The position numbers were made by a program, and so were the translations under genes. Below, piece by piece: positions 1 to 64,000 of a stretch of DNA of 64,000 nucleotides. The stretch is from Siniperca chuatsi (taxonomy: Eukaryota > Chordata > Actinopteri > Centrarchiformes > Sinipercidae), in NCBI RefSeq assembly GCF_020085105.1, contig NC_058063.1, positions 22,239,566-22,303,565 on the forward strand, given 5' to 3'. Every line of letters begins with the position of its first letter. The stretch's first letter is position 1. The notes below the pieces were generated by a model. The model saw only the letters and a program-made list of their open reading frames with translations, was not told the DNA's origin and did no database searches.

Positions 1-18
1 TAACTGAAATGATAGAAA

Positions 19-40
19 TGTGTGTGTGTGTGTGTGTGTG
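19..40. repeat. (TG)n microsatellite
   Basis: About eleven TG dinucleotides in a row. The following 250 bases stay TG/TA-rich, with many interrupted TATG and TGTA steps, so the short open frames there are low-complexity artefacts. Confidence 0.9.
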
Positions 41-531
41 AATATGTATATATATATCAGCCATTTGTCACTTAACATACAGTGATAACATTTAAACACA
101 TTCTATGGAGAGCAAAACAGTAAATTTGTGCATGTGCATGTCTTTTTCTATGTATATATTTATGCATATGTAATTATCTGTGTGTGTGTATGTATGTAGG
201 TGCACGTATGTATGCATGTACATACTGTATATATGTGTATGCATATCTGCATGCAGTGTACGTATATATATGCTCATATGGGTTTGTCTCCTCTTTTTTG
301 ACCATATATACTTATTTATGGTTTGTCAGAGAAGTTTTGTTTTATGTTTTTATGCAGCAAAACTAATGAAAAAAAAGATATTATAAAGTTAGTTACAATC
401 TAACTGTGTTTTTGGTGTAAATATTAGTTAGCCATTGTTAAGTTCAGTTGTATAAAGTTAAAGGCAGGAGCCACGTTGGTTACATAACCACTAAACCAGA
501 CTGTTACTCAGCTAAAGTTATTCAGCCCTGA

Positions 532-675
532 GCCACGCGTCCTGTGGTGATAACGGCCTTCCTGCTGCTGGTGTTTCTGGTGAATGTCCAGTCTGATATC
601 ACTAAAGGTTACTTTGAAGAGCTGGATGACCTGACAAACTTATATTACAGACACGATATTACTGAAACACCGTAA
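532..675 (+). other. Unassigned open segment, exon-like
   Basis: A frame opens after an in-frame TGA at 529-531 and stays open to TAA at 673-675, 47 codons. It has no ATG. It reads as a hydrophobic run (key residues FLLLVFLV) followed by a polar acidic segment (KGYFEELDDL), which resembles a signal peptide plus the start of a mature secreted protein. I do not recognise the family. No convincing flanking exon or promoter was found, so it may be a gene remnant or chance. Confidence 0.2.
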
Positions 676-1164
676 CGGATGGTACAGTCTTTCTAGACTA
701 CTCAAAGCGCTTCAACTGCAGATCACATTCACACACTGATGACTCAAGTGCGGCCGGTGCCAACTGCTCATCGCTTCAAAGGCAGTAACTCAGTCACACA
801 CTCACACACCGAAGGCACAGCCCTCGGGGGACAATTTGGGGTTTAGTGTCTTTGACACTTTGACGATTGGTGGACGGCCCGCTCTAACACTAAGCCACAG
901 TCGCCCACAAGAACAGCTGTGTCACGGTTTTCCTGACAACAAAAACCATTTGCATGTAACCCTGGCACACATATGCATCAGCATACAGACACTAAAGGAG
1001 TTTACACACTAAGTGTGAATCTTTCACGTTTTTTAAAAATCTGTCATTCTAAAAAAAAACAGAATATGGACCAAAATCTTGATGCTGAGTCAGATGTGTT
1101 CTTTTCTTTTAAAATTCTGAGTAGAGTTGAAACCAAAATGAATCAAAAATGGCAATTATTCTTT

Positions 1165-1700
1165 GGGTCCAGCTTCTCCACTGTGAGGATTTGCTGCTTT
1201 TCTCTGTCTTATTTGATAGTTGGGTTTTAGACTGTTGGTTGGACAAAACAAGCGTTTTGAAGACGTCCCCTTAGGCTCTGGGAGATTGTCCTAGCCATGT
1301 TTCATTATTGTGTGACATTTTGTAGAACAAGCAAATAATCAATTCATCGAGAAAATAATCATCAGAGTAATTGCTAATGTTGTTGCAGCACAAATTCCAA
1401 GCTAAAACTTCACCATGTGTAGCGAGTTAGCATGCTAACGTTTTCTAATTAGCACTAAACACAAAGTGCAGCTGAGGCTGATGGGAATGTCACAGTTTTG
1501 CAGGTATTTTGTCCATGTTGGACACATTTTGACTAAAGCTAATGCATCCTAATGGGAACGTCAATGTCTGAACCAAATTCCCCAGCAGTCCGTCCAACAG
1601 TTAGTGAGACATTTTACTCAAAACCACAAATGTCAACCTCATGGTGGCGCTAAAGTCAGAGGATCGCCAAAATCATAAGGATTTATTGTCTGGAAACTGA
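1165..1700. repeat. Teleost interspersed repeats (two families)
   Basis: Bases 1165-1385 resemble 29296-29560 and, at the TAGTCGATTAATCGAC-type end, 52120-52290. Bases 1380-1700 (phrases such as GCTGAGGCTGATGGGAATG and CCTCATGGTGGCGCTA) resemble 25370-25640 and 58915-59190. They are old, diverged, non-coding repeats. Recurrence was seen by eye within the window; no family name is assigned. Confidence 0.7.
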
Positions 1701-3284
1701 TGACCCCTGCTGTTATTATTCAGTGGTGTCTTTGGATTCCGATGTGTTGCATTTCATCGTTGGGCAGGATGTCGATGGGTGCCTCTTGGTAACGCCTGGG
1801 CCTGGTGTTCCCATGTTCCCTTTTATGCACCTTACAACACCCCCACACACTGTCTCATCCCTCAGGTCCACCTTACACCACTGATACCCCCGATACTCAC
1901 TCTCCACGCTGATATTTCAGTCTGCACCAGAGTGGTGGACCCACCGACAGACGAACCATCGACTTGCTTAAAACCTAAATAATTTCACATTTTCTAAAAA
2001 ACACATAAACTTTCCCAGAACATGTGTAGTAAGACTGAAATGCCAAATGACAACATTACATTTCTTATCCTATTGGGAGAAAAAAACAATGCAAAATGTT
2101 GATGAAGACTGATCTTTGTTCGGATGCGGCAGCACATGTGTAAAGATGTCACATGCAAACTCAGTTCTGTCATTCTCAAACTGAAATGTAGACTGTGGTG
2201 TTAATTCATTTTGAAATAAACCAAACACAAAACTTAAGAGACTCTCCTGAGATATAATGCACAGCACTACTGAGACACTTTATGTTGGTTTTTCAACTTG
2301 ACAGCAGGAAATAAACCCATGATCTATAACTGACCACACAGTTTCTACATTATAAGCCTTTCCCAAATGGCTGAGATTTCCATTTGGTGCATATAAGTAT
2401 TATTTGTATAGAAAAGTTTATTGTACAGCTGTAAAATATCCTCCCTCAGTAGTAGGCCTGTACATATCTTTGGAAAAAAAAGTGAATGGTTTTTGTCACT
2501 CCTATTATTGTTTGTCTTACTTTAATTTGGGGGATATCCGGCAGTTCCCACCATTTGCGGCCTGTGGGGGGGGGGGTAAACAGGAAGTAAAATGTTGCGT
2601 GGAGTCAGTGAGCGAAAACTTAAAAACCTGATGATTCTCGGTTTAGTTCTGGAGTTAAAATCAGCGTCTTTTTTTCTATGATTTCTAAGCGGATTTACGT
2701 TTATTCGCGATGGACATCGGAGATCATGATATCACCGAAAGTGTAAGTCAGAATATGAATATCATGTCTGTGTGTTCAGAGTTCAGACTCCGAGAAGGAG
2801 TAGTACAGTGTTTGATGCAAACTGCGGCAATCGGTCGCTAAGGGGTTAAAGTACTTTAGCCGCTGGATTATTATTTTGTGTGCTTACATCATCTTTAATT
2901 ATTCATAGAAGTGAAGTTGTGGTCTTCTACTTCCACTCTTCCACCAGATGGCGCCAAACTCCATTTAAAATATGCTCAGCTGTTCTTAAACCCTTGTAAT
3001 AACTGGATGGCACTCCTGAGCATAATGGATGATCATCAGTGAAGCAATCATTGTGCAGCAGTGTGCCTGTAAACGCAAATCAGTTAAAAACCTGAACCAA
3101 ACCTGCTGTCAACACAATAAAAACACTTCAGTGTAGCATCAGCTGATATGAGATGACAAAAATTCAGTAATATTATAACATAACAGTGGTGGAAGAAGGA
3201 CTGAGATCTTTCACTTAACCTTTGCATTGTCATTACATTTCCTACGACTTGGAGAACAAATGTCACACTAACACTGAGTCACTT

Positions 3285-3605
3285 CAGCAGAGTGACACAG
3301 CAGAGCTGGAAGGATAACGCTTTGTCTTTACCGTGTTTATTGATTGTACATCAGCAGACCAGCCCTTGTGTATACAGTTATTCTTTCTCATTGTTAATCA
3401 CGGTGAGTTTTGGGTTAGATCATTTTCATTTCATTGTTCACAGCTTCTCATTGTATCTGGGCTTCCCAGACTATCTTGTGCCTTCTGGTTTCAGGTTCAA
3501 AAGAAATTCTTAGAACAGCGTGACGCATCAAAATGGATTTTATCTAAAGCTGCTCTTATTTTACGACCTTGCATTGTGCAAATCTGGGTTACAGACTATT
3601 TTTGA
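3285..3605 (+). repeat. Left arm of split palindrome, copy 1
   Basis: This segment is an imperfect reverse complement of 7150-7450. Examples are CAGAGTGACACAGCAG here against CTGCTGTGTTACACTCTG at 7413-7430, and GCAAATCTGGGTTACAGAC here against the same phrase inverted near 7170. The arms are now about 3.5 kb apart because LINE sequence lies between them. The same palindrome is nearly uninterrupted at 17340-18008. Confidence 0.85.
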
Positions 3606-4429
3606 GACCGCTTAAGGGCTGGATTATATCATAGGCTATTATATTATCCAGCACATAAAATGTTAACGTATCCCACTTTAAACCTAATATGCAGCCTCTT
3701 TCCCATACTGCCCACTGGTTATTTGTTTCCAGTGTGTAACTCATGCTGCTTTGTGTCAAATGTTCAAAAAGAAAAGACTCTCAGGTCTCAACAACAGATT
3801 GATGAGATATTTAAATTAATGAATCTGTGTAATATTTTTGAGTTTATGGGTTTCAGCAACAAGGAACTACTCTGACTCTGTTGTTTTGTCTTTTGACTTC
3901 CTGTCTTCACAGGAAGTGTGGATGTGTCGTGTTGTTTAGTTTGACATCTGCTGCTTGTGATCACCTTGCGCCTTTATTTTAGCAAATATCTAATGTACAG
4001 CGTGAAGGACAGACAGAGCTGGAAGAAAATGAGAGACTAGCTTCTACAGAAATCTGACAAACATTGACCGCTATTTACACATATTGCATACATATTACTG
4101 ATCAGTTCTCCCGCACAGCTCTGGGATCAGCTGGTCATCTTTTATATTTGCTTCTAACATTAAGATATCATTACAGAAGTTGTCTGAGTGTGACCATTCA
4201 AAACATGTGGTAATATAACATTTCTTTCTTCATCTGAAACACAGTATAGAGTGGTTTTCATCAAGGGTGCTGGTTTGTTTTCAGATTTTGATTCAAACAC
4301 ATGAAACACAAGACAAGAGAAAGACACAAATGTACAGTTCCTGACATACCCAGAGGGCTGTCACAACGCTCTGCCAAAAAAATGCAAACTTCAGATTTTA
4401 GACATGAGGTGGCATCAGTTACTCGCTGG

Positions 4430-5690
4430 TAATGTAATAATAATATATATAATTACATAGCACTTTTAAAAACAAAGTTACAAAGTAAAAAAACAATTTA
4501 AAAACAGTATAAAAGTTATGCAACATTGAGCAAAAGGAGCTACATATGAGGGAGTAAAATAAGTAAAAATAATCAATAAGGAATAAAATAAGAGTTAAGT
4601 TAATGCCTTTGTGTAAAAGTAGGTTTTAAGAAGTGACTTAACAGATAAAAGTGAAGTCAGACCACGAACCCTGTGAAAGCAGAGTTATAAAAATATGTGT
4701 AATATATGTCCTCAGGGGGGTTGTTCCAGAGAGTGGGGGCCCTTGGTCTTCAACCTGGATTGTGGAATGGCTAGCAGAGCCTTGGCTGAGGACCTCAGGT
4801 TGCGGCCGGGCACATATGGTGTCAGAAGGTCTGAGATGTTCTTGGGTGTGAGTCCAGAGCGGGTCTTAAAAGTTATCAATAATATCTTAAAATCAATTCT
4901 AAAATTTACTGGGAGCCAATGAAGAGAAGCTAAAATAGGAGTAACATGCTCTCTTTTTTTGGTTTTGGTGAGGAGTCTGGCTGCTGCATTTTGGACAAGC
5001 TCCAAAAACTCTGTTGACTCAGACATGTAGAGAGAGTTACAGTTGTCCAAATGAGAGTAAATAAAAGCATGTATGACACTCTAGATTTCTACTGGATAAA
5101 ACTGAACTGATTTTGGAGATCCTCCTGAGCTAAGACTGAACAACTGTGTTAACATACTTGTTCAAGCTGAGGTTGTTATCAAAGATGACACCAAGATTTT
5201 TGCAGTTTTGGGCTATATTTTGGGACAGAGAGCCCAGATGTTTTGAAGTATAAGCATTAACTGGGCCAGGGCCAATAATAATTACCTCAGTCTTATCATT
5301 ATTAGCTGCAGGAAGTTCTGGGCCATCCAGCATTTGAGGTCAAGGATGTAGTATTTGAGTGTATTAATGTGATAAAAATCATTGGGGTTAAAAGAGAGGT
5401 ACAATTAAGTGGTATCTGCGTAGGAATGGAAACTCACATTATGCCTGCGGATGACATGCCCCAGGGGTAACCTGTAGAGACAGAACAAGAGTGGTCCGAA
5501 GATAGACCCCTGAGGTACCCCGCAGGTCATCTTCACAGAGGATGACTGTGAGTTGACAGTGGCTACACTAAAAGATCTATCTTGTAAATAGGAATAAAAC
5601 CACTTTAAAACTGAACCAGAGATGTCAACCCAGTTCCAGTAAAATAGACTGGTCAACAGTATCAAATGCAGCACTTAGATCTAACTAAAA
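4430..5690 (-). mobile_element. L2-like LINE fragment, 5'-truncated, decayed
   Basis: On the minus strand, reverse-transcriptase pieces read in order. At 5674-5405 there is a GVPQGS motif with a following HSYADTT that has lost the YADD catalytic pattern. At 5333-5130 is a thumb-like piece with KTEVIIIGP. At 5050-4712 is a C-terminal piece with ILASLHWLPV. Stops and frame changes separate the pieces, so it is inactive. It lies head to head with the plus-strand copy at 5840-7110, and both sit between the arms of the split palindrome. Confidence 0.85.
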
Positions 5691-5839
5691 CTGAGGATTT
5701 TCCAGCATCAGCGGCAACCAGCAGATCATTCATCAAACTGTGATACTTGGTTTTAAACGTGATACTTGGACAACAACAAACAAAGATATTAGAGATTCAT
5801 TGTATTTAACAGTTTATATTCCATGTGCTGGATGATATA

Positions 5840-7110
5840 AAATGACATGTACTCAATTATTGTGCTACTGGACTTAAGTGCTGCCTTTGACACAATTGTT
5901 AATGGCATTCTTTTAGACAGACTGAGGCACTGGGTGGGCATATCTGGCACTGCACTAGACTGGTTCTCATCTTATCTGTCCAACAGGAATTTCTGTGTCA
6001 GCATTAATAACTTCATGTCATCCTTTTCCCATATCAAGTACGGTGTGCCTCACGGTTCAATTCTGGGACCAATATTGTTCTCCTTATACATGCTTCCCTT
6101 GGGTGATGTCATCCGCAGACATGGTATTTCTTTTCATTGCTATGCGGATGACACACAGTTGTACCTCCCTGTCAAGCCCACTGACCTTAGTACGCTGAGT
6201 TCTCTGCAGGACCGCCTGTCTGACATAAAAAATTGGATGTCGGTAAATTTTCTTCAGCTCAACTCAAATAAAACTGAAATCCTTGTTATTGGGCCCCAAC
6301 ACATCACTAAACAAATACTGCCATCTACTGGTAACCTGTCACAACATATCAAGCCTGTTGCAAGAAATCTTGGTGTCCTGTTTGATAGCAATTTATGTTT
6401 TGAGCAACATATCACTAAGTTTGTCCAATCATGTTTTTATCACCTCAGAAACTTTGCAAAAATCCAATCTATTTTAAATCTTAGTGATGCAGAAACTGTT
6501 GTGCATGCTTTTATCTCCTCACGCCTTGATTATTGTAACAGCATGTTCACTCGTCTTAACCAAAAAACTTTGACACGACTGCAGACTGTACAGGGCTCGG
6601 CTGTAAACCAGGACCAAGAGGTTCGACCACATCGCACCTGTTTCAGCTTCTTTACATCGGCTCCCTGTTGGTTTTAGGATTGATTCTTGTTGATTACTTT
6701 TAAAGCTCTTCACGGCTCCAGACTATATTTTAGACCTTGTAATCCCTTATGAACTTTCACGTAGTTTGAGATCTTCGGGCAGGGGTCTCCTGTCTGTTCC
6801 TGAGTCCAGGATGGAAACTAAGGGGGACAGAGCTTTTGCCATCAGGGCCCCGAGGCTCTGGAACAACCTGCCCGAAGACATTAGGTTGTCTGAGTCAATG
6901 TCTTCGTTTAAGTCTCGTCTCAAAACGCATTTTTATTGGAAAGCAGATCCTGATTTTACCTGAACTGGCTGTTTATCTTATTGCTTTTGTGTATTTTATT
7001 TCTTTTATTTCATCATTCACTGTGGTATTTTATTTCCCTTGTTCCCTTGAAGCACTTTGTACTTTGTTTTGATAAGTGCTCTATAAATAAAGTTTTTTAT
7101 TATTATTATT
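5840..7110 (+). mobile_element. L2-like LINE fragment, 5'-truncated RT
   Basis: An open frame from 5847 to 6677 encodes the palm and thumb of a non-LTR reverse transcriptase: LDLSAAFDT, the GVPHGSILGPILFSLY region, and the catalytic YADDTQLY. A frameshift follows. The C-terminal piece at 6766-6963 has the APRLWNNLPEDIR phrase typical of L2/CR1-like fish LINEs. The 3' end is marked by CTCTATAAATAAAG and a (TTA)n tail at about 7095-7120. The endonuclease domain and the 5' half of RT are absent, so the copy is dead. Confidence 0.9.
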
Positions 7111-7149
7111 ATTATTATAGAATCACGCCAGTCCCAAGAGGTCTCAGTG

Positions 7150-7450
7150 TGTATGTGCAAAAATAGTCTGTAACCCAGATTTGCACAATACAAGATTGTA
7201 AAATAAAAGCAGCTTTAGATGGTACAAACATACAAGATATTCTAGGAAGCCAAGACACAATGAGACACTGTGACAATGAAGTGAAAAGGTCGACATAAAA
7301 ATGATGTAACATAAAACTCATCGTGATTACAGTAGTCTGAAAAAGAATAACTGTATACACAAGGGCTGGTCTGCTGATGTACAATAAATATAAATATCCA
7401 TCTCTGCAGGTCTGCTGTGTTACACTCTGCTGAAAAGGGTCATTGTTTGG
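7150..7450 (+). repeat. Right arm of split palindrome, copy 1
   Basis: Imperfect inverted match of 3285-3605. It ends only about 30 bases before the TATA-like element of the lectin gene, so the palindrome is immediately promoter-proximal. Confidence 0.85.
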
Positions 7451-7479
7451 ACACATGAGAAGCGTCAGTGAACTGCAGG

Positions 7480-7545
7480 ATAAAAGGCAGAGAAGCAGCA
7501 GGGGCTGTCAATACCTGCCTCAACACACCTGCTGATCCTGAACCA
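7480..7545 (+). promoter_or_regulatory. TATA-like box and non-coding first exon, lectin gene copy 1
   Basis: ATAAAAG at 7480-7486 lies about 30 bases before a likely start site near 7510. The short leader ends at a strong donor (CCAG then GTGAGT at 7546). The likely acceptor is the AG at 7709-7710, 30 bases before the ATG. The same arrangement is preserved in copy 2. The start site is inferred from spacing only. Confidence 0.6.
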
Positions 7546-7740
7546 GGTGAGTCTACTTTGGATTTTTCATGACAATTATTACTTTATTTAATTGCAGTGT
7601 GATTAAGGGCTATATAAATATAATATATGTATGTATATGTATATCTATAGTAGAGAAATACAGTCTGTGTTATACAGTTTTTAACTGTTTTGCTCCTGTG
7701 TTTTGACAAGCCACACTCCCACTTCATCTCCATCATCACC

Positions 7741-8033
7741 ATGGAGTTGCTCAGTATGTCTCTCACACTCTGCACCCTTCTGACCCTGAGCCGAGCCTCA
7801 CCGGTCAACTACACCATGTCCATGCACATGGGCCTCTGCGAGTACTTGATGCAGCACAGCCAAAACACTATCGGAGCATTCGTCCCGCAGTGTGATGCCA
7901 ACGGGAATTTCCTCCCACAGCAGTGCTCGGGGTCGACCGGGTACTGCTGGTGCGTCAACGTCATCACCGGAGGGGAGATACCGAACACGAGCACACCGCC
8001 GGGGGCCCCACGTGTTAACTGTGGTGAGTGATG

Positions 8034-8071
<38 letters not shown>

Positions 8072-11000
8072 CACCACATTTAGATGTTTGTTGTAGTTGT
8101 CTAAACATGAAGATTCATTTTGCCAGATTGATTTCTTGGCAGTGGTCAAGTACGTGCACAGGTAGTTGATCATGCGTAGTAGAGTTCCGTTGTATGACGT
8201 AGGCTACATAAACTTTCACTTATTTCACCTTAGCAGTCCACCAAAATCTGTTTCTGAACAAATTTGAGACGAGAAAAAAGCAATCCAGTCGCTGAATCTT
8301 CACTCATGTTAGATCTACAAGGCCTAATTTAAAAGTTTGTTCCGACTTTCGTAAGACAAGGGCACTACATTATGATAGAAATGTCAAGCGACCCTTTCCT
8401 ACTTAATTCATTTAATGTGATGTAAGCCTATTTTCTCAGACACAGTTTTAAAAAAGTTGGAATTAGGCTAAACGGATATTTCACTCCATTTAAATACACA
8501 GTATATTATATCTGTGCATACTGTGAATGAGTTTCATCTTTAACATAATGTTAAAGAGAGTGCTTTTCTGTAGGGGGCTAACCCCAAAAGCTGCAGTTCA
8601 GAGAGCACTGGAGAGCCTGGTGATCAAGTAAAATACTTCTAATAGCTGTAGTGAAATATGGGATGGTAAGGCCAGAAAATATGTTCATGAAATCCTATAT
8701 GACATTTTGTAATTGTTCTGTATTCTAGTACACATTTATACATACAAAACTAGACATAGCCTACTCCAGTCTAATTCCTGGGCTTCACCAGGAAGCATTG
8801 AGTCAAGCCACTGTCAGCATCACGTCCATGAAAATTCAACCGGCTACACTAAAGTGTAGGAATGGAAATGGAACTGTAGAACCGATTAGAACTGTAGAAA
8901 GGTACTTGCAAAATAGTTTGTACCATGCCAAGATATTTTGAATGGAAAATGTTGTGTACAATGGTATTCTTAATTCTGTTTCTAATCATTCAATTTAAGA
9001 TAAACAAAGCTCCAGCTCAGAGAGTGAGGAAGAGCATGGTGGGCATCATGAGACACATCAGACAGGTACATATGAGGGTGGTAATGGCTGAGTGTGAGAG
9101 AAGAACTATGAAGGACCATGCATGTAAGAGTGGGATACAGAGAAAGATGTGCTGTGGACAGTGGTATTCTTTACAGTATAAATTGTATGTATGTCTATAA
9201 AGTGTCTTTGTGACAAACGCTTCGTTAAAGCGCTATAGAAATGAAATGGAACTGGATTGAATCGAAATCCTTATGACATTTTGTAATTGTTCTGTATTCT
9301 AGTACACATTTATACATGCAAAACTAGACATAGCCTACTCCAGTCTAATTCCTGGGCTTCACCAGGAAGCATTGAGTCAAGCCACTGTCAGCATCACGTC
9401 TATGAAAATTCAACCGGCTACACTAAAGTGTAGGAATGGAAATGATTAGAACTGTAGAACCGGCAAAGTAGTTGTACCATGCCAAGATATTTTGAATGGA
9501 AAATGCTGTGTACAATGGTATTCTTAATTCTGTTTCTTATCATTCGATTTAAGATAAACAAAGCTCCAGCTCAGAGAGTGAGGAAGAGCATGGTGGGCAT
9601 CATGAGACACATCAGACAGATAAACAAAGCTCCAGCTCAGAGAGTGAGGAAGAGCATGGTGGGCATCAGCAGACACACCAGACAGACCCTTTCCTACTTA
9701 ATTCATTTAATGTGATGTAAGCCTATTTTCTCAGACACAGTTTTTAAAAAGTTGGAATTAGGCTAAACGGATATTTCACTCCATTTAAATACACAGTATA
9801 TTATATCTGTGCATACTGTGAATGAGTTTCATCTTTAACATAATGTTAAAGAGAGTGCTTTTCTGTAGGGGGCTAACCCCAAAATCTGCAGTTCAGAGAG
9901 CACTGGAGAGCCTGGTGATCAAGCAAAATACTTCTAATAGCTGTAGTGAAATATGGGATGGTAAGGCCAGAAAATATGTTCATGAAATCCTATATGACAT
10001 TTTGTAATTGCTCTGTATTCTAGTACACATTTATACATACAAAACTAGACATAGCCTACTCCAGTCTAATTCCTGGGCTTCACCAGGAAGCATTGAGTCA
10101 AGCCACTGTCAGCATCACGTCCATGAAAATTCAACCGGCTACACTAAAGTGTAGGAATGGAAATGATTAGAACTGTCGAACCAGCAAAGTATATATAAGG
10201 TACTTGCTATTTTATATAGTAGTTGTACCATGCCAAGATATTTTGAATGGAAAATGTTGTGTACAATGGTATTCTTAATTCTGTTTCTTATCATTCAATT
10301 TAAGATAAATAAAGCTCCAGCTCAGAGAGTGAGGAAGAGCATGGTGGGCATCATGAGACACATCAGACAGGTACTTATGAGGGTGGTAATGGCTGAGTGT
10401 GAGAGAGGTACTATGAAGGGCCATGCCAGTAAGAGTGGGTTACAGAGAAAGATGTGCTGTTTTTATTGTGTATTCACATAAATGAGGTTACATTATAAAT
10501 ACAAGTTGCTTCAAATGTACAAACCTTTAAATCAACGTAAGCAATACAATTAGGCAAGCTTTCTAAAACACAAGATGTTCAAACATAGTTGAATAAATAC
10601 TGATGAATCAAAATGGGGATTGATGATTAATTGTGCAGTCCGACTTGCAGGTCACTAAAATATTTACAATATTTTTTCTGTAGACAGCAATATCTACTGC
10701 CCCCACGGCTGGTCCCGCTTTGGCAAACGGTGCTTCATCTTCATCGACAGCCCGAAGACATGGGCTGAAGCCGAGGTAAGGAGCAAATGACATACTGATG
10801 ACTTAGCTGCTCATACATCCAGTCATGTTGTAATGGATCAAATGTGGGAAAACTAATTCTTGGCTTGTCACATACAGAATTACTGTCTGTTTGAAGGGGC
10901 CAACCTGGCATCAATCCACAGTGATGAGGAGAATCACTTCATCCAGGATCTGACCAGAGGAGACTCCCACGACTTCCCTGAAACCTGGATCGGTGGCTAC

Positions 11001-12246
11001 GATGCCATACATGTATGGAAATCTTTTGGTTTAGCCAATATTATTACCTAACCCACTTCCAGATTCTGTCACTGTATTTTTAATATACCCAAATCCCAAC
11101 TCAACTGTCAGCTAGAGCACAATCAATACAGATTAATCTGATATCAGCATTGATATTTGAGAATTATTATTACAAAATAATTTGTTGTTGTTACACAAAC
11201 ACTTTTGAACAGTGAAATTCCTGGAAATGAAATTGTTATAAACTTCAAAACTACAAAATAAAAACTTTATTTGGTGCAATTAGGTACTATAAGAAAATGA
11301 ACGAGTGCACCTTTAAAGTATTAATGTGATTGATCATAAAGCTAAATCATTATAGTAATTAGCTTATTTTTTTAAATGAATTGTCAGCCTGTAATGTATC
11401 TATGTATGTATATATGTATGAATGTTTGTTCTTTCTACCCACAGGACTCTTTTTGGATGTGGAGTGACGGCTCCAAGTTTAACTATGAAAACTGGTACAA
11501 GGAGTACGAAATGGAGAAAACTGAGGACTGTCTGGAGATGAATCATGGATGTAATAAACTACACACACACATGCATACAAACTTTTAATATTCAACCTAT
11601 TTCAATATTTCAAACCTGGAAAATATCGTTAGTAGCTAATGATTAGCAATGAATCTAAGCCTGCTCTGTCCAAAGCCACCTATTTTTCTTCATGTTATCA
11701 CAACAAGTATTTGCTACATGCTCTGTCCCCAGCCTGTGCAGTACAACACTTTTGCGCAATGCTACATCACTAGCATGTACGACATACCACACCTGACACC
11801 TGTGTGGACATTAGTGCCACAAAATTGACTTTCAACTCCCAGAAGTCCGTACAACATTTAAGAAACATTTTGTTTTATGGAAGTCTCTGTGTTATATAAC
11901 TAACACCCTGATGTTCTTGGTTAATCTCGCTTAATTTATGCTAACTGTATGGTGGCTAATACTAAAGCTTCAGTGGTGACTGAAAAGGACATCAGAGCAG
12001 GAAAATATTGGATGTCAGTCACTAAAAATCAAGTCCTCATAGAAACGAAAAAACCGCCAACAAAAAAGCTATGCCAGGTCAAAATGGTAATTCAGTCAGA
12101 ACATTAGAATATTACTAAAACCTGTGTAGGATCTGATATAAGGACCAGCTACAATCCACATTTTCTTTGTATTTGCAGTTGAGTTGAAGTGGAACTCTGA
12201 CTCCTGCAATGAGACTCACCCTTCTGTTTGTGCCAAGATGATCTGA
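7741..12246 (+). CDS. Secreted thyroglobulin type-1 / C-type lectin protein, copy 1
   Basis: Coding exons are 7741-8023, 10684-10775, 10878-11012, 11445-11550 and 12179-12246. All phases agree and give 227 residues. The ATG sits in a strong CACCATGG context. Residues 1-20 form a signal peptide. Residues 33-94 are a thyroglobulin type-1 domain with six cysteines (C33, C51, C62, C69, C71, C94) and the QC and CWCV motifs. Residues 100-227 are a long-form C-type lectin domain with C100-C111, C128-C223 and C199-C215 pairs expected and WIGG at 162-165. Sequons N23 and N82 could be glycosylated. The canonical EPN/QPD calcium-sugar motif is missing and WND reads WNS, so ordinary calcium-dependent sugar binding is doubtful. 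The lectin half resembles fish ladderlectin/nattectin-type proteins. Protease inhibition by the Tg1 part is inference. Confidence 0.88.
8034..8071 (+). repeat. (TG)n microsatellite in intron 2, copy 1
   Basis: About 17 TG units begin ten bases after the exon 2 donor. Copy 2 has only about five units at the same place (18642-18653), a length difference between otherwise near-identical copies. Confidence 0.95.
8391..10460 (+). repeat. Tandem array in intron 2 of lectin copy 1 only
   Basis: Bases 8391-9090 recur at 9686-10390 (offset about 1.3 kb). A partial third copy covers about 9270-9625. Each copy contains a near-identical open segment starting at ATGs 8925, 9479 and 10230. A 65-base sub-unit starting TAAACAAAGCTCCAGC is doubled in tandem at 9554 and 9619. 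The high identity suggests recent expansion. The array is absent from copy 2, which has an unrelated 0.66 kb stretch at the same site. Confidence 0.9.
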
Positions 12247-12615
12247 ACTCAGACCCAACAATCGAAAACCATCGGACAAGGTCCTAGGCTACACGTGCTG
12301 GATCCAACAGTTGGAGTAAAGCTCTCTCTCCAAAATGAGTTCCTCTCTCTTTTTTCCTTGTCTTCGTTATATATGATTAACAGATATTAGTTTTGTTTGC
12401 AGAGATGTGGCTACCGAAGATATGGTTCGAGTCTGGCTAATCCACCTACAACGATTTAGTCCAGATCTATCCATCCGAGCTCACTGTTGCTCTGATTCTG
12501 GGCTAACCAGTCTTACTTGTGCCGTTTGTGTCATATCTGGGTCAGCATATTACCTCCTTCTTTTGTATTAAGTGAATACAATCCACTATGCTGCAAGAAT
12601 TGCAATTCTAATATC

Positions 12616-12621
12616 AATAAA
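12616..12621 (+). terminator. Poly(A) signal, lectin copy 1
   Basis: AATAAA 370 bases after the stop codon, within sequence conserved with copy 2 (21640-21645). Confidence 0.7.
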
Positions 12622-12849
12622 ACTGTCAATAACACTGAACTGTGAAATTGTGAAGGTTTGTGTTACAAAATAAGGAAATTATGAATTTCTACATATGTGT
12701 AAGATTGTAATTGCATAAAACACTAAATATGAAAACAAAAAAATAGGAATGTACAGAGCCTGTCGGGGGAATTGATAAATTCTTCCTTCAAATTTGTAAT
12801 GTGCGCCACTTCAACTATGTGTGCACCAGTTTTTTAGTTTACTTTAGTA

Positions 12850-15040
12850 TACATATGATTCCAAATGTGATCATTATTGCATAGCATTATGCCAGCATTA
12901 TATGTAACACTGGATGAAGATTAAGTTCATTTTAGACACCATTTTCATTACATCACTAATCCATATGGCTGATTTGGTTAGAGGCCAGACTACACATGAC
13001 AGAAAAGTCAGCAGCTGGTGTTCCCATTACTCCAGGCTTGTGTGCAAGGAGCACAAACATGTAGTTGTCATTTGTGAGGCATGTGTTGGGATTTACAATG
13101 GTTAAAGGGACACCAAATTGTGTAGGTGCAGTCAATTAATTATGGCTTAAAATCAGAATTATCATAAATAATAACTTTAATGAATAAAGTCCTCAGGGGT
13201 CACCACCGTTAAACAAGTGAAAATGTTTGCTAATTAATTGATTCAGTCTCGTAAAATACACAAAACTATCAATCTGGAACTCTGATTAATAATTAAATTA
13301 ATAACTATAACCAAAATTACCATTAATAGCTAGTAGGTTGAAGGATTTAGAGTTCAACATAGAAGAGGTTGGCAAATTAGTCACTCTTGAGCAACATTAA
13401 AGAAACAAGCATAATTATACACAAGCATTTATTAAAAGATAAACAAAGCAAAAACACACAATGTCAAGTCTAACTCTAAATACACTAAACTACACAACAA
13501 AAGGGTAAGTGTGTGTGGGGGGCAAAATGGCTGCTTGGATCCACAATGGCGTTAAACAAAAGAAATCTAATTAAAAATGGCGGCTGAGCAGCGGCCACAT
13601 GGTTAGACTAAGAAAGGAAATTCAAAATGGCGCCTGACGCCATGTATGTTGAAGAGTGTGGCTCTGTTAAAGCGCCAAATTGAAGTGTACGTGTGAACTG
13701 TGTAGGATAAACGGTGCCAGGTTAAAAAAGAGGATAGTGAGTTGCATGCAAGACCCTGTGTCCCTGTAAAACATCACTAACATCAACATAGCACGTGGCT
13801 ACCAAAATTACCTAACAGTGAAAACACATCACAACAATAAACCTCAGCAAAATAAATCAGTACATGTATCGTTACATTAGTTAAATAGTCCTGTTCTTAG
13901 CCATGTACACTGTTACTCTATGCTATGCCCAATTATCACATAACTAGTCCGTAAAGTCCTTGCTGTGCAGTCCGGTTTGTGCAGATGGAGGAATCAGTTG
14001 CTCTGTCTGTTGTTCTCCTCAAAGTTAGTTCTTAAAGTAGCTGTTGGCGCTAACTAAGTATTGTTGCAGAAATCTTACGCAGGCCCTCACGTCGCTGCTG
14101 TAAGACATGGTCGTGTTGAGATGGTAATCCTGGATTTGCACAACTTTCACAAGATTTGTACGTGTTGTTTCTTCATTGTGCACATTCCTAAACCTAACCA
14201 AGTAGTTTTGTTGCCAAATCCAGGGTTACCATCTAGACAGGTCCTTAAGAGAGAGAGTTCAGTTGTGCTGTGTGTCTGCTCCAAGCAGGCCACACTGAGG
14301 ACAGCTGAGCTGGGGTTTTGTTGACCTGGTGACATCCCAGGTTACAGGTCAGACTGACCAATGGTAGCTGGAATCTGGGTCCATGGGGGGAGTTTACAGG
14401 TGTGAAGTCTGGAGGATTGTGGGAAGCTAAGTTCTATGGCTTTCCTTTGTTTGCAGAACAAAAGAGCATGTGGTCCCATAATAAAAAGGTTCAGTTAAAG
14501 TCCCACAAATTAACAAATTCAAATGGTGGAGTGCCAGCGGTCTCAACAGCGCTGTGCCCATGTGATTTTACTTCATCAGTTTTATTTTCTTTTATTCGGT
14601 CACATTCACCACAGTTCACTACCGTTACACTAAAGATACACTACAGTTCAATATCAGTGTCATCAGTTATCAGTGATATGTGTATGTGTGACAAAGTGAC
14701 AAATAAACATATTAGATATATTAGATACATATCAGATGTATTATTGTATGGTCCAGATCACTACTAAAATAATTACTACTAAAACTTTCTAACAAGGCAC
14801 ACTTTATAAAGGGTTTATAAGTTGTAATTACTGGCTTTATTAATGTTAATAAACCATTTACTACATGTTTTTTACTATCAGTTATAAACCACCACAAATT
14901 ATTTGGGTTGCCAGGTTGTGAAAAAGAGCTTTGAGGGGTGTTTATCTTTTCTGTTTGGTAATAATGCACATATAAATGTTGGCAATATATTCTGTATTCT
15001 CTATACTCTTCCTTTACATTGCCACCCATCTGTACATCAG
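12850..15040. other. Spacer between the duplicated genes, no gene seen
   Basis: This stretch lies between the two duplication copies and has no counterpart in either. It contains AATGGCGNC-type phrases repeated at 13525-13640 and AT-rich sequence. Open frames are short and lack family motifs. It may be an inserted element, but no terminal repeats were found. Confidence 0.4.
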
Positions 15041-16054
15041 CTTTACAGCAGGAAATAAACCCATGATCTATAACTGACCACACAGTTTTTAAATTATAAG
15101 CCTTTCCTAAATGGCTGAAATTTCCATTTAGTGCACTTTCAACAATCTGCATGGATGTGTCTATTAAAGTGAAAAAGGAGATTTTATATGGACAAGAGCA
15201 ATAAGTACCACTCGAGAAATAAAACACTTTACATAAACATTTTTTTCTAGATAAATAAATGTAAATTAATGGTCATATAAAAAGGTGGTAGTCTATAATA
15301 TGCAGTGCAGTCTTTGCAGAACTAGATCAGACTTGTTCATCTATGGCGGTGCAACAGATGGGTCATCTTTTTGTGGTATTCTACAAACTATTTCTGACTT
15401 TTTAATGTATACTTAAATGTTGACACAGCCTTTGGGCAGAAATTGCACTGCTGTCAGTTTTCAGAGTGAAGTGGTCGACATGTACAAATGTTACTGTGCA
15501 TAGGATTTACCTGACAGGTCTCAACTTTATAATGTCATCCTGTATTTGGGCTTTTATTTGTAGTTGTGAAGTTTATAATTTATTTTAAGAGAAATTATAA
15601 TCTTTTATATAAGATGTACTTATATTGACGACTGCTATGACTGATAGAAAAGTTTATTGTACAGCTGTAAAATATCCTCCCTAAGTAGTAGGCTAGTATG
15701 TATCGTTGAAAAAAAAAGTTAATGGTTTTTGTCACTCCTATTATTATTCTTCGTCTTACTTTTATTTGGGGGATATTCGGCCCTAAGTTTTAGAACGACA
15801 GTTCCCACAATTTTCGGCCTTTGGTGGATGTAAACAGGAAGTATAATGTTGCCGTGGAGTCAGTGAGTTATCTGTGTTTAAGCCTATATTTGTGTACATT
15901 TTGGCAAACTGGCACAATTAAAAGTATGCAGAATTAGCTATTAGCAGTTCCTGTTTGCAGTGTAGCCATGTACATGTACCCACTATCACTGGATTATTGT
16001 GATACTGAAGAAAAGACGGTGTAGTCCCTCATTCGTCCAGGAGTGTTCTATCGT

Positions 16055-16905
16055 AGAAAAGGTTTCAGTCGTAGTCATATGGACACTGTTTTCAGAATCA
16101 AGACGTTTCGGCTCCCATCCGGAAGTCATTCTCAATTGTGAAAAATGGACCGGGAAATCAGAAATTTAAGCTACTATGTGATTATATAAGCCCTGCCCTC
16201 AGGAAGGAGTCTACCTGAGTATCTGTTGATTACTCTGCCTAATTTCACCTGAAACTGACCTAATTGTTTCCATGGTGGCCCAGTAATCCGTAATCAGGCC
16301 TATTGTTTTCTGGCTGCACCTCCCTCAACCCTAACCCTAACCCCTCTTTGAACAGAAATGGTGGTCTGAGATTCAATCTGCCCAACGTTTACCACAGTGT
16401 ATTAGCACCTTGGTCACGCCAATCATATTCTCAACCCCTCTTTGAACAGAAATGGTGGTCTGAGATTCAATCTGCCCAACGTTTACCACAGTGTATTAGC
16501 ACCTTGGTCACGCCAATCATATGCTCAACCCCTCTTTGAACAGAAATGATGGTCTGAGATTCAATCTGCCCAACGTTTACCACAGTGTATTAGCACCTTG
16601 GTCACACCAATCATATGCTAATCAGGTACTGAACAGTGATGAGGGGGGTGCAGCCAGAAAACAATAGGCCTGATTACTGATTACTGGGCCATCGTGGAAA
16701 CAATTAGGTCAGTTTCAGGTGAAATTAGGCAGAGTTATCAACAGATACTCAGGTAGACTCCTTCCTGAGGGCAGGGCTTAAGTAATCACAGAGATTTCTG
16801 ATTTCCCGGTCCATTTTTCACAATTGAGAATGACTTCCAGATGGGAGCCGAAACGTCTTGATTCTGAAAACAGTGTCCAGATGACTACGACTGAAACTTT
16901 TTCTA
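16055..16905. mobile_element. Foldback/MITE-like element with internal 94-bp tandem repeats
   Basis: The arms at about 16055-16320 and 16648-16905 are close reverse complements over some 260 bases, sharing for example GGTTTCAGTCGTAGTC at the outer end and GGCTGCACC at the inner end. The loop holds three copies of a 94-base unit starting CAACCCCTCTTTGAACAG at about 16337, 16431 and 16525. Copy 1 of the duplication has no such sequence at the matching site, so it inserted after the duplication or was lost from copy 1. There is no transposase, so it would need one supplied in trans. Confidence 0.85.
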
Positions 16906-17339
16906 CGATACTGAAGAAAACTTAAAAACCTTATGATTCTTAGTTAAGTTCTGGAGTTATATTCAGCGTCTTTTTTTCTATGATTTCTAAGCGGATTTAT
17001 GGACGGTCGCTAAGGGGTTAAAGTACCTTAGCTGCTGGAGCCTTATTTTGTGTGCTTACATCATCTTTTATAATGGATAATGGGTGATCATCTGTTAAGC
17101 AATCATTGTGCAGCAATGTACCTGTAAACGTAATTAAATTAAAGAAAAACAGTGTAAAAACCTGAACCAAACCTGCTGTCAACACAATACAAACACGCCA
17201 AAGTAACATCAGTTGATATGAGATGACAAAAATAATATTTTGCATTGCAAATATGCAGTGTCATCAACAGTGGAAGAAACATTGACATCTTTTAGTTCCT
17301 ACAACTTTAAGAACAAATGTTACACTAACACTGATTCAT

Positions 17340-17690
17340 TTCAGCAGTGTGACACAGCAGACCTGGAAGGATATTGCTTTGTCTTTACCTTGTTTATTTC
17401 AGCAGACAGCCCTTGTGTATACACTTATTCTTTCTCAGACTGTCGTAATCACGGGGAGTTTTGAGTTGTTTTTATTAAATTGTTCACAGATTCTCATTTG
17501 TCTCAGCTTCATAGATTATCTTGTCTGTTTGTACCTTCTGGTTTCAGGTTAGCCTACTTAGGTTCAAAATAAATATTTAAAAACAGAGAGCATGACAAGG
17601 CAAAATTTATTTTATCTAAAGCTGCTCTTATGTTACAATCTTGTATTGTGCAAATCTACATTACAAACTCTGTATTTGAGACTACTTAAA
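17340..17690 (+). repeat. Left arm of palindrome, copy 2
   Basis: Imperfect reverse complement of 17720-18008, separated from it by only about 30 bases. Similarity by eye is roughly three-quarters, so the palindrome is old and predates the gene duplication. Confidence 0.85.
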
Positions 17691-17719
17691 ATGATATAAT
17701 CATGCCACTCCCAAGAGGT

Positions 17720-18008
17720 CTCAGTGTTTACGTGCAAAAATAGTCTGTAACCCAGATTTGCACAATACAAGATTGTAAAATAAAGGCAGCTTTAGATGGT
17801 ACAAACATACAAGATATTCTAGGAAGCCGAGACACTGTGACAATGAAGTGAAAAGGTCGATATAAAAATTATGTAACATAAAACTCATCGTGATTACAGT
17901 AGTCTGAAAAAGAATACCTGTATACACAAGGGCTGGTCTGCTGATGTACAATAAATATAAATATCCATCTCTGCAGGTCTGCTACGTTACACTCTGCTGA
18001 AAAGGGTC
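17720..18008 (+). repeat. Right arm of palindrome, copy 2
   Basis: Pairs with 17340-17690. It matches 7130-7440 of copy 1 almost base for base and ends about 80 bases upstream of the TATA-like box. Confidence 0.85.
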
Positions 18009-18086
18009 ATTGTTAGTGTAAACTTTGACCTTCTCAGTCGTGGGAAATGAATGAATGACACATGAGAAGCGTCAGTGATCTGCAGG

Positions 18087-18153
18087 ATAAAAGGCAGAGA
18101 AGCAGCAGTGGCTGTCAATACCTGCCTCAACACACCTGCTGATCCTGAACCAG
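18087..18153 (+). promoter_or_regulatory. TATA-like box and non-coding first exon, lectin gene copy 2
   Basis: ATAAAAG at 18087-18093 precedes a leader ending at the donor at 18154, as in copy 1. A stretch of about 44 bases just upstream (around 18016-18059) is absent from copy 1, so the two promoters differ there. Confidence 0.6.
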
Positions 18154-18347
18154 GTGAGTCTACTTTGGATTTTTCATGATAATTATTACTTTATTTAATT
18201 GCAGTGTGATTAAGGGCTATATAAATATAATATATGTATGTATATGTATATCTATAGTAGAGAAATACAGTCTGTATTATACAGTTTTTAACTGTTTCGC
18301 TCCTGTGTTTTGACAAGCCACACTCCCACTTCATCTCCATCATCACC

Positions 18348-21264
18348 ATGGAGTTGCTCAGTATTTCTCTCACACTCTGCACCCTTCTGACCCTGAGCCG
18401 AGCCTCACCGGTCAACTACACCATGTCCATGCACATGGGCCTCTGCGAGTACTTGATGCAGCACAGCCAAAACACTATCGGAGCATTCGTCCCGCAGTGT
18501 GATGCCGACGGGAATTTCCTCCCACAGCAGTGCTCGGGGTCGACCGGGTACTGCTGGTGCGTCAACGTCATCACCGGAGAGGAGATACCGAACACGAGCA
18601 CACCGCCGGGGGCCACACGTGTTAACTGTGGTGAGTGATGATGTGTGTGTGTGTCACATTTAGATGTTTGCAGTGGTAGAATGTGACTAAGTACATTTTC
18701 TCATGTACATTACTTAAGTGTACTTACACTTTAATTGAGTGTTTCCATTTTCTACTTTTGCTACTTTGAACTCCAATACATTTCAAAGACAAAAAATGTA
18801 CTTTTTTACTTCACTCTATGTATCTATTGATTAACAGCTATAGTTAGTAGTTACTTTAAAGATCAAGATTTTACAAACAAAACATATGACCATACCTTAC
18901 TTAAAGTACATTTTGCTGCTAAAACTTTTGTACTTTTAAGTAAAATTATAAATGCAAGACTTGGAGTATTTTTTTATAGTGTGTTATTGCTATTTTTACA
19001 TAAGTAAAAGCTCTCAATACACCAATACGTCTTTCTCCAACTGAGGTTACTTACTGTTTTTTCTTCTTGCTTATATATTTATACAGTATATTGGATAACC
19101 CAGTTATTAAACCAATGTTTTGTACAGGTAGGGCTACAAAATTATTACGAAAATAATCATTCATTTTGTGACAGTTTTCAAAATTATTACCACAAGAGTT
19201 TAGCTACACTTAAGCAAAATTTAATATGGAGTTTGGTGCCATCTGGTGGCAGTGTCAAGAATGGGACTTTAGTAAAAAATAAAGCATGATAGAAATTTCA
19301 TTTTTATATAAATAATTTATTAGATGCTGTAATCACATAAATGAGGTTACATTATAAATACAAGTTGCTTCAAATGTACAAACCTTTAAATCAACGTGAG
19401 CAATAAAATTAGGCAAGCTTTCTAAAACACATGTTCACACATAGTTGAATAAATACTGATGAATCAAAATGGGGATTGAAGTCATTAAATGATAAATTGT
19501 GCAGTCCGACTTGCAGGTCACTAAAATATTTACAATATTTTTCTGTAGACAGCTATTTCTACTGCCCCCACGGCTGGTCTCGCTTTGGCAAACGGTGCTT
19601 CATCTTCATCGACAGCCCGAAGACATGGGCTGAAGCCGAGGTAAGGAGCAAATGACATACTGATGACTTAGCTGCTCATACATCCAGTCATGTTGTAATG
19701 GATCAAATGTGGGAAAACTAATTCTTGGCTTGTCACCTACAGAATTACTGTCTGTTTGAAGGGGCCAACCTGGCATCAATCCACAGTGATGAGGAGAATC
19801 ACTTCATCCAGGATCTGACCAGAGGAGACTCCCACGACTTCCCTGAAACCTGGATCGGTGGCTACGATGCCATACATGTATGGAAATCTTTTGGTTTAGT
19901 CAATAGTATTACCTAACCCACTTCCAGATTCTGTCACTGTATTTTTTAATATACCCAAATCCCAACTCAACTGTCAGCTAGAGCACAATCAATACGGGTT
20001 AATCTGATATCAGCACTGATATTTGAGAATTATTATTACAAAATAATTTGTTGTTGTTACACAAACACTTTTTGAACAGTGAAATTCCCTGGAAATGAAA
20101 TTGTTATAAACTTCAAAACTACAAAATAAAAACTTTATTTGGTGCAATTAGGTACTATAAGAAAATGAACGAGTGCACCTTTTAAAGTATTAATGTGACT
20201 GATCATAATTAACCAGCTAAATCATTCTAGTAATTAGTTTATTTTTTCAAATTAATTGTCAGCCTTAAAATGTATCTATGTATGTATATATGTATGAATG
20301 TTTGTTCTTTCTATCCACAGGACTCTTTTTGGATGTGGAGTGACGGCTCCAAGTTTAACTACGAAAACTGGTACAAGGAGTACGAAATGGAGAAAACTGA
20401 GGACTGTCTGGAGATGAATCATGGATGTAATAAACTACACACACACACGCATACAAACTTTTAATATTCAACCTATTTCAATATTTCAAACCTGGAAAAT
20501 ATCACCCTAACTCCAAGTGTTGAAAAAGACGTTTGGATCGGGTTTCACACTATTGTATACTAATAATATTCTATAAGAATGTACTTAATGTTTTCTGACC
20601 TGAAGAAATACATCTTTTGTGGTCAGTAATCACCAAGCTGTATCAGAGTCAGATGGATCGGCACAAATGTGGACAGTTTAATCACTGTTCTTAAAGTGCA
20701 TGTACCATAGAAAAAACACAAATTAAACATCTCGATAAACTCATTCTTTTCTAAGAGAGGTGAATATATCATAGTATTAGCAGTCACAACCTGCTATATA
20801 CGTGTTAGTAGCTAATGATTAGCAATGAATCTAAGCCTGCTCTGTCCAAAGCCACCTATTTTTCTTCAAGTTATCACAACAAGTATTTGCTACATGCTCT
20901 GTCCCCAGTCTGTGCAGTACAACGCTTGATGTTCTTGGTTAATCTCGCTTAATTTATGCTAACTGTATGGTGGCTAATACTAAAGCTTCAGTGGTGACTG
21001 AAAAGGACATCAGAGCAGGAAAATATTGGATGTCAGTCACTAAAAATCAAGTCCTCATAGAAACGAAAAAACTGCCAACAAAAAAGCTATGCCAGGTCAA
21101 AATGGTAATTCAGTCAGAACATTAGAATATTACTAAAACCTGTGTAGGATCTGATATAAGGACCTGCTACAATCCACATTTTCTTTGTATTTGCAGTTGA
21201 GTTGAAGTGGAACTCTGACTCCTGCAATGAGACTCACCCTTCTGTTTGTGCCAAGATGATCTGA
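18348..21264 (+). CDS. Secreted thyroglobulin type-1 / C-type lectin protein, copy 2
   Basis: Coding exons are 18348-18630, 19549-19640, 19743-19877, 20321-20426 and 21197-21264. Exon lengths match copy 1 exactly, giving 227 residues. Domains are the same: signal peptide, six-cysteine thyroglobulin type-1 domain at 33-94, and C-type lectin domain at 100-227 without EPN/QPD or WND. Changes from copy 1 that I could see are M6I, N54D, G78E, P89T, and NI to YF at 97-98. Four of these lie in the signal peptide and Tg1 half, the last at the domain junction; exons 4 to 6 encode identical protein. No frameshift or broken splice site was seen, so both copies are probably expressed. Confidence 0.87.
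18670..19330. repeat. Copy 2-specific intron 2 sequence with interspersed repeat
   Basis: Bases 18670-19040 are rich in AAGTAC and CTTAAGTA phrases and resemble 25045-25170 and 55780-56140. This is a common type of teleost non-coding repeat. It replaces the 2.4 kb present at this point in copy 1. Confidence 0.65.
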
Positions 21265-21639
21265 ACTCAGACCCGACAGTCAAAAACCATCGGACAAGGT
21301 TCTAGGCTACACGTGCTGGATCCAACAGTTGGAGTAAAGCTCTCTCTCCAAAATGAGTTCCTCTCTCTCTTTTTTCCTTGTCTTCGTTATATATGATTGA
21401 CAGATATTAGTTAGTTTTGTTTGCAAAGATGTGGCTACCCAAGATATGGTTCGAGTCTGGCTAATCCACCTACAACGATTTAGTCCAGATCTATCCATCC
21501 GAGCTCACTGTTGCTCTGATTCTGGGCTAACCAGTCTTACTTGTGCCGTTTGTGTCATATCTGGGTCAGCATATTACCTCCTTCTTTTGTATTAAGTGAA
21601 TACAATCCACTATGCTGCAAGAATTGCAATTCTAATATC

Positions 21640-21645
21640 AATAAA
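21640..21645 (+). terminator. Poly(A) signal, lectin copy 2
   Basis: AATAAA 375 bases after the stop, conserved with copy 1. Confidence 0.7.
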
Positions 21646-21899
21646 ACTGTCAATAAGCACATAAGAATTTTGTTTTTATTATATCAGTAAAACTTGCACA
21701 ACACTGAACTGCGAAATAGTGAAGGTTTGTGTTACAAAAAAGGAAATTACAAATTTCTACATATGTTTGATAAATTCTTCCTTCAAATTTGTAATGTGTG
21801 CCAATTCAACTATGTGTGCACCAATTTTGTTTTACAAATTGGCGTGTTTAGCATACTTATTTCCTTCCCATCATTAATTCAGTGAAATCCAAAATTTAA

Positions 21900-23730
21900 A
21901 AACATTAGTGTCACAAGTCAAATCAAACTTACTCCGAAAGTTGTACAAACATATAACAAAATAGCTTTGTCACTGAATGAGAAATGAAAAAACCGAGATA
22001 ATAAGAAGGGATAACAGATTCAGTAAGTATGTGACACACGGGTGAGTCAATAAATTTTGACCTGCAAATGTAACACCCTTTCTTTTTTTAAATGATGAGT
22101 CAGATGATTTCTATCCACTGACATTGTAGGGACACACACTCACATTATGGGAACCGTAATTTTAACACACCTACTTTGTGGGGACACCAAGCTGTTGACA
22201 TACATTGTGGGGACACAAATTAGGTTATTTGGTCCCCAGATGGGATTAAAGTTTAATTTCTTGCCTAAAGCCCTTAACCTAGTTTAAGATTAGGGTAAGA
22301 GTTCTGGTTAGGCAGCTAGTGGTTTACATTAGGATAAACCACAAAATATTGTTATGTAAAGAAAGTAAAAACAATGTCCAAACTAATATAGTAGTACAAG
22401 TTTGTGTTTGTGTGTTAAGGTTTGTGATTTCCTAAGTCAGCACTACGTACCCTTTTGGACTCAAACAAACATCAGTTGCCCAATCGTCCTAAATTCCCGA
22501 CACTGACGGGACATCTTCATAAAAAAAAAGCTTAGGCTGTGAAGTGAAAAAAGTATTCACTGTATCTTTACAGAGGAAATATTGCTTTAACAATATATTT
22601 AAAATAATAAATCCAGCAAAACCCAGTTTTCAAAATCTCCAAAAGATGCCATCATATGTAAAATCATTTTGTTGATAATAACCTCTTGATGATTTTAGTG
22701 ACTTAGTATTTCAAGAACCCCCTTCACCACATGATCCTAGTTTAAGTGCCATTGAGCAAGACACTGAATCCCTGCCATTATCAACTGTCCTGTTTTTACT
22801 CCTCAGATTACAAATTATAAGATGATAAATTCAATTTTGGTGTGAGCAGCCTCGGGCCAGAGCTATGTACGTATGCGCACATACGCTCACTAATAATCAC
22901 AGATGGTGGAAATTGCTCATTAAGTAAATCAAGGACTCCGCAGTCAGTAACCAGGCTTTTAGAAATACTCAGGTCATGAGTCGGGAAGGGTTAGGGTCAT
23001 TTCCCAACATGAAGCCCTCTCCACACTGCCAGGAATTAAAATCAGATTAAAAAATTATTTTATCTTTTATTTATTTTGTTGGCTGGAGTGAGATGTATTA
23101 TACATGGTCTCAAAATACTTAAATTAGCCTAAAATGTTTATTTTTAACTGTAAAATGTAAACTCCCCCAGGTTGCAACAAAACCCACTGAGGACATGATC
23201 TCAGTGTCCTCAATTTTAGCCTTGTTAAGAAATAAATCAATCAAAATGTAAAATAGGTTCCAGAAAACCCGTTTTCCAGCTAGAATGAACTCTTCTAGAT
23301 AAAGGTCTACACCTGATTTAAACCAGCTAAATGTTTAAAGCTATTCTGCAACCACTAGATTTGTTAAACCATCTCAAAACGAATAACGTAAATTCACATC
23401 TTTATTTTTAAAACGAGACTGCTTTTCTTAGTTTCTTAACATTTTGGCGATGTGAGGTCACTCAACAACAGCAATATTGTACACTTTATCTCTCCGGATG
23501 GCAGCATTGGCTTGAAAACAAAAATGGTGAAACTGGAAACTGCTTACACATATGCTCGAGAAATTCTGAATTATCAGTAAACTCTTCAGTCCTTTTGCCC
23601 TTTTGTTCCTTCACAAACTCCAGACTGACCGTGTACGGCAGTGACTCAGGTTGGGCAAACTGTTCCAGCAGTTATTGACCAATTTTAGCAGATCAATAAA
23701 AGTGGGGGAGGACACCCACTCATACAGAGA
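21900..23730. other. Spacer upstream of fgb, no gene seen
   Basis: Contains a repeat with recurring TTGTGGGGACA phrases at 22120-22330 and otherwise AT-rich sequence. The last few hundred bases are the fgb upstream region. GTTATTGACCAAT at 23671-23683 loosely resembles an HNF1 site, which would suit a liver gene, but the match is weak. Confidence 0.4.
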
Positions 23731-23736
23731 CAGAGG

Positions 23737-23743
23737 ATAAATA
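23737..23743 (+). promoter_or_regulatory. fgb: TATA-like element of fgb
   Basis: ATAAATA 108 bases before the fgb ATG, leaving a leader of about 80 bases. It is placed by position and sequence only. Confidence 0.5.
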
Positions 23744-23850
23744 CCTAGTTGAATCAGAGTTCAGGGACAGAAAAAGGAATTAAGGCACACTGTGGACAGT
23801 GGAGTGACTGACGAGAATTTTAAAAAGAGTAACTTTATCGACAGTGGACG

Positions 23851-26800
23851 ATGAAGACACTGCTGTTGCTGTATCTGTGTGTGTACGCTCTGTCTGCTGA
23901 GGATCCTGATAATCTGGAATATGACGACTATGACTCGGTGAGTGTGGTTGAGTGTGTTTACTTGAATAAAATTATAGTCAAATTATACAGCTATGGGTTT
24001 GAGTGTTTTTTTAAGTAAACATTATATAGTTTCAGAGAACAGGCAGATACCTATCTTTTATTTTTTCCTAAACACAAATAAAACTTAATGACACTGGTCA
24101 AAAAATGTATTTTATTTATCCAAATTTCACTTTTTGGTTTGTCTTTACACCCCAATATCAGAATGCAGATTTAAAGTGTATATTCATTACAATGTTAGAA
24201 AGAGCCTTCTTCAATTGTAATACTGATCACAACCAGGGTCAATAATTAAATATAATCATCTTTCAATTATATATGTATATAAATGGAATCGTAATGTGAC
24301 AATATGATCATAATGTGTTATTGTTTTACAAAATTATGTTGTTTGAATTAATGAATCCAAGCATATTTTTATAATCTAATTATAAGGATCTTTTTTACAT
24401 GTTTAAATTTTTTTTTATATAATGCATAACAATGGAACTCAAATCACGTTAATGCACTAACACACAACAGCATGGTATTCCTCACTCAGATTACATGTAC
24501 AGTAATAATACATTTGGTATGAGATACAGCTGTGTCATCTGCAGCACAAAAACTACATGGACTCAGTGTCCTCAACAGATAATGTAGCTTTTACATTTAT
24601 TACAAATGCAAGCTTGACAGAAGAAAGGATTTGAATCTTCAAATATATTCATAATAGTTTCCTATTGTCTTCCACAGGACAAGGGCTCATCTGCAAATAA
24701 TGGGACAGTATGTAGAATATGTTCAAACATTTGATTTATATCATGAATTATATTTTCATTTATTTTAATATTTTGTTATTTATTTCCTTCATCACGTCTT
24801 GTATCCCCGCAGGCGCAACCAGACACTGTGGATGCTCGTGGTCACCGTCCACTAATAAAGGGCAGGGAGACCTACAACCCTAGCCGCAATGCCCCGCCCC
24901 CTGTCAGCGGTGGCAGCAGGTACATTCATATACAGATACACGAAAAAGAAATAAAAGGAAGAAATAATTAAAGAAAAACCGACTATTAAAATGTATACTA
25001 ATGCAATATCAACAAGTATCATAAATGTAGGAGTAAAGTACAATATTTCCTTGTGAAATGTAGTGGAGTAGAAGTATAAAGGAGCATATACTGGAGATAC
25101 TCAAGTACCTCAAAATTGTACTTAAGTAAAGTACTTGTATAAAATGTACTAGTTACTTTCCACCAGTGCAAACAAACAAATCAAAAGTACCTGACTTCTC
25201 ATTGGAACAAGTCTACAGCCACGCTAGCAGCTCTGTGAGGCTGTACGCTGAGCAAAATGCTAACGTTAGCATGACAAAATGCTCACAATGACAAATCAAA
25301 CATGCTGATTTTTAGCAGGTATAATATTTACCATGTTCACCATCTTAGTTTAGTCTGTTAGCAAGCTAATATTCGCTAATTAGCAATGAATAAGAAGTAC
25401 AGCTGAGGCTGATGGGAATGCTAGTTTTGCAGGTATTTGGTCATAAATTTAAGTATTGGAAAAATTAAAATGTTGCCTTGATAATGACGCCAGATGAAAA
25501 GTTACTTGGTGACCAAAGTTATTACAATTCATCTTGAGGGGGACATGAATGTGTGTACCAAATTTTAAGGCAATCCATCCATTAGTTGTTGAGACATTTC
25601 AGTTGGGACCAAAGTGGTGGACCGACCATGCCGCTAGAATGGGTAAAAATTAGACATCACGGTGTCTCTCAGTGTGTCTGACATGTTAGTGAAGTGTCTC
25701 TTGCTTTTTGTCCAGGTATCGCGGCCGCCCCACCCCTGCTCCAGTCAGAGGACCACAGTCGCAGGAGAAGGAGGAGCAGCCTGAAGCTGGAGGATGCACA
25801 CACGCCTCAGAGGAGATGGTAGAAGGACCCAACCAGTGATTTTACATGTTTTAGCTCAGTAACTACAAACTCCACAGATGTAAATTTCTGCTGGCCGTTT
25901 TCAAAAGCATAGCATACATTTGTAGACTCTTTCCTTCTGGGAGGCCATTGGTTTCAGTTAATTTCAGGACGCTACAAAAATCAACAGGCAGGTTGATTTG
26001 AACATTTTTTGAACATTGACTAGCCATCATTATTTTGGTCAGGGTTATTGTTGCATGATAATGTAGTAATGAGCTGGGACTCTTTAGAAAAGTCCATTTG
26101 GTGGATTTAAGAAAACACAGCAACCCTTGTATTTGAAGAAACAACTAAATTCCCATAATCTCAAATCCAGATCCAAATCGAATCCAAATGTCAGAGCTTC
26201 TTTGAACAAAGAAAAGTTTTTAAAACAGTCTGTGCTTCATTTCTACCTAGTGATAACATTATAATGACTGATTGTGTGGGGTTACCTGTTTGCAACAAGT
26301 TTGCTAATTGATTTTCATACGTACATTTGAAATCAATGGCTGCCTAGAAGGGATCCCCCTTCTTTGGAAACTGGTCAGTGCTAATGTAAATATACAATAT
26401 TGGGCTAAAACATTCAAATTAACTAGTATGGTAAAGATAGAAAAACAAAAGGAAAATTCTTTTTTGGGATGGTGATTGAAAATCGAAAAGGAAAACAAAG
26501 AAAAAGAAAATGCATTTTAAACAACTAACCACAGATTTTCCCATCCACCAGGGTGTTTTGTGTCCCACTGGCTGCGAGCTGAAAACTACACTGCTGAAGC
26601 AAGAGAAGAACATCAAGATGGTAAATGGGGTTAAATGAAACCGATTTACTGAATTACTTTGAGTTCATTTGTATTTTCTGTCTTTTCAGAGCAACGCTTG
26701 TCACAAGAGAATTTGTAGGGATCACAAATTAAGCTGGTTTAAACCAATATGTTTTGTGTGAAAACTGCTAAAAATATAAATGCATAGAACGTATTACTTG

Positions 26801-29800
26801 CATTGTTGTCACATTGTCAATGAGAAAACATTGGGATTGACTGATCTTTTATTTATTTGTTACTGCATATATTTCTCACAGAGCATAAATCAACTCAAGC
26901 CTCAGGTGGATGATTTGTCACGATCCTCCAACAACGTCTACAACTACGTCAACAGCATTTCCAACTCTCTGAGGGAGAGGCAGAGAGTCGTCACTGGTGA
27001 GAAAAACCTGATGAGTTTTGTTTCATTAATCACAAGTTTTAATTAATGCAATCTTATGACTGTCACCCAATTTAATAGCCTTTCATGGCCACTTTTGTCA
27101 GATTATAATATTGTTAAAATTTTGTTTTAAAACATAAAATTTTGGGGAAAACATGCTCTTTACATAGAAAGTTTGCATTGCCACAAACTTTTTCAATCCT
27201 AACATTAAAATGAAATTACAACTTTGTGGTTTTGTGAAATTGTGTTATATGAAACAATTCTTAACAGCCATGTCAAAACTGTAAATGTCAAAAAAAGATT
27301 GCAAATAGTCTATTACAGGCACAGCATCCAGGTGAATTGGAACCTCCTTGCTAGCAAAAAGAAAATCAGTATTTTTATTGAAGCTTCTGATGCAAACAAA
27401 TCCACAAATAAAATAAAATAACATGGAATTATTCTGCACTTTAATTGTTTTGTACAATGTAAACATTTAGAAAAAGTTGAAATCCTCCCTCTTGCACTTC
27501 TCTAAGTTTTTTCTCTGCCTGTCCATCTCTTCCTCCTCTCAGACAACAGCAGGGTGGTCAGTCAGTACACTGATCAAGTGGAGGAACAACATAACTACAT
27601 CAAGGAGACGGTGGACACTGTTTTCCCTTCCAACATCAGAGTGCTACAGGTAAATAAGAACTGACATGAATCAAAAAGAGGAAACATTTTGTCAGTCAAT
27701 TTCATTTTAAAATGTTAATGTGGCAGTCATCCCTAATCACAGCCAAACTAAAATAGGAATTTATACAATACACAAACAAAACAAATGGCATCACTTGAAA
27801 GGGATCTACCAGAATCTAGTGCATCCAACCTTGATAACTACAAATACCCCTAATGTAATAATAATGTGCCATGGCTGCAGGGGATCCTGGACAAGATCAG
27901 GTTGAAGATCCAGAAGCTGGAGAAGGCCATCCAGGCCCAGAGGGAGGAGTGCAAGGAACCGTGCCAGACCAAATGTCCCATACCAGTGGTGTCTGGTAAG
28001 TGCGGGGCCTCCTAGAGGCTGCAATGTTCAATATACACCACAATATGAAAGTGTTGATTTACTTATTCTTGGAGCCTTACCATGAGAGGTGCTAACGTTT
28101 GTCCCAAGGGTGCAGCTAGAGGAAAGGTGCTGGAGTCATTAAAATCAAACAGGTTCATCCCCTGGGGAGCATGAGTGTGCTCAGAAAATGTTAAATGTGT
28201 GTGACAGATTAGGACATTTTGATCTGATGGTGGTGATAAAGAAAAGGTCAGGGGGTCACCAAAAATGTTAAGATTCATTCTGTGTGGATGATGAATATCG
28301 ATGCCAAAACAGTCAAACCATCGGACATAGCTATCTTTCAAATCAACAAACAAATCAATAAAGCAGATCATTATTTTTGACCCCAGAAGGTAGAACACAA
28401 AAGTAACTTTTGTAGCTTTCTTTGACGGATAACAATATAACAAATAACTTAAACACATCTGGGATATATCAGACACTTAAATTATTAATAGTCTGTATCA
28501 ATTCCAATACATATTGGTCTATCCTTGATACAATGATGTATATGTATCTATATGTACAGAAGTTTTTCTATGCTTAACTGTTCTCCTTTGTGATTCAGGT
28601 AAGGAGTGTGAGGACATCTTCCGTCGAGGAGGAACAGACTCCCAGATGTACCTGATCCAGCCCGACGCCTTGTACCCTCCATACAAGGTCTTCTGTGATC
28701 AGACCACCCAGAACGGAGGTGAGAATATAATTAAATTAGCCACCTACACCATTAAACTTTCATTTTTTGATTATTTAGTTGGTCTTTACTGTAAATACCT
28801 TGGATGTTTAGGCCTTTGGTAGAGATCTTTGCGTTTTCATTTTCCCAGGATGGCTTCTCATCCAGAACAGGCTTGATGGCAGTGTCGACTTTGGCCGACG
28901 CTGGGACGAATATCGACGTGGTTTTGGCAACATCGCATTCAAAGCTAGCAAGGGTCACTGTGAGATTCCCGGTAAGACTTTCAAAATATGAAACAAAAGA
29001 CTTTGTTGAAGAGAGCTTACCATTGGTATGCTGGATGGAAACCATTTCGTTATAAGACATGTCGCTTTAGCATTTATTAGTTTTGGCAGCTACCTGTATA
29101 TTCAATTCCACCATTATTCCTCTTATTTGTGGTTGACTAGCGTACCTTTCTCCTTTGTCATGTGACAGGTGAATATTGGCTGGGCAATGACCGCATTAGT
29201 CAGATAACCAAGATAGGCCCCACTGAGGTTCTCATTGAGATGCAGGACTGGACAGGAGCCAAGGTAAGTCCTCATGGTTTATATTTACAGCAGAAACGAT
29301 TAGTTGATCAACAGAAAATTCATCTGCAACTATTTTCATAATCGATTAAGTCATTTTTCAAGCAAAAATTCCAAACATTCTCTGGGTTTTTGTTCTCAAA
29401 TTCTTTGTCTTATTTAATAGTAAAGTGGATGTTGTTGGGTTTTGGACTGTTCGTCAGACAAACAAGCAATTTGAAGACACCGTTTTGTGGGCTATAGGAA
29501 ATTGTGATGGGATTTTTTGTCTATTTTCGGACATTTTATAGACCAAAAAAGAGACCCTATTTCTGAGTCAGTTTTGGTGTTGTTTTATCAGGGTTTAATT
29601 TCATTTATTTATAGGAAAACTCGGGTTCCTCAATTATTCCTTAACACATGTGATCGCCTAAAGAAATACTCCAAGCAATAAATGATTTACAGAATTTTGA
29701 ACAATCTAATGTCAAACCCCATTGAATGATGGTTCTTCTGACACCCTGTTTACTTTCATTCTGACTTTAAGCTGGGCTCCCTTATTGACTTATATTACAA

Positions 29801-30987
29801 TTTAAAACATTGGTATTGCTATGTATTCACATAATTAGCATTGTGGAGAATTAAACAATCAATGTTTTTGCTTGCTAAGATATGGTAAGTAATCGCCAAA
29901 TACCATGAGTAATCAGCACATCTGCCTTTTTCAAATTATGAATGTCTCAGTTTGAAATGAAACTCAAATGGTTTCTGCTGTCATTTAGGTCCATGCCCAG
30001 TACAGCCAGTTCACCATCCAATCAGAGACGTCCAACTACGTGCTGGCGGTCAACGGTTACTCCGGTAACGCTGGTAATGGTCTCCTGGAAGGATCCTTAG
30101 AACTCTTTGGTGTAAACCGCACCATGACCATTCACAATGGCATGATGTTCAGCACCTACGACAGAGACAACGACAACTGGTAGGTGTCCTGTTGGTTAGC
30201 ATGTTCACAGTATTACAGTTAAACCCAAAACATCTTGTAATTCATTTAACCAACAAGTCCTCCAAACAGACTGACAAAACATGTTACTCAAGTCATCAGA
30301 AACTCCTGTGTGTAATTGGGCTAAAATCTTTGCTGACTAACTCTAAAAGACTGGACTTTACTAGCCTAGCAACATTAAGGGTACAAACAACCCATAATGT
30401 AGCATTCACCGTACAAGCTGGTGTTACACCGTGGTTCTCTCCGTTCAAGAACAGTATCTGATGTTGGGAAGCTAATGCTAGCCAGCTGGGAACATGTTAA
30501 CATTAGTCAGTGGCGATCATGGTCACAATAGCTCTCAGGACAATAAGTTCACACAGTTTATTAAAGATTGATATTCAAGATCGCCAAATGTTGCCATTTT
30601 AAATGCTGGTGTGACCGGGCCATTAAACTGTATCTAAAAATAGCTCATAATGTTAGTAATTTACATGTGTGATGTGCTTTGCTTTCATGCATCATTTCAT
30701 GTCGGGTTTTTCATATATGTTCACACCTTTCTCAATCCCTGTTTGCCTGAACCAGGACCCCTGGCGATCCCGCCAAACAGTGCTCGAGGGAGGACGGAGG
30801 CGGCTGGTGGTACAACCGCTGCCACTCAGCCAATCCCAACGGGCGATACTACATGGGCGGAGCCTACACAAAGCAAATGGCCAAGCACGGCACAGACGAT
30901 GGCGTGGTGTGGATGAATTGGAAGGGGAGCTGGTATTCGCTCAAGGCCATCAGCATGAAGATCAGGCCTTACTTTCCCCCCTCATAA
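23851..30987 (+). CDS. fgb: Fibrinogen beta chain
   Basis: Coding exons are 23851-23937, 24678-24707, 24813-24919, 25716-25818, 26552-26620, 26882-26996, 27543-27649, 27881-27995, 28599-28718, 28849-28971, 29169-29263, 29989-30179 and 30756-30987. Phases agree throughout and give 497 residues (human about 491). The product is the plasma fibrinogen B-beta chain, secreted by liver. A signal peptide covers residues 1-16. Thrombin would cut after R48 to expose knob B, GHRPL at 49-53. The disulfide ring CPTGC is at 113-117, the coiled coil at about 118-229, and CKEPC at 230-234. The fibrinogen C-terminal domain (about 245-497) keeps [17 protein letters not shown] and GTDDGVVW, the calcium and hole-b residues. 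The fibrinopeptide (17-48) is long and acidic, with DDYDS, and part of it is coded by a 30-base exon 2. Confidence 0.97.
25045..25640. repeat. Interspersed repeats in fgb intron 3
   Basis: Bases 25045-25170 match the AAGTAC-rich family also seen at 18670 and 55780. Bases 25200-25640 match the family at 1380-1700 and 58915-59190. This fills most of the 0.8 kb intron between exons 3 and 4. Confidence 0.65.
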
Positions 30988-31273
30988 TCATGTCAGAGAG
31001 TGTCAACACACGCACATATAACACATAGAGGAAACCGCCAAAATAAAAGACACCAAAGTACAGTGTCCCAACAGGGTTTGGGGCCAAACTGAACCACCAG
31101 AACAGCTTCAAAGCTCATTGTAACGTTCAACTAATATTGAAGTGTTTCCTTTATTTTAGCTGTAACCTTTATGTTAAAGGTTGATGTACACACACATTCA
31201 CAACTAACACTGAGTCTGGGCGTGTGCTGTGAAAATGAAAAAGAACTGAAGAAGATGAAATCTGTTTCAAAAG

Positions 31274-31481
31274 AATAAAGCTCATTAAACTTACAAAAAA
31301 ACTAAAATAAAGAGAAATAAGAAATGGTTTAATGTCAGATGAACTGTCATATCTACAGATAAAGAGAAAAATCTTACTGGTTGTGAGTGTGCTGTGATCT
31401 GTCCTTCCTTGTTATATGAGACGTCTTCAGTGTGCACTTCTAGGACGAGTTGATGCCAACTGTCCTCCACTACTCAATAAA
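31274..31481 (+). terminator. fgb: Poly(A) signals of fgb
   Basis: AATAAA occurs at 31274-31279 and again at 31476-31481, giving 3' UTRs of about 300 or 500 bases. Which one is used cannot be told from the sequence. Confidence 0.6.
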
Positions 31482-31499
31482 CACTTTGAGGAACATACT

Positions 31500-32360
31500 T
31501 TCTGTCTGGTCTGGTTGTTATTTCACTGCACTACATGGACTATAGAAAAGAAAATGTACACACTACAGTATTTTTTACATCCCTGCTGAAGTGCTCTTAA
31601 ACAAGACATTAAATCCTTCCTGCTCCAGCTTGTCAAAATAAAAGAGACAAAACATATCATGGAGAAAATGCAAAGAAGCAAATTTGGTTTCAAGACAAGA
31701 ACTTACCACAGTAGTGCTGATCAATACAAGTGAAAATATGAATTTCAAAGTTTTGTCAAAGGAAACGTAGATTTAATTTTTGTTCATAAACCTGGTGACT
31801 ATAAACTATTTTGATAAGAACCGCAAGCAAAATAGGATTAGGGCTAGCAGAGGTAACAGAATTGTGCAGAACTGTTTTGCCTGAGCACGTTTTTATTAAC
31901 TGATGTATGACTATACAAATAACAAAATGAGTTAGTTATAAACAGAAATGACTGTACAGAATGCTGAAAGTAATTGTTTCTGTGCCTAATTATGTAGACA
32001 GTGAAATAAATAACAGGAAAAAACAGGACTGTGCTCTCAATGCATTCAGGGCTAATATTCAAATGTGTCTAGTTATTAAACAAAGGTAGTACAAGCTATT
32101 GCCAACATGCAGAACCAGAATAATGCATGTATAAAATATAAAATCTAAGATTTTTGTCTGAAGTTCATGTTTGGTTGACAAATAAGATAGGTAATAGGTG
32201 GTTCAGAGAATGACTACAACATTTCAAGCTTTACCTTTAAAACAACACAAGAAGATATTACAATTTGTAAGATACAAGTTGTAACATGTGATAGATGGTG
32301 AGACTCACTTTCTGTAATGGCCCCATAAATTGTTGTACTCATACAGTATTGTGCTGTTTT
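31500..32360. other. Intergenic sequence between fgb and the alpha-like gene
   Basis: AT-rich, no coding signal or clear repeat. The two genes converge here, with poly(A) signals about 0.9 kb apart. Confidence 0.5.
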
Positions 32361-32363
32361 CAC

Positions 32364-32369
32364 TTTATT
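32364..32369 (-). terminator. Poly(A) signal, alpha-like gene
   Basis: AATAAA on the minus strand 140 bases after the stop codon at 32510. Confidence 0.6.
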
Positions 32370-32509
32370 TTTCTTTAAAATTGATTTCAGTTTTTTTTTT
32401 TAATGTTTATGTTGGCTGTAGAGGTCGAACGTTCACGTGAAATGTGTTTGAAAAATCCAGACTACCGGCAAACACTGAACACTGTCAACCCTTCCCTAGT
32501 CGAACCCTT

Positions 32510-34481
32510 TCATTCCAGCTCTGCAGGGTCGAGAGCCTCCGCATCTGCAGACTCCTCCAGAACTATCTGGTTCTGTCCGATGTCCTCAAACAGGGTCAAC
32601 AGTTCTCTCTGGACCATGGGAATGGTCTTATACTCTGCTGACGGTGCCGGACCCACATCTATATGCTGCAGCTTGATATGAGGGATGTCTTTAGGAGGCG
32701 TAGCAGCCTTCCTTCTCTGGGTGAGAGTCTTGTCCATCTGGTCCATGTCAGTTTGAAGCGTTTGATAGCTGGGATGATCAACGCTGAACACTAATGCCAA
32801 CCGGCAGGACCCGTGGCAGGCTCGCAGCTTCATGTCAATGTCCACCTGGTGACGTAAGCAAGACATTAGCAACAAGCAGCAAACACAACATTAACACATT
32901 ATTCCCTTATGAAGTTAATATGGTGGACTTGTCAGCAAACAGTTGCCTATTTATACATTCAGCAGCAACATTATGATCCCACTGGACTGGTGTTTGTGTC
33001 CACCTGGTGAATGTAAGTCCAATATTCACTCTCATTTTAGCTTTATTTTGGTCTCCAGCGGCTCCTGAGAAAAATATCTGGCTCTTTAGCTGCTAAATGC
33101 TCCACTATGTTCACCAGCTACTCGCTAACTTTGTCTGCCTGCCGTTTAGTGCTGGGCAGGTAATGTGAACAGCTGCCTGCTGCTGCTGGAAAGGAAGTTG
33201 GTTCGAGTGATGAGACTAAACAAAAACTGTAAAGTTACGGACCGCAAAAACCAAAACAGCTGAAAGCTGAAAGACACTAAAACGCTCTGTAGAGCTGAGA
33301 GCAGTCAGGCGATAACTCTCTGTTGGTTTGGTTTAACATAACAAGCATAATATACTCATTACCATTAGATTATGAAAAAAGCATTGTATTGTTGAAAACA
33401 ACCTCACCTCTGTTCGGTACAAGTCCTCCATTTGTTTCTGGACGATGCGGCGCAGCTCCTCGAGTTGCTGCGACATCCCAGACGATCGTTTCCGTAGTGA
33501 CGTCAGGTTCCTGGCCAATCCTTCGGCATGTTCCACAAACTTCAGCTCGGACGCTGGAGACAAATACATTATTAATCAGTCAGCATTACTTTAATCATTC
33601 TGTCTTTATTTACCAAATACATAACAAACATAGTCAGTGAGTCATAGTCAGCCTCACTGTATCTGTTGACTATGTCTCTCCGGTTGTTGTTGTAGATGTG
33701 TGCTGTCATCGTCATGGACTTCTCAGCTGCGTCTTCGTACATCTTTGCTGTCTTACACACCTTCCTCAGTTTCCTCTCCACCTCGCTCTCCATCTGTGAG
33801 ATCAAACCCTGGAGTCTGCAGCCAGATGGGCATTTAGAAACCTTTGGAGAAGAACGCAAGGGTTTACAAGTGTATCTGAGAGTGGCCCAGGTAGGTACAT
33901 CCGCTTGCCGATATATTGGAGCAACAGTAACTTTGTACTAAATGTCTGCCATGTGTTATAAATTGGATTAGAATACAGTCTGGAATACAATGAACAGGAA
34001 GACAGAAATTTTGTATTTTCTTTAATTGATAGTTTTTTATCTAAGAGGGAAACTTAATTAGCAGCATGGATATAAAACATTGAATCTCAAGAAGACATCG
34101 CTGCATATGTCTGTAACTCCACTTGATGAAACTCTCTCGGCCCTCAGGTATTGTTTCAGTTCATGTTATTTGAGGATTAATTCTGCATTTACTGGCAAAG
34201 CATATTCACATATTCTGAATTACTTTCACACACAGAGAAAACGAGGTTATAACTAAAGCATTGTGTTTTAAATAAAAAACTATTAAGTGTCCATTTTTAT
34301 ATGGGATATGAAGTGCAGCTGGGTGTGTGTGTGTGTGTGTGTGTTTGCATGTTCCTCACCCAGTCATCATCTGAACAAAGAGCGACGTCTGATTTCGCTC
34401 GACAGCGTTGCTTCCTGTACGTCTGGGTGTGCCTGGGAGGCTGTCGGCCATCTTGATTCTGCTGCTTCAGCCTCGTACACA
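32510..34481 (-). CDS. Short fibrinogen alpha-like chain (coiled-coil only), 5' exon not found
   Basis: Exons in coding order are 34481-34360, 33841-33658, 33553-33408 and 32845-32510. Joins keep frame and give 261 complete residues, starting mid-codon, so a first exon is missing. Family features are RCRAKSDVALCSDDDW (compare the fga phrase before its ring), ring motifs KCPSGCRLQG and ACHGSCRL, and a helical segment between them. The middle exons are 184 and 146 bases, exactly the lengths in fga. Where fga has Arg then GARPV, this gene reads DGRQPPRHTQ, so no clear thrombin-exposed knob. It stops soon after the coiled coil, without alpha-C or alpha-E. The last exon is continuous where fga has an intron. 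It could be a functional paralogue that enters or modulates fibrinogen assembly, or a decaying copy; intact splice sites favour function. Confidence 0.75.
34322..34344. repeat. (GT)n microsatellite
   Basis: Eleven or so GT units, 16 bases past the donor of the alpha-like exon that ends at 34360. Confidence 0.85.
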
Positions 34482-34489
34482 CTGCAGAC

Positions 34490-36530
34490 AAACGAAAAAT
34501 AAACAAAAAAGCAGAACTGCGCAACAGTTCACCTTCAACCAACTGAGATCTAATTCAAACATGACATTGCAAAGATATTTGGCAGTTGTGTTGTAAGTGT
34601 TTGTATTCTGTCACTGATCTGAAGTTTAGACAGGACAAAGTGTTCTGTTGGTGTTCAGTTTTAGTAGACGGCTTAAAAACATTGTGATTTGTTGCTAACA
34701 TTATTCTCTGATGGAAACTGGACTCAAATCCAACATGAATGCACATTTTATGTTCTGGCCTGAAAATTCACTGACCTCTTCCTCTCAAACTGCTTTTAAT
34801 GATTTGTTCTCATCAAAATAGGATGAATCTTTCTTCTACTTATGACTTTTATTTCATTTTATGGCACTTTTCTAACGGCAACAGTCAACGTAATTTTACC
34901 TCTGTGAAAAGAATTATCAAAGTTTGTTTAAAAACAAGGCAACAACATTATCAACTGGGCAAAGTGGGCTTCTGCCTCTGACCTGTGTGGCAATGAGTTT
35001 GTGGTGATTTGATTCATTACAAATTTGATGCACTAAAGCACAATATGAACTGAATTGCCGCTATATGTAGTCTGCTGTTTGTGCTGTGCGTGATGGCTAT
35101 TTAAAGGCAACAGGATACATACATACCCACAGCTCACTTTTGCCCTGGAACCCCCTAGCGGGTTATTCTGGTCCTGATACATAGAAATTGTAGGTAATCA
35201 TTTGTTAGTTTGTGTGAGCATAAGATAAATATTAGATTCCTTTCAATGGCAGATTTCTCTGAAATTTGTATCACATTCATAAAAAAACATACATGACAAA
35301 ACATTCAACCAGACAACAAACCATTATTACAAACATTTGTACTACAGTCATATATTCCCTACATGTAGCTGCAGCGCAATCAGTTTCATCGTTTGCTTCA
35401 AAATGTAGTGCTAAAGCTACACAGGCAGCTCACGTCAACGTCAAATCCTTATATGAATATGTTAAAATGGTAAAATGTGGTAACTTACTTCTGTCTTTAC
35501 TGTACTGTAATTTACTGGTAACATAATGTAAAATTCTTGCCAGATTGTGTTTGTAAAACAATTTTTCCAGGTTGGGACAAATTAGGTGAATTTTGACAAA
35601 TGTAAAAGTTGTGTTACATGTAGGATGTATTTGTATTGTAACGTGAACTGGTGGCTGCTGAAGATAAAATGTTATTTTTAAAAATACTGTTTTATATTAA
35701 ACATGATTAAATACAATTGATTCTACAGTCAAAGACAGATTTGTTAGATAATTACACCTTATGATCATCAGATGTTTATTTCAATAAACTTTTTATTTTA
35801 ATACGTGGCACTTTCTCACCGGATGATTTCAGTCACTGTGAAACACATTAGTAAACTGCCTAAAAATACATGTAAACCTCTTGTAAGTAATAATTCGTCC
35901 TAATGTCTGTCAGAAAATAACAAATTCGGTAAATATTTCATGAGGGTCAAACTTTACTCCTCGGCTCTTGGGGACAGTTAGGCAAATTTTTAAAAATCTA
36001 AAAGCTGAATATGTAAAAATAAGTTTATTTATATGGCGCCTCTTTAGAGCAGATGTCACAAAGTTCTTCACAATAGAAAATAAAAGCAAGACATAAAATA
36101 TCTGACATGCTAAAGCCAGACAGGTGATCTTTATTTGAATTTCGATCACTTTGTAGAGATCTGTTTTCATTTTGATATTAAAGAGTTTTTTTGTTTATTG
36201 GTGTCAAAAAAAGCCACATTTTTGTTTTTCAATGTTGTAAAATACCTACCTTAAAATACCTTTTGACTGTTTTAATAGACACTGTACATTGAACATAATT
36301 GATTCTATAGTCAAAGACAAATTTTTAGGATGAGCTCTTAAGATAATTCACAACTTTTCTAATATATTTTGTAAACTTTGTAACAATATGGTAGGTATTT
36401 TGAAAAAAAAGGTCTTTTAGTGCAAAAATTTACATGAAAAAATTATTATAAATTATTATAATCCGATTTTTTTTTTAATTATTTGTTACTTAGACTTAAA
36501 TAACACCAGAAACCACGGTAGCTGAAGTGA
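34490..36530. other. Region upstream of the alpha-like gene, first exon expected here
   Basis: No signal-peptide exon was found in the phase the next exon needs (one base left over). A TATA-like TTTAAATA lies on the minus strand at 35095-35102. Two similar AT-rich segments of about 60 bases occur at 35688-35750 and 36268-36335, sharing ATTGATTCTA and AGTCAAAGACA. Otherwise nothing is recognised. Confidence 0.35.
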
Positions 36531-36540
36531 ACATTGAATC

Positions 36541-36546
36541 TTTATT
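36541..36546 (-). terminator. fga: Poly(A) signal of fga (alpha-E form)
   Basis: AATAAA on the minus strand, 446 bases past the fga stop codon. Confidence 0.6.
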
Positions 36547-36991
36547 GATTGAGCAGAGTTCAGTCATTGCTCTGTACAGAGTTGAGCAACAGGGAAAACA
36601 CTGTGGAAACATCAGGTCGTTCCAAGAACACTGTTTAGATAATCCTAACAAACAGGTCAATGACATTTACACAAAATGCTGACAAGAATAGAAGAATCAA
36701 CAAAAATACTCATGGCGACACAGTGACACTGTTTGACATGATTTTGAAATCTCAGAATGATTTACGAACAGATCAACAGTCTCAAGGTCTGAAACCGACT
36801 TTGATTTTTGGCCTCAAATATTTCTCTGCAGCTTCAGTGTGCGCTTCTGTTTTTCTTTATGTCTTATTTCGTGCTGTTGTTTCTTTGTACCTGTTGCATA
36901 TTTTGCAACCAAATTTTCTTAGGGTTTGAATACGTAAATGTATATAAAGGTGTATATTTTATGTTATTTGATGATTTTCCCCCTTGTCCTA

Positions 36992-39900
36992 TTAAAAAGC
37001 AGCTGGTCGGATAAACATCCTAACCGTTTTCAGGCTGTAATTGGCCGGTTTATACGTCGCCCACACAACTCCGTTTTCAATCTCATACGGTGTGTTTTTC
37101 TCCGGGTCGTACGTGCCTTTATAATAAATCCCATTCAAGTTAGCTGACTGACAGTTGTTGTACCACCACCCGCCCCCATACATTTCTGCGCAATTCTCCT
37201 CCCACTTGTCATTGTCTTTGTCGAAGGTGCTGAATTTCATTCCGTTGTGGGACAGGTAAGACGCCATATCAGACTTAGGTATCACCAGAGCGTCCCCAGC
37301 ATCCCCAGTGTACCCGGACACATGCAGCGGGTACCCCTCATCCTCCGAGCCAACCCTGATTGTATACTCAGCACTGGCTTCGCCCCCTTCCCAATCCTCT
37401 AGCTCGACCTTTAGCATGGTCTCGCCCTGATTAGTCAATAGGTGGAGGTTCTGGTTGCCTAGCCAAAACTCCCCCTTGCCCTTCGCGTCGACCAAACCGA
37501 ACCCGTTGCGGTATTCGGCCCAGGTGCGGTTGAAGCTGAGCGCACCACTCTCTCTTTGCTGGACTAACAACCACCCGCCCATCATCCCCTCCTGCTGGCA
37601 ATAAACTTCCACTACCTCTATGGAGTCTGTGCCGCCGGGTTTGATCTTAAACAGGCCGTTCGTTTCCCCTTTCAGGTGGTTCTGGTAGGCTTCGACACAA
37701 TCTGCGAACAGAGAGGGGCAAACCGCAGACCGCGAGTTAGCTTGGACTGGCTTTGGCTCGAGTAGCTGAAATTAACTGCCGTGATAGAAGCAGTAACAGT
37801 CACTTTCCCCGCAAAATGGCTAACACTTGCCCCATTTAAACCCCTTCGCCAACCTATTTTTGTCAATCTGCTTTTGGAGCATCAGCAGGATGTTCCAAAA
37901 CGCAGATTGAGTTTTATGATTTTTATTTGGTTGGTGGCTCCTGAATTATTATTTTTTTAGATGGGTGGGCTTCTGTTGGGGGAATTTGGACTTGTTTAAA
38001 AGTTAACTTTATTAAATGTATTCGTCAAGGAATATGTACAAAAAACATTGACATCAAACAAGAGAAAAGACTACTTCTACTTTCCATCTGCAGTCCCTTA
38101 ACGCAACCTTGAGACCCCTGATAACAAGCAAATTCAACTCTTTGGCTCTGATAGCGCACTTATGACTGGAGTATTTTAAGCTAACAGTCACTTTCACTGC
38201 AAAATGGCTAACACTTGTCTCAAATAACTCAACCCATTTCTGCCAATCTGCATTTGAAATGTCAGCAGGACTTTACATTTCTATCCAGTTTTTTGGCGTT
38301 TGCGATTTGGTACAAAGCAAAAACAGCCCTAAAAGTTCCTCATAGTCTTTAGTTTCCAAACTGTTTCTTGGATTACACAATGACCCAAAATACTTGGTAA
38401 CAATCAAATACATCACACTGAATGTTCTAGCAAAACAATTACAATTACTGTGTTCACGTCATATTTTTGGTACATAAGGCTAGCTAGCAAGCTAGCTGAT
38501 GCTAAAGCATGCTGTCTAGCTGAATGCGCGTTCTGGCCTTTCCATATTTTACTCCAGGTCTGATGTTTTTGTACCTTTTCCTATATAATCGGCGTGCCGC
38601 TCGGTACGCGTGCTCTTCACACTCCGGGCGTGGAAATCAGGAAGGTCATCCTCTGCATTGTCCGTCAAGAACCCGCCGAGATCGAGCCCAACTTCAGTGC
38701 CGAATGGATCCCCAAACCCAGTTTTGGAATCTCCTGTGAGACTTCCCTTGGCGCTACTGGCGTGTACGGTCTTGGTGGTCACAGAAGAAGAGGAGGAGGA
38801 GGAGGAGGAAGATGTGTGGCTGAGGCTTGGGAACAAGGAGCTCATCCCTCCCTTGGTGAGGCCTGTCATGGCTTGGCACTCGGGGCCTCCCTCTATCACC
38901 TCCTCCATCCTTTCCACCGGCCCCTCCTTTGTGTGGACGACAGTCCTCCTGATGCTCTTGGTGCAGGAGACACTTTTGGTGGACACGTGGCTTGTACTGG
39001 GCTGGCTGAAGCCTTCAAACCCTCCGCCCAAACTAAAGAAATCGCCGTTGCCGTGTCCTCTGAGCTCAGTGATGGATTTAGATGATGTGGAGGAGGAGGA
39101 CGAGCCGGAGGAAGCGGAGGAGGTCGATGATGAGGATGTAGATGGAGAGTAGGAAGTACCTGGGACCTTGGAGATGGTTGCTGGGGATGAGCTGGAGCCT
39201 TCCTCCTCTAGGACCAAATGGACTGTCTTAACCTGAGAAAGAAGAATGAAGAATAACTTTAGCATGAGTGTGCATGGTTCTAGAAAAGACGGTGTAATGC
39301 GTGTTTTTGTCCTGATGACAATAAAAAGAAACAATGATGTTATTTCTAGCCCTATGATACCTTGAGTGAATTATGGCTAGCACTAGTCCAGTTATTCCTG
39401 TCACTGAACCAGTGAGCGTTAGCAAGTATTTTGGGAAATAAACGATGTGAGAACACAAACTGTGTGATCATACCACTGCCTTCTACTACCGAAGGATGGG
39501 AGGACGACCTGGAAAAGTGGCTTCAGATCACAGTAACAAACTAAGTTAGCTTATGGTTAGTTAACTGATATGTGACTTTGAGGCTCACTCTTTTAATAAA
39601 AAGATGCCTGCCTTTATGACAACGCAAATGTTGATCGGTAGCAACAGAAATAATAAGCTAAATATTATAATAATGATTGTCCTTCCTTCCGTCAGTGGTA
39701 GAAGGCTGAGGTATGATGACATTATCCATTTTAAGGTATGACAGCTTGTGTTCCCAAATCAGTTATTTCCCAAAAATCTCAAAAAAAAAAAAAGGGACGA
39801 CACCTGTACAGCTAACTCTCGCAGATGCTGGCTCAGTGAAAGGAATAACTGGAAGCTATGCCCATAATTCACACATGGTATAAGAAGGATAAGAATAAAT

Positions 39901-42900
39901 TATAATTTTATGACATTACACTAATTAGGCAGATGATTTATAAGTCCATTTAGCCTACATAGGAAGAAGATAGACAAGAGCTAGATATTAGCATATGAAA
40001 TACTCTTTAAGGTGTGTTAGGACTGAACAGGAAGTGAATGCATCCATGCAAGTTATAAATATTCCAACCTCCCCAAAAGACTCACACTTAACCTGAATCT
40101 GTACAACTCCAATTCATGAATGTACAGAGACAAGAGGACAAAGAGGACAGGGCCAGTGCATACTTTAATAACTAGCTAGCTTACAGCTACAGCTAACTTC
40201 TGTTCGTGGGCAAATAAACACAGACTGAGAAAACACTGCAGTAAATAAAACAAGGTGAAAATTGCTTTACGTTCAGTTATGCACTTTTAGAGGTGTCAAA
40301 CCGGTAACAACTTCAACAACGTTGTTGCACGCCATGAAGTCTTAATGTCACATGCGCAGGAGCAAAACGAAGAAACGAAAATGAAGAAACCAAAAATTCC
40401 CACACACTGTCCATCACTTGTATTCACTTTTAAAGGATATTCACTATTCACTATTACAGGATAAGTCTGCTTTTTTATTTCTTAATGTCAATAAATCCCA
40501 TGAAAAGAAAACCAAAAACCAACAATGACGGTAGTTAACTAAGTATTGTTTGTGTATCCAAAGCCAGATATATCTTTTTCATCTGTGTCATAGGAATGGG
40601 TGACATGTTCATAAAATTTCCATGAACACACACTGTAGTTAATTTTGACTCAATCCCACATACACCGTCCTGCTGTCCCAAATATTCACTAGTGCACCAA
40701 ATGCGGATTAATCCACTGCTGAAAATAGTCCCCAACAAATGCACCATTTCCTCCTGGCCAGGTGTTTTAGGAAATTACTGAGCCTTTTTAAAAAAAGGAA
40801 ACTATATATTTGTGAGCCATTTTTAACCCAATGAGCTTGGGGCTGAGAGCTACAGACAGGGTAAAGAAGTCTGAAAATACTGAGAGACGGACTAACACAA
40901 TGTTGGTTTTGGTCTTTTTTCATGGGCTTTGTTGACAATGACAAAAATACAGAGTAGCACCAGCTGTGTCCTTAAACAACGTCCAACCTTCACTAGGTAA
41001 AATTCATGAATGGTAATTCACTTTCATGGGGTAAAAAGTTTGCGGGATTAGTTTGGTGCCTTCACAGTTCAAGACCTGTCAAACCAACATGTGTCCCTCA
41101 CCTCAGGGAACAAGTCTGCCTTCTGCTGTCCTGCCATACTGCCCTCGACATTCTTGGACTTGAAGACGCTGTCCACCGTGACACTCTGCAGCGGCCTGCT
41201 CTTCATCACGTACAGCGTCCCCACAGTCTCAATGTTCTGGGCCGAGTGGGAGTCCAGTTGATTAATCTGGGAAACGGACAGAAAGAGAAATAATGCAAAC
41301 CCAAAGCTGTATCAAAACTATGAGAGAAATCTGGTTAAGCATCTACACAATCCAGTGTAGATTTGTTTGGATGCCTGGTGTTTAACCCTCTAAACTTGCA
41401 GTTTTTTATACATTATTTTTATAAATGGCCCATGAACCATAATATGAAATAAGTGGATAAAACCTGTCACATGTAGATATTCTGACTTTTTAATGGTTAC
41501 ACAACAAGCTTTTACCACATCTCCCAATTTATTTTTGTCAGGTTTATGCATAAAGTTTTGTCACCTAAAATGAAAAATGCATTATTTTTATTTTTAAAAG
41601 ATAAAGTGAAATTGCATTATTACCTCCTTAATGTGATGTATTTGCTGTTGAAACGGGACATTGTAAACCAGTGGGACGAGATCACACAAAATGCTGAACT
41701 ATTACTATTCCTTTAAATATACGTGTTATATTATACGGAAATATACGTGTGACTATACAGAATTGGACTGAAGCACCACAAAGGTGCAGAATGCAAATTT
41801 CAGTCCATTTAGCGGGTATGGCTGTTGAGCTTCAACCAAAATTATACAACAGCATTAGAGGTGAATTTGTGCTGGGAAACAATTATGCCGGACATTACTT
41901 CTTTAGGTTTCTATAAGATAAAACATACCCTAAAATAAGACTGTTTAAATCATCCGATAATCTATATACACAACTCTTAAATCTCAGAATTTATTGCCAC
42001 AAATTTAGCCACACGTTCCTTTAATAGGCTTAAATTAAGGAATTCACTTTTAACTCCCCTTAAAGTTACTTAACCCATGCAAATTTTACCTTAATCTTAA
42101 TATGAGCAATTGAAATGGCTTTGATTAAAGACTTTCTGTTGGTAGTCAAAGTCAACAAAAACTGCAAAGATGACCTTGGACTCCCCGGAGTTAAACAAGC
42201 GTCCCAACCTTTTTGACCAAATAGTCCCAGGAACTAAAAGTCCCATTTGATTGTTTGTGTGTCCACTGCAAATTAGACCGATAGTTGAGTTTACACTGAC
42301 AGCAGCGTTTGAGACACAGTTGTCTTGTGTAAGGAAACAACAACACATCATCGTGTTAACATGACTGTATTACTTGTCACAGATGTTTGAATGGATGCAA
42401 ATGAGGCAATTTAGTTTTTTCGTTCTCTCACTTTGGACTCTTGATCAGCAGTGTGAATAAACGTTACCCAAATTGTAGCAGCCGCGAGTTTTGTGTTTGT
42501 CGAAATGCGGGTAATGTTCTTATGTTCATTAAATGGTCCTGAGTGTGGGGTGCGGTGGAACCACAGAGTTAGGACCTTACCTGTTTGTTCAGTGCCACGT
42601 AGCTCTCCTGGTCCACCTGGTACTCTGAGTAGCCTTTGCAGGATCCTTTGCAGGAACGGAGCTTGATATCGATATCCACCTGACAGAGGAGACAAAGAGT
42701 TGGAAATATACTACCTGTTTAGCAAATGAGCGTGTTTACATGCAGCAACTCTGCAGACATTTTGAAAGTAAATCAACTGATAGGCCAGGCTACAGCCGCG
42801 TTAAATATCTGTGTACATTTAGTGAACAAATGAAAGTTGAAACATCTGTTCTGCCCTACAAAGGCAAAACGCAGTAACTACATATTTGGTCAAAACTGAC

Positions 42901-45900
42901 CTGAATCAGACTTTTTGACATCTGTTTTATGGTATAAATATATTATGGCAAAGAAATGTATAATTTCTGTGAAAACAGCGTTTTTAACTTACGGTTACTA
43001 CAAAACAGAGCTAAAAACCAAACTGCACTCTGGCTGTGTAACAAAAGAGAGTTACATCAAGTGAAAGCTAGCTGGTAAGATAGCTTCGCTTAATGTTAGC
43101 TGAAGCTAAAACTAAATTTATGTATTGATTTTTCCCTAGCTGTTAACTGTAATTGTAAGTGACATCCTGGTAATTCAGTTTGTTATTCCACATAACTAAA
43201 TGAGAAAGTCATTAAATCCATTAATGATGGAGAAAAAACCTGGTAAACTCCTGCTAAAGCTAACTAGCTTAGTAGATCTCAGCTGCCATCTCAGCTTTTG
43301 ACTCAGTGAAAATCATGCATTTGGTGTGCATTTAAGCTACCTTTAAATTACACATTTAAATGTATTAAATTGTAAAATTAGTTTATTATATTGATCTATA
43401 GAGAATACATTTAATTTATATAAGCTATGGTCTGTAAATAATGGACACTGGCATATTTTGTTTGGAGATACTGCATCTTTAAGAGCAGTATCTCTTATTA
43501 TGTAGGTTCTATGGCAATGATGTTTTAGGGCAAAATAACCAGCCTAAAGACTTAAATTAAGGTATTACAAAATCTTTATCTGTTAAGCACTTTGCCAGCT
43601 AGCCTAAAAAAATGAACAGCCTTTATTCTTGGCTTATGTAGTTACTGCCGTCAGCCTTTGTAATTCTGAGCTTCTGTGACATTCAGAAAGCGTACAACTG
43701 GGGGGTTAGCTGTACACTGAGTATGAATAAATGCAAATATGTATTTTTGTCTCTATTGTGTCTCCGTACCTCCAGCCTCTGCATCTCGACAACCTGGTCT
43801 TTGACTCGATCCTTCAGGGCGCCCAGGATTCTCAGCTGTCTGTCGATCTTGATCTTCAAGTCTGTGATTCTCTGACGCAGACTCTGGGCCAAGTCGTAGT
43901 AGTTGTTATCATTACCTTGTGGAAGGAGGAAGGATGCATTTGGATGAATTGATAGATCAAATGATATACAGGCAGGCAGATTGACTGATACTTACATTTA
44001 GACTTTATTTAATTCTACGTCAACATTGAAAATGAAGCATAAAAATCCAAGATGAGTCGACGTGCCTCTTGTATTGTTTTATTGAGTCTGGATCTAAATG
44101 ATCTTCGATCTTAAAGGCAGCCTGTGGAGTTGACCACTAGTATCACTATGGAGCAATGTTTATGTGGGTCCCCGTTTGTGTCGTGCAAAAGCTCGGCTTT
44201 GCAAATGTTTTATGAGGAAGCAAATGCACTCAACATGTTTGTTAAACCTAAAGAATACACAGAAACACAGTGAGAAACACTAAATGTAACTTGTAAACAG
44301 GAAAACTCCTCAGGGCACCCTTAAGTTGTTGGTCAGGTGCTGAGTCAAAGACTGACTGGCCATCAAATGCTTGGTAGAGAAAAGGAAGCATACACAAACA
44401 CAAACTAACCAGCTTCAAGGATGAGTTTCTCCTTGAGGAAGTCGTAAGTCTGTTTGGACACCTGGTCAGTGGAGCGATGCTTGACCCTGTTCTGATCCAG
44501 GAGGCTGCGGATCTTCTCGATCTTCTTCAGCAGGCTGTGGTCGTATTTATCCATCAGACCCTGGATCCTGCAGCCCGACGGGCATTTAGAGCCCTGATAG
44601 AGGATGGGAGAGATGGGTGGGAGAAAGAGATGCCTTAACCTCAGAAGCTTTTGCTCGTTACTTATTTTAAGCTTCACGTAAAAACACTGTAATTCACTCA
44701 CAACATCTCACACTGGATTAAAAAAAATGTATCAATGATAATCTTTACTATGTAATTATAAACACACATCTGCATCTTAAGGTACAGCAAGTGTTTTTGG
44801 CTGCTGAAAGAAATCATGAAGATTTTGGCTCTGGAAAAAGTGTGTGTCAACTGATGGGATGAACTAAGGATGGACTAATAAAGCCGGGAACAAGCTGTAC
44901 CCATTCATCGTCTGTGCAGAAAGGCCACTCTCTCTGAGTGGCACATTTATCGGCTCTGGTGCCTTGCTCCACCGGACGAGCTCCTCTGGGGTCGACCACT
45001 GTAGCCTGGAGACAGAGACAGAGAGGGGGGCAGAGAGAGGGTTTACGTCTCCTTTATAAGTCTAAGTGCAGACGTTCAGAGCCCTTTTCTTCATACATGG
45101 ATAACAAAAGTGCAGGTATTTTATTGGCACCAATAGAAAAAATATTGCCATTTAAAATTTTAGTATATTTTGTCTAATTTAGTTTTGTGTACCATGAGAA
45201 AAATAAATATATTAAACCAAACATTTTTTGATGGGGATTTGTCAAACAAGTATCATAAGTATAAATTGTTTAAAGCTTCACTGAAACAATTTCATGAGTT
45301 AGGGGGTGCTATTTCCTGCATTTAAATACATTTATATAAATCTAGCAAATACTAAATTATGATGAGATTGATGTTCGACCCCAGCATGTTTTTGGAGAGT
45401 GATAACGGTGAACAAAAACACAGTGAATTATTATTTTATTACCCGCAAAACATGCAAAGGAGGTGGAAGTACCTTTCTAGAACAGATTACAAAGTGTGCC
45501 ACAGAGAAAAATAAAGTCAAATAACATTAACTGATATTATATTTCAGTGCTTTTCAGTGTGTGTGTTGTCTGATTTTATTGGGTTGCAAGCACTTTGCAA
45601 GTTTGTTTTGAAAACTACTATATTTATTTAGATATTATTGTTGTTGTTTTTATCAACAAAACTGCTAAAAAGGCAAGAAAATGGTCAAATTAACTGACAC
45701 AAATAGGTAATATAAAATTCTAAAACATAAAAATGACAAGAATTGCAAAAATAGCTTCTAAAAATACATTTTGAAACGTATTGTTGTGAATAAAGGTCCC
45801 ATCATTTCAACAAAATACATCAGTTGCAGTTTGTAAAATGTTTTAACGTATTAAAAGTGTCATTGTGATCTGACTCACCAGAGCTGAAGCCACACAAATC

Positions 45901-45935
45901 AAACCGAGACAGACGAGTAAATTGAGTCGTTCCAT
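36992..45935 (-). CDS. fga: Fibrinogen alpha chain, alpha-E form
   Basis: Exons in coding order are 45935-45879, 45005-44901, 44593-44410, 43915-43770, 42679-42581, 41266-41102, 39232-38575 and 37701-36992. The frame is open throughout, giving 707 residues. It is the plasma A-alpha chain. A signal peptide covers about 1-18. A short fibrinopeptide ends at R26, with knob GARPV at 27-31. The disulfide ring CPSGC is at 58-62, the coiled coil at about 63-173, and CKGSC at 174-178. Residues 253-471 are a Ser/Gly-rich alpha-C region in which C342 and C371 match the alpha-C hairpin disulfide of mammals. Residues 472-707 are a fibrinogen C-terminal domain like human alpha-E ([26 protein letters not shown]). 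Reading through the exon 7 donor adds eight codons then a stop at 38549, which would make a common alpha form. Confidence 0.95.
38008..38013 (-). terminator. fga: Candidate poly(A) signal for the short alpha transcript
   Basis: AATAAA on the minus strand inside the last fga intron, about 540 bases after the read-through stop at 38549-38551. It fits a transcript that ends before the alpha-E exon, as for the main mammalian alpha mRNA. This is inferred from position. Confidence 0.4.
38786..38812. repeat. fga: Trinucleotide run coding a poly-serine tract in fga
   Basis: GAG/GAA repeats on the plus strand read as serine codons on the coding strand (residues about 393-402 of the alpha chain). Length polymorphism is likely. 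Confidence 0.8.
42711..42843 (+). repeat. Inverted repeat arm inside fga, near exon 5
   Basis: About 133 bases nearly identical to the reverse complement of 46496-46629. This arm lies in the intron only about 30 bases upstream of fga exon 5; the other arm lies 560 bases upstream of the fga start codon. Confidence 0.9.
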
Positions 45936-46040
45936 CTTTGTTTCTGTTGTCCTTCCTCTGTGTGAAGACTGGTTGCTGAATGCTGCTTGAACGCTACTGT
46001 CGGATCATTTGAAGCCTCCTGGTTCAGTTTGACAAACCTG

Positions 46041-46047
46041 TGACTCA
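46041..46047. promoter_or_regulatory. fga: AP-1-like site upstream of fga
   Basis: TGACTCA about 106 bases before the fga start codon. No clear TATA box was seen. A seven-base match is weak evidence. Confidence 0.25.
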
Positions 46048-46495
46048 TCAGGAAATGTCTGTCAGGTCAGATCCGAGTTGAGTAACCTCTGCTGTTGACT
46101 CTGGAGGCTGTTTGTTGTACTGTTTGCTGTCAGCAAGTACTCCCGCACTGAACACAAACACATCGCCAGCTCAGTTCAGTTACGACAGGACTTACTGGCA
46201 TTTGATCCAATTTGTTTTCTCAAAGCAGTGACAAACAGAAATGACAGTAACAACTATGAGCCAGTAATTACTTAAGCGATGACAAATCAAACAGAGAGCG
46301 ACATGTAAAAGAAAATTACACAAATATTACAGCAAAAACCCACTGACATATTTGTTCGAATATGCAATATAAGGGTTTTCGTTACTCATTACTTTATTAC
46401 GTTTTTACCTGTTTCATTATTATCTTAGTGTTTTTTTATATTAAATGCAGTATGTTCTATTGCTGTTTTTTATTGAACTGAAAAAGTTTGAAAAA

Positions 46496-46629
46496 TTTCA
46501 ACTTTAATTTGTTCACTAAATGTACACAGATATTTAACACTGCTGTAGCCTGGCCTATCAGTTGATTTACTTTCAAAATGTCTGCAGAGTTGCTGCATGT
46601 AAACACGCTCATTTGCTAAACAGGTAGCA
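46496..46629 (-). repeat. Inverted repeat arm upstream of fga
   Basis: Partner of 42711-42843 in opposite orientation. Both arms end sharply at CTACCTGTTTAGC and near AAAGTTGAAA. It could be two copies of one dispersed repeat or an inverted duplication. Confidence 0.9.
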
Positions 46630-46639
46630 CATCACTTTT

Positions 46640-48150
46640 TTTCTTGTGTGTTAAAGCTGTTGTGTGTTGAAGCTAGAGCCAAGACATGGTTAGCTTAGCT
46701 AATAGTCACATAACCCCCCTTAAAACCAGAACTCGTTGCTTTTACACTTAAGTTTTTGTACAGATTAAACAAACAAGATATAACATTACTGAGCTTTAGA
46801 GAAGCTGGTATGTGGATTTTGTTACCTTTGGACAAAGCCAGGCTGTTTCTCCCTTTTTCCGATCTTTGTGTTAATGAAGAGTGTTGCTACATTGGGACAC
46901 CTGGCAAACAGGGACAGTTAAAGTGGCAATCTCGAAGATTTAATTTAAATAAATGTCTGTTAAGTAATTATCTATTGCCAAATGAGTTAACACAATGGTG
47001 AATGAGCCTGTGGCCCACTGATGAAATTACATGAAAGTCCTTACATTTGCAGTGAACTGGGCGTCTGTGGCGACGTTCCCGGGAAAAATGCTGTATGAAG
47101 TTACTGCTAATGCAAACCAAAGATGTCCTACTGCTGCAGCTTCACATTAAAAACATTTAACTGGCGAGACACGAGTTGAGTTTTGTTATGAAGTAGTCAC
47201 AGGAAATGAAATGTGTTTGTCAGTGAGCTTGACACTAACTGCCATCGTTCATCAAAAATGCATCTACAAAACAAGACAACGGCCATTTTCGGCCTTTTTT
47301 GACAGCGGATCAGTTTGTTCCTGACTCTTCCATTGCTCCCTGCAATATTTCAGTCACAGTGAGCTGCTAGATGAAGCGCTGCAGGCACAAGCTACACATC
47401 TGTAACTTCTCCGCAAGCTACTTCTTTATTAAAACAACAACACTTTGCTGTCCCCACAATTCTGTGACCTGTAGTATTAAACCGCACTTGCTGATACCAT
47501 CAGTAACTAGGTGTCGCCAAATCAACCAGGACTGAAATCTTAAGGGTTGCCACTTTAAGCTTTGTAATGAATATCTTTTCAAGGAATCCACAAAATAACT
47601 CTAAACCAACGCTTTTGCATTGCTGAAAAGGCATCTGATAAGGAAAAAAGGTCACATGGATATGACATCATATAAGTGGGTGTGGCATTGCGTGCATTGA
47701 CACTTGATTGCAGAATCACAATGGTAAGTGAAATGACAGCGTTCTGACATAAAAATGGTTAAGCTTATAAAAAACTAAAATCAAATACTCACTGCGTCAC
47801 TTTCATTCCAATATTTTTTGTAATGGAGTGTAATTGTGTATCAAAATCACTATGAATCAATTCTATACTCCTTTCACCCTTTTGAAAAATGTACATTTTG
47901 ATAGTCCCATTTTGCCAATTGCCTGCTGTCAAAATGGGGACACTGCTCTAAGTCATTTTGAAAGGGGAAAAAATGGTTTTGAAGATCACAAAATACACGC
48001 TGTCTTGAGAGAAATCAATATTCTAAACTGGATCAAATATAATTTTAAACGAAGAGGGGAGGATATTTACTCAACAGGAGGTCGGAAGACACCATACAGC
48101 ATTCTAGTGAGGCTGACAGACGAAGAAGAAGAACAAAATGAAGTCAAAGT
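46640..48150. other. Intergenic, no gene recognised
   Basis: AT-rich, with diverged dispersed-repeat phrases. A 108-codon open frame at 47834-48160 shows no family motif and runs into the Tc1 remnant, so it is not called as a gene. Confidence 0.4.
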
Positions 48151-48156
48151 CCTGTC

Positions 48157-48550
48157 CTGAATCCTATTGAGATGCTGTAGCATGACCTTAAAAAGGCAGT
48201 TCATGCTCGAAAACCCTCCAATGTGGCTGAATTACAACAATTCTGCAAAGATGAGTGGGCCAAAACTCCTCCACAGCGCTGTAAAAGACTCACCTCAAGT
48301 TATCGCAAACGCTTGATTGCAGTTGTTGCTGCTAAGGGTGGAGCAACCAGTTATTAGGTTTAGGGGGCAATCACTTTTTCACACAGGGCCATGTAGGTTT
48401 GGATTTAGTTTTCCCTTAATAATAACAACCTTCATTTAAAAACTGCATTTTGTGTTTACTTGTGTTATCTTTGACTAATATTTCAATTAGTTTGATGATC
48501 TGAAACATTTAAGTGTGAAAACATGCAAAAAAATAAGAAATCAAGAAGGG
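48157..48550 (+). mobile_element. Tc1/mariner transposase C-terminal remnant
   Basis: Bases 48157-48357 read as the end of a Tc1-like transposase: LNPIEML, then a stop where tryptophan is expected, then HDLKKAVHAR, DEWAKTPP and SSYRKRLIAVV before the terminal stop. The catalytic domain upstream is gone. The AT-rich tail to about 48550 resembles the 3' end of such elements. It is inactive. Confidence 0.85.
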
Positions 48551-48639
48551 GGCAAGAAAGGAAAGCTGTGGGCAGCAAAAATCAAAGAAAAATAACAGAG
48601 TGAAAGACGGCGTAAGCTCTGAGGGTCAAGATGTGTGCA

Positions 48640-48780
48640 GAGCCTGCAAAAAAAGATAGAGCGAAAAAAAAGATGACCCAGAGAATAGAGATTAGATAAT
48701 GTGTATTGCATGTAAACAGTGCTTCCACAAGTCATGTGGCGAGGACTTTGGCGTGATTGAAGATGCAGAGGTATTTACTT
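48640..48780 (+). pseudogene. Possible zinc-binding transposase tail, decayed
   Basis: One frame reads VCRACKKR, then after stops MCIACKQCFHKSCGED and EVFTC. The CxxC ... CxxCxxxxHxxC ... C spacing resembles the PHD-like or zinc-ribbon ends of some DNA-transposon proteins. In-frame stops and short length make it a relic at best. Confidence 0.3.
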
Positions 48781-49819
48781 GTTCAGTGTCTTTGTACTTC
48801 ATGGATTGGGAGTCTACCATTACCCTCCCTCTTAACTCTTTAGGCCTAGAATGTTTTGTGCCTTACCTTAACGTTAAATGTAACAGTAGGCCTATGAATT
48901 GTTTTTCTAATTTTAGCATGGCGTTTTTACCAAATTGTTTAGAATTTTTAAAAGAAGATAAGGGCAAAAAACACTATCTCGGTTGTGTTGTATTTTCATT
49001 ATATGGTTATTTGAAGACATTAAAATGTTGAAATTACTTATCTTTAATTTGTTTTTTTTATATAAAAACATAAGGTGTCCTATTTTGCCAGTAGCACCTG
49101 TTTTTACTTCTGTATATTGTAGGAATGTGGTTAATGTTTATAGAATTGTATTAAGTTGGGAGCTATGGCATTGGGATGATCGCTTTTCAAAAATTCATAA
49201 TAGAAAGAGTCATAATTGATCTTGTTTGTAGTTTGAGGCGTCCTGTCAGTTTTACAGACGTCTCTTTAATAATGGTGGCCTATGGGGAAAATGCTTTTTG
49301 GGCCACAGGGGAATCACTGCAATACCGCGAGTGACCACTGGGCAAAACAGGAAGCAAGGCTAAGCAGTGCCACCATATCCAGATCTTATTACATCCACGA
49401 TTTCACCCCTAACCACCTCTGGTTGGGTGTAGTCAGTAGTGTGCTTTGTTGCACTTACAACAAACACCCAACAATGAATACACATGTATGTCACTGGAGC
49501 AAGGTGAGACAATAAACCACTGAGGTCAAAAAAGACAAGATTTTTAGGGGGATGTTAAGTTACTCTTTAAACCAGCACAATGAAGAGTTTCTGGTGCTCA
49601 CTTTACTGAAGGCTTCCATTATTGTTTTTCCTGTCATTTCCCACTTTCGACTTCACGCCTCAGAGACTAAACGGATTCAGTAATAGTAGTAGTATAGATG
49701 TTAGTTTACATAGTTTATAGTTATTAGATAGGTGTCGAGCCCAGCATTTTTATGTAGACCTCGTCTCTCTTCAGTTTTGACTGTAACTGACAGCAAAATA
49801 GACAATTGGACTGCACTGA

Positions 49820-50250
49820 TAAAGCGCTTTTTTTTAAAAGGAAAAGTTTGACATCTTGGGAAATACCTTTATTTGTTTTCTTGCATAAAGTTAGATCAGA
49901 AAATTGATATCACTCTCATGTCTGTAAGTATAAAGCTAATGCTAGCAGCCGGCTAACTTAGCCTAGCATAAAGACTGAAAAAATGGGGAAAGAGCTAGCC
50001 TGGCTCTGTCCATAAAACAAAATCTGCCCACCAGCACCTTTAACGTGTTAATCTGTGAGCTTTAAATTGTAAAGACTATTCAGCGTTATAGAGCGGGTTA
50101 TGTACTGGACTACTGAGCTTTAGAGGTGCTGATTGGTGGATCTTGTTACCCCTGTTTCCAGTCTCTATGTAAAGCTAAGCTAGCCAGCTGCTGGTGGTGG
50201 CATATTTAGTGGGATCAATCTTCTCATCAAAAATGTTGAACTATTCCTTT
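49820..50250. repeat. Teleost dispersed repeat
   Basis: Phrases such as GGGAAATACCTTTATTTG and GCTAATGCTAGCAGCC recur in diverged form near 62945-63110. No coding content. Confidence 0.5.
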
Positions 50251-50281
50251 AATGCACTTTACATTTTGCCTCTCATTTACC

Positions 50282-50286
<5 letters not shown>

Positions 50287-50341
<55 letters not shown>
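50287..50341. repeat. (CA)n microsatellite
   Basis: Uninterrupted CA run of about 27 units at the edge of a SINE-like segment. Confidence 0.95.
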
Positions 50342-50344
<3 letters not shown>

Positions 50345-50345
<1 letters not shown>

Positions 50346-50505
50346 GATGGCAGCAAGCTACCATACAAGACACTGGCCTAACCATCAGGAGCAATTTGGG
50401 GTTCACTGTCTTGCCCAAGGGAACTCTGACATGTGAACATGAGGAGCTGGAGATCGAACGGACAACCCACTCTACCTCCTGAGCAACAGCTCCTTCCACA
50501 AAAAA
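50345..50505 (-). mobile_element. tRNA-derived SINE fragment
   Basis: The minus strand near 50490-50440 reads GCTCAGGAGGTAGAG and then GTTCGATCTCC, which look like the A and B boxes of a tRNA-type polymerase III promoter. The downstream unit includes CAATTTGGGG inverted, a phrase also present at 830-840. Confidence 0.6.
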
Positions 50506-50523
50506 GATCTCCAATCCAAAGTC

Positions 50524-53500
50524 TCAGTTTTTCTTGATGTGTGTTAGTCTGTGTTTTGTGAGGTGCTGTAGGAGCCTGAAGCCCCTCTTACATTGTTCAC
50601 ACTCAAAGGGCTTCTCGCCTGTGTGAATGCGTATGTGTTTGGTGAGGTTGCTCTTGTGGTTGAATTGCTTCCCGCACTCTTTACAGTCGTAAGGTTTCTC
50701 CCCCGAATGGATCAGCTGGTGTTTCTTCAAGTTCACAGCCTGGGAAAAACACTTGCCGCACTGGGAGCAGCGATGCGGTTTCCCTGCCGTCTTGCCGCAC
50801 TTGTGACTGCTAAGCTCAGCAAGCTTAGTTAAGTTCTGCCCACACAGGGAGCAGCGTGGTGGTTTCTTCTCGTGAATGGACATGTGTGTTTTCAGAGATG
50901 AGTGATGGGAGTAAGCTTTCCCACACTTGTCACAATTGAATGGTTTCTCCTCCATGTGGCTGCGTTCATGGATGATTAGGTGCTGCAGGAGACGGCAGCT
51001 CTTGCCGCAGTGTGAGCAGCGGTATGGTTTCTCCCCGGTGTGTATCATCTGGTGCTTCTTCAAATTGTTCCTTACGCTGAAGGCCTTGGGGCACAGGGTG
51101 CACTTGAAGGGTTTCTCTCCTGAGTGGGTGTACTGGTGCACTGCCAGTGCGATGTGGATCCTAAACCGCTTTGGACAGAACTTGCACTGATATGGTTTCT
51201 CCCCCGTGTGCACACGTTCGTGTTGCTTCAGTTTCGCCAGCTGCTTGAAGCTTTTTGTACAGTAGCTGCAGCTGTGTGGTCTCTCCTCAGAGTGACTAAG
51301 CATGTGACTTTTGAGGTCTCCTCTCCTGGCGCAGGTCTTGCCACACTGTTCGCATTTAAATGGTTTCTCCCCCGTATGGATCAGCAGGTGCTCCTTCAGA
51401 GTGCCCTCTCTCCCAAACTGCTTCCCGCACACCTCGCAGCTGTAAGATTTCTCCCCCGTGTGGGTGAGGAGGTGCTGCCGGAGGGTGTGCAACAAGTAGA
51501 AGCTCTTGCTGCATTGCTTGCAGGCGTGACATCTCTCGCGTGGAGCCCCTTCAGATATTTCTTTACCCTCACGATTTTCATTGTTCTCTGTGTGAACGCG
51601 CACATGCAGCCTTAAGTGGCATTTAGTCCGGAAAGTCAGGCTGCATTTGTTGCATGAATACATCTCCTGCTCCGTCTGTCCTGACTCTGGCTGGCTCGGT
51701 GCACCTCCTGTCATGCTGCAGTGATGCCGCTGGTGTCTGATGACATTGCTCCTCCTTGAGAAGGATTTCCCACAATGCTCACAGTGGTGATGTCGGGGTT
51801 TGGACACACCTTCCTGCAGGTTCTTCTCCCCTTTGTTTTTAATCGGTTGAGGACGCAGCCGAAGGAGTGGGGGGAAAAAAAGAGAGAGAAAGGAGGAAAG
51901 ACAAATAAAAGTAAAACTTTCTGTCAAAGATCACTCATCCACACTGAGCTGGGATGTACTTTTTGGGAGAAATGAAATGAGCAAGAGTGACTCGTGAATT
52001 TCCTCACAGGGGATAAATCAAGTTGTATCGTATTTTAGATAGATAAGCACAGACTCATCATCCACGCTGCAGCTTTGAAAAGAGAATTATTTAATATTAA
52101 TAATATTCAAAATAGAGCTCCAACATTTAGTCGATTAATCGACTGACAGAAAATTAAGAAGCAACTTTTTTGACAGTTGATTTATCGTTTTGGTCATTTT
52201 TTATAAACATAAAATGGAATAAATTTGATTTGAAAAAATAATCAGTAGATTAACTGATAATTAAATTAAGCATTAGCTGCGACCCTAATTTAAATATTAA
52301 CAGTATAATCCGTTCATACTTTGTAGTTATTTATCTGACTTAAAAAAAATCGCATGGAACATATGAAGCAATGTCGTGGCTTCGGGGGAAATTGTTTGAA
52401 GCACGACTGTGTCCAGCAAGTGGTAATTACAGGATAACGTCACATTGGATTTCCCAAGATGCTTTTGAGTCAGTTGCGTTAGAGACGTCATCATTAGTCG
52501 ACCTGAGCGAACGCAAACAGAATGATACCACAAGCAGGAAATCCGTCTTGTTTTACTTTTGGGATAAAACTCTTTTATATGTTTATATCTGTGACTTGCT
52601 AAGCTGCTGGTCATACCAGACCAAGAAAGGCTGTAGCAGTTAGTAGAAATGATTCATACGTGTTTTATTGCTTATGAATTTAACACTTGATTTAACAGCT
52701 GATCCTGATGACATTAAACAGCTGATCCTGATGACCCTAAAAAACCTGATTGGTTCACCCAAATACCAAAATAAAAAACCCTTTTCCTCACTTACCTCCA
52801 GCAGTACCTGTCCATCAGAGGGTTTTGAGATATCTTGTCTCTGAGGTTTTTGTCTCCAAAACAACAGAATTTAGTTTGTGTTTTTCCTTTGAGAAATCTA
52901 AAAATGTTTATCTATAAAACCACATTTTTCTTTTAACAAAAAGAATCCAAAGTTCTCAAACACAAGCAGACAAACAAGAACTTTGCATAAATAAAATGCA
53001 GTCTAATATTAACAATGTTTTTATTTAAATCAGGAACTATCTGATAAAAGAAAGTATAAATCTTAACAGCCATTTGATGCCATGTTTCCAGTAGTTGACA
53101 GTTTTGAAAACATTTCAGTCAGTACCAAGAAACATACAGAGGTTTGATACGCAGCCCTTCTCGCAGACAAATTACATTTTTCAGATTCAACAGCAATCTC
53201 TCTTTCCAGAGTCAGTGTCGCTCTTATTCTGGACAATCCACAGACCTCGATGTCATCTGAACTATTTAACTAAGTCCTTATTAAAACTAGCATCAAATTT
53301 AAATGTTATAGAAACATTTACCTCCACCTGCGGGCTCAGAGGCTTCTACACCTTCAGCTTTGCGTTGCTCCGGTTTGGCAACGTTACCTGAAGATTTTGC
53401 GTCTGCGCGGTCTGCTTCCTTCTGACGTTCCTCTGAATCACCGCCTGCATCACTGGGCGTGGCTGTTTTGAGGGACTCTGATAGTTCGTAGTCCTGCATG

Positions 53501-54612
53501 AGCCACGTCACCCCGTCTGAGCTGCCACCACCCTCCTGAATCACCATCAGTGTCCCATCGGCCCCCGCGTGACTCGGCTGCAATTCATCCATGTCTTCGG
53601 TTTTAGCTTCCTCCTGGTTGGGGTCTTTGTCGTCAGACTCTGACGCCCCTAGTTCCTCTTTATACAAATTGATCTCTGCTCCGATGTCAATGTCACACCA
53701 GTCTGGCTGCTGGTCCAGCTCCGGGTTTATCATGTCTGCCTCCGACTGCTCGTCTTCCTCATCCAACTCGACCTCGACGCCGGCGTGACTCTGCTCCGCT
53801 GCCACATGGACGACCTGCCTGTTCAGTCCTGGAGCTTTCATGCAGTCCACCAGGCAGACAGACAGCTCCTTCACAGCGAGGACTGAGGGGTGGTCTGCTG
53901 AGTCTGAAGGCAAGACAGGTGGATTTATAAAGCACAATTCATACACTGAGGCAGTTTCAAAGAGTCCGAGTGCAGACAGCATGTTGAGAAAAGAAACTCA
54001 GAAACACAATCTAACAAAGCCATCGCTACTGCAAACCTTCTGCTCACCACGATCAGCGCTCTCTCTCTCTCTCTCTCTCTCAGTGAATGAAAGAACGTAA
54101 ATACATGCGAAAACACAAAATAGTCTCATATTCAGTAATGAAACAGAGCGCACACACACCTCCCCCGCAGCGTTTCAGCACCAGCAAACCGAAGCAGTGA
54201 CGAGTCAGAAACGGTAATAAAATTTAACACTGCTCATAGCATTGCCAAAGAAGAGCTACTTTTTACTAAATTTAAGTAAATTAAAAAACATCTTTATTCC
54301 TGTTTACAGTCATGTGTTAAGTCTGAAGCCCTGACTAGGTATAATTAAAAAGAAAAATGTCAGACTGGACGTTAGCGAGCTCAGATCATATAACAGAAGG
54401 TAAAACACTAAGCAGGGGAAGCCAAAGTGAAAACCTCTTCGGTCCCTGACAGCTGCAGGATCTGAACACGTGACGTTGTGTTTCTTCAGCGGCTCACCTT
54501 CTGGCTCCAGTCTCACAGCTGGTCCCAGGTCTGCTGGTGTCTTCAAGCAGTCCACCAGGTAGACCGACAGCTGTTTGAAGCCCAGCAGAGACAGACTGCT
54601 GGATGACGCCAT
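50524..54612 (-). CDS. C2H2 zinc-finger protein with 14 fingers
   Basis: Exons in coding order are 54612-54498, 53903-53322 and 51830-50524. Phases 1 and 1 agree and give 667 residues. The third exon (residues about 233-667) holds 14 C2H2 units with TGEKP-type linkers. Unit 11 (CSLCGQNLTKL...SSHKC) lacks the second histidine. Presumably a nuclear DNA-binding regulator. Exon 2 codes an acidic linker. Exons 1 and 2 each begin with a related short module, FKQLSVYLVDCLKTP and VKELSVCLVDCMKAP. An open stretch at 52855-52791 with a good donor cannot be spliced in without breaking frame, so it was left out. The family is large and lineage-specific, so no symbol is given. The ATG has context ATCATGG. 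Confidence 0.88.
52120..52290. repeat. Dispersed repeat in zinc-finger gene intron
   Basis: Contains TAGTCGATTAATCGACTGAC, an almost self-complementary phrase, and resembles 29296-29360. Non-coding. Confidence 0.6.
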
Positions 54613-54699
54613 GATTTCCACTGCAGTCAGTCAGAGGTTCATCAACAGACAACAGACCTAAAAGACATGAGATTAACAGTGAATTGTATAAAAAAAACA

Positions 54700-55560
54700 A
54701 AAGCATATAGTCACAGAGAGCATCTTAGAAAGTCTCATATAACGTCCTTCTCTTACTCGTTTTGTTACTCTATCATTATATATTGTTTTTACCTTTTAAC
54801 TTGAAGTGCTGCTCTGTTTTAATAGCATTTATCTTTGCCTCATTTTATCTTTTATTGTGGTGTGAAGCACTTTGTAACATGTGTTTTTAAAAGTGCTATA
54901 TATGATGAAACTAAGCTATATATAATATTTGACTTAACTGTATGCTAGGGGACTGAATGCTATGTCTTTAGTCCATCTGTGAGGCTAACTTTAGCTTAGC
55001 TTAGCAGTTTGTGCCTCTCATGCATTAGCATTACATTCGAGGCACAAACTGGGGCTACCTTTTGTTTTAACAAGTTCCTGTCCACCTTCGCCTGATAAAT
55101 TCTGCCCCGGGTGAAGTTATTGATTCTTCGGAGAAAGACAAACTGTAACTAAACAAAAAGAAAGACATCTTAAGAACTCACCAAACGGAGCTTTTTCCCG
55201 GGCTAACGTTTGAGCCAAACTGCTACTACAGGCGAATATCCGGTTCGAATGAGCATAAATACATTTCCACTGGTGTCTTTTGGCTTCTAGTTGTAAAATA
55301 TATATATATCTGAAGATAAAATTCTGAAAAGCTGGATTAAAACTGAACAAAACGTACGAAAAGCGAAGCCGTGGACGTACTTGAGCGTGCTTGTTTGTTT
55401 GTTTTTCCGGGTTCAGTTGACGGACGGGTTTGTCAACCAATGGGCTCCGAGAAGCTGAAGAGGAGGCGGGTTGTTTTAGAAATTTGGTGCCAATCGCAGT
55501 GTCGCTTGATGACAAGGCGACGTCACCTCATTTAGGACAAACAGAACAGATTCGCGTTTA
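54700..55560 (-). promoter_or_regulatory. Likely 5' flank and untranslated exon of the zinc-finger gene
   Basis: The GC content and CpG density rise at 55180-55560. The minus strand carries GGTGACGTCG near 55518, one base short of a CRE, and CCAAT motifs lie on the plus strand at 55436 and 55493. No TATA box is seen. The first exon and start site cannot be placed exactly. Confidence 0.35.
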
Positions 55561-55779
55561 GCCCTAAATCCTCTAAAGGTTTTTACTTTACTGCCTGTTA
55601 AACACTAATGGCAGCTTAAAATCAGTTGGTTAACGGATTTTATTTGCCTGATATCTCATTTTGTTTCATACACTGTCCAGCTTACATTTTTATTTTACCT
55701 CTGTTTAAATTATATTCTGTTATGTTGACTTTATTCCTGTATTAATTGGTTTTTATTACCCGTTTTCAGTGTTGGACTG

Positions 55780-56140
55780 TAACTGCATTTACTCAAGTAC
55801 AAGCACATTCTGAGCTACTTGTCCTTTGTGTATTTTAATTTAAAGCTACTTTATTCTTCTACTCCAGTACATTTGAGAGAGATATCTTAAGCTACTTTTA
55901 ACACCACTACCTTTATTTCACAGCTATAGTTACTTTTCAGATTAAGATTTCTTATTACACTTTACATAAATATGATGCATTGTTATAGATTAAAATACCC
56001 ATCGACCAAAGTAAATCAAGTTGTAAACATTTGCTGTTATACATCCATCAGTGATAATATTCCAGTAATATATATATATTAATGTATTTTTATAGGCTAC
56101 TGTAGTCTGGCCACTTTTACTTAACGTCTTCCACCGCTGT
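55780..56140. repeat. AAGTAC-rich dispersed repeat, third copy
   Basis: Resembles 18670-19040 and 25045-25170. Non-coding. Confidence 0.6.
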
Positions 56141-56343
56141 TTGTTTTATGTAACACTGGTTTTGATAAGTGACGTAACCTTCAAAAGGCCTACTTTTTTA
56201 GACAAAACAAAATAAGATAAGATGATATAAAATGAGATAATCCTTATTGATCACGCTCTGGGAAATTATTAATGTGTCACAGCAGCAAAAGCAAGACAAT
56301 AACAGATGTATTACATGCTGTAGATAAGTAACCTTAAAAAGAA

Positions 56344-56443
<100 letters not shown>

Positions 56444-56867
56444 GTCGAGGCTTGTGGCAGTTTTTACACATTTTGGCAAGTGAATCAGTTGTTTTAACAC
56501 TTAAATGTGAGTACACAGAGTTGTATTAAGAGTTTTGAGAGAGTTAACTTAGTACTGGCGTATGCATTCAAAATTTCATATCCACAGGTAAAATATGCAC
56601 AACTGGAGTCGTGCATGAAGTCAGTCTTAAGCTATTTTTCAAATATGAATTCTTTACATTATTATCACTTTTTGATTTGTTTTTGTTTGGTTTCATTCCA
56701 TCATAAAACTTTATACACTTCCTGTCCAAATGTGGAACATGGACATGCAAAGACAATACAATAAAATAAACTGCACAAGCAAGATGTTGTGCATAATGCA
56801 TCGAAGCACGCCACAGGAAGTGAACTAAACTTCCTCCCACGGAGCTCCTCCTCCCATCTCTTCTCTT

Positions 56868-57145
56868 TGGGGTGGCGGTAGCTCAGTCCATCAGGACTCG
56901 GCTCGGCTCCAGCATGGACCATTCGACACAGAGGTGGACCGGCAGCAGGAGGGGTGCCAGTCCACCTCCGGGCCCCCGACCCCCTAACCCCTCGGGGGCC
57001 TGCGCTGCGCTGCGGCGACCCATTGCTCTGACATCAACTGCACGTACAGCTTTCTCCTGTGTGTCTGTAATAAAGCACTGATCAGGGTGTGAAGATGAAT
57101 GTCCCCCAAGGGGGATTAATAAATGAATTTTTCTTCTTCTTCTAC
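56868..57145 (+). mobile_element. tRNA-derived SINE
   Basis: Begins GGGGTGGCGGTAGCTCAGTC, a tRNA-like head with an A-box. It has a GC-rich body and ends with AATAAATGAATTTTT and a (CTT)n tail. The open frames across it are SINE sequence, not genes. Confidence 0.75.
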
Positions 57146-60100
57146 ACACCACTAGATGGAGTCACATGATCAGTTTTTGTCCTTTACAGCTGTCATCACC
57201 GAGCTTCCTCCTTAGAGTGGGTTTGATTCAAAGTAATGGTTTGTTATCATTTACGAAATAAACAGTTTAGCTTCATGAGACACAAGTTAAAAAAATGCAG
57301 TAAACAGACCTTCCTTACTCAGATTTGACTTCTGTTTGGATTTGTAAATGTGCAGTCATTTCTTCTGGGGAAGCATCAACACACAACCTGCCACTGTTCA
57401 CATTTAAATAAAGCATCTGTCCACTGTGGCGCCGCAGTGTAACAGCTCACTGCGACACAAACGTTTCTGCGTGGAGATTAAAAAAAGCCTGAAACTGATT
57501 CTGAGCCTCGGAAAGAAAAGACATCTTGAGGGTCCTCGGGCTGATGGCGGATAAAGACTTGAACAATTGATATAACAGTGCAGGACAGATGACACACAGT
57601 CGAGCACAAACACACACACACACACAAATCCACAGACTGAGTCCTTTGAAAATTTGCTCTTTTGAAGTTGAAGACATTTTTAAAGTCCCTTTGAAGTGAC
57701 TTTTTAATGTTATTGGCTTGCGAGCGTCAATTAAATGACTAAATTATTTCAAATTCAAAGCCTAGTCTTTTCTCATATATAATTAATTAATATAAGATGT
57801 AGAATCGCTGGAATAGACTGGGCAGGGGGAGCGAAGGCCAACATCAATATGTCTTTAATCCTCCGAGCTGCTGGAGCACAAATGACTGCAGGGTTGGAGT
57901 TGCACAGGCCGGAAATGCAGCATTTGTGCACATTTGATATTTTCTGGATGGTTTATGGATAAAAAATACATAAAATGGCCCCTTTAAAATGAGTGTGTAG
58001 GTGCAGGAAAGCTCCTAAAACCTGGTGAGTAGAGCGGTGGTTTCTAACCCGGGGGTCAGAGCCCTTCAGGGGGGTCGCGAGATGATTTCTTAGGTAGGAA
58101 AAAAGACAAAACTGCAATCTCGTACACAAAATTAAGTTTGTTTTTCAGCTGTTCGTGTCCTGTGTGAAACTAAAAGTCAGTGTTGACTCGTTTTAACTTA
58201 CGTACATAACTTAACTCAGGTAACTAATGTACCGATTGTTACCCAAACCACGATCTTTTCCTAAACCTAACCAAACTGCCACTGTTTCACAATTTTACAA
58301 GAATACAAGAATGTGGTTTTCATAAATGTCACATATGATATATATTTCACATTTCATATGTGAAAGCATGAATGTAATGTGTTTTGTTGTTGTTGCAGTA
58401 AGGGATAAAAAGTCAGAAAATAATGAAAAAGTGTTTTTTTAAGTTCTCAGAACCCAAAGATGTCTTGTTTTGAAAATGTATCTCCCCAACGGTCGAAATG
58501 TTGTTTTAAAGCCATCTCTACGCTGCTAGGTGGAGATTTCTAAATCCCTTATGTTTTGAATTATTGGTTTTTTGCCTAACACAGTAAACATCAGTTTTTG
58601 ACGACAGTGAAATTTTAAGATATTTAGTCCTTTATTTAGATATGAACTCCTGCACTTCATTGTCTTTTGCATGATTTCATTTCCCCACACACAGGTCTGC
58701 CAGGTGTGTGTATAAGAGAACACACAATTTGACATATTGAGTCTAAAAACATCAGAATCAGCCTTAAAACAGTAAACATGTCATATGTGTCAGTCAATCA
58801 CAGCAGACATCGAGCCTTTATTTGGTTTTGTGGAGTTTCTGATTTATTTCATTTACAGGCAGCAGAGTGAAATTAATGCAGCAACATAGGACAAAGTGAA
58901 AAGTTTGACCTGAGGATGGCGCTATACGAAAAGTCAGGGGATCGCCAACGTTATTGCATTCGATCCTGCGGGGGGATATGAATGCCTGAAACAGATTTCA
59001 TGGCAAATCATCCAACAGTTGTTTTCACTCTGAACCAAACACGTCAACCTCATGGTGGCGCTAGGAGAAAAGACAGAGGATTATCGAAATTGGTGCAATT
59101 CATCCTCTGGGAACCATGAATGCTCGTACCAAATTTCATGACAATCCATCCAACATCTGTTGAGATATTTCAGTCTGGACCAAAGTGGCGCACCAGCCGA
59201 CAGGCGGACATGTCATGCTGCTGGTGCGGCTAAAACTGAGCTGGTTGTTCTGCAGCAGAACGATGAACCTAAATGCTTTGAAGCTCAGCTGGTCCTGTTT
59301 AAGTTCTGTGAAGGAGAACAAGAACAAGAGGCGGAAAGAAATGTTGACTTTCATCAGCGGACATCTTTGGGAGCGTCTGTAAAGGACACACTCTCTGGGA
59401 TGCTGCTGCACTTCTGTATTTCACTCTAAAATGGAGATTGATCGCTTCCTGTGTGGAGAACATTTCCCAGCTGTGTGAACACCAGACTCCTAAAACTCAC
59501 TTTGGCAAACAGAGCAAATCTCCTGCGTCTCAATTAGAGAGGATGATGTTTTAGTAACAGCTCCAGTTTGTGAGTTCATTTTATTTTTACAGAAAACTCT
59601 CCAAACATGTTGGTTTCTGACACAGGGACGCTCCAGTTCGCTTCCTTTTTACATTCTGAGCACGTCAAACTTTTCCTCAGATCTCACTAACTTGCTAAAG
59701 TAGATCAGTACTGATTTCTTGATTCATCAATGTTTTATTATCGCAAAGAACAAGTTCATCATTATCAGAGCCAACAGCGTCGGTTTGTTTTCAAAGTTGG
59801 TGGGGACACAAGGGAATATGTCGAGGAGGCGGGGCAATCAGAGGTCATGCTGTGGTTCATTTTGTAGAAAAAAGGTGAAAGGAGGTTCCTTCACCTAACG
59901 TTCAGGGAACACTGAAAGAACCGGAAACTGTTATCACCTTCATGCCATTAGTCTTGTCTTGCCGGTACCCCAAACACTGTCACTGCAATTTAATACGGTT
60001 TTCTTTTGATCTGACTGAAACATGTTGATATACTTCAGGTTTTGGCTGAACAATGTCCTGTTATCTTTGAGATTCTTAAAACATATTTTACAGGATAACG

Positions 60101-60700
60101 GACTGTTTTGCCTTAAAAACCTTAAATGATATCGCAGATGCCATCAAATTCATAAAAACGTCTGGAGTGCTTCATAAAGGTCCTCTTTGTTCTCTTCTTC
60201 AAACTTACAGCCAACGCCAAACGCATCTGCTGCCCCCGACAAGAGCGCAGAAATGAAAATGTATAATATGATATTAAAATCAAGAACACAAATGAGTCAT
60301 TTGTTCCTAAATTGAGCGCACAAATTAGATTTAATTTTCTCGATGACACCTTCTGTATACCGGCAACCGGATAGCCAACGTTTTTTTATAGCAACGGCAG
60401 CTCCCGCGCGTACGAGAGCGCGACTCGCGTGAGTGTGAACGCAATAACTGTCGTGGACAGTGTGCACACAGCGAGAACGGCACGTCTGAAACTGGCATAA
60501 CTGTGCTGATCGCTCTGACTTGGGACTTGACAGTTTCTGATATTATTTTTTGGACACATTTCAGTTGGAAACAAAAAAGTGTTGGTCAATACCCAGCCCG
60601 AGTAACGAGCACAACAAACAGTTACAAGGAATTACATTCTTCCTTGGCTGTTATTGTGTGTGTAGAGGCTCAACTTTTTGACCTCAATTTCACAAATTCC
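57146..60700. other. Gene-poor region, repeats only
   Basis: No exon or domain was recognised. It includes a dispersed repeat at 58915-59190 (the family at 1380 and 25200) and a short GC-rich, CpG-containing patch at 60395-60490. Confidence 0.45.
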
Positions 60701-60713
60701 CCAGTGGTCATTT

Positions 60714-60761
<48 letters not shown>

Positions 60762-60765
60762 AATA
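60714..60765. repeat. (CA)n microsatellite
   Basis: CA run of about 23 units. A second run lies at 60912-60950. Confidence 0.95.
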
Positions 60766-60908
60766 AACAAACACACAAGCTTTCTTCACCCCTGGTGCCC
60801 TGCAAGATTACAGGTTTACATCCTTCATCATCAAAACCCTTTTACAAGTTAATACCTCAGGTACACATAAGTTACCGGCCTCGGGGAGCCTAGGCCCATT
60901 TTCCAACC

Positions 60909-60911
<3 letters not shown>

Positions 60912-60950
<39 letters not shown>
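60912..60950. repeat. (CA)n microsatellite
   Basis: About 19 CA units. Confidence 0.95.
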
Positions 60951-60954
<4 letters not shown>

Positions 60955-61477
60955 CTGGCAGGTCAGCATTTGCAGTCAAAGTGTCTGGCTGTGGTTTGTG
61001 TGTTCTGGTGAAACCCAGGAGGACTCCAGTCAACCGAGTCTTCGTTTAAAGAGACGTCAACATGTTTGCGGGGAAATGAAGTCCTAGCAGGAAACCTCCT
61101 GTGTCTTCGGATCATGTGAAGAAGACAGTCCAGAGCTCAAAGGTCGCCCTCCTCCTCCATCCCCGTCTTTCTCACCTTCTTTCACGGTTCTCTCACTGAA
61201 GAGAAAGAGTAGAGGAGACGGTGAAGGTGTGTAAGGATGAGCAGATAGCGTAATAATCAATACTATTCAGTGTATTGTACTATTCATCAACATAATAAGC
61301 AGTTCTAAATGTGGGTTCTGTTTGAAAAGCACCTAGAGGTCAGATATCTTTTTAAATTTCAGTACAGAGAATTTCTGTTTATTTTGTAAGAACATTTTGA
61401 CATGCTTGTGTCATATGACGGCCATTTTCCCACCCGTAGAAGCGACCTTTGGCCTCAGCTGGGCTCAGCTGGTAAGT

Positions 61478-61794
61478 CAGTGGCTTCCAACCTTTTTGGC
61501 TTTAAGCAGTATCTACTTGTGACCCTTCATTCCAGGTTAGGACGTAAAGGTGGACGTGAATTGCGAGCAGTTCAACCAAAGAGTGATTTTTCTTTCTCAT
61601 ATTTCTTGTATTGAAGGATTTTGAAAGTTGTGAGTATTTCACAAGAAAAATTCAAACATTTGCGAAAAGTCTGAAAAAGTTAATAAAGTCATTTTGTATA
61701 AAAGAACATTTTCTCTGTCTTTAATCATCTTGTGACACCCCAGATTTGTCTCGTGACCCTTTGGGGGGCCCCAACCCCCAGGTTGGGAACCAGA
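61478..61794. mobile_element. hAT-like MITE
   Basis: The left end, CAGTGGCTTCCAACCTTTTT, and the right end, GGTTGGGAACCAGAG, are near inverted complements, and the core repeats the phrase about TGTGACCC. About 317 bases, no coding capacity. A related phrase occurs at 58040-58085. Target-site duplication not confirmed. Confidence 0.6.
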
Positions 61795-62037
61795 GGTCTC
61801 AGCTGATTAGACAGAGACTTTGTCATGTCCACCTAAACTGGAGCTGATCGCTAACAATAACTTATTATCATGCGCTCACAATTATCATCTTTAAATGCTA
61901 ACATGTACTATGTAACATTTGTGTGTACATGAGCATGATAACATGCTAGTGTTTTTAGCATTTACTTTTAATATTATATGTTAACATGCTGTATTAGCAT
62001 TAATCTGAAACCCCAGCTAGGCTCCTAATTTCAACTC

Positions 62038-62038
62038 T

Positions 62039-62120
<82 letters not shown>
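62038..62120. repeat. (ATCT)n microsatellite
   Basis: About 20 tetranucleotide units, followed by CCTT-rich low-complexity sequence to 62340. Confidence 0.97.
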
Positions 62121-62415
62121 CCTTCCTTCCTTCGTCCATTTCATTTCTCCTTTTGTACTGCCTCTTCCTTCCTTTCCTTTATTAGCTATCATTTCCTGCC
62201 CTCTACCTTTCTCTGTGCACGTTCCTTTCCTTCCTCCTCTTTTGTGTCCATATCTCTTTTGTTCCTCACTTGTTCCTGTCTTTCTCGCTCGCTCTGCCTC
62301 TATCTTTCCTCTCGTCTTGTTTTCTTCTCTTCTCTCTCGCAGCTCCCCACACGGCAGCTAATTGGCTTCCGATGCATATTTAATGTGCAGCCACCCAAAT
62401 CACAGTCTGCCTGCC

Positions 62416-62418
<3 letters not shown>

Positions 62419-62453
<35 letters not shown>
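62419..62453. repeat. (GT)n microsatellite
   Basis: About 17 GT units, with imperfect GT-rich sequence to 62620. Confidence 0.95.
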
Positions 62454-62454
<1 letters not shown>

Positions 62455-63369
62455 CAGTTATATTGAGTTAGTGTGTTGCGTGTCGTTGTGTGAGTGCATG
62501 TCTGAAAATGTGCAAAAATCATGTGTATGTGTGTGTTTGTGTGCTTGTGTTTGTTCTGCTGTTTCACGTAAATGCAGTGTGGGAATGTGTTTCTGTGCAT
62601 CTGCGTGCATGTTTTCGTGTGTAATCTTGTGACAGGAAGTCAATTTGTACTAATCTTTTCTTGCTGCAATCCACACTCCCAGCGGATGCCTTAATGGCTA
62701 ACAGAGAGAGTTGCGTAACAGCAAGTCAGACAGGAGAGTTTGTTGTCCGTTGAAAGTCTCTGTCAAACTGTTTGACGGTGGCACCATTTCATTAAATTCA
62801 CTTGCAGCGTCCAGCAAACTGGGTCACTTGCGTATGTGTTTGTGTATTCTCATACTCATGGGTCCAAATGATCCATAAAAGGGTAGAAACATGAAGACGA
62901 TCTCTGAAGTGAGGACATTTTGCTGCTCCTCACTTCTTTAAAGGAATGGTTCAACAATTTGGGAAATACACTAATTTGCTTTATCTCCAAAAGTGAGATG
63001 AAAAGATCAATATCGACTTTATGTTTGTCTGATCAAAGAATTCTCCACCGATTTAGCTTTGCACTCCTATAACACTGTCAGACTCACAATGGACAGTTTA
63101 AAGAAAAGGATCAAAATCGATGCAGCAGAACCAGAGACATCGGCGTTTTTATTCCACACATTCTTCTTCCTTGTCAAATCCTGGCACCTACATTACTCAC
63201 AAAGCAACTCGACTGCCAGCAGTTCAGCCTGAGATTGGGGTGTGTATGCTAGTAGCAGCTAATGTCGCCTGGAGCCGCTAGCCTGCAGCGGAGACGAGGA
63301 GCCGGCTACAGAGGTCTGCTGAGCTGTGGATTTCCTGAAGCGACAGCAGGGAGAGCTGCTGCCAGAACC

Positions 63370-63528
63370 ACCAAACTCATCAGACTTGGACTCACTGTTC
63401 CTGTGACCTCTTCCACATCAGAAAGGTCTTTCCCAGGCCTGCAGCGTCTGAAAACTTATCCGTGCTCCACGATGGGACGAGGAAGACTTAACGACCTTGT
63501 GGTTTTGAACTGTCACAAAAACCGATGA
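63370..63528 (+). pseudogene. hAT transposase C-terminal remnant
   Basis: The frame ending at 63528 reads LTVPVTSSTSERSF, RLKTY, STMGRGRLNDL and VVLNCHKN. This is the order and spacing of the hAT dimerisation domain at the end of such transposases. The upstream part of the open frame (63262-63370) shows no match, so only the tail survives. Confidence 0.8.
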
Positions 63529-63718
63529 GTTCATCAGGTGCACTGCTGTGCCTTTGGAAATAGCCTGTAGCCAATAGTGAGCGGCTGTGAGTCAGTTCTT
63601 TTTCTTTCTTTTACAGCAGGCTACTCTGTAGGCCAGGCATGTCGTGGGTCAAAATGTGTTTTGCGAATGTATGTGCGTAAATAAGGCATTCATAGTTAAA
63701 TTGTTGGTATCTGTTGCT

Positions 63719-63910
63719 CTTGGTTGTACTGGAAGATTACACACACGGCATAGTGTTATGTTGTGAATGTGGCTAAAGTGTATGTAAATACTGTGTGATG
63801 AATACCAAGTTATGGTATTCATTTGTGTAGGTATTGTTTGCTATCGGTTGTACTATTATACATGCAAGCGACGTAGTGTCACGTTGTGGCCAATGTGTAT
63901 GTAAATACTG
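63719..63910. repeat. Two diverged direct repeats
   Basis: GGTTGTACT ... GTGTATGTAAATACTG occurs at 63721-63793 and again, shortened, at 63845-63910. No coding content. Confidence 0.6.
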
Positions 63911-64000
63911 CCTGTTATAATTTGTAGCAGAGCAGTGCCGCATTTCGTTGCGGTTTGTGTCCACGTCCGACAGACGACAGTAGCCTACATCGCGGTCATT

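Follow-up and report, generated by a model that had tools for sequence, protein, structure and literature searches.

The window analysed here is a 64,000-nt stretch of contig C22 in the 718.8-Mb genome of Siniperca chuatsi, and it contains two fibrinogen genes with a third, shorter one between them. On the plus strand, fgb occupies 23851–30987 (the first nine exons were joined and translated, and the remainder to the stop codon was read by eye), and on the minus strand fga occupies 36992–45935 with eight exons, seven of 57, 105, 184, 146, 99, 165 and 658 nt and a last one that encodes the C-terminal fibrinogen domain (Fibrinogen_C E 5.5e-69). The fga gene has its own AATAAA at 36546. The short fga-like gene lies between the two, on the minus strand as fga does, at exactly the coordinates (34481–32510) given in a sequence-only reading of this DNA. 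A gamma-type fibrinogen gene is found on a different contig from fga and fgb (C3:9103500–9123000); those of its exons that were read, the signal-peptide exon and the exons with both rings, are open. An ORF near it resembles LRAT, a gene that adjoins FGG in human.

Several other features are present in the window. A 132-bp inverted repeat, 97.7% identical between its arms, has its first arm within fga intron 4, immediately ahead of exon 5 (42711–42842), and its second upstream of the first fga exon (46496–46627). On the plus strand, two near-identical ORFs at 7654–8031 and 18261–18638 each encode a thyroglobulin type-1 repeat (E 4.6e-17 and 2.9e-17) and sit within a tandem duplication whose segments are about 93–96% identical; near these copies an open frame at 5841–6677 (plus strand) carries an RVT_1 reverse transcriptase domain (E 5.6e-18). 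C2H2 zinc fingers occur in a 468-aa open frame at 50524–51930 on the minus strand.

The exons of the short gene measure 122, 184, 146 and 336 nt, are separated by introns of 518, 104 and 562 nt, and join into a single open reading frame, 261 codons followed by TGA. AG precedes all four exons, GT follows the first three, and exons 2–5 show no stop, frameshift or broken splice site of the kind that would mark a pseudogene. Exon 2 (34360–34481) opens with QQNQDGRQPPR and continues to the counterparts of human Cys28 and Cys36, with no knob; exon 3 (33658–33841) encodes the CPSGC of ring 1, the coil's first part and an additional Cys that lies 21 residues past ring 1; exon 4 (33408–33553) encodes the second part of the coil, including an NLT sequon; and exon 5 (32510–32845, including the TGA) encodes ring 2 (VDIDMKLRACHGSC) and a 97-residue tail. 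The extra Cys and the sequon (33841–33408, minus strand) are both missing from the matching part of fga. A possible polyadenylation signal, AATAAA at 32364–32369 (minus strand), lies about 140 nt past the stop and is a consensus match only. When splice sites are scored with textbook matrices, the strongest exon 2 acceptor is at 34481 (score 5.6, the next best being −0.1), and the exon 4 acceptor is the weakest of the four (−1.2). Exons 3 and 4 have exactly the fga lengths, 184 and 146 nt in both genes as had been pointed out earlier, and the intron phases after exons 2–4 (0/1/0) are the same in the short gene and in FGA.

The relationship to fibrinogen alpha is seen at several levels of comparison. 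The 256-aa spliced chain matches the Fib_alpha profile at 73.4 bits (E 2.8e-20, gathering cut-off 29.9), and a Fib_alpha search of the whole genome returned seven matches: C3, fga and fgb contributed two each, and the seventh was exon 3 of the short gene (31.3 bits). The control set gave one match, which fell below the cut-off. Used as a query against its own genome, the sequence of exons 3–5 gave four matches at E up to 1: the three exons themselves, each at E 1.7e-22 or below, together with fga exon 5 (E 0.42). Only the best candidates were scored in this search, so that the description of the gene as single copy is valid at that sensitivity. The prokaryote contigs scanned gave no relative. 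Exon 5, compared with sequences of solved structures, gave 10 matches at E up to 1, all of them fibrinogen alpha entries or fibrinogen, the best being chicken alpha (E 6.2e-6, query residues 1–99).

The alpha-chain disulfide rings are retained, as the sequence-only reading had it, with all six cysteines present in the short chain, and the distance from ring 1 to ring 2 is 112 residues without an indel, the same as in fga and in the human, bovine and chicken alpha chains. Across the coil, the short chain is identical to fga at 33 of 121 positions, to chicken alpha at 31, to bovine alpha at 39 and to human alpha at 36, and outside the alpha family identity is 16/121 with beta and 14/91 with gamma. 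A seven-row tree groups it with fga and the chicken, bovine and human alpha chains, apart from the fish's own beta and partial gamma chains (support 95/94), although its branch is long and the tree does not fix the branching order inside alpha. The short chain keeps 33 of the 52 columns that are invariant in fga and the chicken, bovine and human alpha chains; among the 19 changed columns are the Arg of the thrombin site, the Gly of the knob, and W61 and P62 preceding ring 1 (the Trp-Pro ahead of Cys36). Where fga departs from a residue common to all three tetrapods (23 sites), the short chain has the tetrapod residue at 5, the fga residue at 3 and neither at 15. By descent the short gene is an alpha chain, most probably an old fga paralogue.

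The constraint on its coding frame can be judged from substitutions and composition. Over 139 codons compared with fga, pS is 0.74, which is saturated, and pN is 0.49. A recent partial copy of fga can be ruled out, both from this saturation and from the blastn matches (E up to 0.01), which span only 38 and 45 nt in exons 3 and 5. GC3 is 0.63, compared with intron GC contents of 0.36, 0.33 and 0.41, and G or C fills 162 of the 257 third positions (p 4e-16 for an expected rate of 0.38). No stop interrupts the coding frame, while the other two forward frames contain 12 stops and 11; under an order-2 Markov model of this sequence the mean is 8.0 stops, with at most one stop in 0.35% of 2000 runs. 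The heptad signal of the short chain peaks at a period of 3.55, as in fga, the chicken, human and bovine chains and fgb, and none of 1000 shuffles reaches it; the middle third of the coil has a weak signal of 1.35 (1.46 in fga). The kept cysteines and their spacing, the GC3 of 0.63 and the saturated synonymous sites together indicate that the gene was kept as coding sequence for a long time.

Absent from the short chain is the knob through which alpha chains polymerise. It had been claimed that no knob stands ahead of the first ring, and this is borne out: where fga has DPR/GARP (DPR/GARPVEQ), the short gene reads DGRQPPR (DGRQPPRHTQ). Aligned at the knob site without a gap the short chain presents QPP, and with a gap QPPR falls opposite RGAR; neither begins Gly-X-Arg, and G[PAHVS]R does not occur in any of the three minus-strand frames of 34700–34360. 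The short chain has no knob A of the Gly-X-Arg type for thrombin to expose. The knobs of the neighbouring genes are in place, with DAR/GHRP in fgb, and the fga knob (45005–44901, minus strand) is Gly-Ala-Arg, compared with Gly-Pro-Arg in chicken, bovine and human. Since the fga knob is encoded in exon 2, an ordinary signal exon would bring none to the short gene, and a 5' exon that supplies a knob to the short chain is unlikely. Splices from fga exons 1–2, 1–3 or 1–4 to the following exons of the short gene are in frame.

The 5' end of the gene is less clear. Exon 2 has no in-frame start codon, and no credible signal-peptide exon was found in 34482–36990, where three starts pass the donor and hydrophobicity limits against a background mean of 2.98 per 2.5 kb (50 window stretches, both strands). 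The best candidate, 35351–35293, ends in phase 2 and is unfit for the strong acceptor at 34481, which calls for phase 1; fga intron 1 is in phase 0. A hydrophobic reading from 34562 (MFELDLSW...) lies within the T-rich acceptor tract in a frame that differs from that of the ring cysteines, and joining it would require a 68-nt intron and a weak acceptor. Starts of this kind turn up often, in 44 of the 838 ORFs that begin with a start codon and are at least 20 aa long, and we judged this one to be due to chance. Exon 1 of fga was also ruled out as the signal exon of the short gene, as a stop appears at codon 24 once it is joined to exon 2. TATA-like words are present in 34482–37000, and no HNF1-like site within three mismatches was found there; weak ones occur in fga and fgb.

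At the other end, the chain terminates shortly beyond the coiled coil, 97 residues beyond the last ring-2 cysteine, which agrees with the sequence-only reading, and the sequence that follows (31001–32509) gave no fga-like match better than E 1.8 and no alpha-C region. The related claim about the alpha-C crosslinking features stands in part: alpha-C is almost wholly gone, but a Gln aligned with chicken KQMQVVLE is kept, and from this alignment not all crosslinking features of the short chain need be lost. The human counterpart of this Gln is presumably Gln221, a factor XIIIa site. Exon 5 of the short gene is in one piece, while fga is interrupted there by two more introns. Mammalian FGA is undivided at this position too, and thus the two-intron split may be fga's own.

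The reading that we prefer, by analogy with fibrinogen variants described below, is that the product of this fga paralogue can join beta and gamma chains without donating knob A and would hence cap or weaken fibrin, and we give it a probability of about one half. That such a chain could assemble yet not donate the knob had been suggested before, and the anatomy agrees as far as it goes, with the cysteines, coil length and heptad signal kept and the knob absent. A chain of about 250 residues would be secreted, and its six conserved cysteines, which correspond to human Cys28 (alpha-alpha), Cys36, Cys45, Cys49, Cys161 and Cys165, would pair it with beta and gamma, while the Cys28 counterpart might link it to a normal alpha half-molecule and so give mixed dimers. 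Fibrinogen containing the short chain would then be bound by the knobs of other molecules through its beta and gamma globular domains; since it would have no Gly-X-Arg knob A for thrombin to expose, none would be offered in return, and protofibrils would be capped, slowed or weakened. It counts in favor of this mechanism that the partners are at hand, with intact fga and fgb adjoining and the fgg coil exons on C3. The missing signal exon, the phase mismatch and the absent HNF1-like site weigh against it. The changed invariant columns, including W61/P62, and the weak heptad signal in mid-coil do so as well, and the extra cysteine could disturb folding of the chain. We consider more tentatively, as possible but rather doubtful, that the chain is a dedicated and naturally evolved polymerisation terminator, which would enter fibrinogen, partly as mixed dimers, and set clot size and ease of lysis.

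The coding constraint that fits a chain capable of assembly would be the same if the gene works but its product no longer takes part in clotting. The secreted coil would then act as a scaffold, either in a different tissue or with different partners, perhaps by way of the extra cysteine. The loss of both the knob and alpha-C fits such a product, and the extra Cys and NLT sequon set its coil apart from that of fga. This seems unlikely to us, however, because every cysteine and the coil register needed for beta/gamma pairing have been kept, the seven Fib_alpha matches in the genome belong only to fga, fgb, the C3 gene and the short gene itself, and no other partner is known.

It is also improbable, though the 5' region lends itself to the idea, that the gene was recently silenced, for instance because the promoter or the first exon was lost, and that exons 2–5 have not yet decayed. 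Start candidates at background frequency (3 against 2.98 per 2.5 kb), phase 1 in place of the phase 0 of fga, the lack of an HNF1-like site upstream and the weak exon 4 acceptor are all consistent with silencing, but those four exons are free of damage, GC3 is still 0.63, an AATAAA is present, and short first exons are easily overlooked. The in-frame joins from fga raise a further alternative, in which exons 3–5 or exon 5 act as alternative end exons of fga and read-through produces a knob-bearing alpha chain without alpha-C. The joins from fga exons 1–2, 1–3 and 1–4 indeed stay open until a stop at codon 276. Such an arrangement is nevertheless very hard to credit, given that fga has its own AATAAA at 36546, that the short gene retains an exon 2 with counterparts of Cys28 and Cys36, and that fga exon 1 spliced to this exon 2 meets the early stop noted above.

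If the gene is expressed, a chain that assembles without donating knob A would be a possible natural brake on clotting and might serve as an inbuilt limit on how far clots grow. The alpha chain builds fibrin with knob A and alpha-C, and engineered and patient variants show the effect of losing either; a separate gene that has the assembly region and neither of these two would amount to a natural experiment on the requirements of alpha-chain assembly alone. Alpha C-terminal regions vary among vertebrates, with lamprey and bird alpha chains differing in length. Among the literature matches listed (titles and abstract openings, with subscription journals and annotation records outside the scope), there was no published description of a knobless short alpha gene. 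The "fga-like" of turbot carries substitutions at residues 537 and 574, so that it must be a long chain, "fibrinogen alpha chain-like" is named in the pipefish and trout literature, and the zebrafish plasma literature names one fga. Automatic annotation may already label the short gene "fibrinogen alpha chain-like".

Compared with vertebrate FGA, the short chain shares the Fib_alpha coil, the six cysteines, the 112-residue coil, the exon lengths of 184 and 146 nt, the 0/1/0 phases and a site beside fgb and fga. It differs in having no Gly-X-Arg knob, alpha-C or alpha-E, and in one extra cysteine, and it is about 25% identical to the adjoining fga. The chicken alpha chain of solved structure has RGPR, whereas the short chain has no knob. 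A further comparison is the alpha-220 fibrinogen, cut at alpha residue 220, whose polymers grow only to a limited extent and give stunted fibres and weak clots that lyse easily (PMC8553339); this recombinant human chain is engineered and keeps knob A, whereas the short chain is encoded by a natural separate gene and lacks it. The absence of an engaging knob A is instead shared with fibrinogen Detroit (A-alpha R19S) and recombinant Double-Detroit, the latter with knobs A and B both dead and no association after thrombin (PMC7186824). Double-Detroit is without knob B too and is thus not an exact analogue, and the Detroit change is a point change in a full-length chain, unlike the short chain, in which both the knob and alpha-C are gone.
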